This document shows, piece after piece, positions 1 through 64,000 of a stretch of DNA of 64,000 nt; positions within the stretch are counted from its first letter, which is position 1, and the number at the start of each line of letters is the position of its first letter. Source of the DNA: Epinephelus fuscoguttatus. Taxonomy: Eukaryota > Chordata > Actinopteri > Perciformes > Serranidae. The stretch spans positions 35,924,143 through 35,988,142 of the forward strand of contig NC_064761.1 of the NCBI RefSeq assembly GCF_011397635.1, given 5' to 3'. The notes below the pieces were generated by a model that was not told where the DNA came from, did no database searches, and saw only the letters and a program-made list of their open reading frames with translations. The position numbers were made by a program, and so were the translations under genes.

Positions 1-1965
1 TTGTCTGCCAAGAGTATACAAAAATGCAGACAGAGAGAAAGTTGTTTACTTAACTGTAAAAAGTTGAACATATACACTGTGAATATAAGCACAAGTCAAT
101 TCCCTTTTCCAGTCATTGTTTTATTTAACAACCCCAGTTTTAAGACTGTGTGCTTCCACAATGAGCAGCTGAGGACAGATTCGCACTAATAGCACCATCA
201 TTCATCACACCGCCCCTTAAGTAATATCAGGAAAGGCTATAGGAGGAGGAGAAAGTACTTTTGCCGTCAATGATGCTGGTGTGTTTTTCAGTGAGTCACC
301 AGCCCGGCGTTGTGCCTCCGGTGTGACCAGCATCCTGCCGGTGCTGTTTCTGGCAAGTGCCTCAAATTAATATCTGGCATGGCTGCTACAAGACTCTATT
401 TCACAGCGAAACCCAAACTCTGCCCAAATGTCCACAAAATATCCTTCACAAAATAACCGCTCTGGCAGGCTGAGGAAAGGCAACCACAAAATGGTAGTAA
501 GGATATGGAAGAAAAAAGCTATAAACAGCAAAAAAAAAAAAAAAATCGAGTGAAGCAGCAGAACAGAGCCTTGAAATATGGACGTCAAGGTGCTTTCGGT
601 CTGACTTTTAAGAGTTATGGGAGGCCCAGATCCTGGATAGCATTACGCTGAGAGAAGACTCATTGCAGACTAATCTAAACATTACGTAAGAGCTCTCCTG
701 ACAAGTTTAGAGGGCAGATGTGACTGTTTACACAGATGCTGCAAGATGATAGAAATAGTCAGAAAAAAAGAGAGAGGTGAAAGATAGGCTGAAGTGGTGG
801 TGTGAAAAAAAGATGACAAATTTAATAAGCTAAGTGCAAAAAACTAAAGCTAATTTGGCCAAATGGAGGTGGAAGAATGTCTTTTATTCTTAAAAAACAT
901 ATCAAATAGACTGCCTATTACCTGTTCAAGAATCAGGTCAGGGCCATCTTGAGATTTGTGTCCACAAATCACTTAGCACACTCGCTGCCAGTGCACTTAG
1001 GGGGAAAGGGCATTTGGTTGTCCAACTGTAAATATCTGTCCCTTGTGACACAGTACAACAATGCGCTGTGCCGTATGAGGAAGAATTTAGAGGAAAACTT
1101 ATACGTGCCTTCATTGTGTTAGAGATCCTGGCATTGTGGGAGAAATTATGTTTGCTCTACCCACAGCACACACTGAATACACTGCTATTGTTTGAGTAAA
1201 AGTCAGCTCTCTGGAGTGCGGTTTAAACCTCCAGGGAATAGAGAAGAACTTTTGAAATAATAACCTATGGCGGCAGACTGAAGGCATGAAAAATGCGTAC
1301 ACTGTTTTTTTGGAGTGCTGGATATGTAGCATGCCTCCTACCGGGTAATTATTCTTGAGCTACCACAGAAAAACAACACGAGATGCTGCAGATTAGAGCT
1401 GAAGTGAGTTCAAGTCCGAAGCCGTATATTGTGAAACCCGTCTCAGTAAACAGGACATCTCGCAATTTGAAAAATGGAAAAGAGGAATCTGGCTGCACTA
1501 AATTCTCGGTGTGGTTTGTGCCAGATCAGTGCCAACTTTTTCATCACACTCTGGGTCTGTCAGGCTTATGTAAGGAAACTGAATATTTTGGTCAAGTTAA
1601 CAAGCGATGAAAACCGCTGCTGAATTCTGAAGCCAGTGTTGACAAAAACAACCCTATAGGTTTGTACAAGCAGCTTATTACAACCCATATTTATGTTTAC
1701 TGTGAGGCGACGAACTGTCGTGGCTGTCATAATTATGATGGGAGCAAAGGAGTCAGGTGATGTAGTATAAAAAGTGACAAAGTCTAAGTCAGGAGGAGGT
1801 CAGGTTGTTGGACGGGTCAAACAAGAACAGGACTTTAACCCAGGAGGTCGCTGTTTGTGTGAAACCTACAGTCAACACTGAGTTATTTCACCTTTGTACG
1901 CAAGTTAAGATAGTTAAGTAAACATACTTATTTTAACCCAAACATGATCTTTTCCTTAAGCTAAC

Positions 1966-2306
1966 TAGGGATGCACGACACTGGATTTTTTGCCGATATC
2001 CAATACACTGATATATAACAACTTAATCTGCCGATAACTAATACCGACATATAATCCACTTTTTCCCCACCTTATTTTAGTGATCATCAAGTCTCTTCTG
2101 TTGTGGAAATAACATCATATTATGCATGCATACTCTTCTCGTGATGGCCCACCAGCAGAACGAGACATGAAATACAAAGCTTGTGAATGTCTAATATTTA
2201 TTCATTGTGCAAATTAAAGAAAAGCATGTTGGTTGATTCTAATAGTTCATTTTAAAGCCAATATCAGCCGATACCAATGACGAGCCAAATTTATTGTGTG
2301 TCCCTA
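1966..2306. mobile_element. hAT-like non-autonomous element (MITE)
   Basis: The left end reads TAGGGATGCACGA and the right end reads TGTGTGTCCCTA, an imperfect terminal inverted repeat of the TAGGGATGCA type that is widespread in fish genomes. Inside are the characteristic GCCGATATCC and CAGCCGATACC stretches in opposite senses. The flanking 8-mers (aagctaac and aaagtaat) are similar but not identical, so the target duplication has decayed or the ends are off by a base or two. Confidence 0.55.
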
Positions 2307-2519
2307 AAAGTAATCAAGTAGTTTTTTTACTTTACCAAACTGCGACCATTAACAATCATATATGTCATTTTGGGATTCACTGGCATACTGCCTATGCTGA
2401 CATTAGATATGAGGGCGTGTTGATCTTTTGCCATGAGTAGAGGCCCTAATTTAGAAACCACTCCAGTGGGTCGTATTAGAGGGTAGACACAAACTACCTA
2501 TTTGGTCATATAGATTGGA

Positions 2520-2805
2520 GGACTTGTTGGGACAGGAACAATTCCTCCGCAGGTCGTCCACTAATCAGAAGATCATCAGTTTGATTGCCGGCTCCTCCCA
2601 GCAACATGTCAAAGTATCCTTGGGCAAGATACTAATCCCGAGATGAATGTCTAAAAAACAAACTGAGTAGCAGGTGGCACCTTGTACAGTAGCCTTGGCC
2701 ACAAGTGTGTGTGAATGGGTGAATGTAAATCACAGTGTAAAAGAGCTTTGAGTGGTCAGAAGACTGGAAAGGCGCTATACAAGTGCAAGTCTATTACTCT
2801 AATAA
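2520..2805 (+). repeat. tRNA-derived SINE-like element, plus orientation
   Basis: The segment has the order seen in a common fish SINE-like family: a promoter-like head (GTCGTCCACTAATCAGAAG, then a GATTGCCGGCTCC B-box-like part), then CCTTGGGCAAGATACT, a GTGTGAATGGGTGAATG stretch, and a tail reading GAGTGGTCAGAAGACTGG followed by GGCGCTATACAAGTGC. A second copy, on the minus strand, is at 61100-61310 and has a better A box. The assignment to tRNA-SINE is from memory of the family. Confidence 0.5.
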
Positions 2806-4586
2806 TATCCAAAATCCACAACCACAACCCAACTTCTCACTTATTTATGCAATAACAAATTAAATTAGATTAGAAATGAATTTGTTTTCATTCAAATAAC
2901 TGTGTCACAACTGTTGGGGGAAACGTTGAGATCATTTTCAATTAAACTTTTACATGTTGTATTTTTGTTGCTAAAATGAATTTGGCTGAAATCTGACATT
3001 TCTAAGGGAAAGCACCAACTGTGAAGATGTGGTCTGATATAATACCAATGTTTGGTGGACAAAACGGTGCATTACTAGCATTTGTATTAACATGCCAAAT
3101 GTAAAATTAGTGTAAAGTTACTATGTTAAAACAATCCTCCTTTTTGGTTCAGAGTGCAACGTCTCCAAAAATATTGGAAGGCTTGCTTTAAAATGTTGTA
3201 CAAACATTTAAGGTCCCCAGGTGATGTATCCAAATGAAATAGTCTATGGTCACAGACATTTTTGATTAATAGTGGTATGTATCCACAACTATTAGAGCGC
3301 TATGAATTCACTACAGACATTCAGGTCCCTCAAAGGATGAATCGTTACGACTTTGGTGATCCTCTGCTGTCATCAAGTCAAAATGTCAGTGTGACCAGTT
3401 TAGTTTGGATTTGTTTTGCTGTGTCCCACATCCTTATTATATCCTAATTTTGCACAACCTATGCCATATATTCATCTCTAAAGAGGACTTAGTGTGAAGT
3501 ATTGGATGGAACTGAAACACAGCTTTTGTATTTAGTGCTAATTACTAGCTAAATGCTAAGGTGCTAACATGCTAAGCTAAACTACACACAAGCATGTTGG
3601 CACTGTCAATGCAAGTGTGTCAGTTTGATGTTAGCCTTTAGCTCAAAGCACCACTGTGCCAAAGGAAAACCACACTCCCTGTGTGGTGGACGTGTTTCCA
3701 GGTGTCTAATAGTCTATACCAGGTGTTTGAAGCCGCGTTTTAAAAGCTATAATAAAGTGAGTTGAATCACCATTTATTGGTATTAATCGTTAGAGGAATA
3801 ACAAAATGGACATTTACTTTTATAGGGATGATTATTAGATTAGCTATTTCCCACATCTCGGTGGAGTGACTAAGAAGTCAGTCACTGCCTCTTGGGGCAG
3901 AAACAATCTCAGTAATGTACAGACACAAGGAGAGCAAAAGAAGATGGAGGTTACTGAGAAAGCAGGGTGGAGTATAAAAGGTCACAAGTAGCATGCACAT
4001 TCCTCAGAGTGAGAGGTGAAGTATTTCTCATCAATTAGATGTAGTTCTTACAGGAAGAGTTGTTTGGCAGCAAGTGACATCATCCAGAGCCTTACATGAA
4101 TTGATAAGACACACTGATAACGTACCTCCATTTCCTGTATTCACCTTTGTAGCAGCCTGCTTGCTTATTTTCTCTCCCCCTTGTGTTTGCCAGTTTAACG
4201 GCTGTAAATTACAAGTTATTTGGCAGCATCTGAGCCTCATTCCAATCAATCTGACAGATACATGTAGGCCTGCTGAGTGTTTGTATTCTGAGATTGAACT
4301 TGTCAGCACTTTCTTAAATGTAAATCCCTCTTACTCACGCCTCTGACAAGCACTGTCTAGAAAGGCATGCTGGGAGAAACAGTGGAAAATCCCCGAGTAT
4401 GGGCAAAGCTGTGGTTGTCTAACATCACAACCCTGCAAGGCTTGGTGCACAGTCAATATCTTTTATTCCGGATGCCAGAGTTGCATGGGTTTGCCTTTGG
4501 CTCCTACCAGTGAGAGTTATTTGTATGGGCGTGTATCTGATAACTCTATTAGTTTCACATGTAGCTAAACAGAGAGAGGAACTTAC

Positions 4587-4647
4587 CTGCAGATGCCAGG
4601 CAGCATATTGCAAGAAGTAACAAGGGAACGGGGAATCTTCTCGCCAT
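4587..4647 (-). CDS. tgfbr3: tgfbr3 (betaglycan), first coding exon: signal peptide
   Basis: This is the start of the betaglycan coding sequence, read on the minus strand; the rest of the gene lies to the left, outside the window. The ATG at 4647-4645 opens a 20-codon classical signal peptide (MARRFPVPLL then LLAICCLASA) with an arginine pair, a leucine-rich core and small residues before the cleavage site. The exon ends in phase 1 with the first base of a glycine codon, followed by a consensus GTAAGT donor at 4586-4581. Human TGFBR3, from memory, also has a 20-residue signal peptide ending in Ala-Thr-Ala before a glycine, so length, phase and position agree. Betaglycan is a type I membrane proteoglycan that presents TGF-beta2 and inhibin to their signalling receptors. 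The identification also rests on the neighbours brdt and ephx4. The next coding exon is not within 1-4586, so I cannot confirm the ectodomain. Confidence 0.8.
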
Positions 4648-4746
4648 CCTGTAGCTTCCAGTATGAGGATGGTGGGCGAACAGGCCTTCTCACAAAGGTT
4701 TCCCTCTCTATGAAGCAGTCTGCAGGATGTCAGCTTCAAGCCCCAG
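4587..4746 (-). other. tgfbr3: tgfbr3 exon 2 (5'UTR tail plus signal-peptide coding)
   Basis: The exon starts at 4746 after a good acceptor: on the minus strand a pyrimidine-rich stretch ends in TTCACTTTGCAG at 4747. The first 99 bases are 5'UTR and the last 61 are coding. The UTR part carries an in-frame stop (TAG) upstream of the main ATG, which supports 4647 as the true start. When joined to exon 1 this leader gains a short upstream ORF (see findings). Confidence 0.65.
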
Positions 4747-7700
4747 CTGCAAAGTGAACAACCGTAGAGAAAGTCAACCAGAAGCAGGAGGTTGTGCTAA
4801 GCATGGACAAACAGCAGGGAACTGGGCTCTGCTTAATACACCCTGTAGCAGTGATGAGATGAGACAAGAGAAGCAACAGTTTGGAGACCAGGGGATTAAT
4901 CCAGGAAGGTTAATTAGGGGTCAGGCATGCTTCAAAGGACCGTGCCGCACACACCTTCCCGTGCCCATGGTCAGGCAGTGTGTGTGAGGAGCATGGGACG
5001 GCTGACTGGCTCGCTGGGTGTCAAACACTTTGGACCACGCCACAGGTTATTACTGTACTTAAATTGAGAGCGTCAGGAAACACTAAATACTCCATTGGGG
5101 TCTTGAGTAAGCAGCTTCGTACCACCGCGTTAATCAACGTGACCTCGCCTTAAGCTTTAACTTGAGAAATCTAAACTTATTGACAAAAAGTGGCAAAAAT
5201 GATGAGGACATGCTCCCTATGAAGATATAAACAGCTCATTCTAAGGTAACAAAAACACAGTAATTCCTATATTTTAATTATGAACTAATGAAAACATAGT
5301 TATGAATACTATATACCATTTCTGCCATTAGACATCATTAAGTCCTACACGGTGGACCTTTAATTTTTTTGGTTTCACATTGCCATTGCATCAAGTCAGA
5401 GAGGTCTGAGGATCAGAGTAGGGAAGCAGAGGGTTTACACAACTTCAGGAAGCATTCTGACGCACACAGCTGTAAAATTCAGGCCTATTATATCCAAAAT
5501 AATGTAAGAACTTAAAATAATCTTGGCTTGTGTTTTCTTTAAATGGTGAAACAAGGTTCAAAATTAGATTATCAAAACTTTAAATTGGTACAAAATTGGA
5601 GAGTCATTTCAAACGGTATGTTACAGAGCATGTTTTGCAGCCACAGCCAAAACATTTTTTAGAAAGATGTGGTCCACTGAAAATGTTAAACACACTACTT
5701 CTCATACTTCTCACATCAGATTCTCACGACAACACTGTAACTGTAACTCGAGTCGCATGTCAAAACCACGAGGTAAAGGCGCTGTGACGGGAATTGTACC
5801 CGTAGTACAGTGCCGCATGGAGGAAAACAGATGTGCAGCTATCTGACTCGTGGTGAACCGTACAGCGTGCATGGGAAGTGATGCATAAAGTTCTAAGGTG
5901 CATCGCTCTGCAGTGCAAGCAGCGTGCAGGGGACAAAAGAGCCTTTGACTGTGCGGCAGCTGCAGGGGCTGGGAAGTCATTTTGGAAGATCATGACAAAT
6001 ATTACACTTTCAGCTAGTCAAGGAGAGCCAGTGCCCTCCGTTTGATTTATGCCTCTCTTTGACCTTCATCTCCTCGCTGACTGAACCAAGGTAAACTGTG
6101 TTGCAATACCTTCTGTGAGGCAGAGACCAAATCAAAGGAAAGAGGCATTTAGGAAGACTGAAAGAAAGCAGTATCTTCCTCTGTTGGTTAAGACCGGGTT
6201 TGAAGATTTAAAGACCTAATGTGAAACGTGTTCTTATTAAAAGATTACATGGGATTTAAAATGTTCATGTTAAGTATGGGGCAACAAAGCTTCCCCTTTT
6301 CTTACTTGTTTGGGGTTGAGTGTACAGGTTTTACTCCACGCCACGGTGCTGCAGGTTTTGTTGCAGCAACAACTTAAATCACCTCATGTGACTTCTCTTC
6401 AACCCTGACCGTCTAAGCCGAGCAACTATTTCACCCAAAGACGATCTGGAAAGTACATCAGCAACACACAGACCCCAGACTGAATGCACGGCGCGTTACT
6501 GAAACCTAGCCGCATACTTGTGGTCACTTCAGTGTTAAAGGCCTGGCTTATATCTGTGTCATCACGTACGCATACACTGCAGTTTAGTGTTGTCAGGTCC
6601 AGAGGGCATATACTATGTTCTTGTAATCACAGAGGCGTGAGTGAGGAGAGTAGCGACACAAAAGGCTGAGGTGTGTGTGTTACACACTGCATCTTGTGGC
6701 TCGTGAGTAAGATGTTAAGACTTACTAATCTGACACCAGTTTGCGTCATAAGTCATGTACATGTTCATATGGTCCTATGACCTGGTTAAAGGACCTCAAA
6801 TAAGCTCTTTTCTTACAGGCTCAAGACTGACAAACCACCAAACCTCCCACTCCGGTTCCATCGCTAAAGCAACAATCTGATTGACTGACTGACTGACTGA
6901 CTTCAAGTCTTTATCACAGCCTCGTTTCTAACAGAGCAAGAGACCCTGTGCCCACACACCTCAGTGCCCTGAAACAACATGTGGTTTGACATCCTGGGCT
7001 GAATTTACACCCAAACACCTGTGCATGATGTCCATCTTTGCCAACTGAGTCACCATGCAGATGGTCCTTAACACATGCTGTTACTATGATCAACTTCAAA
7101 ACAAGTGGTAAGTCAGGTGTGCAGTAGTCATAATACTTGTGTGTGTGACATCTAAGTATAAGTAGACATCCAGTGTCTTAAAGTAGAGCTGGAACGATGA
7201 GTTGAATGACTTTCATAATCATTTAATCATTGCATTCATTTAGTTTTTTTGGGGGGGAGTTTCGGCAAAAATGACCAACTTTCACTTGTTGTGGTGTCTT
7301 AAATGTGAGGATTTGCTGCCTTTCTCTGTTTTGCACCGTTGCAAAATGAATAAAATAAGGTAAACAGACTGTTTAAGAACTGCGCTGCCACTTTAAAGTC
7401 ACTTGTGCTCAGTCTCAAATCCACCTAGAGCTGTGACACATGCACAAACATTAAACACACATCTTACTCCCTTTTCTACCGTCATGCATATTTATCCTTG
7501 CTATCCATACATATACATATATATATTTGATATTCTTATGTTATTCCTCTGATGTAGCTTGGTACAACACACTGAATCTCATTGTATATGTACAAAGACA
7601 ACAAAGGTATTTGTATGTCTGGATTAAGGACGACATAAGCAATATGTAAACATCACCTTTGGATTTTTTTCCTGTTGTTTTCAGAAATTTCAGACTCAAG

Positions 7701-8905
7701 GATTCACCGATTTATCAGAGAATAAGTCGATTAATGAATAAATACTTGGCATTCTGACTTATATGTAGCTTGCAGCTTCATTTTGTAGGGGTGGGAATCA
7801 CCAGAGGCCCCATGATACGATATTATCACCATGCATCAGTCACAATACCATATCAGGTTGTCATTTTAAATGGGTTGCGATATGCTGCAACTTTTTTAGA
7901 AGGAAGACTTTGTCAACATCTGCATTATCTTACATGACACAGTTTTTATCTGTGCATCTCACTTCAGTTGTTTTTATTGCAGCAAAATGCATCTAGTGGA
8001 CTGAAAAAGCAGTTGCATATGTTATTCTAGTAGCCTACCACAAGTTTGATTTGTATTTGTAAGATTAATAATTCATTTAATAAATATAAGATCATGCCAC
8101 ACAAATATCTCGCCATGCTTTATGTATGTTTCCCCCACTCCTACTGTTTTGTAGCTTTCACATGTTTCCTCCTGAATATCCCTGGACTGGCTTCTCAGAT
8201 AAGATTTTTTAAAAATCAGTAAACATGCATCAACAACCTCAAGTCAGTGCCAATTCCTCAGTGTAACGCATCAGACAATTAACATTATTAAGAGGTGCTA
8301 ATTAATTAAATTCATCCACACTCTGCAGTTCCTCCAGGGTGCAAAACAAACACCAACATTATCCTCTGCAACGGCAACACTGCCTTTAAACACAGAGCAA
8401 TTCATCTCATCTTTAATCGCAGGAAGTTTCCACTGTCATGTGCGAATAAGCGAGTGTCTTTGGACTAGTGCAGCTTTAATCTAAAATACATTACACGCAC
8501 GGTTCCGCTGTCACAGTCACGTTTCATCACACAGGACTGAGAGAGCGTGCTGTTCTCTGTCTGAGGGCAACACCTCTGTAACACACTCTGTTCACCTGTG
8601 CTCCCTCTTTATTTCCTGTTTTCAACTAAAACATGACCCAAACTGTAGTAAAGTGAACATGAACATACTAACTACTAACTTAGCTTGAAGTTAGCTTGAA
8701 GACGGAAAGCAAGAAGCAGCGCAGAAGTGAGGAGACAGATGTTCAGCTGGATTTATGGGCGGTTAAGTCAACACGGAGAGCTGGAAGAGATTGTTTTAAC
8801 ATTATTAGCAGACACTGTGTTCACTGACAGTCTGCAGATAGACCACGGTTTTAAAGAAACAAGCTAAGCTGTCACTACAGATAGCGTTAGCTGCTTAAAA
8901 CGTAC
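4747..8905. other. tgfbr3 intron 1, repeats and unique DNA
   Basis: No coding exon is evident. It holds a MITE-like tail ending CACGGTGGACCTTTAA near 5364, a (TGAC)5 microsatellite at about 6883-6902, a decayed hAT-like unit at about 7180-7740 (AGCTGGAACGATGAG at the left, GATTCACCGATTTATCAG at the right), and part of another hAT-like repeat starting TAGGGGTGGGAATCACC near 7787. The open frames at 5711-5993 and 6484-6669 show no recognisable protein. Confidence 0.55.
7180..7875. repeat. Decayed hAT-like repeats
   Basis: Two units lie side by side. The first runs roughly 7180-7740 with ends of the fish GGCTGCAACGAT type (here AGCTGGAACGATGAG) and an internal ATAAGTCGATTAATGAA. The second starts near 7787 with GGGGTGGGAATCACCAGAGG and continues with ATGATACGATATTATCACC; this opening is common at the end of fish hAT elements. 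Neither has an open transposase frame. Confidence 0.4.
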
Positions 8906-9269
8906 CATGCAGAGTCTCCAGAAAGTGCCCAAGTAAACTTGGTTGAAGTAGAAGTCGCTCCGGTGGGTGAGGATATGAAAGTTGTTCTTCTCTCCTCTGG
9001 ATGTTCACACCATCCCGTTGTTTGGAGGAAACTGCGGTCACGGAGGAAGCTGACGTTATATGTTGCCACAGTGTCGATAAGGAGCTCCTCTCGCTCACAG
9101 TTTTAAACACTTTACTATCTATCTGCCTTTTTACTCGGGGCTTCATCTGGGGGCGGGGCTTAGAGGGAGGAGGCTGAGCTGCTGCTGCAGAGCTTCCCAA
9201 AGCTGGGTGCACGGTCTCCTCAGGAGCCCCTGCAGGACTGTCAGGAGGTCCTCCAGCCTCTTCTGCTTA
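8906..9269 (-). promoter_or_regulatory. tgfbr3: tgfbr3 non-coding exon 1 and promoter region
   Basis: On the minus strand this segment ends with a strong donor, ATG|GTACGT, at 8906/8905, and it is CpG- and GC-richer than the surrounding introns, with a GGGCGG-like box near 9150-9160. A 105-codon open frame runs through it but has no ATG at its start, and once spliced to exon 2 it meets a stop within four codons, so I read the exon as 5'UTR. The transcription start is not visible; the upper limit at 9269 is set by the target duplication of a hAT-like transposon that begins at 9270. The distance to the coding exon (4.2 kb intron) is typical for a vertebrate first intron. Confidence 0.5.
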
Positions 9270-9277
9270 CCTATCAA

Positions 9278-11553
9278 CAGTGTTGGGCAAGTCACTCTCA
9301 ATATCACTAGTTACCTTCATTTGAAAGTAATGAGCCTCTTCACAATATTCTCCCAAGACCCTGTGTCCTAAAATGATGTCATCACATTTTGGGTTTACTG
9401 CACCTTACGGTATGTTCCAGGCAACCTGTAACCCGTGTTTTTACATCCTTCTACCTGTAACTAATGCTGTGATCCATTTACGTTGCTACAAGACTCAAGA
9501 TGATGTTGTAAAATGTTGTAACTTCCTGTTTGAATTGGCGATATGCGTCCCCGTTTGCGTTTGTACCATTTGTGACCTAAACGTAAACAAAGACGGATGC
9601 CTCCAAGAAAGCAGTCGTCGCTATTGCAGTCGCGGAGCCTTTATTATTAGCAACACTGCTAACTACTTTCACCAGCACCAACGGATAAACACATACACGA
9701 CATCATAAAGCATTCCAATAAGGCATTATAATGTGTATGAGTAATTAAAATGAAGACTCATATTTGCTAAACTGTAAAAATAATAGTAAAGAGCAGAGTC
9801 ACTTATGGTAAATATAGGGCACAGCCATCTTTGCTTTCATTGGTCTTTCGAAACTCGTAGTCCTCTGAGTACATACAAGAGGCGTGTCATGTCGTGTAGC
9901 TGCGTAATTTTGCACAGCTTCCTGTCTTTCCTACCGTCTTACTAGCGGTAAGATCTATATGGACAGACCATTACCACCCGTGAACTTGTACCAGATCAAT
10001 GTACTCCCAGTTACGCTCTCTGACATCACACAGCCCTCTAAACAACAATGGCAGCCCCCATGGAGTATTAAAGTAAGGTATTGCTAAAACGTTAACGTTA
10101 AATCTACTAATGTTAACGCATTATTGGCAACTGCTCTATCCAGTGCAAGAATAAATCAATACAAAATACGCTTCCAAACACACAGATAACATAAAATATA
10201 ACGTATAATAGCATCTGTGACCTTTTGCACCGTTTCTCCTCCGTTTCGCTCAAATGAGCAAGGAACAGGCACCTTTGCCGATAGAAGTGATCGTAAACAA
10301 ACATAAACCCTGCACGGTCCGCCATGTTTGTTTGACAGTTTGACATGACTTTCCTGCAACAGAGTCGTGGGTCGTGACTTGAAGTGGTGACTTACGGGCT
10401 CAGAAACTTGCCTGGAATGCAACATTATACTTCATTCTACTTAACTTGGACCTGTTGTCCTCATTCGTGGACACATTTTTGTGCCATCTAGTGGTTGTTA
10501 TGGCACAATACACTTATACATGTAAAAAGAACATGGTAGCTAACTCTGCTAATTCAGTCTGCAGCCGATCCCAACACAAAAGTGAACAAGGTCCAAAACC
10601 TAGATGCCACAAATACAAAATGCTAATGTTTTTAGCACAAGCCTATGGCAGTTTACATTGTATAAATTAGCCTAGTGGCTAGCGGACTTATCTTCTACTC
10701 TACATGAGGCAAGGGACAACAGCAACATTTAACAAAGGTAACGTTACAAAATTCAGCTCCATCCCAACTCACAAGGTTCACTGACAAAACAACAGTATTA
10801 AACACATTTTTCAAACAAATACAATATGCTAATATTTTTAGCACAAGCCTATGGCATTTTACATTGTATAGATTAGCCTAGCGATGAGCGGAGATTTCCT
10901 CTACTCATGTGAAGCCTGGATAAATCACACACAAGACTTAAAATGCTTTTTTGTAGAGGCTTTATTATCTTCACACTTTGTCATTTTTTATCTGTGAAAT
11001 TTAAGTAAATAAAAGTTTTGTTTCCACTGAGGGAAATGGCTTCAGTTTACAAAAATAGACAGGAGGTCTGTGTCGACGCGATCTGTAGTTACATTTCTGG
11101 GAAGGTGCACGTCAGGCTGTGGTGTAGACTACGGTGTGGATTCGACCTCAGAAGAATGAATAGGCATTATGAATGGATGAGGGTCATGTTGTTTCACTGA
11201 GGACAATCCAAGCGCAGAAGCTCCAGTTCATTACAGCTAAGTTCAAATCCAGTGCTGCACAGGTCTGACCCATTCATGCATTCACATACAGTGGTTACCA
11301 CTTTGTATTAAAATGGAAACTATGATAAAGAACGAATAAATAGCCTCGATATTTTTAAATAAATGAATATCCTTGGACACAGGGAGGGTCAGGCTGAGGA
11401 TTAAAGTCTAATAATCATGAGATATGGATCAATATTTGTGGGTCTGTGATATGAAACACAATAAACAAATGTTGAAGTTAGCAAAATAAACGGATTAGAT
11501 GTACCAATTACCAGGACAAGGAATACTTTTGTAACGCGTTACCCCCAACATTG
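9278..11553. mobile_element. hAT-like non-autonomous transposon with perfect 8-bp target duplication
   Basis: The left end is CAGTGTTGGGCAAGTCACT at 9278 and the right end, read inward on the other strand, is CAATGTTGGGGGTAACGCG ending at 11553. The 8-mer CCTATCAA lies immediately outside on both sides (9270-9277 and 11554-11561), which is the hallmark of a hAT-superfamily insertion. The 2.28-kb interior has no transposase frame. It contains two direct copies of a ~100-bp unit (about 10595-10700 and 10795-10900). The left end sits directly upstream of tgfbr3 exon 1. Confidence 0.75.
10595..10920. repeat. Direct repeat inside the hAT-like element
   Basis: Two copies about 200 bp apart share ATGCTAAT-TTTTTAGCACAAGCCTATGGC, then TTTACATTGTATA-ATTAGCCTAG. 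They differ by scattered substitutions. This looks like a two-unit tandem array within the transposon, not a gene. Confidence 0.6.
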
Positions 11554-11561
11554 CCTATCAA

Positions 11562-13300
11562 ATATATTTTAGTCCAAAGTTAAGAATAAATGACTGTGTG
11601 CTGAAATGTCTTCACACTCAGTCTCCATTTACCTTGCAGACAGATGTGCAACTCAATACCAAACTTCCTATATGTTATTGTATATAGGTCACTCTATTCA
11701 CATGAGGGCCCATAGAGTGATCTCTATCTATATGAGGGCTCTAGATGCCAGATTATGGGGTGTCTAGCTAGGCAAGAGTCTTGTTACCAATCATTGCACA
11801 CTTATTTTTAAGCCTCAGCTGAGGCAGGCAATGCAAGGCAGCTTTATTTGTACAGCACATTTCATATTTCATACAGCCTAAATTGAAGTGCCATAAAAAA
11901 CTAACTGGATTTAAGTGACCATCAGTATATGACGTTATTAGAATTAGTGTCACTTTCAGCAGATTCAACATTAAAATGCTGCTTACAAACTAATGCATCA
12001 GTAATAATGTTCCAGTCACAATAATTTTAACAGTAATTAGATTGTTAACGGAGCCATTTGGAATAATGACTACTTTAACCTTTTGACACTTGAGTGCATT
12101 TTGTTGATACTTACACTTAAATAAGTTTTGGACTGCAGAACTTTAACATACAGGGGCGGGATTTTACATTGTGGTGTTATCTAAAGTGCCTGTTATTTAA
12201 AGGACCTCCGATCTTGTTGGGTCACAACAAGGAAGATTGTATCAAACATTTGTTTTTGTTTGTTTATTTATATAAGATTTTCTTACCTTGTTATTCTTTC
12301 TTAGGGGTTATGGGAGAGAACATATTCTAACATACAATAGTGAAAGTGATGAAGTCACCAAACCATCACAGGGGCCAAAACAGAAAACATATTCTTAGAC
12401 AGTATAGAGATGCTAATCTGCCCGATGACATATTTTTGACATATTTTGTTTTCATGGGCAGTGGCACTGATACGATCACTGGCTGCTGACAGGCCCCCCG
12501 TTGTGCGGTGTTTTTCAACTTGAGTTTTCTAAGTAAATGTTTTGTTTCTTACAGTCAAGTAATCCTTCAAATTAAAGCTCTATATCTGTCCTTTAAAGGA
12601 AAAGGAGAGGTAGCATATTTAAAGAACAATAAATCACCTAACACGTGTAAAGCCCAGTTCAGACCAATGATTAGCATTAGCAACAAGATGAAACTGTTTT
12701 AGAACGTTGCAGAGAAAAGTTGCAGCGGTGCGTACTGGCCGGTCTGAGCTCATCTCAAGTTGGCTGATGGTGTCACCTGCAACTCAGCTGGTCAAATTGC
12801 CAGCAGTTGGTTTTTAAAGCAGGTCATCTGTTTCAGCAGCCAATCAGCTTGTAGTGTAGTATGCTGGTCAAGTGAAAAATTACCGCAGACGGCGTGTTGG
12901 CTTGCTGCAGGTGCTCCGTCCCCACCGAGCCCTCTGGTTTAGTTTCATCACTACAAATGCAACTGAAGCCAGTATCTCACTATCCTCATTCATATTTTAA
13001 GAAGCTACAAATTACATTCAGCCACAAAATAAATCTAATAAAACTGGAAATGAAAAGGAAAGTACAGAGAGTTGTTGCATAGAGATGATACATCATCTCA
13101 TCTAGTTGCATTGGTGTGAACCAGCAGTTTTTTAGAACGTTGCAGAACGGCACATCACAAGTAGTTGCTTGTTTCAACTCATCTTGTTGCAAATCTTTGG
13201 TCTGAACTGGGCAGTAACACATTGAAACAGGATTTTTGTGAAACTTTAATGTGAACTTTACTGGTATGACTCTATGCACATCAAATAGTTTTAAACATTA
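11562..13300. other. Intergenic DNA, no gene seen
   Basis: Mostly AT-rich unique sequence. The frames at 11768-11971, 12508-12942 and 12986-13279 show no conserved motif, no splice structure and no family resemblance. Near-repeated phrases built around TTAGAACGTTGCAGA occur at about 12701 and 13132 on opposite sides of a 430-bp segment, suggesting a small decayed element. Confidence 0.5.
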
Positions 13301-13309
13301 ACTATAAAA

Positions 13310-13860
13310 TCAACCCAGTCTCACTCCAAAGTTGTCGAAATTCGGCACTTGGGCAGTGACTTGCGGCGTCAGACACAGACAAAAAAGCCATCCTTTAATG
13401 TGGCCAGTTGCAGTTATAGTAAAACGGCACTCAGTGGCATCATGGGGAAACATGGTGAGACAAGAATGAAAGTTAAGGCAGCAAAAGTCTGAGTAGGGCG
13501 GGCGGGAGGGGCGGAGGATGGGTTCAACAAACACGGACTTTCACCCAGGAGAGCGATGTCTGTGTCCTGTAAGATTATAACGCCAAACCCTGTTCTTTTT
13601 TCCTGAACCCAACCACGTGTTTTTGTTGCCTAAACCCCACCATGTGCGTTAGCTGTTGGAGAAAACAAAACATCATCTCGCATTGTTGTACTGACGCAGT
13701 GTATTCATTTTGAAAGAGACTGTATGTAAATACATCCAGGACACCTTTCACATCATCTGGGTGTGGAAGGTCCATGACCAAATGTTGATATGTGACGAGG
13801 TCAGGGTGAGAATGTGTTGGTAAAATAAGAAAGGTCAGTAAGTAAAGCACAATCAACCAA
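13310..13860 (-). repeat. Interspersed repeat, related to 58190-58440
   Basis: The minus strand of about 13690-13830 reads ACATTCTCACCCTGACCTCG, then GGTCATGGAC, then ACAGTCTCTTTCAAAATG, and the same phrases occur on the plus strand at 58210-58425. The neighbouring part (13310-13570) resembles 1690-1870, sharing GGACTTT-ACCCAGGAG and a GTCTGTGT/GTTTGTGT stretch. It is an unnamed repeat family; the 93-codon frame across it is not credible as a gene. Confidence 0.5.
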
Positions 13861-13920
13861 TCTGAAAGACATGTTTCTACAGTATATAGTTATGGATTAT
13901 GTCATTTGTCTATTTTACTG

Positions 13921-14518
13921 TTAAAGAGGAACACCACCTAAATTAAGAATTTAAATATTCTATTTCCATGGCCTGGGAAGTTCAATCAATATTTGTGAAC
14001 ACGAGTGACTCTCTCAAAGCTAGAAACCAGAGAAGTGAGTCTCAAACTTGTGATGTTATAGGGTAGTGGTTTTCAAACTTTGTTTTTTTTAAATGAAATG
14101 AAATGAAATGAAAAGGGCCAGTTGATTTTTGCAATAAATTTGAGGAACACTGACATATAGTCGTCTGGAGCTGCTCCATAGACAATGAATGGGAGCCTGT
14201 TTTTATGGACCCACAGAATGTTTGTTTTCTTTTTTTATACCCAAATGAGCTTTATTCCATTGTGGTGTTCTCAGATTAAAAACAGCAAATGTATCCATGT
14301 ACTCATAACACTCCCCTGGGTGCTCTCAGTGTCATCGAGAACGTCTTTCCCAATTCATTGTCAATGGAGCAGTCTCAGACTTCATACAGTATGACATCAC
14401 AAATTTGAGTTGTAGCTCTCTAGCTTTTTGGATTTGGGAGAGGGTTGTTCATGTCTGTGAACATTTTTGGACTGTGTGACTGTATGAATTTTCAAAAATG
14501 GGCGTAGTTCCCCTTTAA
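13921..14518. mobile_element. TTAA-flanked MITE (T2/Kolobok-like ends)
   Basis: The element is bounded by TTAA at 13921-13924 and 14515-14518. Its ends are AGAGGAACACCACC and, inverted, AGGGGAACTACGCCC. Internal parts also mirror each other imperfectly (GTGATGTTATAG against CATCACAAATTTG; TTTGTGAACACG against TCTGTGAACATTT). TTAA targets with TTAAAG-type ends are known for T2/Kolobok-like and piggyBac-like families; I favour the former but cannot test it. Confidence 0.6.
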
Positions 14519-15850
14519 AGTAATGTTTGGCTTCGGAGACAGGAAAGCACTTGCCTGGATTATATTACATTCTCTGGCAGAAGGTTTCGCTCAAAACAAC
14601 TCACAATAAATTCATTTATTCTCCACAATAAGTTCACTCCACCTCCTTTGTGATAAATAAGTGCTATGCATTTCCTTTTCTGCATTATTGTTTCTGATTT
14701 TAGGTGATGAGGAGTTGAGAGAGATTAGCACATGTAATCACAACATGAGGCTTCTCCCATATTTACATTTTGGGTGTCTTCTAATATTACGATGTAAGAT
14801 ACCCTTCACAGCTCTCACAAGTCATTTTTGTCACACACTTTAACGTCACCACCCCACAACCCCAATCACAAGCACTAAACTGCATGCAGACTGATTCCTG
14901 TGTGTGAAATCTCTTGTACCCTCCTGAACAAACACTGCGTGGCTTCGCTGTGACATCAGACTTCCACTGAAAAGAAGATGCCGCGTGACTGGGTACAACA
15001 TAAATGTCAGCTTAGTGATTTACCACTAATGAGATGGCACCTGTGACAAGAAGGAAGGAAACTTTTGTTGTGAAAAACACACACACACACACACAAACAC
15101 AAAAACACACTGATGTGCCGCTTTTGAGAGCTGACAAGGAAACGCTCAAAGGGATCAAATTATTTTACATCTCATACATATGCATGGCTCCGTTAAAGTG
15201 TTCCACTTTGTTTATTTACACTGTGTTAGGGCTGTGAATGCAGCTGAGAGGAAGGGGGATAGAAAGCGTAACAGTGCATCAAAGATACGCAAAATCTGAG
15301 GCGTCTTCACATTCCATTAATGTAAGAGGAGTTCTTGAGTTTGTATTGACCCAGTTGATTGCACGAGCTGTCATGTCCAACAATGCTCTGTCAGAGGTAT
15401 CATGCTGCACGCAGTGCAAATGCCAACTGCACATAACAAATGATCTCAGTATCTGGCTGGGTTGTATTGCAGCTCGCAAAGATGCTGCATTTTTAGACAA
15501 TTTAGGCTTATATAAGTAAGCGTTTGACATCTCATAATGAATGTAAACTTAGAAACTGTAATGTAGTTCCATAAAGACAGCAGCACATTCAGTTATCCTG
15601 TATTCGCAGGGTCATTTTATTTGTATAGGACCTTTCAAATGCAGAGCAAGTATTTTACATAGGGCAAAGAAATGCATTAAAACCACACACAAGCCACAAT
15701 AAAGAGGAGAATAAAATAAAAATAGAATCACATGTTATAATACAACGTTAGAGCATTAAAGGGCTCATTAAAAACAGTCAAAGTGTTTTAGAGTGATAAA
15801 ACAGTAGAAAGTAAGTTAATATTATTAAACCCAATCACCAGAAAATACGT
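14519..15850. other. Intergenic DNA with a short (CA)n tract, no gene seen
   Basis: Unique sequence plus a (CA)n microsatellite at about 15076-15094. The paired 93/83-codon frames at 15238-15530 lie on opposite strands of one another and have no recognisable motif. A stretch at 15610-15730 (CATTTTATTTGTATAGGACC, then ACACAAGCCACAATAAAG) looks like a repeat tail, as seen at the 3' end of fish retroelements. Confidence 0.45.
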
Positions 15851-15855
15851 GATGA

Positions 15856-16870
15856 GACAATGGGCCCCTGGGTGCAGATATGCAAAGGGCCCCACCACCT
15901 CTCCTTTGCAGTGATTTTGCGTCTCTTTGTGGTTGTTTTCTGCATTTTTTATGCGATTTTTTTCCCCCTTTTTTTTTTTTTTGCTGTATTGTGTGTCTTT
16001 GTTGTCTCTGTATATCTCCTTGTGGGTATTTGTGTCTCTCTGCAGTCGTTTGGGTCTCTGACATAATTTAGTGTCTTACTGAGGTAATTTTATGTTGCTT
16101 TGGGTTAAGTTTGTATCTTTTTTGGCTACTTTGTGCCACTTTATAGTCATTTTGTGTCTCCATGTGATTGTTTTATGTCTCTTTGCTGTCATTTTGTCTC
16201 TATGTGGTTATTTTGTGTCTCTTTGCAGTATCTTTGTGGTCATTTTTTGTGTCTCTTTGAGGTATTTTGAGTTGATTTGGGTCCTTTTTTACTGTTCGTG
16301 TGTCTTTGTGGTGTTTATATGTCTTTCTGTAATCGTTTGGGTCTCTCTGACGTAATTTAGTGTCTTACTGAGGTAATTTTATACCTGTTTTGGTTGCTTT
16401 GTGCTGCTAAGCATCAGTTTGTCTCCCTGTGATTGTTTTATGTCTCTTTGTCATCATTTGTGTCTCTTTGTGGTTGTTGTGCCCATTTTTGTTGTTATTT
16501 TGCATTTCTTTGTAGTTTCTGTGCATCTCTCTGTGGTCATTTTTGTCGCCTTGTGGTTGTTTTGTGTCTCTTTGAGGTATGATGTGTGTTTTTGCAGTTT
16601 TGTGTGTCTTTGTAGTTATTCTGGGTCTCCTTGAGGTTATTTTGTGTATTACTAGGGTAATTGTATGTCTCTTTCAAGTAATTTTGTCTTTTTTGTGTCA
16701 TTTTGTGTCTTCTTGTGATTGTTTGCATCTCTTTCATGTTTTTTGTGTCTCCCCATGGTCATTTTGAGCTTCTTCCTTCCATGGTAATTTGAGTGACATT
16801 TTGCATGTGAAGGCCAGGGTGGGTGGGTGGGGCTAACACTGGACCCCTGGGCCTGTGCCCGGTCAGCCAG
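15856..16870. repeat. Degenerate minisatellite, unit about 20-25 bp (TTTGTGTCTCTTTGTGGT type)
   Basis: The plus strand is a long run of imperfect copies of TTTTGTGTCTCTTTGTGGT with variants. It is bordered by ATGGGCCCCTGGGTGCAGA at 15860 and GGACCCCTGGGCCTGTGCCC at 16842. The T-richness creates several overlapping hydrophobic frames on the plus strand (60-87 codons) and K/T/Q-rich frames on the minus strand; their periodic composition is explained by the repeat. Confidence 0.75.
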
Positions 16871-16879
16871 TTCAGTAAA

Positions 16880-17310
16880 CCATCCATGCATTACGAACCA
16901 CAGATACATTAAATTTGCTATTATTAAATTTGTTGTGCGTTGAAACTTCACATTTACATTTTAATGCTGAGGTTAACGTGGTTAGGTTTAGGTAAAAGAT
17001 CATCTTTGGTTGATTTGGAGTTTTCGTGGCATGATCTCTGCTAGAAAGCAACAATGTCTCACTGGAAAAACAGCAACAGGATGCTACAAAACACCCATGT
17101 TTAGTGCCTAAAAAGCCACTAGAAACCCAGTAATGAATTGCTGAAATGAATGAAAACACCAGTTTTTGTTGTTGTTGTTGGTCTTGAACAATGATCTGCA
17201 GTGGTCATGACATGCCATCCACCATCCCTTCCACCTCCCAATGAAGTCAGTTTATACGACGTCACTTTAGAAACGTTGATATGATACATAGAAATGTGCA
17301 TAATAAAGTA
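16880..17310. mobile_element. Short relative of the satellite-bearing transposon at 48940-50820
   Basis: The order of phrases matches the larger copy: ACGAACCACAGATACATTAA; GAGGTTAACGTGG; one or two satellite-like units (AACACCCATGTTTAGTGCC TAAAAAGCC); TTGTTGGTCTTGAACAATG; and CTTTAGAAACGTTGATATGA. Here the satellite part is only about two units long, compared with about 30 in the other copy. Confidence 0.55.
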
Positions 17311-18149
17311 TAAAGTAACAGTAGACAAAAAAAAAATAGAAAAAAAATCATGAATAGAATAACTTGTCATCACTGTGAGAATCCCCTGTTCTTTGTCTCT
17401 GTTCCAGCATCATCTTAGGGACTCTCTAAATATTTGATTTGGGCAGGGACTGTTATTGGACTGCTGCTGACTCAAGTTACAGGGGAATTATCAGATGGCC
17501 AGAGCAAAGAGGGATCTGCTGCCTCATGCTTTCTCAATCACACAACTGCCACAAAAAAAGGCAAATCCAGAGTTAAAACTGTACTCCAGCTGGCTCATGG
17601 TACAACACTACGACTCTGAATGGACCAGGACAGTTCCTCACATGTGCTCACTTTGATTTAAAATACCTATCAGTAGCAGGAAAGATGAGATGATTTTGGT
17701 TGTTGCAAGTTTTTTCTTCATGTAATAGTGGATTTTATGCCCTAAATCAAAGCAGGAACACATCTGAATTCTATTCAAATGTGGACTGTCCTTTTAATTC
17801 ATTTAAAAACCAAACCACATGCTACTAGACCACTCCAAACATCTTTAGTTATTTGAACAGACTCCCCATCTTTTACCAACAACATATGGGGCACATTAAG
17901 AGTAAACTTAGTGGAGAGAAAGCCAGTTAATAACAGATCCCTATCTGTGTAAAGCATGCTAGCCCTGTCTTTTACAGCTTTTCATTTATATAAAGTCAGT
18001 TTTGAATATAGGATTTTCATATGCTTTACCACCTGCTCACTATATAGTATATACTTAGCAAAGTGGGTGAAATGTACCACGTTTTGACTTTTGAGTGTCT
18101 TCATGTTACTGTTTAATTCAGCATATTAAACTTAGAATAAACTGAATAA
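17311..18149. other. Intergenic DNA, no gene seen
   Basis: AT-rich unique sequence. The 61-codon frame at 17434-17619 has no recognisable motif and no splice support. Confidence 0.45.
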
Positions 18150-19638
18150 TACAACTGGAAAAAAAATCCACGCAACACTTTTTGCTTCCAAAGACTTTTG
18201 TATGCACTCAATAGATACATTTCTCTTAAATCTTGGTCACAAATGAGTTAAAAGTTTGGTTATAGTTTGATTACACAACACAATGCCACAGATGTTGCAA
18301 GGTTTGAAGGAGCGTGCCATTATCATGCTGACTGCAGGACAGTCCACCAGGGCTGTCGCCCGTCAACTGAATGTTCATTTCACTACCATAAGCCATCTCT
18401 ACTGTCGTTTCCCTGAATTTGGCAGTACATCCAACCATACATTACAACCACACAAGTAGGTTACGATGACAAACTGCTGTCAGGTAAAAACCCTGGTGAG
18501 GACAACAAGCAGGCAGATGACTGTTTGTGCAGAAATTCTTTAGTTGTGCAAATAATTTAACCCTTTGTGGTCAAGGGTATAATTGGCCATTTTCGACTAC
18601 TTTCAATTGTACCTTTAAATTCCACCTTAAAAACTGTTTGCCTTGCCTTGTTTGGTGTCATTTTTTTCAGCACAACCTCACCTGTGTGACTTTACAGTTA
18701 TTTTTTTATTTTGACACACTGTATTAACACATTAGACCTATAATCATACAAAAAAAGACCACCAATCGGAAAGGGGGTGTCATGTTTTGTTTTTTGCTTG
18801 CAAGCACTTTCTGCTTGCGAGCACTTTCGTTACCGTTTGTTCCTGCACCAAACGCGCATCAAACATGACGACAATATTCAGGAAAAGGCATGGTGTAAAG
18901 TGTTTATCGTAAGTCTGGTTTTACTTGGCCTATCAACACAATTTAAAAGAGGTATGTAGTTTGATGTTCGCACTTTCGACACAAGTTGAGGCGGAGGCTC
19001 AGTGAGGCTGCATCTACTTGCTACATCATCTTAAATCGGTTATGTGATTTGGACACACCGGCGGACTCCAGAGGGTAAATGCATCAGTTGTTCAGATGGC
19101 TGGCTTCAGACAATCTTGCAGGTGAAGATGGTGGATATGGAGGTCCACAGCTGGTGTGGTTACACATGGTCTGTGGTTGTGAGGCTGTTTGGATCTACTG
19201 CCAAATTCAGGGAAATGACATTGGAGACAGCATATGGTAGTGAGATGAACATTCAGTTCACTGGCAGCAGTTCTGGTGGACATTTCTGCAGTCAGCATGC
19301 CTGTGGCACGCTCCCTCAAAACTCTCGGCATCTGTGGCATTATGATGTGTGATCAAACTGCACATTTTAGAGTGGCCTTTTATCATGACCAGCCCAAGGA
19401 ACACCTGTGCAGTAATGATGCTGTTTAATCAGCATGTTGATATGCCACACCTGTCAGGTAGATGGATTATCTTGGAAAAGGAGAAGTGCTCAGTAACATG
19501 GGTTTTAACTCATTTGTGACCAAGATTTGAGAGAAATATATCGATTGAGTGTATAAATAAGTCTTAGATCTTTAACTTAAACCTGTGAAAAATGGGAGCA
19601 AAAACAGAGGTGATGCTTTTGCCTTTTTGTTCAGTGTA
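18150..19638. mobile_element. Inverted Tc1/mariner derivative: two 5' halves facing each other
   Basis: The outer ends mirror each other: ACAACTGGAAAAAAAATCC with CGCAACACTTTTTGC at the left and TTTTTGTTCAGTGTA at the right, both versions of a common fish Tc1 terminus next to TA. Both arms contain the ATCTTGGTCACAAATGAGTT phrase in opposite senses. The N-terminal helix-turn-helix region of a Tc1 transposase appears twice: on the plus strand from about 18283 (start ATGCCACAGATGTTGCAAGG) and on the minus strand at 19092-19340. No catalytic DDE region is present, so it cannot encode an active enzyme. Confidence 0.7.
19092..19340 (-). pseudogene. Tc1-like transposase N-terminus (fragment)
   Basis: The 82-codon minus-strand frame reads like the start of a fish Tc1 transposase: MPQMPRVLRERATGMLTAEM, then a helix-turn-helix stretch (NVHLTTICCLQCHFPEFGSR) and the linker PHNHRPCVTTP. 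It stops after about 82 residues. The plus-strand copy starting near 18283 carries the same segment and is shorter. A full transposase would be about 340 residues with a DDE catalytic domain, which is missing. Confidence 0.7.
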
Positions 19639-20915
19639 CAACTGTGAGACATTTGTCCTGAACAAGCAACATGCCATGTAATTATTTGGTAAACATGTGG
19701 ATTCTGTTGCCCTCTTACGGATGATGTAGTCCAAGGTTATACCCAGACAGTGAGCCCCAATGAGCACAGTTCTTATCAGATAATCTTCACCGAGGGATTC
19801 AGACAGTCTACATTTTGTTAACAGGTGTAAGAGGGTAGAGTCAGGGGCAGTTGAGGGCATTAGGTAAAATGGGACGAATATGGTTATACATCTTAGGCCC
19901 TTATTAGCAGTCAGTCACCAAACATATTATTGCATTGTTACTAAAGATGTCTTAAATGTTTACATGAAACAATTATTTTAATCGGTCTGAGATAACTAGG
20001 AGGGATAGAGCAGTATCCATGTAATGTCAGCCGCAATAGTTCAGAATTAGCCATCATTAGCCTCTTTTACACTGCCTCTTCAAGGTGGAAATTTCGTGCC
20101 ATTATGACACCTCACCGTTCTGTATAAAAGGTACAATCGCGCAATGGGAGAATAGAGTTGTCTACGCCGACAGCAGAGGTACTAACAGCGCCAAAATGAT
20201 GTCTATATGAAAGAGACAGCTAGCAGGACAGGACCATGGGCAGGATGGGTGGACATTTTGACGGCGTGTTATGCGTGCGGCCCACCACCTGGAGAGAGGT
20301 GGTATCAGTTAGCAGCTAACTCAAAGAAGAAGAGCTGCCAAAAATGTCTGCAGACTGGGAAAACAATGAAGTCCAGGAGCTCCTTACCCTCCAAACAGAG
20401 GACAAGATTGTCCAACTTATAACAGGATGATAAATGATTGTTATTGCCATTTTTATTTATAAAGCACTGACCGTCACATGTTATGTATCACACTAGAGGC
20501 TGATGCTGTTGTGTTACACATAACCCCACACGCATGTTCATTGTCAATAATTCGTCACCCAATAAAACAGGGAGCAGGAGAACAGGAACAGCGTGGCAGA
20601 ATTATCTTTTTTAATGAATAGTTAGGTCACTTTAATGATTTAACGACTTAACAAATGAACCAATACATGGATTTAACCATTTAAAAAGCAAACATGACTG
20701 TCCCATTTTACCTGAACATGTCATCGGAGTGAATTAGGGACTCTTGATGTGTTCATTTTTTACTTGGCAACATATTTTCTTTATAAAAACTTAGCAGAGA
20801 TCTGTAATAAGCTCTGAAAGTAACACTCAGTGTAGTCTCCTGAATTTTGGGTGGTTTTCTTGGTAATCTACCAAAAAGTGTCCCGAATTATTTAACTTCA
20901 CCCGAGCATTAGTAG
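19639..20915. other. Intergenic DNA, no gene seen
   Basis: Unique-looking, moderately AT-rich. Frames at 19564-19860 and 20207-20422 have no recognisable motif. No splice-supported exon was found. Confidence 0.45.
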
Positions 20916-21377
20916 CAGTGGTGGATGAAGTATTGGAAAGCCACACTTGAGTAATATTACAAATATCTTATCAGAGGTTGACTTTGGTTGAAGTTAAAGA
21001 CACATACTACAATGTTAACTGAGTCAAACTAACTGGTATTTACTGTACTTACCCTTCAATTTACTGTACCTACATTACACTTGAAGAAAAAATAGGTCTT
21101 TTTCACAACTTGAAGGCTTTAAAGAACAAAACCCAGTGTTTTCCTGCCTTCCATTCGTTCGTCTGTCCGTCCTCCTCCCTCCTTCCCTCCTCCCTTCCAT
21201 CCCTATTTTGTAGTGAGTAACGAAGACACTTAGGGGAAATGTATTGGACTAAGAGTATACATTTTATCTAGGTCTTGTAGTATAAAAAGGGAAAGATGAC
21301 AGAAATATAAAAACTCAAGTATAGTACAGGTAGTTCCAAAAAATACTTAAGTACCAGAACATAACATTAAACCACTG
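20916..21377. mobile_element. hAT-like MITE with CAGTGGTGGA ends
   Basis: The left end is CAGTGGTGGATGAAGTATTGG and the right end is AAACCACTG, an inverted terminus of a very common fish hAT family. The flanking 8-mers attagtag (20908-20915) and ataagtag (21378-21385) differ at one position, consistent with an aged 8-bp target duplication. Inside are AAGTACTT-type stretches and a T/C-rich part at 21150-21205. Confidence 0.6.
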
Positions 21378-23520
21378 ATAAGTAGCAGCAGTGTTAGAAG
21401 AAGTGTGATCCTGAGCTGAAGTCAGCAAAACCACGTTATAAAAATCTGTCATTGCAAGCTGTTGACTGCAAAATGCCTTTAAATATCACACCTAAGTAAA
21501 AGTACTTGTTATGCAAGAACATATTGCTGGATGAATAAGTACTGACGTGTTATCACATAAGCAAGCAGTAGCTGTTAAAGGTGTAGTCAGTTATAGCTAC
21601 TTCATTTCCTGTTGGGTTGCTTAGGCCACCAAATGCATCAGACTTTGAAAGGTCACTGCAGGCTTTGTACGTGCAGTCTTGATATGAAGATTAACTTTTA
21701 AATTAAGGTGACGTAAACTGTAGTTATAGAGGTTTAAAGTAAGATAAAATTGAAATACTCAAGTACAATAATACCAGTATCAGTAGTAAAGCATTTCTTG
21801 TTTCCCTCACTTGGTTTGAGAAGTTTATATCTTTTCGTTCAAAAACAAATACCTGTTGTTCCTCCTCACATTAGAAACATCGGGGGGCAGAGCCGTTTCC
21901 TTTATGACCTCCTCCCTTCTGAACAAGCTTCCTGTCATTGTCAGGAGAACAGACACTGAGTCAGTATTTATGGTCAGAACTCATTTAGGAAATCTGACAA
22001 TCTGACTAACCACCCATTCCTGTCACTTTCTCAATCTCCTTTCACTTTGTCTTTTATTTATTGTGCTCGTCATAATGGCCTTATCTACTTTCATTTATCT
22101 CTACTGCCCTCCACCCCGAGTATGACATGGAAAATGAAGTGCTTCGCCACAATATGACACTAAATGTGGGGCTATCACTGACTGAATTATATACAGCTTA
22201 CAAATCTTCATGCTATAAAATTGGTGACATGCTTTCCCCTGAATATGCAGAGATATGAAGTTGGTCCTTGGATATGACAGACAGACTAAACCCTTTATGA
22301 TAGTCTACACCGCTTCCTGTGCTTGCTTTCGGGAGTGAAATAACACAATGTCACGTCACGATGAGATCTGTCTTGTTTATAAAACTGCAGAAAATGCCAC
22401 ATTTGGGAATCAAAAACACAAACCACAACAAGATTCCACAAGCCTCTGCCATCAGACGTCTTCTGCAGGATAGCAGTGGGCCCACAGTTTTGCCCATGGC
22501 GCCATCTTGTGGACAAAAAGTGCAAACGATCAAGAGGGTAATATTAATGAGAACACAATATTGGATGTTTCAAAAGTGCAATGTCTTCACAATGTTTTTG
22601 TTTTTACAGTAAACAGTATGGAGCAGTCATGTCCTACTGATGGAAATATTAATTCTTGATATTTAAAGCTGAAACTTGCTTTGGTGTCACTGCTTCAAAA
22701 AGTAATGATGTATCATTGTTAACACTATTTTTTTTTTGTGTATATTTGGTATAAGTTGGAAAAATGACCAAAATAAATCACTTCTACTACAACATAAAGC
22801 AACTAATTTTGAATCTAAATTCTAAAACGTGTTGAACGGTGAAGGGACAGCGCTGCACTGACGTTAAGATGACAACTATCAGTCTAAATGTGTTGCAATT
22901 ACATTTTCCACGTTTAATTTATGGTAGGGCTACAAGGTCCAAGAAACTGAATATTAAATTGGGATTGAAATTACTTTTCTTGTGGAATTTATCAATGGAG
23001 AATTTGGGGAAACAGTGTGTCTTTTCAATACAGCATATTTTTTTTAGTTTACCAATTCTTACATAGAGTATAGATTAATGCATGTAGTACATTTAGTCCA
23101 CTGTTCACACCATTATGTTTTCCTCATGTTGTATTCCATCATAAGCACAATAAAAGTCCTTAATTTGTACAGATACTAACACTTAGGCTGAGTTTTTCAC
23201 AATTTATTCTGAATTTCCATCTTACAGGAAGTAAACTCATGCCTAGTTCAAGTTACCTCAGTAAAATCCACACGTCTCACTCATTTTAATGATCACAACT
23301 CTTCATCCCATAGGCTACAATAAAAAGTATTCTTCAGACTTCTGTGATTCTACATGTTGGTCATATTTATAAATTCTATTGTTTCAAATTTCCCAGTTTG
23401 AAAGTCCTGGAAAACATCTGCTATAAAGGAGGTGATGCGCAAGTTGTTGTCAGAATCTTTTTTCTTTCTTTTTTTTTTTGCTTAGTACATTTTCACATTG
23501 ACTTGGTATTGTGGTGTGTA
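21378..23520. other. Intergenic DNA with small hAT-like fragments, no gene seen
   Basis: 21490-21560 (AAGTAAAAGTACTTGTTATGC, then a TGAATAAGTACTGACGTG stretch) resembles 56590-56790 and belongs to a hAT-like family. Overlapping frames on both strands at 22295-22612 have no recognisable motif. The rest is AT-rich. Confidence 0.45.
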
Positions 23521-23539
23521 GACAGCAAACATAAATGTA

Positions 23540-23920
23540 GACATAGATGGATAACTGAACGGGTCTACCGGGCAAAGGCTCAGGGGCCCACAGTGTCAGT
23601 GAGGGCAACTGGCCTAAAGAAGGTGGAGGATTTTAAGTACTTAGGGTCAACAGTCCAGAGCAACGGAGAGTGTGGAAAAGAAGTGAAGAAACATGTGCAA
23701 GCAGGTTGGAACAGGTGGAGAAAAGTGTCAGGTGTGACAGAGGAGTACCAGGAAGATTAAAAGGAAAGGTGTACAAGACAGTGGCACTGAAGAAAGACAG
23801 GAGGCAGAGCTGGAGGAAGCAGAGATGAAGATGTTGAGGGTCTCTTTGGGAGCGGCGAGGATGATTAAGATCAGGATTGAGTACATCAGAGGGACAGCTC
23901 ATGTTAGATGTTTTGTTGCT
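23540..23920 (+). pseudogene. Non-LTR retrotransposon reverse-transcriptase C-terminal fragment
   Basis: The frame ending at 23760 reads KVEDFKYLGSTVQSNGECGK then EVKKHVQAGWNRWRKVSGV, which is the region after the reverse-transcriptase catalytic core in a fish non-LTR element. After a frame break the plus strand continues with the expected downstream parts: GTGTACAAGACAGTGGC, GAGGCAGAGCTGGAGGAAGC, GATGAAGATGTTGAGGGTCT, and ATTGAGTACATCAGAGGGAC. At least one frameshift and missing segments make it a dead copy. Confidence 0.65.
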
Positions 23921-24219
23921 TAAAAATTATTTTTGGTCAAAAATGGCTCTTTTGATAATTGAGGTTGCTGACCACTGTTTGGGGATGTGCAAACATTCAC
24001 AGTGGCCTATTAAGAATAAAAAGAACGTGCAATGCAAAGAGATGGTGGCTAAAAAGGATATGCATTAATGCAACACATATATACAGGTGTTAAAGGGTTA
24101 ATGTGGCGTGTTATTTTCTATAAACTGCAAAAGGGAAACATGATAGTGTCATATCACATAAACAATATAGTAATTCTGGTAGAGAGGGGTTTGTAGCTTT
24201 TGTTTTCATTGTAACTGAG

Positions 24220-24760
24220 ATTTCCGCTTCTGGGTCAGCACGTGAACTCACCGCTCCGCCCAGCCTCCAGTTTTCCGCTCCTGCCGCTGCACACACACAC
24301 AGAGCTCCGCCGCTAGCAGTCACACAGACACTGAGTGCTAGTACGGAGAGACGCAAACTACACTAGTGACATTATTTACAGCAGGGTTGGTGTCTTTGCA
24401 CCGATCGGTCTGTATTCTCATCAATCGATTACCCTCCGGGATCCTTCCGTGACACCGAGTTGCCATTTTGTTTGGAACAACTCAACCACAAATGTCTAAG
24501 TAACGTTAAACCCAGGCAGCTACACATTTGCAGGACACACAGTGGGTTGTGTTTTTTTGCATGAAAGAAAATGTTTCGAGCAACTTTTCTTGTGCAGAAA
24601 ATCAAAGTGCAACACGTGTAGTTCGAGTTGTGGCCAATCAGTTCTGGAGCCTTGTGCACAGGGGTATAAATTTGAGGCAGTTGCCGTAGAGACGTCTGCC
24701 GCTGAAGGGTTGAACGCAAGAGCCCGTGATATCTCGTAAGGTAACGTTAGCACGGTAATG
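24220..24760 (+). promoter_or_regulatory. brdt: Putative brdt promoter and 5'UTR exon region
   Basis: GC and CpG density rises sharply relative to both flanks (CACCGCTCCGCCCAGCCTCC near 24250, GAGCTCCGCCGCTAGC near 24302). Two possible plus-strand donors follow: AAG|GTAACG at 24741 and AAT|GTAAGT at 25305. Either could splice to the acceptor at 28273 that starts the coding exon, giving a first intron of about 3 kb. Which exon 1 is used, and the exact transcription start, cannot be settled from sequence alone. The minus strand here also carries a strong donor (GCG|GTGAGT, junction at 24252/24251), so the region may fire in both directions. Confidence 0.45.
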
Positions 24761-24849
24761 CTCACTGAATGCCTTATTTTAAAAATGCAAACTCACGTCA
24801 TGGTAGCTTGTGGGACTCGACCGATGGGTGACACATTTGCAAGAAGTGT

Positions 24850-25180
24850 TACAAGTTGGCAAGGAGCCCGTTATGCTAACATCTTAACGGCTAACGCTAG
24901 CTAGACGTTAGCTATTAGCTACGCGGGGCTAGCTATGCTAACGTTAGCTGTACGTCTTTATTCGGGGAAAACGCACTCGGTAAGCTGTAACGTTACCGCC
25001 CGTGCTACGGTAGATAAAGCAAAAATAATACAACTGTTGACAAGGTTAAAGAACCTACTTATTGTGGTACCGGCTGTCAGTTAGCTAGCAAGCAGGGTAA
25101 AGCATCCGAAGTCGCCTGTTAGCATTCCTTCAGAGACGTTTAGCAGGTTTTATTTCAAATGTTAGCTAGCTAACGTAAAT
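24850..25180. repeat. Cluster of GTTAGC/GCTAGC motifs downstream of the brdt start region
   Basis: Within about 330 bases there are many copies of GTTAGC, GCTAGC and GCTAAC, several fused into palindromes such as GCTAACGTTAGC. The same kind of cluster occurs beside the candidate start at 62230-62270 and, more weakly, at 8680-8890 beside tgfbr3 exon 1. Confidence 0.6.
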
Positions 25181-25309
25181 GCGTAGGTCACCGTTGTGTC
25201 GTTTAAAGAATTCGCCGGACGAAATTGATTTTACAGAATTTTTTAAAGCGAAATATTAGCTACATTGCCCCCTCGTTTGTCATGTGGACATGCTCTCAGC
25301 TAATGTAAG

Positions 25310-27048
25310 TTGTTTAACTAACCGGTGGGCGTGGTGGTGGCTTCACGTGTTGGCCAGAGATGTCAACAGCCGCAGCATGCAGACATGCTTTGACACAGTC
25401 ATACTCACGTTCAAACTGATTTTGACATTGTATCACCCCGAATTGCCCGTGAAATACTTGTGAATGCCGTAAATATTATTCTAATGTACATTTTTCTTTT
25501 AAATGTATTTGATAGTGACGATGCAATTTAACATAAGGTTAGTCCCAATACAGGGTGTGGGGCAGATGGGTTGCACAGTTTATAGCTTTTGCTAATGTTC
25601 CGCTCTTGTCCCAAGGCCTACAATTTTATTGCAATTCTACAGTTTTAAACATCATAAAACCATAATACACTTAAACATGAAAGCCACAATAAAAATACAA
25701 ATACCACTATCCACATACTACAATACACACACCACAGTACACCAACACACTCACACTAATACCCCTCAGATGTTCAAGTGCAGTTGGCTGAGAGTGGGTA
25801 CAGCTCTGGTTTGCTTTCAGCCAGCACTTGACCTTTGTGGTGAGGGTTTCTAATTATGTAATCGGTTTGATTGCAGTGGGTAACATGTTCCAGAGCTGAC
25901 GAAAAAGCTGATTGTCCAAATTTAGATTTACGATACCGTACTTTACAATTCATCAAATCATTCATAATGCTCACACTTGTCTTTGAATAAATCTGTAAGG
26001 AGGCTCTGGAGCTAGACTGTCGATACAATTGAAAACTAATTTCAGGAAACAAGATGTGTGTTATGAGCTTATTATACCAGACAATCATACAGTGCAACTT
26101 GTCACTTCACCTCAAAACCTTGTCTTTAAATGCTCTTGTATAGTTAATAATTTAATTCTGCTCTACACTAGTTGCAGTTACCTCTGATTTTGTTTTTTGT
26201 TTTTTTACTTTATGTATCTGTGCTTGCTGCTGCAACACCTGAGATTCCCTGCTAGTGATCAATAAAGGCTTATCTCATCTTAGATTCAGCCATGCTTGCA
26301 ACACCTTACACATCTCACTGTAAGATGAATTTAATAATTAGCGAGAAGTTTAAGCTGTAGCCTACTGGTAACACAAATGAACATTTTTTGAGGCAGGTAA
26401 AGTGATGCTTCACTTTCAGAATCAGAATCAGAAATACTTTATTGATTCCTGAGTGAATGATGATCTGTTACAGTTATGCTGATGTAAACAATAAACTATT
26501 ATAAGATGTAAGAATAAAAGTATGTAAATATAAAGCAATAAAATAGAAATTAAATTTACGTTAAAATACAATAAAATGTGCCTTGTGCTTTAGATATCAA
26601 AATTAACATTTTAAAAATAAAATATATACCAAAAGAGATGACCTTCATCAATTAGGCTGATCTTTTATTTTATTGTTTTGTTTTATTTTTGAGGCTGCTG
26701 AACCTTGACAGCATATTTTTTGCAATCACACCATCTTGGTGTGGTTGAAACAGTTGGTGTGTTGATTCTTCAACTGGAGGTAGAGTCGAACGCTTTATTT
26801 ACTTAGTTGCATTATGTTACTTTTGAATATTGGATCGTAAGAGTTAAACAGTACTTAAAGGGTAATTTATTTGATCTGGATCCACCTTTGGATAGCTGTT
26901 TCTGTCAGACAACAAACAACCTTTTGCATGTCATGCATCGATAGTAGGATGGTGTTACACCTTAAATTTGTTTTAATTTTGTAAGTTCAGCAACATATAA
27001 TTATTTTCATTATTATTTTAATTAACTGAATTATTATTATTATTATTA

Positions 27049-27079
<31 letters not shown>

Positions 27080-28273
27080 CATTATTACGTCTATACTCCT
27101 TATAATTGTTGTGTCAGCCAATGATTCAGCTGTAGTATGTCCAAAAACATGACTATGCTTTACCAGCATAATGATTTCCTGTGTGAAATGACTATGAATG
27201 TGGATTAGCATTTGACCTTCAATCAAGCAATTAAATAAGTATGACATGGCAGACTGTAAAGGAGGTCATTATTTAGTTGCTAGTTGCATCGGTCATATGG
27301 TATTGAAATTCACTTTGTGCCTACATATGCACCCAACAAAAGCGCAAAAATGTGCTTGACTTCACGAAAAATATTGTGTTAAAGTATTGTAATTTATCCT
27401 TTTAAAACGAAAAAATAAAATGGAAATAAGTAAACAGAACTTGCAATGTGAATTGATATGAGATGGGGTTTGAAATGAAAATAAGTGGTATGTTTGACAA
27501 AAAAAAAAACAATTTAAAAACACTCGTGGTCAGTGTGGCATGGAATATTTGTTAATACTTTAGTGCTTTACCATCTAAAATATTCAGTATGCCCGTTAGA
27601 ATCATGGGTCTTTCATGGTCTTTTTTTTTTTTTTTTTCTGGGCTAAAATGCGGAATGGAAAAGTTTGTGAGAGATGCTGCAGGTGGCAGTATTACCATGT
27701 TTAGCAGGCAAGATGCTCCTGAGCATCCACTGCACTCCTATGTACGTGTTGCTGTCCATTTGACTGATATTTTTAGATTTTTCATAGGAAGCAGTTAAAC
27801 TCACAGACATAGTGAAGGCATATCCCGTAACTAAAACAAAAACCTCATTTCATCAGACATTTTTTAAGACAGCTGGGCACTGTGGTTTTTAGCAAACTTT
27901 ACATTTAACTTTACATTACATTAAATACTGCATTTTTGGTGGGACTATTTTCTGCTGTGGATTGATACACATTTGACGCTGCAGAAACAACACATGTTAT
28001 TAGCATGTATTAATGGTTAATAAATGATTTTTGTTTTTATATGGGATTAAGTAAATTAAAACCATTAGCTGCTACTAGCTAACATATGGATGATGAGCTC
28101 AACTGTTGGTGGTCAGGTTGTATTATGGGTAATGTAGGCCCCAGGTTTAAGGATGTCAGATGTAAGGCATAAAGACGGAAGACTTTAACTGAATTACTTT
28201 TTGTTTTCATAATGTTATCCCCAATTTACTTCTTCACTGAAGCACTGGAAACTGCTCTTTACTCCTTGTTCAG
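25310..28273. other. brdt first intron, repeats and AT-rich DNA
   Basis: 25620-26280 looks like the 3' part of a LINE on either strand, ending with AATAAAGGCTTATCTCATCT; 26418-26450 (AGAATCAGAATCAGAAATAC, then TTTATTGATTCC) is another common fish retroelement tail. 27026-27088 is an (ATT)n microsatellite. Poly-T and poly-A tracts lie at 27620-27637 and 27500-27510. No coding exon is recognised. Confidence 0.5.
27026..27088. repeat. (ATT)n microsatellite
   Basis: About 19 ATT/ATC trinucleotides with few interruptions, in brdt intron 1. It generates an isoleucine-rich frame on the minus strand that is not a gene. Confidence 0.9.
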
Positions 28274-28352
28274 GAAAACGTGTGATGAACACTAAGTCAC
28301 AGCAAAGCCTACTACAGACTGCTCCCCCCTTCATGGCCTGTTGGACTACACA

Positions 28353-31300
28353 ATGTCTGATGTGAAAGTCTGTCCCACTGTGAGTGGAAACCCCCCTCCG
28401 CCGGAGGTCATAAATCCCAAGAACCCTGGACGTGTAACCAATCAGCTACAGTACCTGGAGAAGGTGGTGATCAAAGCTTTACTGAGGCATAACTTTTCGT
28501 GGCCCTTTCGCCAGCCAGTTGATGCAGTGGCGCTGCATCTCCCAGTAAGTCATACAGTAGTTTTTGTAGCATCACAGCACAACTCTAACGTGTGTTGCTT
28601 TTTTCTCACTCTCATTGTAACAATCGTATTTCAGTGTTTGAACCTCAAATTAGGGGCAGTCAGCAGGCTTTGTCTTGGTGGATAACTTCCATTAGACTGT
28701 GATGTGGGAGGGAAAGATTTTGGTGTATTCATGCCAATGTGTTTGTTGTCTTTCAGGATTATTACACCATTATTACAAAGCCTATGGATCTGAGCACTAT
28801 CAAGAAGCGTCTTCAGAACAACTACTACTGGAAAGCACTTGAATGCATAGAAGACTTCAACACCATGTTCACCAACTGCTACGTGTACAATCGGGTAAGA
28901 GGACACTATTTGTAACCCACCAACATGTACATACTGCAAAGGGCATTTCAAACTGCACACCCAGAGATAGCTGACATAGAGAAAATTAGTTGTGAGGAGG
29001 TTTTGTAGGGCAGAAGTAGGTCTGTGAACTAACATATCGTTCACAAACCCTTCTTGCTGTTCTGTCATACTGTAATGCAAATGAGGTAGCTACTCTTACC
29101 CACCCAAAAAGATGTTTTGTTGGGTCACCACAGAGCTTAAGATCAATTTAAAACATTTCTGTGGTTACCATAAGAGTACATGCTACATTGAATGCTTTTA
29201 TTTAATTCTAATGTATACATTTTTTTTCCACAGCCTGGAGATGACATTGTTTTTATGGCACAGACCCTGGAGAAGCTTTTTTTGCAAAAAGTGTCCCAAA
29301 TGCCGAAGGAAGAGTGGGAAGTCACGGCAATCACTGCGAAGGAACCAGTGAAAGGGAAAAAGATGAATGCAGGTATCTCACACAGCATCAGTCTCTTAAG
29401 ATGTGGGCCAGTTTTACTTTTTAAAAATCTTGGGCTACTCTGTGTAATTGGATTTTTCATGATTTAATGATGGCTGCAGGTGTATTTGACAATGTCCCAG
29501 ACACCTCCAAATATTGCCATGTTAGAACTTTGCAATGCAGCGATGGCACAAAAGAAGTGTGCTGCCTAATTTTACCAATTTTAAAATGGTATCTGATTCT
29601 TGTGCATGTACTCACTTGACCTCATGTCATGCAGGTGCAATACATCAGAGATCCCTTGTGTCAGAAGTTGTTCTCCAGCAGACTGTGACAGTTATTCCAC
29701 CAGATGTGCCTCAATTCATCCCACCCATCCAGCTCTCTGCACAAATTGATGCAGTAACGGTAAGGTGCACTTACACAGTTGAAATACTGACTTTAAATAT
29801 TGAAATTGACCGTAAGGGTTTGAGACGTTGCAGGAAAGAGGTTGTTTGGCTCGTTATTTCAGTTATTTCAGTAAGAAAAGAAACCAGAATATGCAGTTGA
29901 GAAAATCTAGTTCATAAATAACTTTTTCCCCCCAATTTTTACAAGGTAAAATCAATGATTGAGTCCAATGCACCAGTAGTAGCTCGTTCTGTGGTTTGCA
30001 TGTCAGTCCTTTGATGTGTGCAATAAATGCTTTATCGTGTTAGACAGAATTTCTCATTTGCATGAAATTAGCAAATTGTGCATTCTTTGTCCCACTGCTT
30101 TATCCAACTTAGTAACTGTAACCTTGTTCTAAATATTCAGATTAAAAAAGCTTTCAAGAGGAAAGCAGACCCCACGACCTCCACCACCTCCCTTGTCACC
30201 AGTCACGAGGTGTCTGCTTGTGGGGATCATGCAGCACCTTGTACATTATTCTCCAGAAGAAGGCCGATCAAAGCTCCAAAGAAAGACTTGCCTGCCGTAG
30301 AGAGCAAGAAGGTCAGACTGTCCGAGCAGCTCCGATACTGTAACGATATCCTGAAGGAGATGCTCTCCAAGAGACACTACCCATACGCATGGCCCTTTTA
30401 CACCCCCGTTGATGCTGTGGCTTTGGGCTTGCACGACTACCATGACATCATCAAGCAGCCGATGGACCTGAGCACCATCAGGGTAAGATGAATATGATGA
30501 TGAAAATTATTACACAACATTATTTTGAATATAAGTCAGATGAGTTTTCCATAATGTTTCGTCTCCTCAGAAAAAAATGGATCAACGGGAGTATGCAAAT
30601 GCAAAGGAATTTGCTGCTGATGTCCGACTGATGTTCTCCAACTGTTACAAATACAATCCACCATCGCATGAGGTTGTCTACATGGCGAGACAGCTGCAGG
30701 TATAGATTTTATTTTATTTTTTCCAATCAGTATGGCAATACTAAAAGGTACCAAATGGAGTTTTATTATAAACAAAGCTAGTTTTATAGTTAGTGTGTTT
30801 CTGAATATATGCATCATAGAGCTTCTGCTGACACAATTTTTGGGAGAATTTGAAACCTACATTGTGTACGTTCACCTGAGCTCGCTGGCATGCTTTGCCT
30901 TTGTTGACACAGGACTCCCTAAAAGTGTTTTTTCTTTTTTTTTCTTTTTTTTAAATCTGCCTCACACTGAGTGTTATGTGCCAGATGCGCATTCTTGTCG
31001 GCTACACTTTTTGGATAAGCTAGCAAATTTTTTGATCATCAATTTACAATGACACACTTAGGTTTTTGCTCTTTGGACTGCTGGCATGGTTGCAACTAGA
31101 CTTGCCTGCCAATTTTCAGATGACTTTTACATGACTCCTGATAAATTCTCAAACTGATCATCATAATGCCATACTGAGAAATATGTCCAGCTAAATGGTG
31201 CTGAAACATATTGACATTTAGATTGATTAAATTATGTCCAACAACAAATTTTGGGGGGTGAGTCTGTATTCTAATATTAATTTAGCATCATACATCAATA

Positions 31301-34300
31301 GACGCCCAAACAGGCTTACAAGGCAGAACAAAACTGGGGCACATACCTAACATGATTGCTCCGTAGCACAACTAGTGGTCAAAAACTCCACATGGTATCA
31401 TAAGTTATGTTTGTTACCTACTTTATGTGATGTTTTTAATTGTGCTCTTTTGTGTTTTAGCATTGTATCTGTTGAGACACAGTGGTGGCAGGAAGGTTTG
31501 AACAGCCTTTTATATCCCCAGAATAAACAAAACGCAGAGGTGTTAATGATGTCGAGGTGTAAATGCTGAGAGGTTGTAAATGCTGTTGACAAGCAACAGT
31601 AGCACTTTATAGGTGTGGTGCACTTGTTAAATGTTGCTAAAATAGTGACATTTTTTGTAGGGGAATGTGTCCCTATTCTCTTTGGCAACGTAGACATGCT
31701 GTAAATATAGATATCATTAACTGTCACTGTTTATTTGTTTGATTGTTGGCAACACTGTGCAATATGGATTGGTTCCAGTGTTGCATGCCATATTACAGCT
31801 GGCATACGTGAACACAAACGGTAACAATACACAAAGGATCAGAAATGGAGTAGGCTTTAGATAATTAATACTGGCAAATGGCAAAAAAAACAAAACAGTT
31901 TTTTCTATCAACAGGAAGTTTTTGAGGCCCGATATCTGAAAGTTCCCCAAGAAGCAGAGGGTTGTTCCATACCTTATCATCGAGCTGACAAGGGACAAGG
32001 AGACGGAGTTGGAAGTGTGTCAACTTCAGAAAGTTCTGAAACCGAGAGCTCCATAGAGGCGGAGAGTCCATCAGAGGAGGTGGCCGTGCAGCTGGCCAAT
32101 CTAGAGGAGCGGGTGGGTGTATTCATTCCGGTTACAGTGCAAATGGCTTTTGAGCAGTTATTCGCTTCAGTGCATTTTAACCTAATTGGCTCATTAATGG
32201 CTGGCTTTGCAGTTGAAAGCTGTCAGCGACCAGCTGAAGAGACTTGCCCAAGAGCCCCTGCTGAAACCGAAGAAGAAAGACAAGTTGAAAAAGGAAAAGA
32301 GAGCCAAAGAGAAGGACATCGCTCGACTAAAACACAAGTCATCAAAGTACAAATCTATTGTAGAAAAAGCCAACCACAAGATCTCTACTTTGTAAGTAAG
32401 CTCCACTTAATATGGTTTATATGTCATACTAATGTTAAACTGAGTATTCCCCATGTGCAAACGTTAACATTAGATGTTTCATTTGTACGTCTAGGCATGG
32501 CAACAGACACAATATTCATGGGGTACCTTTGAAATGCAAGGACGAGGTCTCATCAGCACCGGTGAGCTACGAGGAGAAAAGGCAGTTGAAAATAGACATC
32601 AACAAGCTGCCTGGTGACAAACTGGGCAAGTTGGTGAAGATCATTCATGCCAGGGAGTCCTGTCTGCGAAAATCATCTCTCGAGGATATTGAGGTTGACT
32701 TTGAAATACTCAAGCCTTCCACACTGAGAGCCCTGCAGAGGTTTGTTGCAGCATGTCTGAGAAAATGCAACAAGAAAACTAGCCGTAAGTACAGCTCGGT
32801 CCTGCTGCTTTGCTTAATCTTCCTGTCAGCAAATGCACCTTTTAAAAATGTAGGGTTATTATTTCTTCTGTCCTCAGAAAAAAAGCAGGTGAAGCCCACA
32901 GAAAGACCGCCGCCTGGAAAACTAAAGGATGTCAGGACACCTCAGGTTGCCGCTAAAGAGCAGCACTCAATTAAGAAAAAAAAGCAATCAGGTAAAATCT
33001 GAATTTGATTAGCAATGTAATTGTCACAGTTGGGCTTCCACTCGTGAGGCATTAAATGTAAAAATGACACTTTACCTCTCTTTTGTGAACAGCTAAACCC
33101 GTGGCGGCTCCTGACCTCGGCTGCCCTTCACGCCTCAGTGACAGCAGCAGCAGCAGCAGCAGCAGCTCTTCGTCCAGCTCTGAAAGCAGCTCCAGCAGCA
33201 GCAGCAGCAGTCATTCTAGCACTTCTGATAGCAGTGACTCTGAATCAGGTTAGCTGCTCTCCCGTTTAGCATTATACCCTCACCTGCCTTTGGTTCACCA
33301 TTCTCCACTCTCCTTCCTTAAAATGAGAAAAAAGCTGTGGGTTATTTATTCACCTGGGTGCCTTACCTCTACCTTTCAAAGCTGTCTCTTGGTTGCACAC
33401 CAAATATTAAATTGTTTTATATTTTTGCACATTCATCAGGTGTTTGGTCTTTGTTTATTTTACACTAGTCTTGTGTCAGTGCTAGAGAAGGATTTGGAAT
33501 CATCGATTATCTTTCTGCTATAGCGGGGGAAAAACACACTGGCTTGTTTTTGTTTCTTTAAACCAATCACAGTCATCTTGGGCTGCACTCACCAGGATGC
33601 AGCAATGTTGCTCTTGCAAGATAGTGTCAGGGGTGAACTTGTTTTGGTGGAACATTTGCATGTGGGGGAGCTGAGCACTGTCATTAAAATTTCTCTGCAA
33701 AAGAAAACGCCACAAAAATATTAACAGTCACATGATTCAACTTTAAGTTGTAGAAAAGAAAAACATGATCTGATGATCGTAACCCTAGAGGTGAAGCCTG
33801 ACTGTACTTCAGCTCGGGAGGAGCTCAACAGACCAGTTGAAACCACAGATGGCTCTATGTGGCTCGAGCAGAACATTATTACAATGATATCAGAGAAGCT
33901 TTAGTAATGTGGAATAGATTGGAACGTCCATGAAATTAGTGTTTAGTGTGTAAGTTGTAAGCTTGGAGGTTGTTGTTGTTTGGAAATGGTAACAGGCATA
34001 TAGCGGAAGGGAGGGAGAATGCTGGCTGAAATCAGCAGCCCAGTGGCAGGCTTATAGTCTCAGTCTACATCTGGTGAGTCAGACTTAAAGGATAACTTAG
34101 GTATTTTTCAACCTGGGCCCTATTTCCCCATGTGTATGTGTGCGTATGATTCATAGGTACAACTCGTTTGTAAATTAGTTTAGCATTGAGGGAGGCGGAT
34201 GCAGCCGCGAGGTAGATATGGGGGCAAATGCGTCCCGTATAAGTTTGCGCATTAAAAATGCTTTTTTCGCCACTGACCGGTTCAGATCACCAGTGCTATC

Positions 34301-37300
34301 TCTGTAAATAGCATACTAAGCATTTCCCTTACCCCTCACTTCCTGTGTGCTGTGTGTGATGTCATCTTGCGAGAGCTTTGCTTGTTGCCGGAAGAAAACA
34401 GAGGAGCCATGCTGAGCGCCGCACAGAGTGGCGCTGGTTGTCCCGGAGTACAGTTGAGAGTTTTACTGCATCTGTATCATGGCTGCATATTTACCCGATT
34501 TCGAGAATGAAGATGAGCCCTTTTATTACGATGGCCGCCCGTACTTATTTGAGCCCGAGGAGAGCAGACGAGGATAGAGAGAGGGCCAACGAGCAGACGA
34601 GGGTGAAGCAGCGGCTGCACGAACGTGAATCTCTGAGGACTGGTGGTGCTCCTGTGGTTGCTGTGACTCCATGCCCACAGAGGAAGAATGTCTGTGTTGC
34701 AGCGAGTGGGACCTGTTGCCCAATATTCATGGTCTCGATGTGTCCTGGGATGACACAGAAACTACCAAACGCTGTGTAACTACGTTAGAGGACTTCCCCC
34801 CTCTGATCAACAGGGCAGTGCTGGATACCTTTTTTCATGTGCCCAAAATAAATTGGAGGAGGCGGCCAAAACCACAGGGACCAAATGGTCAACTATCCAT
34901 CAAGTAAGTATAACTAATATGTCTTGATGCATGCAATACTGATACCTAGAATTGTTGTTTTCTTCCGGCAACAAGCAAAGCTCTCGCGAGATGACGTCAC
35001 ACACAGCACACAGGAAGTGAAGGGTAAGGGAAACGCTTAGTATGCTATTTACAGAGATAGTACTGGTGATCTGAACCAGTCAGTGGCGAAAAAAGCACTT
35101 TTAATGCGCAAACTTATAGGGGACGCATTTGCCCCCATATCTACCTCGCGGCTGCCGGCTGCATCCGCCTCCCTCAATACTGAACCAATTTCAAAATGAG
35201 TTGTACCTATGAATCACACACACACATATACATGGGGAAATAGGGCCCAGGTTGAAAAATACTGAAGTTATCCTTTAATTGCACACACAACTTTTAATAC
35301 TCTGTCCACATGAAACAGGTGCACATGTCATGTTCCCAGTTGCTGGCTGAGTTCTAGTTGCTGCAGATGCTAACTGGGGGTTTGTCTCCGGAACTGCTGC
35401 CTACGCTCCTCCCGGCGAGGTGGTCTGTAGTAGCGGACAGCGAGGCATAGGACATAATGTGACTCAAGGCTCTAGCTACATGAATATCAACTTGAATAAG
35501 CTGCAGATGTGAGCTTTTGGCTTCAGTTAGCAGAAAGCTGAGCTATTATGACTCCTCACTCTGTAGACTGTGAATTATTAATGTGCATGTCTTTCAGTGC
35601 CAAAAACAAAGAAGCCAAAAACTAAAGACTCTTGCCAAAAGGTGAAGAAGAAGGTAAATACATTCAGTATTTGCTCAATGAACTCAAGAGATTCATGATA
35701 AGATAATCATGCTGGTTACAATCAAAAGTAAAAATGTCCCTTGTTCTTAAGTCAAAGGTGACTCGCGCTGCCTGTGGCAAGCAGAAAACGGAGACAAAAG
35801 ATCTGACGAAAGCCTCGGTCAAGACTTGTCAGCCTCCTCTTGCTGTGCAGTCGTCGGCAGCAGAAACCAAAGGCCCCCCAGCACACCGTAGTGAAGACCA
35901 GACCTGTGATGGGCTGACTCTATCACCACCAGGTACTGCTCACATTTGTCCTCTTGTCACTACACTAAGGCAGAATCGAAGTTTGGCAGGAAATGCATGT
36001 TAAATTTACAGGATGATTTTAAAATAGTGATTTTCATTAAGACAATGGAAGTGTGTAAGCCTTGGGCTCAGAAAAACTGGGTCACCTTTTGCTTCAACTT
36101 GATATCACTTCAAATGAATATACGTTTTTGTCTTTCTGATGCTGAGGTGAGACTGTTTACGTTAACCCCATATTTGTTTTTCTTAGTTCTGCATTATCCT
36201 CTCGTTTCTTTCCCAGCCTTTTGTGCCAGAGCAGCATTAATACCTCCCAAAAACCCCGTACTCACCCTCACTCACACTCTCAGATCAGCTTTGTCAGCTC
36301 TTTTAACAAATACCTCATTGAGATTCCTTATTCCTCCCTCACTGATGCAGCTCCACATCAAGTAAACCTCTTCCAGCGCCTGTGCAGCCCAGGCAGCCTG
36401 TTCCCCTTTAATTGCCCCATATGCTCAGTGTCCTTCAGAAACAAAAGTTCAGGAAGTGAAAACTGGCTCACTTGCACTCTGTTCTAATGAAGCTGAACAG
36501 GAAGGGACCAGTCAATTACTGCCCCTATTTCACTCCATCTCATGCTGCTTCTTCCTGCCCTCACTTGATTTTACTGTGCACTAGCTCATGCTGTACATTT
36601 TTATAAGCGCACAGTAGCTCCTTTCTTTTCACATGGCTCTGATCAATATCTGTCCTTTATTGTTTGGCAGATTTGTCTGCGCTTTTATCCCCCATGGCCT
36701 CTCCAGGAGTGTTGCTGGACTGGGCTGCCACCAGATTTGAGGTACTTCTACTGAAACACTTGGACTGTACCTTTTTTAAATAGTCTGAGTGGGCGGAAGT
36801 TCGCTGCAGAGATCAGCCTCTCATTGGGCGGAACGAGCCACCCGCTGAAGTCCCGCCCTACCACCTCCAGTTGTGTAGCGGTTTTCAACACGTTCTTTAC
36901 TAACTTTTGCGGTGTTTGATCTTGCGGGGATGTAGCCATTTTTCTGCCATGGTTCGCGTCCTGTAGGCGATATTTTTGTGGGCGTATTACACCAAAACCT
37001 GTTTCCCCCCGACAATATTTTTGCAAGCGCACCGTTGCTGTGGCACCGGCCAGAACGATTGTGATTGGTTGAAAGAAGTACAAGCAGCTGGGGCGTTTTT
37101 TTCTCCAATCTTAAAGTGAGAGTCAGCCCAGCCAGACCTTTCTTTTCTTGAGAAAGGTCTGGTGAGCGAGACTACTTTTTAAATGACCTGCATATAAATG
37201 AGATCAAACGACGCATGTTTATTTAGTGGAAAAGGCTCTATGTGTAACCCCTTTTACAGTGTGAATACCCTTAAAATCAACACATCACAGCAGCTGTTGA

Positions 37301-39872
37301 GCTCTTGTCATATCATATCATACACATGGCCCAGTTGCATTTACAGAGCACTCTGAAGGGGCCGCATCCACCAAAGTGTTTTTCTCCCAGCTGGAAATGC
37401 CAGGCACTCCTCAGGAAACGGCGAGCTGGGAGCGTTTGAGAGCACTTTGGAAGTGCAGCTTTTTTAGCTGAGATGCTTTGTTTGTGTTTGGTTGCTATGT
37501 TTCCAAATATCCTCAGATAGACACTTCAACACAAGGTAGAGTACTTGCTTTGGGTGACGGGAAATTAACCTCCGTTGTTGTTCATCAGCACTTGTACATG
37601 TAAGATGTGACGGTTGTCTTTGTGGTATTTGTCCCTCCTCTGCTGTGATTTAACGGCTGAAGTGACAGTGATGGGCACGGTGTTTTTACCTTAAGTTAGA
37701 CATTATCACATTCTCAGCGCTCCAGGAAAAAAAGGCCAAACTGGCAGCACTAGGCGCAGAATTCACACCCAGTGCCTTATCACGCTGCTGCCGTTAGGGT
37801 TAGCGGAGTGTACACGCGGCGCTCTCATTGCAGAGTATTAAAAAAATACGACAGCCCAGAAAAATGTCTAAAAATATATCTACAAATGACATGAAGAAGG
37901 ACATGAAGATTTTAAATGTTAAAACTAAATGTCAACTTTCAGCCAGGCCCTGTGCTGTCCCCTTTGAGAGACAGTCCACTGCAGTCCAAAGATGAGACCA
38001 CGTCCAGTAAGTCGCTAGGTGAGCGCCTACTTTTACGTCAGCATTTATTTTGAAATAACTAATACTTAAGCAGAACACTTATTTTGAAAGTAATTCTGCC
38101 AGATTCCGGGTACCCTGAGGATCTTCCCGACAGTCAGCCAACTAATGTGCCTTACACTAATGAAGCAAGTAAATCTGCTGAAGAGGAAAAACATCCCAAA
38201 AAGGTTAGCATTGTTTAACTGAGTTTATAATTACAAACAAGTGTTGACATCATTTTTCTGGAATGTTGAATGATTTTGGTGATCAGGATGTCGAGGGAGG
38301 GTTGCACCAATGAGGATTAATTACAGCAGATGGACACAGTTGATAAGACAATGTTTTTCTGTCCTTTTTATTGGAGAGAAATCAGTTAACGCAGCTTTAA
38401 AGATGATCCTAGTTGGTGCCACCAATTCCCACCGCACTGGAAATGGATTATAAGTAAACATGGTGATTTATCTTGTATAGGACATCGTTCTAAAAAATGC
38501 TGATTCTTGGGCCAAACTGGTGAGACAGTCAGTCACTGCAACTGCAATCAAGTCCTCAAAGGAGAGTTTTCAGCAGTTTCGTAAGGCCGCCATAGAAAAG
38601 GAAGAGCGTGAAAAAGCACTGAAGAAAAAACAGATGGAGGACAACAAGGAGAAGGAGGCTTCTGAAAAGAGCAGGTATTCAGCAAATACATCAGATTTAC
38701 TTCTGAATTTAATTTCTTTATTGAAAAGTGGGTCCATAATGTATTATTTATGAGGGTTTTAAATCATTTTCTTTATGTATTTAAATCCAAACATTCAAAT
38801 TTTGGTTTAAGTACATATATTTTAGTGTCAAAATCCTATTTTCCCAAGACCTTACTAAAACAACTCCCACCCGACCAGACATAGGTTTCTGCATGTTGAT
38901 GTTGCTTCATATAAAACCCCCCTAATGTGCCTCTTCGTGACTGAACCAAGCCTTCTTTGGCTTTTGTGTTAATTGTGTTAATGCTGCATTCAGACTAAGC
39001 GTGACACAGCAACAGACTACAATTTCTTTTCAAGAATGCCGCGTTAGTTCACATCCAAAAGTCACGTAGTAACCAAACAAGGCAGCAGGAGACAAGCGAC
39101 TTTCATGGTTTGGAAGGTTTACTGTAGGATCTACTGTAGGTCATACACTGATTATGGATTGAAAACCTGAAACAATCCCATTTCAAAAAATTTGAACAAA
39201 TCCTTTTGGTTATTATTATTATTATTATCAGCAACCTAACCTATGTCACTGCTTTTTGCCCACAGCTGAGTGGGTGTATCCATTTGAAAAACCAGGACAG
39301 GTGGAGTCGAGCTTAAAAATGCTGCCCTTAGACAAGGTTTAAAAGATGCCACTACATTTTTCAGCATAATTTAGACTATCCAAATCCCAGTTTTTTGAAA
39401 AAGTGCCTATAAACCAAAGGAGCATTTCTCTGTTAAAGCCTGGTGGATGATTTTAAGAATTAATTTTAGTTAATACAGTCATTTTCCTTCTAGCTTACCG
39501 GCCACATGTAAAGCAGAAACAAATTCACAACCTATGAAGGAGGATCCTGATTCACCTGACTGTACAGAAGCTGTCCTCGACGTGCCTAAAGACATTGAGA
39601 CACATAAGCCAAAGTCTCCCACAGAAACCCAACCTCTAACCACGCAGTCCTCAGTCGATAGGCAAAGAGAGATGGCCCGCAAGAAGGAGCAAGAACGTCG
39701 CAGGCGAGAGGCTGTGAGTACCCTCATCCATGCTTTAGGGCTAATTTGTTTTTTGTAGTAAAATGAGGTTTAAACAACCAATCTGTGGTTTGTTTTCTCT
39801 TTACAGATGTCTGGCATTGACATGACTATGCAGCGGGACATAATGACCACATTTGAGCTGAACCTGGACTGA
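28353..39872 (+). CDS. brdt: brdt, BET-family double bromodomain protein (19 coding exons, complete)
   Basis: Nineteen coding exons join without a frame break into 984 codons (human BRDT, from memory, is 947). Order of domains: bromodomain 1 (about residues 25-130; WPF shelf 50-52, acetyl-lysine Asn109); basic NLS-like KRKAD and a lysine/arginine patch (199-250); bromodomain 2 (about 258-360; WPF 282-284, Asn341); an acidic serine cluster and a basic coiled segment (390-480); NET domain (about 503-575); a serine run (about 628-660); and a C-terminal P-TEFb-type motif ending FELNLD. BET proteins read acetylated H4 tails and drive transcription; BRDT acts in male germ cells and remodels chromatin in spermatids. 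The call brdt rather than brd4/brd3/brd2 rests on the NADSW...[13 protein letters not shown] segment, which resembles BRDT, and on the tgfbr3/ephx4 neighbours. The ATG at 28353 is chosen because it opens with MSD... directly before bromodomain 1. Confidence 0.93.
28435..29300 (+). other. brdt: brdt bromodomain 1 (exons at 28353, 28757, 29234)
   Basis: The fold starts in the first coding exon ([20 protein letters not shown]), continues with the [19 protein letters not shown] shelf and ZA loop, the [13 protein letters not shown] helix, and ends with [22 protein letters not shown], where Asn109 should hold acetyl-lysine. The key WPF and Asn residues are intact, so binding is expected. In mouse, BRDT's first bromodomain is essential for spermiogenesis; this is known for the mammal, not shown here. 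Confidence 0.9.
30300..30699 (+). other. brdt: brdt bromodomain 2 (exons at 30141 and 30571)
   Basis: The segment runs [60 protein letters not shown], then [20 protein letters not shown] with Asn341 in the binding position. The WPF motif is at residues 282-284. All standard BET second-bromodomain landmarks are present. Confidence 0.9.
30700..31914. other. brdt intron 7, no gene seen
   Basis: Unique and AT-rich with T tracts near 30929-30955. The frames at 30732-31052 and 31375-31727 have no recognisable motif and lie on both strands of the same segment. Confidence 0.5.
32545..32784 (+). other. brdt: brdt NET (extra-terminal) domain
   Basis: The exon encodes [20 protein letters not shown], then [20 protein letters not shown] and [20 protein letters not shown], the three-helix ET/NET module shared by BET proteins, which binds short lysine-containing hydrophobic peptides of partners such as NSD3 or JMJD6. 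No key position looks damaged. Confidence 0.88.
33093..33248 (+). other. brdt: brdt serine-rich tract encoded by AGC repeats
   Basis: The exon has a pure run of eight AGC codons from about 33143 and a second run of five, interleaved with other serine codons and acidic residues ([10 protein letters not shown]-type, then SDSSDSESG). Serine tracts of this kind occur after the NET domain in BET proteins. Pure trinucleotide runs are prone to length change, so this segment is a candidate for polymorphism. Confidence 0.8.
33249..34084. other. brdt intron 12, left part
   Basis: No exon. Frames at 33290-33523 and 33518-33715 are not recognisable. The sequence is unique up to the TTAA-flanked transposon at 34085. 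Confidence 0.5.
34089..35274. mobile_element. TTAA-flanked transposon with ~310-bp inverted repeats inside brdt intron
   Basis: TTAA flanks the element on both sides (34085-34088 and 35275-35278). The ends, AGGATAACTT-AGTATTTTTC AACCTGGGCCCTATTTCCCC, are inverted copies that stay closely similar for about 310 bp each (34089-34397 and about 34965-35274), down to TTGCTTGTTGCCGGAAGAAA. A unique centre of about 570 bp holds a broken P2X7-like gene on the plus strand. TTAA targets fit T2/Kolobok-like or piggyBac-like families; no transposase is present, so it is non-autonomous. Decayed single ends of the same kind are seen at about 41975-42163 and 55690-55790. Confidence 0.8.
34479..34907 (+). pseudogene. 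P2X7 cytoplasmic-domain-like protein gene carried by the transposon, frameshifted
   Basis: The start codon at 34479 opens an acidic N-terminus ([32 protein letters not shown]) that runs into TAG at 34575-34577. The same frame, open again from about 34640 to TAA at 34905-34907, encodes a cysteine-rich motif ([21 protein letters not shown]) and then [19 protein letters not shown]. WCxCGxC...MPxxEExxCC is the signature of the P2X7 receptor intracellular domain, which in fish also occurs as separate transposon-linked proteins. In between, an R/E-rich stretch is open in another frame, so at least two frameshifts or indels break it, and the C-terminal part of the family is missing. Not a functional receptor: no P2X membrane segments or ATP-binding ectodomain. 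Confidence 0.7.
36742..37942. other. brdt intron with a GC-richer interspersed repeat
   Basis: About 36780-37180 is an interspersed repeat with GGGCGGAAGTTCGC, GGGCGGAACGAGCCACC and an end that folds back on itself (CCAGACCTTTC-TTTTCTTGAG AAAGGTCTGG). Overlapping minus-strand frames of 95-111 codons lie across it and are explained by the repeat. 37780-37830 is a small CpG-rich spot with no gene evidence. Confidence 0.5.
38675..39493. other. brdt intron 18, no gene seen
   Basis: AT-rich unique sequence with a short (ATT)n tract near 39211-39228. Nothing else recognised. Confidence 0.5.
39494..39872 (+). other. brdt: brdt C-terminal P-TEFb-type motif
   Basis: The last two exons encode [20 protein letters not shown] followed by [17 protein letters not shown] and the stop TGA at 39870-39872. 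This matches the conserved extreme C-terminus shared by BRD4 long form and BRDT, which recruits P-TEFb (CDK9/cyclin T1). Its presence shows that the gene makes a long BET isoform. Confidence 0.85.
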
Positions 39873-40403
39873 ACAGAAACTGGGATTTACTTGGAAAAAA
39901 AAGTACTTCTGTGTTGTTTGTGTGAATAACTGGAGCTCTTGGTTCTTTCTCGGGCACAAAAGACAACTTCACCAACCTCATGTATGTTCTTGAGATTAGA
40001 AAATAAATGTTAATTGAGGGGGAAAAAACAGTCAGTAAAAAATAAACGGGTGTTGCCCTTCATTTGTATCTGAAATGGATGGTAAATGTTTGCACTGACG
40101 CACTGTTGAATTTGAGATGATTGGGGTGACACACTGTCAAAAATTGGAACCTGAAACAAATACTGTGTGCGTCTTTTTCTGTTCTTTTCACATTTGGATG
40201 ACTCCTATAGCTGACAGTTATGTACGACAAGCTAATGAATGTATCCATACACTGTAAATGCCACCATGTCTTGTTTGCTGAAATGTGCAGTGTTGTTCAG
40301 GTCTGCTGTTACGTTATCTTATTGATAAACCAGCATGTTTCAGGTGATCCTGACTCAAAAATATACTAAATGTAGGCAAAGCACTGGTTTATATGTTGAT
40401 GTT

Positions 40404-40457
<54 letters not shown>

Positions 40458-40650
40458 CTTCTTCTTTTGTTTTTCATTTTTTTTATTAGATATCATTCTG
40501 TACTGCACATGCACTGCACTTTGTTGTTTATACAGTTCTGGCTGTTCCAAAGTTGCTTTTGGAGACTATCAACATGTTCTGTATGTTACAGTTTGTATAT
40601 GCTGAATAAATAAGCATTTATTTCCTCTTCTTTCTTTCTTTCTTTTTTTT
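39873..40650 (+). terminator. brdt: brdt 3'UTR with poly(A) signals
   Basis: AATAAA occurs at 40002-40007 and 40041-40046, about 130-170 bases after the stop, and again at 40605-40610 followed by a T-rich stretch. A short UTR ending near 40020-40060 or a longer one ending near 40630 are both possible. A (CA)26-type microsatellite at 40404-40455 would be transcribed only in the long form. Confidence 0.55.
40404..40455. repeat. (CA)n microsatellite
   Basis: About 26 uninterrupted CA dinucleotides, located between the early and late poly(A) signals of brdt. Confidence 0.95.
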
Positions 40651-42700
40651 TCTCAGAATAATAAAGCTATTTTCACTAAGTGATCTGCATCACTTTATGA
40701 GGCACGAGGCCAGCAACATATATGGATGGAATGATGGATATTAAAAAAAATAAAGAAAGGGGGCACCAGCATGCAGAAAGTTTTGTAGCCTGTAGGGCAG
40801 CATACATGGCACTGCATCCTGTCTTCTCCATTAAGGCCACCATAAAGGGCATTTCATTTTGTTTTCTCCACTGGAGGGGCACCCCAGAGGGCTCTTTATC
40901 ATGTCTTTTCCATTTAGAGCCACCCCAGAGGGCACACTTTGTCATGTTTCATCTACCATAAGGCCACTACAGATGCGGTATCCAAGGGCACTTTAGCTTA
41001 TTTTCTAACATGGGTATATATAGGAACACGAGAAGCTCGAGAATCCCAAGGGCTGACAGAGGAGCTGGAAAAGATGTGGGGAGTAAAGGTAACAGTGGTG
41101 ATCCGAGCAGGGCTGTGAGAGTGGCTCGAACAGATTCCAGGTACAACATCTGAGGTCTCTGTCCAGAAGAGTGCAGTCCAAGGCACAGCTAAGATACTGC
41201 GCAGAACCCTCCAACTCCCAGGCCTGAGGAGGACCTGACCTTGAGGAAGACACACCACCACCACCACCACCGCCCATGGAGGGGTGGTGAAGTGATTAAC
41301 ATTGATCATCTTGTTACATCTCATTACAGTGCAAGTTCCTGCTGGGAAACCTTGGGTCCCGGCATTCACGTGGATGCCAGTTGACAAACACCGTACACCT
41401 AAACACTATTGCAGACCAAGTATCCCCCTCATGGCAACGGCACTCCCTGATGGCAGTGGCCCCCTTAGCAGGAGACTGCACCATGCCACACTGCAGGAAC
41501 TGCTCAGGAACGTGACAAAGAGCTCAAGGTGCCAGCCTGGCCTTCAAATTCCCCTCATCCCAATCCGATCAATCATTCATAGGACGTGCAGGTACCCCAG
41601 AGATCCTGTGTCTATGCCTCGGCAACTCAGAGCTGAGTCTGATCCACAGTGGCGCTTGTGACCTGTTGAGGCCTCTGGGACCTCTAGGGGTGTCCTGTGG
41701 TGTCTGGCACCAGACCGTCAGCAGTGTATCCTTTGAATCCTGTGGGTTGCAAGGTAGGGTAGCGGCACATCCCACAGATGCTCAATCGTAATGGGATTTT
41801 TGATTTTTGTTACGTCCCTCAGGCCATTTCTAAACAGCCTGGTTGGTTTGGTGATAGCGTTTTCGGTGCTGACTTGGTCAAACAAAAAGGATTTTACCTT
41901 ATTTTACCTACAAAAAGGTCTATCTCTGTTTGGATCCTTTCCATAATGTTGTCAGACATTTAGAATAATAGTCTGAGCCTGTCAGTAGCAAAAAAAAAGC
42001 ACTTTTAATGGACATAAATTGACTTTGCGAACATGCCCCACCGGCTGCTGTTGATCAATACTGGACCAATTTAAAACATCTTTGTTCCTGTTGGTCACTT
42101 AGACACAAAAACACAGAAAAATAGGGTCCAGGTTGAAAAAACACTGAGGTTTCCCTTTAATTTAACCAGACTGAATTATTTAGGCTTATTAGTTATTAAT
42201 GAATTCAGTTTGTGCTTCATTTGGTCAGCTCCTGGGCTCCATATGTCAGCTCTGAACTCAGATCCTAATCCGTTACATATCCAGCCACGTGAGGGATTAG
42301 GCTAATCTGAAATTGGTTAACAGTCTTTATTATGTGTGGCTGTTATCTTGTGCCTGATAAAGGCGCACCTGTGACCGCATTACAGCTGATTAACATATTA
42401 ATGCGCTGCCCAAAACAGCACCAGCCATACCTGCTTATTAAGTCGTGTTGCAGCATATTGTCCAAGAGCTGGTTGGTGAGAGGATTGATAATATAACAGG
42501 AATATTTCAGTGGACTAATGAGCACGTGCATGCTGCCTTCTAAATACAGTGTTGTTGCCATAACAGCGGCGTGCAGCCTCCGGTGCTTTGCAGTGATTTT
42601 CAGCCTTTCTCCCTGCGCCTCTCAGCTGTGCTCAAATCGCTGTAAAGGAGCCGCATCGAGTGGCTCGTTGCTTGATTTCGGACTTGCCTTGTATAGTCAA
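40651..42700. other. brdt-ephx4 intergenic region
   Basis: Contains tandem-like 45-60 bp phrases (CCACTGGAGGGGCACCCCAG, CCATTTAGAGCCACCCCAG) at 40780-40970, the repeat at 41040-41290, the Tc1 remnant at 41395-41780, and a decayed end of the brdt-intron transposon family at about 41975-42163 (GGGTCCAGGTTGAAAAAACA, then TTCCCTTTAA). The frames on both strands at 40967-41387 are produced by a G/C-rich repeat. No gene recognised. Confidence 0.5.
41395..41780 (+). pseudogene. Tc1/mariner transposase C-terminal remnant
   Basis: Despite several stops and frame breaks the plus strand still reads pieces of a Tc1 C-terminus: CACCATGCCACACTGCAGGA (APCHTA-type), GACAAAGAGCTCAAGGTGCC, then a stretch for W-P-S-N-S-P-H-P-N-P-I (the SPDLNPI motif), and later a TGGTGTCTGGCACCAGACCG stretch. 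It lies between brdt and ephx4. The part at 41040-41290 (GTACAACATCTGAGGTCTCT, AGTGCAGTCCAAGGCACAGC, CCACCACCACCACCACC) is another repeat piece that I cannot name. Confidence 0.55.
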
Positions 42701-42939
42701 CAACACCGTCTCCTGCTAAACAACCGCTGCTGTCACACGCAAGCGTGAAATCTGACGTGATGCTCTTGCCACCGTCCCATTCAACCGTTTGTTGGGATCC
42801 TCCCTTCAGACAGTCGTGCGTATGCGCTGGTAACGACACAACGGCATTGTCGGAGCTGTGTTTAAACCGAAACGAGCGATTGACAGAGAGAGATCAATAG
42901 GTAACTTGATCCGGATTGATTTCCTGCGGCAATGTAAAG
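42550..42939 (+). promoter_or_regulatory. ephx4: ephx4 promoter and 5'UTR
   Basis: CpG content rises at 42560-42880 (CGGCGTGCAGCCTCCGG, GCCGCATCGAGTGGCTCG) ahead of the coding start. No clear TATA box is seen. The last bases before the start contain a minimal upstream ORF, ATGTAA at 42932-42937, two bases before the main ATG. The transcription start cannot be fixed. Confidence 0.5.
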
Positions 42940-43226
42940 ATGGCGAGAGTGCTCCACAACTTGCTGATATTTCTAATCAGACTTGCGCTGAAAATCAGAG
43001 TTTTGGGGTACTGGTCATTGATATACGGTTATTGTGCTCTTTGCACCATCGTAGCCCTGCTGAAACTTTGGTGGAGCATCATCTTAAGGCCGACAACAAC
43101 CTTCCAATGGGTGATTCGTGAAACTCCCCCGGCTTGTCTGAATGACACGTCCTTGGGAACCCACTGTTATGTTAGGATCAAGGTAAGGCACACATGCACT
43201 TGGACATGGAAGGTGTCTGAAAGCCC

Positions 43227-43266
<40 letters not shown>

Positions 43267-46200
43267 CTTCTTTTGCATGCTAAAAAATGTTGACATGTAA
43301 AATGCTCCAACACCTTCACTTGTCGTGTCGCGTCGTGCACAAACACAAACAGGCCTGATCTTTGAGCGGATCATGAGGCGTCTGTTTATTGTGGAGACGT
43401 CTCTTTTTCTCGGTGGGATCGCGGTTTGCAGGCGCTGCGCTCAGGTGGTGCTGAAAGGACAGCTCCTCCGCCTCACGTCTCTCTGTGCCGGCCTCCAACA
43501 ACCTATCTGCTCAACATTATGTAATTAAATACAGAGGCATGTCTGTCATGAAAAAAACCTTCCCAAACCATGCAGGAATCACTCACATCGTTTATGTAGG
43601 TGAGGAAAGTAAAGATGCTGCAACATTAACATTTAAAGTAAAGGCTAAAGTGAAAGTACAGGAGTGCTGTAAGAAAAAAATACTGCATATGATATTATTG
43701 GACTGATTATTGATGCATTTTCATGTAAGATGTATTTTAATTAATGCTATAGCTAGTCCAGGGTGAGCTTATTTTAATTGCTGTGTACTCTGTTGGACAG
43801 TTATCCCAGTGGTTCCCAACTGGTCCAGTCACAGGGTCCAGATTTCTCCTTAGTCATTAGTTCAAGTAGGTGTCCATTATTCACTCACTTTACAGCACTT
43901 CAAAATAAAAGCTATATGCCAGAAATTCACTGTACTTAAAATAAAGTGTGTTGTTTTTTTTTTACAAACTTGAGGCACTTGCGGCCCATTTAGAAAAGAC
44001 CCACGACCCACTTTTGGACCGCGACCCACTGGTTTAACCCCTTTAACAGCTAATCATGTGCAAAAAATCTTAAAGCAGGGATACTTGCTTTGTCTGGGGG
44101 CCCCTTTTGCAAAACAACAAGAGGTCAGGGGCCCTGCACATGTGCGCAGGGGCGCTTCTAGGATTTTAGGACATCAGGGGTCCAGCCCAGACCTGTCAGG
44201 GGGGTCCAGGGAATCTTTTCCCAGCACTTTTTTTTTTTTTTTATAAACAAGCTCTATTTTAATGCTTTGTTATGCACTCTTGCACCTTACGCAGCTTTCA
44301 AAATGCTTCGCAGCAGGGGAAGCAGTTTTGAACGTGCACAGATCTTGCTCTGCTGTGCACACTTCCTTGTGTTGAACTTGACTTTGATCAGTCAGTCAGA
44401 TGGAAGGGGGCGGGCATCATGGAAGCAGAAAGAAGACAAGATGGAGCTGATAAAGTTGGTGTCAGAATACCTGGAGATGTAGAACATAGCGCTAGCAAGT
44501 TATAAGGCCAGTGATAACATTTCCACCAAACTTCAGATGACTGGTAAACTGTCCAAGTATGTAGAAATCTATGCAGTTATTTACACAGCACCATCTATGC
44601 CACAAACCAGTGGGTGGTGTCACAGTGGCTATGTCCATTATTTTCACAGTCTATGGGCGCTATCTAGCTTGCGCTTCCAATACTCACCGAAATACCTGCC
44701 CATCATCACAGCCCTAGACCGTAGTGACAGCATTCAAAGGCGCTTTGTTTTTTTGGGAATGCACCTACAGGTAGGCAGTTGTCAGTGTGGTTGCCAATTC
44801 CTGCCAATAGATGCCCCTAGAGCCTCCACACTGGACCTTTAAACAATTCAAATAAACTGGTGGTGCAGCCGCTCTCAGAGCACAGGCCCATAAATTAACA
44901 TATACAGCTGAGTCTGTATGCTTTATGATATTACCACACCCTCAACCTTAATAAATTTACAGTATGAGTCAGACGTGTCGTTAATCCACTTAGAGAATGT
45001 TTATTTTAATCCTCTCAGAGTAACCCCAGAATAAGCACATTTTCCAGCCCAGTCGCAATAAAAAATGTTGCATTGTGCGTTGCTGCAGACCACTGATGTG
45101 TTACATTTGTATATTATTTTTCAGCAGATACACTGACATGTCGAGTTCAAGTTCAAGAAGTGGATAGATTTAGGATGAGTTTCGTGGGGTTTTTTGTGTG
45201 TAAAGATTATATCAGACACACGTTATCCTTCAAAGTGGGGTATTTTAAATGTGTCAGCAACCATTTTTTGAAAGGGGTCTTTACTGGAACTCTGCAGCAA
45301 CGTTCACAGGAGTGACTCGTCCAATATGGACAGTATTACAAGGTTGTGATTCACTGTTGTGTGTTCAGTCAGAAGTAAATAAGTTATTCCTGTATTGCTT
45401 TCCTCATAATTAAATTATTACCCACTTGTTTCCATGCAGCTGGTAATCATTTAAAACGTTGTGTTGTTTCCGCTAAGTGACTTTGGATAAGACCGTCTGC
45501 ATGATGTTTTTGTGTCTTCTTCCCCCTCAGGAGTCCGGCCTTAGGTTTCACTATGTTGCCGCTGGGGAGAGAGGAAAGCCGCTCATGCTGTTTTTACACG
45601 GCTTCCCTGAGTTCTGGTAAGTCTGAAGAAATCACGATGGTGGGTGAGTTGTGGTTGCGGCAACAGTCGCAGCTCCTCTTCACTACAGCAGCAGACTGAG
45701 ATTCTGTTTGCTCAGTCGCTTGGTGTTTGTTACATCGGTCACCTCTCTGAAATTTCCCCTGACTATGAGAAGACCCTGGCTCTAATGTTTCAGCTGCACT
45801 GGTAAATCTCTGCAGAGACAAATCCACACCATGCAGTGGAGAGTCCTCATTCACAGACATGATTTGCCATCGGGGGAAAAGGGTCCAAAGCATTTAAGAT
45901 CTCTTCCTCCTGATATGGAATGAAAAACGGTGTTGAGCGTGGCTCCTGGATTGGGGCCAAAGAGGTTGTCAAGAGCTGTAAGCCTGGTCCATATCTCTAA
46001 CATACTATCTAAGCTGCTGACAGGACAGGGATTAATTAACGGAAGAGGGGAGCTCTTTCTGCTTCACTTCCCGCATTCTTCGCGGGAATGATGAACTGTG
46101 CTGAGAGTGACATGGTTGCAAAGAACACTTAACACGTTCTGAAAATGTGCTAATTCCTGCTCAGAAATGAGAAAGAGGAGAGTGCCTGTGTGTGTCAGAG

Positions 46201-49200
46201 GGAGGGTGGAGGGGTCCGAGGGGCTTACTTTGCTTTAAACCTCATCTATATTCAAAGATCTGAGAGTTCAGTGTCGGGATCTTACACTGACTCATCAAAA
46301 TCACAGTCAGAGCTCTGCATCTTGCTTTCCCTGGTTCGATGGAGGAGGAGGAGGAGGAGGTGGAGAAGGAGGTGGAGGGGGAGGAGGCGGAGGAGGAGGG
46401 GGATTTCAGTCCTGATGAGGAGCCTTTACAGCAGACAAGATCTTCAATTAGGAAGTCATCCCAGTCCACATGATCAGTGGGTGGATTAGAATCTAAAACA
46501 GCTTCTATTATACTGAAGTGACCTTCACTCAGCTGGAAAACAAGCTGAGTGCTAGCTTTAAAAAAGTTTGTAAAGTTAGTTTGTAACTATCTCACCAATT
46601 TTGCACATCGAGTTCAGTTTAATCATCATGCGAAACACAACTCAGCCTGAGAAAACAGCTGTATAGATAATGCACTGTGTGGCTCTGAAGGGAGATTTCT
46701 AAAGTCTGAAAAGTACTGCTAATGATGTCATCAGGCAGCCCAGTCTCCAGGAGAAAATGTTGGCATTGTACATTTTTGCAAAACTGAAGTTTTTTTGTTG
46801 CCAAACATAACCACACGTTAACGTAGCATTGTTGAAATGGTGAAATTTCAACATATCTGCTTAAGTATCCAAGGTTTGCAGCAATGTACAATGCCAACAT
46901 TTATTCTGGGGACTGGGTTGTATCAGAGTTATCTGCAGACACTACTGAATTCCATTATGGGGAATGTAGGAACCAGTGTTTCGGGACTAAAACTCAAGAT
47001 ATCTGCACTGCTGCCACATGGCTTTTGACCTTTTTTTTCCCAACTAGTTTCTTGCAGGTTCCCCAACTCTATGATACTGTGCCATATTAAATTGCTGTAG
47101 TACCCCTTTAAAAGGGTACGCTGCTGTGGAAGAAACAAACTGTCTCTTTGAGTTTGCAAAATATTTAAAGAAATGAAGGACATAAGTCATCTTTGCATCT
47201 GTTTGTGTGCCTCAGGTTCTCCTGGCGTTACCAGCTGCGCGAGTTCAAGAGCGAATTCCGTGTGGTGGCCATCGACATGCGGGGCTACGGGGAGTCCGAC
47301 CTGCCACTGTCCACTGAAAGTTATCGCTTCGACTACCTGGTCACCGACGTCAAGGACATTGTGGAGTACTTAGGTGAGGGAACGCAGGGGAACAGTGTGG
47401 TGTGTAATCTTCAATGAACTCAAAGCAGTGCACACTGTTGTGACAGTGTCTTGAGTCAAAAATAAACTTGTTTATCAGTCTTAAGCTGTGGACAGCCCTC
47501 AGGCCTGCAGCATGGCATGACAAATGTCCTGTGACTCATTCTGACTGAACATGGGATGTTGTGCAGATACAGAGCCCACAGACTGCATGCTAACACTAGC
47601 AGGAAGCCAGCCTGAGGCTGTCTGAACACACCAGCATCCCCTAATGATTATCCGGCCAGGGTGACTTTTTTTGCTCTTTTACTGGCCAGTGTGTGACAGT
47701 TTTTAATTTTTCATTTAGCCCTGCAACATACTGTACAAGATAACCTGCCTGAGCATTGAAATGTTAGTTTCTAATTTCTCTGACAGAACAGTAGATCGTG
47801 TCTTGAGGCTCTATCTTTGTTTTCTCCTTCACACCTGCCACCTCATATCCAAGTGTGTCACAGCTACTGTTGTAGTGTTAATTACTAGGGGTGGGCGATA
47901 CCACAAAATTTGATTTCGATCTGATACCAAGTAATACACAGCTGGAAATGCCGATATATCGAAACTGATGCTATACTTTTTATCATTAAAAGTGACTCAT
48001 ATACTTTCATGTAGGAGAAAGCAGTGTGTCAGGATTTATGAGGTGAATTATCAAACAGCTATTGATGACCAGTTGAGTTCCAAAAGTTGAACTCAGTTTA
48101 CCTCAGGACGCAGCCGTCACGCCCTGAAAATTAGGTGCTCAGGAGTGTGTGCGCACCGCAATAGCATCACTCTCCTTTCCTTTTAGCTCTGTTTTTGGTC
48201 TCCACCAGCTCCTGTTTACGGCTAAATGCTCCTCTGTGTTCACCAGCCAGCTGCTGGCTTTGTCTTTCTCCCGTTTGTTAGTGGACCATCTTCATGCTGC
48301 ATCTGAAAACACAGCTGAGTTTGTTGAAAACCTGAATCGATGAGCTGAACGATGCTAAAATGCTCTCTAGAGCCCAGGAGTGACCTTTCTCTGTGGGCTC
48401 ATCACCACAAGTAACACCTGTTATTACATTACACACAGTCATTAGGTCAATTGTTACCAAAAAAATGCAGCTTTAAATGGTCCCACAACTGGTCCATGTC
48501 CAGCCCAAAGGAACCATCATGTCTGTAAATACACTCAAGCAGTTTTTGAACACATTCCTTATTAAATATTTACATTCTCTGGGAGTGTGCTTTTGGAAGA
48601 GGTCTAGTTAATGTTTTGCAGCTCCTTTGATCGTTCTAGCTGTCATAGTTAATTTCTTAATAGGCTTTCAGGAGCTAAGTACTCAATAATGCATATTGCT
48701 GTGCAAAGATTCACTCAATGTGGCTGGCTTGCATTGATCACATGATAACTGCTGTACTCTGATCTGTGACTGGACCACAGAGCTTTTTTCGCACCAGCAG
48801 TTAAAGCCCACATAGGCCACATTATAAACAATATTCACAGTCAGCTAATGGTGCTACACCAATCTGAGATTTGGCCTTTAGTGACACTGACCTTTCCATT
48901 GATAAAAGCTGGAACAGCCATGGCCTTTTTTCAAAATAAATGCTGGCATTGTACATTTCTGCAAACCCCAGATACATAACATTTGTACATGATTATGTAG
49001 TGGATATGTTGGAACATTATGTTTCATCAGTGCTGTGGTTAACATGTATAGGATTACACACAAAATCCACTCGGTTATGGGTAGGAAAAGATTACGTAGT
49101 GATGCCACTTTTCATGGCACAGGAAATGCAGCAATGGCTCAGTAAAAAAAACAAAGCAGTTCTCATGGCACTATCCCCGCTAGAAAAGCAGCGTCAGGTC

Positions 49201-52200
49201 ACTAAAAGCCATCCATGTTTGGAGCCTAAAAAGCTGCTTGTAAAACAGTGACGGGTCACTATAAAGTACCCTGAATTGGTGCCTGAAAAGCTGCAGGAAA
49301 AACAGTGATGGCTCACTAAAAACCACCCATGGTTGGTGCCTAAAAGGCCTTTTGTAAAACAGCAACTGGTCACTAAAAGAGACCCCAAATTTGTGCATTA
49401 AAAGCTGAGGTAAAAACTGTGATCAGTCACTAATAACCAGCCATGTTTCGTGCCTGAAAAGCTGCTTGTAAAACTGCAGGAAAAAAAGTGATGCATCACT
49501 AAAATCCACCCATGTTCGGTGCCTAAAAAGCTGCTTGTAAGACAGCAATCGGTTGCTAAAAAAACACCCCAAACTGGTGCCTGAAAAGCTACAGAAAAAC
49601 AGTGGCAGGTCACTAAAAACCAGCCATGTTTGGTGCCTGAAAAGCTGCTTATGAAACAGCAACAAGTTGCTAAAAAACACCCTAAATTGGTGCCTGAAAA
49701 GTTGCTGGAAAAAAGCGATAGGTTGCTGAAAACCATGAATGTTTGGTACCTAAATAGCCACTTTTAAAACAGCAAAGGGTTCCTAAAAAACACCCTCACT
49801 TTGTGTCTGAAAAGCTGCAGGAAAAACAGTGATAGCTCACTAAAAACCATCCATGTTTGGTGCCTAAAAAGCCGCTTGTGAAACAGAAACCAGCTGCTGA
49901 AAAAACACCCTAAATAGGTGCTTGAAAAGTTGCAGGAAAATAGAGATAGGTTGCTGAAAACCATTAATGTTTGGTACCTAAATAGTCACTTTTAAAACAG
50001 CAAAGGATCGCTAAAAACACCCACGTTTAGTGCCTGAAAAGCTGCTGGAAAAACAGTGACATCTCACTAAAAACCACCCATGGTTGGTGCCTAAAAAGAT
50101 GCTTGTAAAACAGCAACCAGTTGCTGAAAAAACACCCTAAATTGGTGCCTGAAAAGCTACAGGAAAAACAGTGATGATCACTAAAAACCACCCATGGTTG
50201 ATCCCTAAATAGTTGCATTTATAACTGCAAAGGGTCACTAAAAAACCCATGGCTGGTGCCTAAAAAGCTGCTTGTAAGACAGCAATCGGTTGCTAATAAA
50301 CACCCTAAATTGCTGCCTGAAAAATTGCAGGAAAATAGCGATAGGTTGCTGAAAACCACAAATGTTTGGTACCTAAATAGCCACTTTTAAAACAGCAAAG
50401 GTTCACTAAAAAGCACCCATGTTTGGTTCCTGAAAAGCTGCAGGAAAAACAGTGATGGGACACTAAAAACCACCATGGTTGGTCCCTAAAAACTTGCTTT
50501 TAAAACAACAAAGGGTTGCTAAAAAAACACCCACATTTGGTTCCTGAAAAGCTGCAGGAAAAACAGTGATAGCTCACTAAAAAACATCCGTTTGGTGCCT
50601 AAAAAGCCGCTTGAAAAACAGCTAGGGTCACCAAAACACAACCAGTTTTGTTGTTTGTTGGTCTTGAACAATGGTCTGCAGCTTGGCAGGCTTCTGCTCC
50701 AGCTTCTAGGTGTCATCCAGTCACGTTGTCACTTCAGAAACGTTAAAGTAATACATATGAAAGCTACAAATGCAACATATTTGTGGTTTGCAGAAATGTA
50801 CAATGCCAACATTTTCTCCTGGCGACTGCCTGAATGTTAATATGAGGCTAGCTGCTGTGATGAATACCAGTGGGTGTTGATGGTGCGAGCAAAGGTAAGG
50901 GGATTTGTTCGAAGGGAACTGTAATGTGATCAGAATCCTTCAAACGAATGCCCTGACCTTGATCTGAATTTGGCTGTATGTCATGAAATACATCCATTTG
51001 ATGGGTGTAAATGTCCTCTGAGGGATGCAGCCAGCAATAAAGAAGTGAGAACAGTATTGATTTCCTGGCACTGACATGCTTTAATAAACAGGCAGCATGA
51101 GCATCCAGCCTCTATTCAAAACAACACAGTGCTGTCTTCTGCTGCAACAACAAAACACTGTCTCATGTCCACTTGTTTTTTTTTTCAAGGATACAACAGA
51201 TGTTGCCTTGTTGGCCACGACTGGGGTGGGACCATAGCGTGGCTGTTCGCCATTCACTACCCTGAGATGGTGACGAAACTCATCGTCCTAAACAGCCCCC
51301 ATCCTTCTGTGTTCACAGGTATGATTTCACTATGTGCAGACGACTGGCTCTCCACGTATATTTCTTTATGTAATGACAGAAAACCAATTTTCTTCATACT
51401 AATTAGAGAGACTCTGGTTTGGCCCTTGGATTATTAGCATAATTATTATTATCATTAATTAGGAAGTATTATTACTTCAATTCCTCTTCTGCCTTAAGGG
51501 AAAGATGATGAGAAGCTAATTACAGGAGGCTAATGTGAAGCTGGAACAGCTGGTTTAACTGGTGCAAACATAGAGGCAAAGTCATTGAGAGTCATCACGT
51601 CCACGACCCCGCAGCGCGTGCAAACTTGGCCTTTAATTACTATCGAACAACTGAACTTGTCTCCTCTCCTCTCCTCCAGATTACGCTCTGCGTCACCCGA
51701 GCCAGCTGCTGAAGTCCAGCCATTTCTTCTTCTTCCAGCTGCCCCGCTTCCCGGAGCTCATGCTCTCCATCAATGATTTCAAGGTGGTCTGTTGTGTGTG
51801 GGCATAAGCGGTTTCAAGGTCAAGGTTGTGTGTGCTTGCGTCTCTGTGTGTGGGTCGTATGCATGTGTGTTCATGTGCATTGGTGTGTGTTGCATGTTGT
51901 TACAGTGTCAGGCTATTTTTAGGGTTTGCATCAGTGTGACTAAAACCTCCTGCTGTGAGAGAGGCTGTAGTAAACAAAGGGATCAAACTATAGCTTATTA
52001 CCAAATCATCAAAGGGCATTTTGTCGCAAATGAGGCATTAACCTTTTTTTTATTTTTGTATATATTAAAATGTGGTTTTCAAAATCAATAATATTCATGA
52101 TGTTGAAACAGGCAGGTTTACTTACAGTTTTAATGCAGAGTTTACAATTTAATGGGCAATATGCTAATTTTCTTTCGTGTTGAGGGTCAGGTGAGAATAT

Positions 52201-54391
52201 TGATACCACTGTCATGTCTGTCATGCACAACAAAATGCAAGCTCCTTTACGCTACGTGTAAATAATCCAAAACAAGTACTACTGAGGAGGAGCTGAAGAG
52301 TCTTGCAGCTGCTCTGTAGTGCGGTGGTACAGCAGTAGATACTTGTGTATTGCTTGCCAGACGTCAGCAGGGTGAGGAGGTTGTTGCTGGGTGGGTTATT
52401 GTCTTTGAATATTCCTTGGGCTCTGTGCAGGCACCCCACCTCACCGATCTCACTGTTGCTTGGTGGATGATGTTCTGGGCAGAATTATTCGCCTGCTGCA
52501 GAGCCCTCCTGTCCTGGGTACTTTCTGTTGCTCCTCTGGAGAGGTTACCAAGAACTTGGCATGGAAATTTCTTTAAGAAATACAGCTGTTTCTGTTGTTT
52601 CAGATGCAAGATGACCCTAACAGGTTCTCTGTGGTGCTGATTCCACTGAACCTGAAACTATTTATTTGCTCCACCTCAGCACCACTGATGTAGACACTGG
52701 TGTGAGTCTTTGCCTCCTTTTTTCTAAAATCAAGGATCAGCTACTTGGTTTTGCTGACATTGAACAGTAGGTTGTTCCTTGTGCACCACTCTCCTGATAC
52801 TAAATCTCATCATTATTTGTTCTCTTGTATGTATTGCGCAGTGTCTTCTGTGCTGTATTTGCTGCTGCTGTTGTTTTGATATCTACACACCCAGGGACAA
52901 CGGATGCAATCTTGCCACCAGCTAACTCTGGTGCAGTTACTTTTAATTGTGCGCTGTCACTGCAAAAACAAACAATTATATAAATAAAATAATCTGGTCG
53001 ATGGTGCTGGTGTCGTCTACAAACTTCACAACAGAGTTCTCTCCAAGTCAGGGGTTGCAGCTGTGGGTGTAAAGTGAGAACGGGAGAGGGCTGAGCACAC
53101 AGCCCTGGGGGGCCCCAGTGTTCAAAACTACAGTTGGGCAGCTGTGGCCACCAATTTGAACTAACTGGGGTTTGTTTGTGAGGAAGTCCAATATCCAGCT
53201 AAAATAAGCTTAACTAAGCTAAGCTAAGCCAACTGGCTCCTGGCAATAGTTTCATATTTATAGTTTAATAATTGAGCAAATAAACATATTTCCCGAAATG
53301 TTCAGCTTTAATTTCCCCAAAGAGCTGCACACGTCATTCAGAGCATAGATTCAGAGTCTGAGCTGAGATTGCCTGCACATGGCTCTCAACATGGAGGTGG
53401 CTGAGCCAGTGGCTAGAAGCTAACAATGCTAACAGCACTAATAGCACAGACAGTGCTAACAATGGCAACAGTGCTGACAGAGCTAATGATATTAACCTGA
53501 TGGGGAGGGTGGCCGTTTCGCTTAGGCTGTGTGATGATGCTTACTGTTTTCAGCAGTAACTGCCATATGAGCACAGTGCAGAGTGGCGGCGATTAGCTAG
53601 CCAATACGATGCACACGCAGGGACTCACATGCAATAACATGCACACGTGGCTGGACCATCTACCACAACAAAGAACATAACGGCTCAGAGACTGCCATTA
53701 CTACACTACAAAGCAAATTGTGATTTGCTGTTATGTTAATGCTTTGAATGTTTTATACAGAACCTTTAACTCTAAGTAACTTACAATTTGAGTTTTCAGA
53801 ATTGTTAACTTGATGAAGGTCTAGCTATTGAAATGTCACAATGCATTTCTTTTGCAAGTTAGACAGAGTGCGGGAGTTTGTCTGCAAATGGAGTTTTCAA
53901 AAGTAAAAGCACAGAATGTCACGTTGTCTAGCCAGCAGTAAGTCAGGGTGCCAGAGCTGTGACTGAAGGTCATGAGAGCTGAAGTACCTTTACTGACTCA
54001 CAGCACAGTGACCACAGACATCCTTGTGTAAATGTTTCCTACAGCAAATTGTACCAGACACATAAATTCACCCCAGTGTCTGCTTCTGTCTCTGCCGCAG
54101 GCTCTGAAGGCCTTGTTCACCAGCCGCAACACGGGGATTGGAAGGAAAGGCCGATGGCTCACTGCAGAGGACCTGGAGGCCTATCTGTATGCACTCTCAC
54201 AGCCGGGAGCTCTGACTGGAGCGCTCAACTATTACAGAAATGTTTTCAGGTGGGGAGCAGTTCACTGACCAAAAGATGGATTGTGTCAAAGATTTTTCTG
54301 AAGTTTTGTAAAGATTTAGAAATAGCAGCAGTGGAAGAAGTACGTGTCAGCAAGGGCATGTTCAGTCTGAATGAGGTACGCCCTGTTTCTG

Positions 54392-54441
<50 letters not shown>

Positions 54442-57400
54442 CTCTATTGTCATTGCATATTAAAACACAATGAAATTTGGTTGGCAGCAGTCCACTCAGT
54501 TTAGTGGCATGAATAAATCAGTGATCATATTTCGTAACACTTTCCAGTTTGAACATGTTTCCTCAAAACGGTGTGAAACAATGTGCAACTGGCTTTGAGA
54601 TATATTTTCTCTCGTTTGGTGGGTGAGTTAGAGGTGTACGGAAACATGTATGAACCGATCTTTACTTGACATGACATTAAAAACCTTACAGATAACACTA
54701 AGTTACACTTTTTGTGCTCGAACACAACAGGCTCTTCCTGGCACTCCTCTATCTGACACTGAGTCACCTCTCGTGAAATTTTAGAACGAGACTTCTCCTT
54801 GAGCAAGTAGTGAAAGGTAAAACTGCTTTCATACCCCCATGCACTATGCCCTGACAGCCGCCTACCCCAAAAGTTAAAGTGGCTGCTACCACCACAGTCC
54901 GCAGCTGTGATGCCAGGCAGGTGAACAATGGCAGAAGTGCAAGCTAGCTTTTAGTTTACCAATCATGTGAAGTTAGGTAGAAATGTTATTCCGGGCCCAG
55001 TTTTTTTTCTGAATGTCCTTATAGCTACATCACTGGCGCCATAAATCCAGGTACTCAGACACCAATATATTCAGCTCCTTCATCTTGTCTTCTTTCTAAT
55101 TCCGTGATGCCCGCGATTTGATGGGCTAAAACCAGGCAGCAAGCATCACAAGTTCAATACGGTGACCTCAGTGCAGCAGAGCAAAATCTGTGTGCGTGCT
55201 CATGGGCGGCAACCGCTTTATACCCTAACCACCTTGCTCGAAACCGCTTCCCCTCTGTTGCCTTCCCCTCGTTGAAATGACTAGAGGTGGCAAATTACTG
55301 CACGGCGGTGTGAAAGCCCCTTTCGTTTCTCTGTAGGGTCCTTCCTGTTGTGTTGTCAGATACTTACAGCAACAATCTGAGGCTGACGATGGCCAAAGCA
55401 AACACTTTTGTTGACATAAATCAATGGTGCACCGTTTACCTGCCAAAAATGGAAAAACAACATGCACATCTTACCCAGTTTAGGGTTGGGTGCTGGACCA
55501 AAAAACGCAAAAACAAGTAAAGTCTGCACACCAAAATAGCTCCAGTGAAGTATAATTTATTTAAAGCATGACGTCATGAAACATCATGCTTTAAATAAAT
55601 TACACTTGACTGGAGCTATTTTGGTGTGCGAACTTTTCTTGTTTTTGCATGGTTTACCTGCACCTTGTTTCGCCACTGCAGCTGCAGTGCTCTTTGTGAC
55701 CAGTTTCAAAAATTGTTGTTCCCATTAGTTACTTACACACAAAAACATGGGGAACTAGGGTCCAGATGGAATACCGCAGTTTCCCTTTAAGTTAGAAAAT
55801 ACTCTATTGTACTGTTCTGCTCTTGAGTGTGTGACCAGGCAGAACATGTTTCTTTTATATTTCATGGGATTCAGATTAAATTGTAAGACTAGAATAGAAT
55901 AGAATAGAATAGTATAATCATTTAAAAACATAGCATCAGCGAAATACTGAGATGTCTATACCCTTAATTCTTAATAGTGTGTATTGCCCCTCTTAAGCAT
56001 TAATGATGGCTCGTAGTCTTTGCAGAAGTTGTGTACAATGCCCTTTATTCTCAAAGGTGGTAAAGCTACCCAGTTTCCTTGGCAAAAAGCCTCCAGGCCC
56101 TGTAAATTCTTGGGTTGTCGTGCATGAACTGCACGTTTGAGATCTTCCCAAAGTAGCTCAATGCTACTGAGGTCAGGAGAATCATCCAGAACCTTCAGTT
56201 ATTGTTGTTGTAGCCACTGTATCATTGTCATGTTGGAAGGTCCAAGTGCGTCCCATGTGCAGCTTCCAGAATGAAGAATACAAATTGTCCTCTAGTATTT
56301 TGTGATAACAAGCTTCATTCATTCTGCTATCAATTTTGACTGAATTCCCTGGGACACTGTAGGCACAGGGAACCAAAAACATCAGTGACCCACCTCCATG
56401 CGTCACAGTGGGGATGGTGTACTTTTCGTCATAGGCCTCGTTGACTCCAAACATAGCATTTATGGGTGTGACCAAGAAGTTTGACATATTAAAAGTGGCC
56501 TGCATGATCAGGTGTATAAATTTATGAGCACAACTGTAAGAAAAATCCTGCATTGAAAGTGTCTTTAGTGACTTAAGTCAAAGTAATTAAGAAGTAAAAG
56601 TAAAAGTGCTCATAATGGAGAGAAACGTCCCCTGTTAGTAATATTATGTATATTTATAATGGAATTATGATCACTGATACATTTATGTGTAGGTACCATT
56701 TTTACTGTTATAGTTGGAGCTAATTTTAATTTTTACATACTGCTGTGTAGTTTAATCTATAGCAGTGAATCATATCTGACCTGCGTTAGTGACAGGAGCA
56801 GGTATGCTGTTGCCATAGGAAACCATTTCACTGTTACTGCAGCTCTTACTTTGTAGTCAGTATCAGAGTTTGATCACGGTTGGTTATTCTATACTGTGAT
56901 CACACAGCCACGTATAAGTCTAAATGATGTGTAGTTCTCAAAAACTTTATGTTATATATTGCGTGTTGTGCAAATGGAGAGCTTATATAATGTTCTTATT
57001 CAATGCAAATTTAGCAGCACCATCTACTGTCAGAGCTCTGAAGGACAGGAAGCTGAATCTCTCCCTCAAGGCCACAGTGCTGTCAAATATTTACCTTCAC
57101 ATACACCTTTATTCTGACACGTGAGACGGACAAGCAGAGCGATAGGCACAAATCAGATCAAAGAAAATATCAGTGCATGTATTTTTGACATGTGAGCTGT
57201 ACATGCATGGCTGAGCGCGCCATCTGCTCCCTTCTCAAGCAATGAGTTCTCTCAGAATAGCTTTTATATGCTTACGTAAAAGAAATATCACTGACCCATG
57301 CCCAATTAGTCTCTCCACAAGCGCATACTGTACCTAAGCACCAGGGACACAAATACATAAACACACAGAAACATCCATCCACCCATCTTTTTATATTTAT

Positions 57401-59344
57401 ATCTCCACTCATCCTGTCTAGAGTGGTGGTGCATGGCTGCAGCCGGCTCTGGAACATTTTGGGTGAGACAGAAAGTAACATGAAATTCATTGTTCTTTAT
57501 TTACTTTTTCTCCATTTCTGTTTTTGTTTGTTTTTCTTTTTAAGGTGAGGTCCGTGTGGCCTCATGGCCTCTTCTGACATTTTTTTTTTACTATTCATAT
57601 TTTTATTGCAGTTATATGTGTGTGCAAAAATAAATAAAAACAAAGTAAATACAATAAAATGAAATGAAATAAGATAGAATAAATAAAGATAAATTAAAAT
57701 AAATTAAAATAAATTAAAATAGTTATAAAAAATAATAATGTATTTTACCCATTTAAATGGGAGTTCTGAATATAAAATTTCAGAAAGGAGGCCTTTTTAA
57801 TGAATCTATCTAGAGCCATGTTTGGTTTGTCCATTTTGGGCTACTGTAGAAACAGGCAGGCTCCTTGGATGGGGGCCCATTCATTATGAAGATATGAAAA
57901 CACAACACTTCTTTGTTTCAGGTGATTGAACAATGATGAAAACATAATTGTGAATGCTGTATTCCATTTCTGCCAATAGATACCGCTAAATTGCACACAC
58001 TGCACTTTTAGAGGGACAGTTGACCTCAAAATCACAAGTGCATATTTTCCTCCTGTCAGTTGTGTTATCAGTTTAGATTGTTTGGGTCATCAGTGTAGGA
58101 AGTTTTTTTTGTTTTTTTTTTTGGTGACAGCGCAATTGCTGTATAACTTGTCCATTTTACATGTGCATCATTTTGCCCAATGGAAGGAGCCGTGTTTTTA
58201 TTGGCTGACAAAACATTCTCACTCCGACCTCGTCACATATCTCCACTTGGTCATGGACTTACTGTGTCTACAAATGACGTGCAAGGTAGACTGGTTGTCT
58301 GTTGTTGATGCTCCGGTACACTGTGTCAAGTTCAGCCTGTTACATACACCTTGTCTTTTCAAAATACACTTCTGTTTTCACAGGAAATGTACAGTTTGCA
58401 TACAGTCTCTTTCAAAATAAACGTACATTGGTACAACATTTTAAAAATAACAGGGTTTGGCTTTACATTCAAACAGGAAGCAAACACCAGCCTCCAGGTT
58501 AAAAGTCCTGTCCCGACTTTTCACCCCCTTAACTTACATTGTTCTCCAACCAGGTTTCCCCTTGACGTCATCAGGTGCCGTTACACACTGACAGTGCCTG
58601 GCTGCGCATCATGCAAACATGAGAGGATAGTTTTTTGTCAGTGTCTGACGCGGCAGTATCTGCCCCAGCACCGGGTTGGCTGACAGTGGTATCTCCAGCT
58701 GCGACGACACACTGGTTGGCATGAGTGTGGCTGTAATATCTGTGCACTGGACCTTTTGATCTTCTAGCATAAGTAATCTCAGCAGTAGTCAGCTGGAGCT
58801 GGAGACGCATGATAGACAGAGGTGTGAATGGCAGTGTGTCTCAGCTGTCCACTTGTGTTTGGATCAAGGATATATATGCTAACATCAGGGGCAAACAGGC
58901 CCAGAGTGAGAGAAGGTAGACATCTCTACAGCCGATACCTCCAACAACTGGCACTTTAAACTAAAACTATGTAGACTGATAAATAGCACTACAGGTAGAA
59001 GAAATATGTGCTTTTGATTTCGGGGTGAACTGTCCCTTTAAAGTACATTTTCCCCTTAAAATCTTTCATACATTATCTTTTTTTTTTTCCTCTGTCTCCT
59101 TAGCTCCCTCCCTCTGAGCCACAACCACGTCAGGTCTCCAGTGCTGCTGCTGTGGGGTGAGCGGGATGCCTTCCTGGAGCAGGAAATGGCCGAAGCCTGC
59201 CGCCTCTACATCCGGAACCATTTCCGTCTCAACATCATCTCTGGAGCCAGTCACTGGCTGCAGCAGGACCAGCCTGACATTGTGAACACCCTCATATGGA
59301 CCTTTCTCAAGGAGGGAGAGGGACGCAAAAGCTACAGGAACTAA
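42940..59344 (+). CDS. ephx4: ephx4, epoxide hydrolase 4 (7 exons, complete)
   Basis: Exons: 42940-43182, 45531-45616, 47216-47373, 51190-51318, 51680-51783, 54101-54249, 59104-59344 (stop TAA). They join in frame to 369 codons (human EPHX4, from memory, 362). Residues about 5-47 form a hydrophobic membrane anchor, followed by [12 protein letters not shown]. Hydrolase landmarks: oxyanion HGFP 104-107, nucleophile Asp173 in GHDWGG, charge-relay Asp311 in WGERDAF, His340 in [11 protein letters not shown], lid motif NYYRN 283-287. The triad is complete, so the enzyme should be active; EPHX4's natural substrate is not established. Epoxide hydrolases add water to epoxides through an Asp-ester intermediate. 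The donor after exon 5, AAG|GTGGTC, is weak but phase and protein both require it. The gene follows brdt in the same direction, about 2.9 kb downstream. Confidence 0.95.
43183..45530. other. ephx4 intron 1
   Basis: Holds a (TG)17-type microsatellite at about 43229-43262, a hAT-like repeat at about 44145-44240 (GGGGCGCTTCTAGGATTTTA, GGGGTCCAGGGAATC), and a MITE-like end at about 44800-44842 (CCAATAGATGCCCCTAG, then CACACTGGACCTTTAA). The CpG-rich part at 43300-43510 shows no exon. No gene seen. Confidence 0.5.
43229..43262. repeat. (TG)n microsatellite
   Basis: About 17 TG dinucleotides just after the ephx4 exon 1 donor (47 bases into the intron). It is read as runs of Cys-Val or His-Thr in overlapping frames. 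Confidence 0.95.
45617..47215. other. ephx4 intron 2
   Basis: A GGA-rich purine tract at 46340-46403 creates an arginine-rich frame on the plus strand and a serine-rich one on the minus strand; both are low-complexity artefacts. A short MITE lies at about 46740-46920. Confidence 0.55.
46740..46920. mobile_element. Short MITE with the same ends as the satellite-bearing transposon
   Basis: Inverted ends read AGAAAATGTTGGCATTGTAC ATTTTTGCAAA on the left and, inverted, AAATGTTGGCATTGTACATT GCTGCAAACC on the right. The 48940-50820 element has the same ends (GGCATTGTACATTTCTGCAA ACC), so both belong to one family; this copy has no satellite. Confidence 0.7.
47374..48935. other. ephx4 intron 3, left part
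   Basis: Includes a hAT-like fragment near 47886-48000 (AGGGGTGGGCGATACCAC, then GCCGATATATCGAAACTG). No exon or gene recognised. The 64-codon frame at 48149-48343 is unsupported. Confidence 0.45.
48941..50825. mobile_element. Non-autonomous DNA transposon containing an expanded satellite
   Basis: The ends are inverted copies: TGCTGGCATTGTACATTTCT GCAAACC at the left and, inverted, AAATGTTGGCATTGTACATT TCTGCAAACCAC at the right. Between the left-end part and the right-end part (TTGTTGGTCTTGAACAATGG, CTTCAGAAACGTTAAAG) lies a tandem array of ~50-bp units at 49150-50640. The shorter relatives at 16880-17310 and 46740-46920 show that the array is an expansion within a known architecture. No transposase frame. 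Confidence 0.7.
49150..50640. repeat. Tandem satellite, ~50-bp units alternating in two types (~30 units)
   Basis: Two alternating unit types make a ~100-bp higher-order repeat: type A, CACTAAAAACCACCCATG, GTTGGTGCCTAAAAAGC, TGCTTGTAAAACAGCAAC; type B, TGCTAAAAAACACCCTAAAT, TGGTGCCTGAAAAGCTGC, AGGAAAAACAGTGATGG. Units differ from each other by substitutions and small indels. Read on the minus strand the array makes several periodic frames (up to 112 codons) with phrases like [10 protein letters not shown] and [11 protein letters not shown]; these come from the period being near a multiple of three and are not genes. Confidence 0.9.
50826..51189. other. ephx4 intron 3, right part
   Basis: Unique sequence leading to the exon 4 acceptor (a long T tract, then TTCAAG at 51189). 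Nothing else seen. Confidence 0.5.
51784..54100. other. ephx4 intron 5
   Basis: Apart from the LINE remnant at 52230-53200 it contains a degenerate short repeat of GCTAACA/GTGCTAACA type at about 53415-53490 and AAGCTAAGC copies at 53205-53230. The frames at 52009-52439 lie in the repeat. No gene seen. Confidence 0.5.
52230..53200 (-). pseudogene. L2/CR1-type LINE reverse-transcriptase remnant
   Basis: The minus strand of 53190-52990 still reads, with breaks, the tail of a reverse-transcriptase domain: [11 protein letters not shown], then [20 protein letters not shown], then [10 protein letters not shown] (the catalytic [FY]xDD box region). Below it, to about 52230, the strand resembles the part of fish L2-like elements encoding the thumb and C-terminus (GGTTACCAAGAACTTGGCAT, CTGCAGAGCCCTCCTGTCC on the plus strand). 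Stops and frameshifts are frequent, so it is dead. Within ephx4 intron 5. Confidence 0.6.
54391..54440. repeat. (TAGA)n microsatellite
   Basis: Twelve TAGA tetranucleotides in ephx4 intron 6, likely the tail of the adjacent retroelement (ACTCTATTGTCATTGCATAT at 54441). Confidence 0.95.
55507..55648. repeat. Near-perfect 142-bp palindrome (hairpin MITE)
   Basis: The left arm GCAAAAACAAGTAAAGTCTG CACACCAAAATAGCTCCAGT is mirrored by the right arm, which on the other strand reads GCAAAAACAAGAAAAGTTCG CACACCAAAATAGCTCCAGT. The centre contains AAGCATGACGTCATGAAACA TCATGCTTTAAATAAATTA. Arms of about 65 bp with few mismatches would form a long hairpin. Confidence 0.85.
56010..56480 (-). pseudogene. 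Tc1/mariner transposase fragment
   Basis: The minus strand reads, with breaks, the catalytic half of a Tc1 transposase: [17 protein letters not shown] (normally GGGSxMxWGCFS), [20 protein letters not shown], then [10 protein letters not shown] (the second catalytic Asp region, QQDNDPKHT) and, after a frame break, remnants of the SPDLNPIE part. The tryptophan-glycine of the WGCF block is replaced, and stops are present. Dead copy. Confidence 0.65.
58008..59041. mobile_element. TTAA-type MITE composite with GGGACAGTT ends
   Basis: The left end, TTTTAGAGGGACAGTTGACC TC, and the right end, which inverted reads TTAAAGGGACAGTTCACCCC, form a terminal inverted repeat. The interior includes the repeat unit at 58190-58440 that is homologous, in opposite orientation, to 13690-13830. 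Frames of 66-112 codons inside it are not recognisable proteins. Confidence 0.5.
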
Positions 59345-60035
59345 ACCCACAGCGGGGGCCTCCTCCGTCCCCTCCACTGTCCCCCTCTCGCTTGCCACAC
59401 CTGGAAGCCTGGAATATGCCTGTGATACCAAGCAACATAGTGATAATGCAATCATTCTTTAAATCTTTCACATTTCAACTATTTTTTAAAGAAGTCAGTG
59501 GTAAAGGAAAGAATCAAAGCACACTTCACCTGGAGAGGACACTGAGCAGAACGTGTGATACATATTCAAGATGTTTTTGCACATGACATCCGCCTTAAAG
59601 TTTGTCAGTTACAGCATTACAAATGTGTGGCAAAAATCTCCTCGTGACTTGTATTGTGTGGTGCCTTTTAACTATGGAGTTGTCGCGGTGTAAAGCTGTC
59701 CTGAGAGACTGGGATGTGGCGTCGTCTGCTTGTGTGTTTCACCAGGTCGCTCCACTCTTCTTTGGGCACAGTCCTTTGGGGAGCCATGACTCTCCCAACT
59801 CCCTTTATCAGGTAGTGCTGTCTAAAGGAGGTTTCTTTTTTTTGTATTTTTTCCTCAGAGATACTTGCTCAAACGTAGAGAATGTTGTTATTTTGATCTT
59901 CCTGTATAGAAATGTCAGTGATGGTTGACTATTGTACTATTTTGTATCTATTCCTACACACTGCATTTTGAAGATTCACTGAGCCAAGTCTACACCATTT
60001 GATTTTATAAATAAATTGAGTGTCAATCTGTTGGA
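59345..60035 (+). terminator. ephx4: ephx4 3'UTR and poly(A) signal
   Basis: After the TAA stop, AATAAA at 60010-60015 with a following T/G-rich stretch (GTCAATCTGTTGG) marks a likely cleavage site near 60030. No earlier strong signal is seen, so the UTR would be about 690 bases. Frames across it (59296-59928) are not protein genes. Confidence 0.6.
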
Positions 60036-60385
60036 CTACACTTCTCTTTATCATTCCTGACCTGTTTTAAGACAATGATAACAACAGTGTTGGAAGCTGT
60101 GCACTGTCTCCGAACAGTCACTTCAAGCTTTCACGCAGGAGAGATGAAAAACACCAGAAATAGCAATGATGTTCTGTTAAATATAGCACAGAGCCACAGA
60201 GTGACACAGCAGTTGACGTTGGTTATTTTTGGTCTCCTCTGTAGAAGAAACATTTTGATGTTTTTTATTTTAGAGTCATATTTATAACTTTCCAACAAGG
60301 GTTATATGCCAACAGAAATGTAGATGTGGAATTACACTGATGTGTGTTTTCATCAGTCTTACATAAACAGGTTTTAGTGCTGTGC

Positions 60386-60387
<2 letters not shown>

Positions 60388-60419
<32 letters not shown>
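60388..60419. repeat. (CA)n microsatellite
   Basis: About 16 CA dinucleotides downstream of the ephx4 poly(A) signal. Confidence 0.9.
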
Positions 60420-60423
<4 letters not shown>

Positions 60424-61099
60424 AAGCTATTTAGAGAAGACATCATTCAGGCAATGCACGAGTGTGTCTGTTTGAAACCAGCAAAAACTGATTATTTATA
60501 CATCTTTAACAAAGTCTTTATTAGCCATTAAAACCCATTAGTTTCAGTTTAACCCCTTTAAATTATGCATTATCATAAAGTTGTGCCACTATTGCACCAA
60601 ATCACTCTGCCGTGGATCTCACTACCCTGCAGGATTTGACAGCTTCTGTGTTTCTGCTTCTGTAATGCTGATCCAAACAGTTACAGTCCCGTTTGCACTG
60701 ACATCATAGGTTAGGAGTAATGGTGTAGGAGAGGACGATGACATCAACGCCAGTTCGTGGCAAGCCATTTGCTGCCTTCAGGTACAGTCGGAAATATGAT
60801 GAGTTTCACATATTTTGGTTGGTATTTGTTATGACTCTTAAAAAAATTGATAAAAAGAAAGTCAGAATTAGAACAAGGTTTATTACCGAGTAGGTTTTCA
60901 CTACATTCACTTAAAAAAATGATCTGTTTTAAAATAAAAAAAGCTGCACATTTGTGCAGAGTGTGTGACAAATAGAATAGAATATTACAAAGATTGATAC
61001 AAGGATGATTATAATTGTTAGCTATTTTTGATAAAGTCTTTATTTTGATTTGTCCAAAATAGAGGAATGAGACTGAAACATAATTTTATGTAACACTGT

Positions 61100-61315
61100 G
61101 TAAATTAACAGATGGTAAATGGTGCCTTTCTAGTCTTCTGACCACTCAAAGTGCTTTTACACAACCCGCCACATTCATCCATTCACATAGAACAGCCACT
61201 GGGAGCAATTTTGGGTTCAGTATCTTGCCCAAGGATTCTTTGACATGAAAAGTAGAGGAACCGGGGACCACTCAGTGGACACCTTGCTCTACCTCTGAGC
61301 CACAAATGCCACAGA
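61100..61315 (-). repeat. tRNA-derived SINE-like element, minus orientation
   Basis: Read on the minus strand it starts near 61310 with TGTGGCTCAGAGGTAGAGCA, a good RNA polymerase III A-box context, and has a degraded B-box region (GGTCCCCGGTTCCTC), then CCTTGGGCAAGATACTGAAC and a tail GAGTGGTCAGAAGACTAGAA AGG. It is the same family as 2520-2805. Confidence 0.6.
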
Positions 61316-61919
61316 TTAAGCTTTTTAGTTGTCTATTCTCAGTGTAGCTTTCACACAACAATAGAATGATTAAAATAAAAGGCACCTTTGAGCAGTGCAC
61401 ACACTTTTTATACATTCTTTGGACCATATTTTGCAAGTTTATGCACACAGCTACCACTTCTAAAAAATTGCACAGCTCTTTAATTTATACAGCTTTGTCA
61501 TTTATAGTCAGCACATTATACATATTTATATATTCTTTTTAGATATTCAAATACTTGTGTCAACATTGCAGCACATTGCACATATTTTTTTTTTATATAT
61601 TTTTACATGCCTTGTACTCGTATTTACTTCTTATTTCTGCTTCTTAGGATGCTTTTATAGTATTTTTTCATATTTTTATTGTAATTTTCTTCTATTAAAT
61701 GTCCCCTGATTATTTATATATGTACATATATTTATAATAATTATATAATACACTTATATTCATTTATTGAATTGTTTATTTTATCTTTTTAATTTATATC
61801 CTATTTTCGTATTTATTTATTTTATCATCTAATTTATTTTTGTTGTGGTTCATGTCATTTTTTAATTAATGTAATTTATTATCGAAGTTTGTTAGAATTT
61901 CGAGATCAGGCGCAGCACC

Positions 61920-62300
61920 TGAAAGCATCACTTGAGAGGGCACGGCGCCTTCCTTGTTCGCAATGCGCATGTCCCGCTGCTTCCGGGCTGTGACGACATG
62001 TCCACTCCTTCTCCGTTAGGCTAACCGTGTCATAGTGGGGCGGCGAACAGCGTGCAGCGGTGATGTCAACAACATCGGTCAGTGGGTCAGCCCGTTAACG
62101 AAGATAGTGTAATTATGCCCGGTACCGAACCTCACACTAACAGACAGTTAACGGCTGCGGTTCTTTTCTCCAGGTTTGTTTTCATCGCCGGTTATTAACG
62201 GTTCAAGGTTCATTCAGAGAACTAACTAGTAACGGTCGCCAGCGTTAGCTAGCGTTAGCATGCTAGCCACGAGAGGAAAATGAGAGTAATGTTATTTAGC
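61920..62300 (+). promoter_or_regulatory. CpG-rich start region of the next gene
   Basis: After 400 bp of very AT-rich DNA, GC and CpG rise abruptly (GCACGGCGCCTTCC, GCTGCTTCCGGGCTG, GGGGCGGCGAACAGCG). CTTCCGG is an ETS-type site typical of TATA-less housekeeping promoters. A GTTAGC/GCTAGC cluster follows at 62240-62270. Confidence 0.55.
62115..62173 (+). CDS. Candidate first coding exon of an unidentified gene
   Basis: An ATG at 62115, inside the CpG-rich region, opens 19 codons plus two bases (MPGTEPHTNRQLTAAVLFS, then AG) before a possible donor CAG|GTTTGT at 62174. The next candidate exon at 63913 continues in the same frame. Human synteny from memory places BTBD8 here, but I do not recognise the peptide as BTBD8 or any other family, so I leave it unnamed. 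The donor is only moderately good. A chance ORF is possible. Confidence 0.35.
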
Positions 62301-63912
62301 TTGTAGCTAAAACTGTGTCCGACAGAGACACAGCAAATACACGCGTAAACATAGATATGTGTGTGTGAGTATACCTGAGTGTGTTTTATTTTAGGATACG
62401 TTAAACTTCTATTAAAATAGAGATAAACTGGTTCTTCTTGGTGGCAGTATCAGTAGTGTTTTCCCCTGGAGGCTAAAGGAAGCCGGGTTTCTATCATTGA
62501 AGCTGTTTTAATTATAACATTATGGTTAAATATTTTTTGGTCACATAAGAGTGACTGGATTTGAGTCGTGCCCGTGTCTTCCCGTTTTAATTGATTTACA
62601 TCATACTGGTAAGCAGCGCCTCCCCGGGTTACAATGGTGGTAAATGTGAGTGAGTGTGTGGTGAAAGGTGGTGGTTGCTGATTTAATCATGTCACCTCAC
62701 CCAGGGGAGTCAGGTGAAGCTAGCAACATGGCAGTCAAGAATATTAAAGCATAAAAACGGAATCAGATGTGGCTAACTGTATCTATAATGTGATGGTACA
62801 AGCTGGTAGATTTAGGGACTGTTCTTTACTTATCAGAGGGAGGTGGCTGTGGTGTGACTTTTTTTTTTTTTTACCCTCCCTAAAGCTACAAATATTTTTC
62901 CTTGAACCTCCATGAGTGCCTGCTGGAAAATGCATGACCCTCTCTCCACCATAAATTAGTTACTAGATATTAAAATTTACCCTTTGATGTTTGAAAATTA
63001 AAAATTTAGGATGACGTCCTGGAGTTGAGAAACGTTTTTTCACTTGTCCTGCATGCTGGTTAGTTTGTGTTTGAACAGTTTATTTTTGGCCAAATTTTAA
63101 ATAAAATGTAGAATAAAATGATTTTGATGAAATATAATTATTTTAATCTCAGATTTGTGTGTTTTTTTTAATTCTGAGGTAAGCATTTGTCACATATGAT
63201 GTGTCCCAGGACTGTTGGGAATTTGAAAATACAGTGATAATTTCTGTCATACTGTTTTTGGCTGTGATAAATGAGAATGTGGATATAAGCAGCTGAAATG
63301 AGATGACATCCGGAGCGAGCTTGGAGTAGAGCCACTGCTCCTTGGTGTCAAAGAGGTCAGTCGAGGTGGTTCAGGCACCTCCTGTTAGAGGTGTTCCGGG
63401 CACGTCCCACTGGTAGGAGGCCCAAGGGCAGACACAGAACACACTGGAGGGATTACATATCTCATCTGGCGTGGGAACGCCTTGGGGTCCCCCAGGAGGA
63501 CCTGGAAAGCATTGCTGGGGAGAGGGATGTCTGAGGTGCTTTACTTGGCCTGCTGCTTCTGCGACCTGGCCCTAGATAAGCGGATGAAAATGGGTGGATG
63601 GATGGATAGATGGCCCTATGCTGCATGTCATCTTCTCTTTCTCCTCCTTTCACGCCAAAGCTGTCCTTTTGAATAAAGGCACATCCAAAACCAACAAATT
63701 CTGCATTAAAAATAATAAAAAATACAACCTGTAAAATGCGTGCACCCCTCCCCGAACATAAAAAACAAAAGTCCTTTTCCAGTGCCTAAAAAAATAGTTG
63801 ACATGCCTACCCTTTTTAGCACTTAAGCACTGTACTTAAGCACTATGTAACTGTAGGTGTACTGTCTGTAAAGCGGTACAAGCATATTTATCACATTTTG
63901 TTCCTTTTGCAG
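62174..63912. other. Putative intron 1 of the unidentified gene, with a LINE tail
   Basis: Contains the GTTAGC/GCTAGC cluster at 62240-62270, AT-rich unique DNA, the LINE tail at 63300-63612 and the short AGCACTTAAGCACTGTAC / TTAAGCACTATG repeat at 63820-63850. Nothing else coding is seen. Confidence 0.45.
63300..63612 (+). pseudogene. Non-LTR retrotransposon 3' end (ORF2 tail and ATGG tail repeats)
   Basis: With frame breaks the plus strand reads the C-terminal tail of a fish LINE: IRSELGVEPLLLGVK, then a stretch corresponding to GEVFRACPTGRRPRG, RTHWRDYISHLAWERLGVPQ, and WxxLLxLLPPRP-type remains, followed by GATAAGCGGATGAAAATGGG and (TGGA)n. The final tandem TGGATGGATGGATAGATGG is the usual 3' tail of the family. 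I would place it in the Rex/L2-like group but cannot be sure. Confidence 0.65.
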
Positions 63913-64000
63913 TTTTATAGACGACCTGTCTGATTTATTTTGCGTCCTCAAAATGATCAAACAACACACCACTGGGTTTTATCTAGCCCTCCTCTTCTCG
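63913..64000 (+). CDS. Candidate second exon of the unidentified gene (runs off the window)
   Basis: A good acceptor (TTTTGTTCCTTTTGCAG) precedes 63913. In phase with the exon ending at 62173 it encodes SFIDDLSDLFCVLKMIKQHT then TGFYLALLFS, open to the window edge. The end looks like the start of a hydrophobic segment. No family is recognised. Confidence 0.35.

Follow-up and report, generated by a model that had tools for sequence, protein, structure and literature searches.

In this study, we analyzed a 64,000-nt stretch of Epinephelus fuscoguttatus DNA (NC_064761.1 of assembly GCF_011397635.1, positions 35,924,143 to 35,988,142, forward; hereafter the window, in whose coordinates all positions are given) and found at 34085-35278 an element that is very probably a non-autonomous Kolobok DNA transposon of the Kol0 (KolX-encoding) lineage, made by internal deletion and mobilized in trans, with the first exon of the accessory gene KolX as a passenger. 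Its parts are as follows, with the basis of each assignment in parentheses.

34085..35278, plus strand: whole element, TTAA to TTAA (sequence, inverted-repeat search, BLAST, sibling copies)
34085..34088, no strand: left TTAA, target-site copy (sequence, sibling copies, paralogous empty sites)
34085..34400, plus strand: left terminal inverted repeat, starting TTAA-AGGATAACTT (inverted-repeat search, BLAST)
34479..34903, plus strand: KolX exon 1, broken in the window copy, containing the cysteine motif (translation, siblings, L080/L083 matches)
34904..34909, plus strand: GTAAGT, predicted 5' splice site of KolX intron 1, positioned as in L080 (sequence, L080 comparison)
34910..34955, plus strand: presumed remnant of KolX intron 1 ahead of the right repeat (sibling alignment)
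34956..35278, minus strand: right terminal inverted repeat, starting TTAA-AGGATAACTT on that strand (inverted-repeat search, BLAST)
35275..35278, no strand: right TTAA, target-site copy (sequence, sibling copies)

The element and its copies

The original prediction of a TTAA transposon in a brdt intron was borne out, with TTAA at both ends. On the same strand, ORF 32439-33002 before the element encodes a BET domain and ORF 39474-39758 after it a BRD4_CDT motif, which fits a position between exons of a brdt-like gene. The inverted repeats, predicted as ~310 bp around a centre of ~570 bp, were found as ends of ~320 bp that are 92% identical over 323 columns, gaps counted (BLAST, end versus end), around a centre of 555 bp (34401-34955). 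Their arms at 34201-34400 and 34956-35155 are 96% identical over 200 nt, and those at 34085-34207 and 35156-35278 are 91% identical over 123 nt. As had also been predicted, there is no transposase within 34085-35278, and an element that lacks a DDD/E transposase can be classed only as a non-autonomous Kolobok derivative. The presumed intron 1 remnant is tens of bases longer in some sibling copies.

This arrangement is not a product of chance, since 29 of 40 scored places in the same genome (from 1836 first-look candidates), the window copy included, are nearly full length and match essentially the whole element, that is, the TTAA-flanked ends plus the centre, as the original prediction required. 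Among the 28 copies that we aligned, which were selected by similarity to the window copy, TTAA is present on the left in 26 as cut—L050 has it just outside the cut and L008 is without it—and on the right in 27. For two other members of the family, the joined flanks align to paralogous empty sites with four collinear bases (three comparisons), so that the sibling copies and the empty sites together indicate TTAA insertion with a 4-bp duplication, as in Kolobok. The termini just inside the TTAA read AGG..CCT, in keeping with the rule 5'-RR..YY-3' given for Kolobok in PMC9587614.

The ends had been expected to be better preserved than the gene. We found the reverse: divergence from the majority of the 28 copies is 4.4 to 4.5% in the ends, 2.9% in the ORF, and 2.6 to 3.1% in the rest of the centre, and constraint on the ends was rejected on this basis. 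Homogenization, the other explanation put forward for the likeness of the ends, fared somewhat better. Left and right ends differ by 7.25% within one copy and by 8.55% between copies, the within-copy value lying below all 5000 random pairings, and this is a weak sign that the two ends of single copies are homogenized.

KolX exon 1 and its fuller relatives

Homology identifies the centre as exon 1 of KolX, an accessory gene of Kol0-lineage Koloboks, ending just past the 5' splice site of intron 1. In the window copy, the cysteine motif (WWCSCGCC...) can be read in a single frame that starts at the ATG at 34479 and has two stops ahead of the motif; against the frame of a sibling, 28 + 2 nt are missing and one stop falls in frame. 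The P2X7-tail signature originally predicted is present as a cysteine-motif reading in a broken frame and absent as a direct match to the PF20478 profile. The Pfam search of the window pieces returned no family at E<=1, PF20478 included, a PDB search with the window copy returned no matches, and four sibling copies score 11.9 to 17.7 bits against PF20478, below the curated cut-off of 23.5. KolX exon 2 (PF20478 142-192) is absent from the window element, and the complete two-half ballast domain is thus not present. Given window pieces without a Pfam match and siblings below the cut-off, the link to P2X7 depends on related KolX genes that have both halves. Exon 2 is present in L079, L080, and L083, and the relatives that carry it exceed the cut-off, with 42.2 bits for the joined exons of L083 (profile 105-192) and 37.1 bits for L080 exon 2 against the later part of the profile. 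When a profile of six sibling proteins was compared with one of eight KolX/P2X7 proteins, the match was modest (hhalign probability 65%, E 6e-5, 26 columns).

Exon 1 of the sibling copy L004 is 50% identical to L080 (E 2e-36) and 67% identical to L083 (E 3e-40), which begin TTAAAGGGGAAGTTC and TTAAAGGGAAATTTCGG, respectively. Together, L080 and L082 make up a decayed Kolobok of 4125 bp with matching ends, in which the strand opposite KolX exons 1 and 2 carries a THAP exon (48.4 bits); it is to exon 1 of this KolX that the window family shows homology. The terminal ~43 bp of the window family is 79 to 81% identical to this element, a match shorter than the full ~320-bp ends. More broadly, 17 of 39 transposase-exon matches (16 loci) have a PF20478 match within 6 kb, and all 18 pairs are convergent. 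The closest two-exon KolX is L083, where likeness to the family end extends over ~30 bp by eye, with no BLAST match of ends; the 3 kb fetched there hold no right end and a single weak transposase-like match (28%, 81 aa, E 0.005) on the same strand as KolX. Among the fetched relatives (L065-L073, L080, and L083), none is a full-length element with the window family's own ~320-bp ends. As parents, we rejected both L065-L069, four of which form one intron-bearing KolX + transposase family that starts TTAAAGGTGAC in the copies with a visible end, and L070-L073, which have other transposases, as neither set has a long end in common with the element; a 54-bp, 74% match to L065 was put down to chance.

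Probable internal deletion and competing explanations

A second family restricted to KolX exon 1, L084, matches the 4.1-kb element in three blocks at ~92.5% each, namely one end, exon 1 together with intron sequence, and the other end, and lacks positions ~790-3895. By this alignment it arose through internal deletion from a close relative of the L080/L082 element, and the window family was most likely formed by the same route. That two KolX-exon-1-only families formed independently is new here. Deletion within a full-length Kolobok would begin in KolX intron 1 and take away both exon 2 and the transposase, which runs in the other direction, leaving the left end, exon 1, the splice donor, and the right end. 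Transposase from a Kolobok at another place in the genome would then recognize these ends and move the element in trans by cut and paste, inserting it at TTAA and duplicating this site. The exon-1 frame would be open in the amplified source copies as a mere passenger, and inserted copies would each decay, the window copy having already lost its frame. Such internal-deletion elements may be the route by which KolX exon 1 spread so widely in this genome, where it was scored at 150 places (from 3621 loose first-look candidates), exon 2 being detected no more than 3 kb away at four of them. At six further exon-1 places there is a convergent transposase and exon 2 went undetected, so its detection is incomplete.

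The centre was originally described as receptor-tail cargo, and the direction of that relationship has to be reversed, the centre being the transposon's own KolX exon 1. Capture of a fragment of host p2rx7 could account for the resemblance of the centre to the cytoplasmic domain of P2X7; a tail exon that looks to be that of p2rx7 itself is also present in the genome (L009, 216 bits). Yet exon 1 is 50 to 67% identical to KolX of fuller transposons and 21% identical to L009, a value from a five-row alignment that arises mostly at the cysteine motif. The predicted splice donor sits at the same position as in L080, and the tree pairs exon 1 with L083 and groups L083, L080, and L084 apart from P2RX7, with strong support for 2 of its 11 inner branches and with two very long rows. 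We therefore rejected capture, which we regard as the least probable of the explanations weighed here. Hardly more probable is a piggyBac-type MITE with an accessory ORF, mobilized by a piggyBac transposase. It would share the TTAA target, which is common to piggyBac, and its ends would be other than 5'-RR..YY-3', whereas those of the window family are purine-first (AGG..CCT), the feature that divides Kolobok from piggyBac in PMC9587614. Further, the cysteine-rich half is retained here, whereas the piggyBac counterparts described in PMC9587614 lack most of the conserved cysteines, and a THAP exon, which PMC6004289 gives as usual in Kolobok transposases, is found in the related 4.1-kb element.

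More credible than these, though still unlikely, is that exon 1 is kept in repeated deletion derivatives because the truncated KolX or the exon-1 DNA still serves the transposon. A half-domain protein or a site in exon 1 might, with similarly low probability, boost transposition, so that derivatives retaining it outcompete plain MITEs; the half-domain would comprise the zinc-binding cysteine portion and lack the one in which P2X7 has its named GDP-coordinating residues. Two families with different nearest fuller relatives each retain exon 1 and the donor, the majority frame of the window family is open (8 of the 28 aligned copies have an open frame), many listed L084-family copies, matched by eye on their positions, are without a stop, and the scarcity of detected exon 2 points the same way, as far as its incomplete detection allows. 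However, exon 1 adjoins the left end, and any deletion starting in intron 1 therefore retains it. Selection on the exon-1 ORF was not detected in the substitution patterns of the window-family copies, which lend no support to the original suggestion that the gene helped mobility. Distinct single-copy variants fall 57/56/59 on the three codon positions, with observed/expected ratios of 0.81 (synonymous) and 0.69 (non-synonymous), and variants common to copies comprise 20 synonymous, 36 non-synonymous, and 2 stop changes. ORF columns diverge by 0.0291 compared to 0.0421 in all other columns pooled, every class of ORF change being under expectation, but this contrast is one of ends versus centre, because divergence in the non-coding centre is just as low (0.026 to 0.031) and does not exceed that of the ORF. 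Between the window family and L080, dN/dS is 0.37/1.93 over 110 codons, which suggests past constraint on KolX, with synonymous sites near saturation. We found no statement on KolX function in the portions of the Kolobok/KolX literature consulted. The element is of an ordinary kind with one suggestive pattern. Were exon 1 retained for a function, this would be expected to show as one genome with two families of like design and independent origin, and these natural truncations would give a handle on what KolX does.

Comparison with known systems

That the domain was originally a transposon protein, as the original prediction had asked, fits our findings and was already published by Kojima and Bao in 2022, who derive the P2X7 ballast from KolX (PMC9587614); the present work agrees with this view within one genome where the neighboring genes are visible. 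Annotation pipelines may label such open exons as "P2X7-like" genes. The window family has in common with the P2X7 ballast (PF20478) and Nanor the cysteine motif W-C-x-C-G..MPT..E..CC..C, and its exon-2-bearing KolX relatives exceed the Pfam cut-off, but it differs in having the first part of the domain only and no channel fusion. With piggyBac MITEs it shares the TTAA target-site duplication and differs in its purine-first ends and in relatives with Kolobok-type genes. Closer is the T2-MITE of Xenopus (PMC6004289), likewise short, transposase-less, TTAA-flanked, attributed to Kolobok, and with ends beginning AGG; as described there, T2-MITE has TTAA + AGGRR, whereas the ends of the element studied here read AGGAT and a coding exon is carried. 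Compared to Kol0 Koloboks with transposase and KolX (Kolobok-1_XT type, as described in PMC9587614), the window element has KolX exon 1 only, without exon 2 or transposase, but it shares with them the TTAA target, the 5'-RR..YY-3' ends, and the ballast cysteine motif, and its related elements in E. fuscoguttatus likewise have KolX convergent to the transposase.

The element and its copies

The transposon lies between two domain-coding stretches of what is taken to be one host gene.

Element, host gene and flanks in the window
34085-35278: element of 1194 bp, with TTAA at both borders and inverted repeats (left, 316 bp; right, 323 bp)
about 32.6-32.8 kb, + strand: BET domain, on the upstream flank of the element
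about 39.6-39.7 kb, + strand: BRD4_CDT motif, on the far-side flank of the element

Based on the order of BET and BRD4_CDT and on an alpha/beta-hydrolase ORF nearby, at 51 kb of the window, we take the host gene to be brdt, which presumably neighbours an alpha/beta-hydrolase gene. Elsewhere in the window, 106 bp at 42055-42160 are 74.5% identical to the element's end and are perhaps the end of an old relative, and 49183-50643 is a tandem array with units of ~57/114 bp.

A search of the ~1.05-Gb genome, presumably that of a teleost, with the element gave 1836 first-look candidates; essentially the whole element was matched at 29 of the 40 that were scored, the window copy among them, and 28 of the 29 were aligned. 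These differ from the column majority by 2.8-4.8% per copy, and the two ends of one copy differ from each other by 6.2% on average. TTAA is present at the right end of 27 of the 28 copies and at the left end of 26 as cut; of the other two, L050 has TTAA just outside the cut and L008 has none. When the joined flanks of two copies meet insertion-free paralogous repeats, four collinear bases remain at TTAA: those of L004 span the junction on locus L044 and on window 63305-63603 (where the alignment is gapped nearby), and those of L048 on window 10422-10528. Two more junction-spanning rows were uninformative: in one L006 matches itself, and in the other L044 and L056 match poorly. Both window stretches, 10422-10528 and 63305-63603, are dispersed repeats whose paralogues elsewhere hold this element inserted at TTAA.

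The element had been described as carrying a broken gene, and this holds for the window copy, in which 28 + 2 nt are missing from the frame and one in-frame stop is present. The majority frame of the 28 copies is open, and eight copies (L003-L007, L043, L046, and L048) have neither frameshift nor stop, L043 being without the ATG. In the sibling copies, the frame starts at an ATG about 80 bp past the left repeat's inner edge and runs for 152 codons to ...GPNGQLSIK; its stop codon shares bases with GTAAGT, which makes a good 5′ splice site. For the original prediction's assignment of the centre to the P2X7 cytoplasmic family, direct profile searches gave no match over the cut-off: pieces of the window copy matched no Pfam family at E<=1, and four siblings matched PF20478 (P2RX7_C) alone, at 11.9-17.7 bits, under the cut-off of 23.5.

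KolX-bearing Kolobok elements in the same genome

The PF20478 profile found 82 matches among 150 scored places (228 candidates), the best of which (216 bits) resembles the true p2rx7 tail exon; many are limited to the profile's last part, about 142-192. In the kilobase upstream of eight such last-part matches, we found an exon 1 of the window-family kind twice, at L080 (50% identity, E 2e-36) and, in broken pieces, at L079 (29-33%, E about 1e-7); both loci also resemble the element over its terminal 42-43 bp (74-81%). Continued by L082, L080 is a 4125-bp element with ends TTAAAGGGGAAGTTC and inverted repeats of about 230 bp.

Genes of the 4125-bp L080/L082 element
KolX exon 1: splice donor at the same place as in the window family
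KolX exon 2: PF20478 142-192, 37.1 bits
THAP exon, strand opposite KolX: 48.4 bits
further exon, strand opposite KolX: like the Kolobok transposase C-terminus by eye, without a Pfam match

Closer to the window family is the exon 1 of L083 (67%, E 3e-40), which is followed by an exon 2. The left end of L083 reads TTAAAGGGAAATTTCGGT; the 3 kb examined showed no right end and contained a single transposase-like match, a weak one on the strand that carries KolX. The joined exons of L083 match PF20478 at 42.2 bits (profile 105-192) and, in the PDB, P2X7 only, weakly (E 0.94). A profile of eight KolX/P2X7 proteins, p2rx7 itself included, retrieves four P2X7 sequences (E 1e-30 to 1e-32). The residues named as coordinating GDP in P2X7 in the available text of PMC7016195 (R546, H547, R574, R578, and K583) all fall in the part encoded by exon 2, according to the PDB-search alignment with chain numbering taken as that of rat P2X7; exon 2, with all five positions, is absent from the window family.

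A transposase exon from L066 had no Pfam match itself; it is called Kolobok from its alignment to L070, L071, and L073, transposase-bearing loci, one of which (L071) includes a THAP domain (48 bits). L072, a relative of L070 and L073, shows weak MULE/Mutator matches under the cut-off. The L066 exon has 39 matches in the genome (52 candidates, all scored), 17 of which, at 16 loci, lie within 6 kb of a PF20478 match, with all 18 pairs convergent. At six more of the 150 exon-1 places that were scored, a convergent transposase match lies at most 7 kb away. Exon-1 matches at C24:18235074, C11:39600238, C16:40828991, and C1:49935317 are stop-free, 51-56% identical to the window family, and 3.3-3.7 kb from a convergent transposase match; these are perhaps younger full-length Koloboks. 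At L070, a KolX exon (34 bits, PF20478) is convergent to the Kolobok-like transposase, with a reverse-transcriptase-like ORF between them. Separately, L059:4749-5207, L060:1953-2459, and L032:671-1021 form one ORF family (RNKRxYNKxTKTWS..LRPDDPR), convergent to KolX-like genes and without a Pfam match, which may belong to a different type of transposon that has a ballast-like gene.

Exon-1-only elements and their probable origin by internal deletion

A second family with exon 1 alone is represented by L084.

The L084 element
L084:209-1515 = C13:38656908-38658214: element of 1307 bp, with 270-bp ends 95.6% identical

It has an open KolX exon 1 of 143 codons with the same splice donor, 54.6% identical to that of the window family, and 20 of 40 scored copies (134 candidates) are nearly full length. 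On the 4.1-kb L080/L082 element, itself deleted around the KolX start, L084 aligns in three segments of about 92.5% identity: its left end to 1-231, its exon 1 with the intron to 230-790, and its right end to 3895-4108. Positions 790-3895 are missing, so L084 derives by internal deletion from a close relative of this Kolobok. By analogy, the window family would descend from a Kolobok close to L083 by the same kind of deletion. In the tree, the window family and L083 are joined (91/99), and L084 and L080 form separate branches just outside; this placement and the 92.5% identity at the DNA level between L084 and L080, which includes the intron, indicate that the two deletions are independent. 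Our confidence in the main explanation is slightly lower because the L083 transposase match is weak and on the same strand and because the 14-row tree, with two very long rows, has strong support on 2 of its 11 inner branches.

Constraint on the gene and the ends, and relation to known elements

Within the window family, distinct single-copy variants in exon 1 are spread over the codon positions as 57/56/59, shared variants comprise 20 synonymous, 36 non-synonymous, and 2 stop changes, and observed/expected ratios are 0.81, 0.69, and 0.65, respectively (expected from the spectrum of other columns). Neither these substitution patterns nor regional divergence among the 28 copies gave clear evidence of selection on the frame. 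A comparison of the window family with L080 gives a dN/dS of 0.37/1.93, close to saturation, which suggests that KolX was probably constrained while within full-length elements. Contrary to what had been proposed, the ends are not better preserved than the gene: they are more diverged (4.4% and 4.5%) than the whole centre, coding (ORF, 2.9%) or non-coding (flanks, 3.1% and 2.6%). Homogenisation of the ends fared better, to a limited degree. Only 3 of 322 positions distinguish the majority left end from the majority right end, so the founder had two nearly identical ends. Left-right distance is 7.25% in the same copy and 8.55% across copies; none of 5000 permutations gave so low a value as the former (lowest, 7.88%), although a copy's own right end is the nearest to its left end in only 5 of 28 cases. 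Of the variants private to one copy, 15 are found in both of its ends and 158 in one end only, some of the 15 being clustered and sensitive to alignment. This suggests that the two ends of a copy have exchanged some sequence, but not that they are strongly homogenised.

Taken together, the window element is a non-autonomous Kolobok, real, well formed, and of an ordinary kind. The question it had raised, whether the P2X7 domain came from a transposon, was already answered in print in 2022: according to Kojima and Bao (PMC9587614), KolX is encoded by Kol0 Koloboks and is similar to the P2X7 ballast, and P2X7 itself originated when a P2X4-like gene fused with KolX. Ballast proteins occur in many animals according to Rump et al. 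2020 (PMC7016195), in whose available text "transpos" does not appear, and T2-MITEs have been attributed to Kolobok by Hikosaka and Konishi 2018 (PMC6004289). We found no paper on KolX-exon-only elements in the open-access literature searched. What the present work adds to these known systems is an explicit chain from the window element to the KolX/THAP Koloboks of the same genome and a second, independent exon-1-only element, L084.
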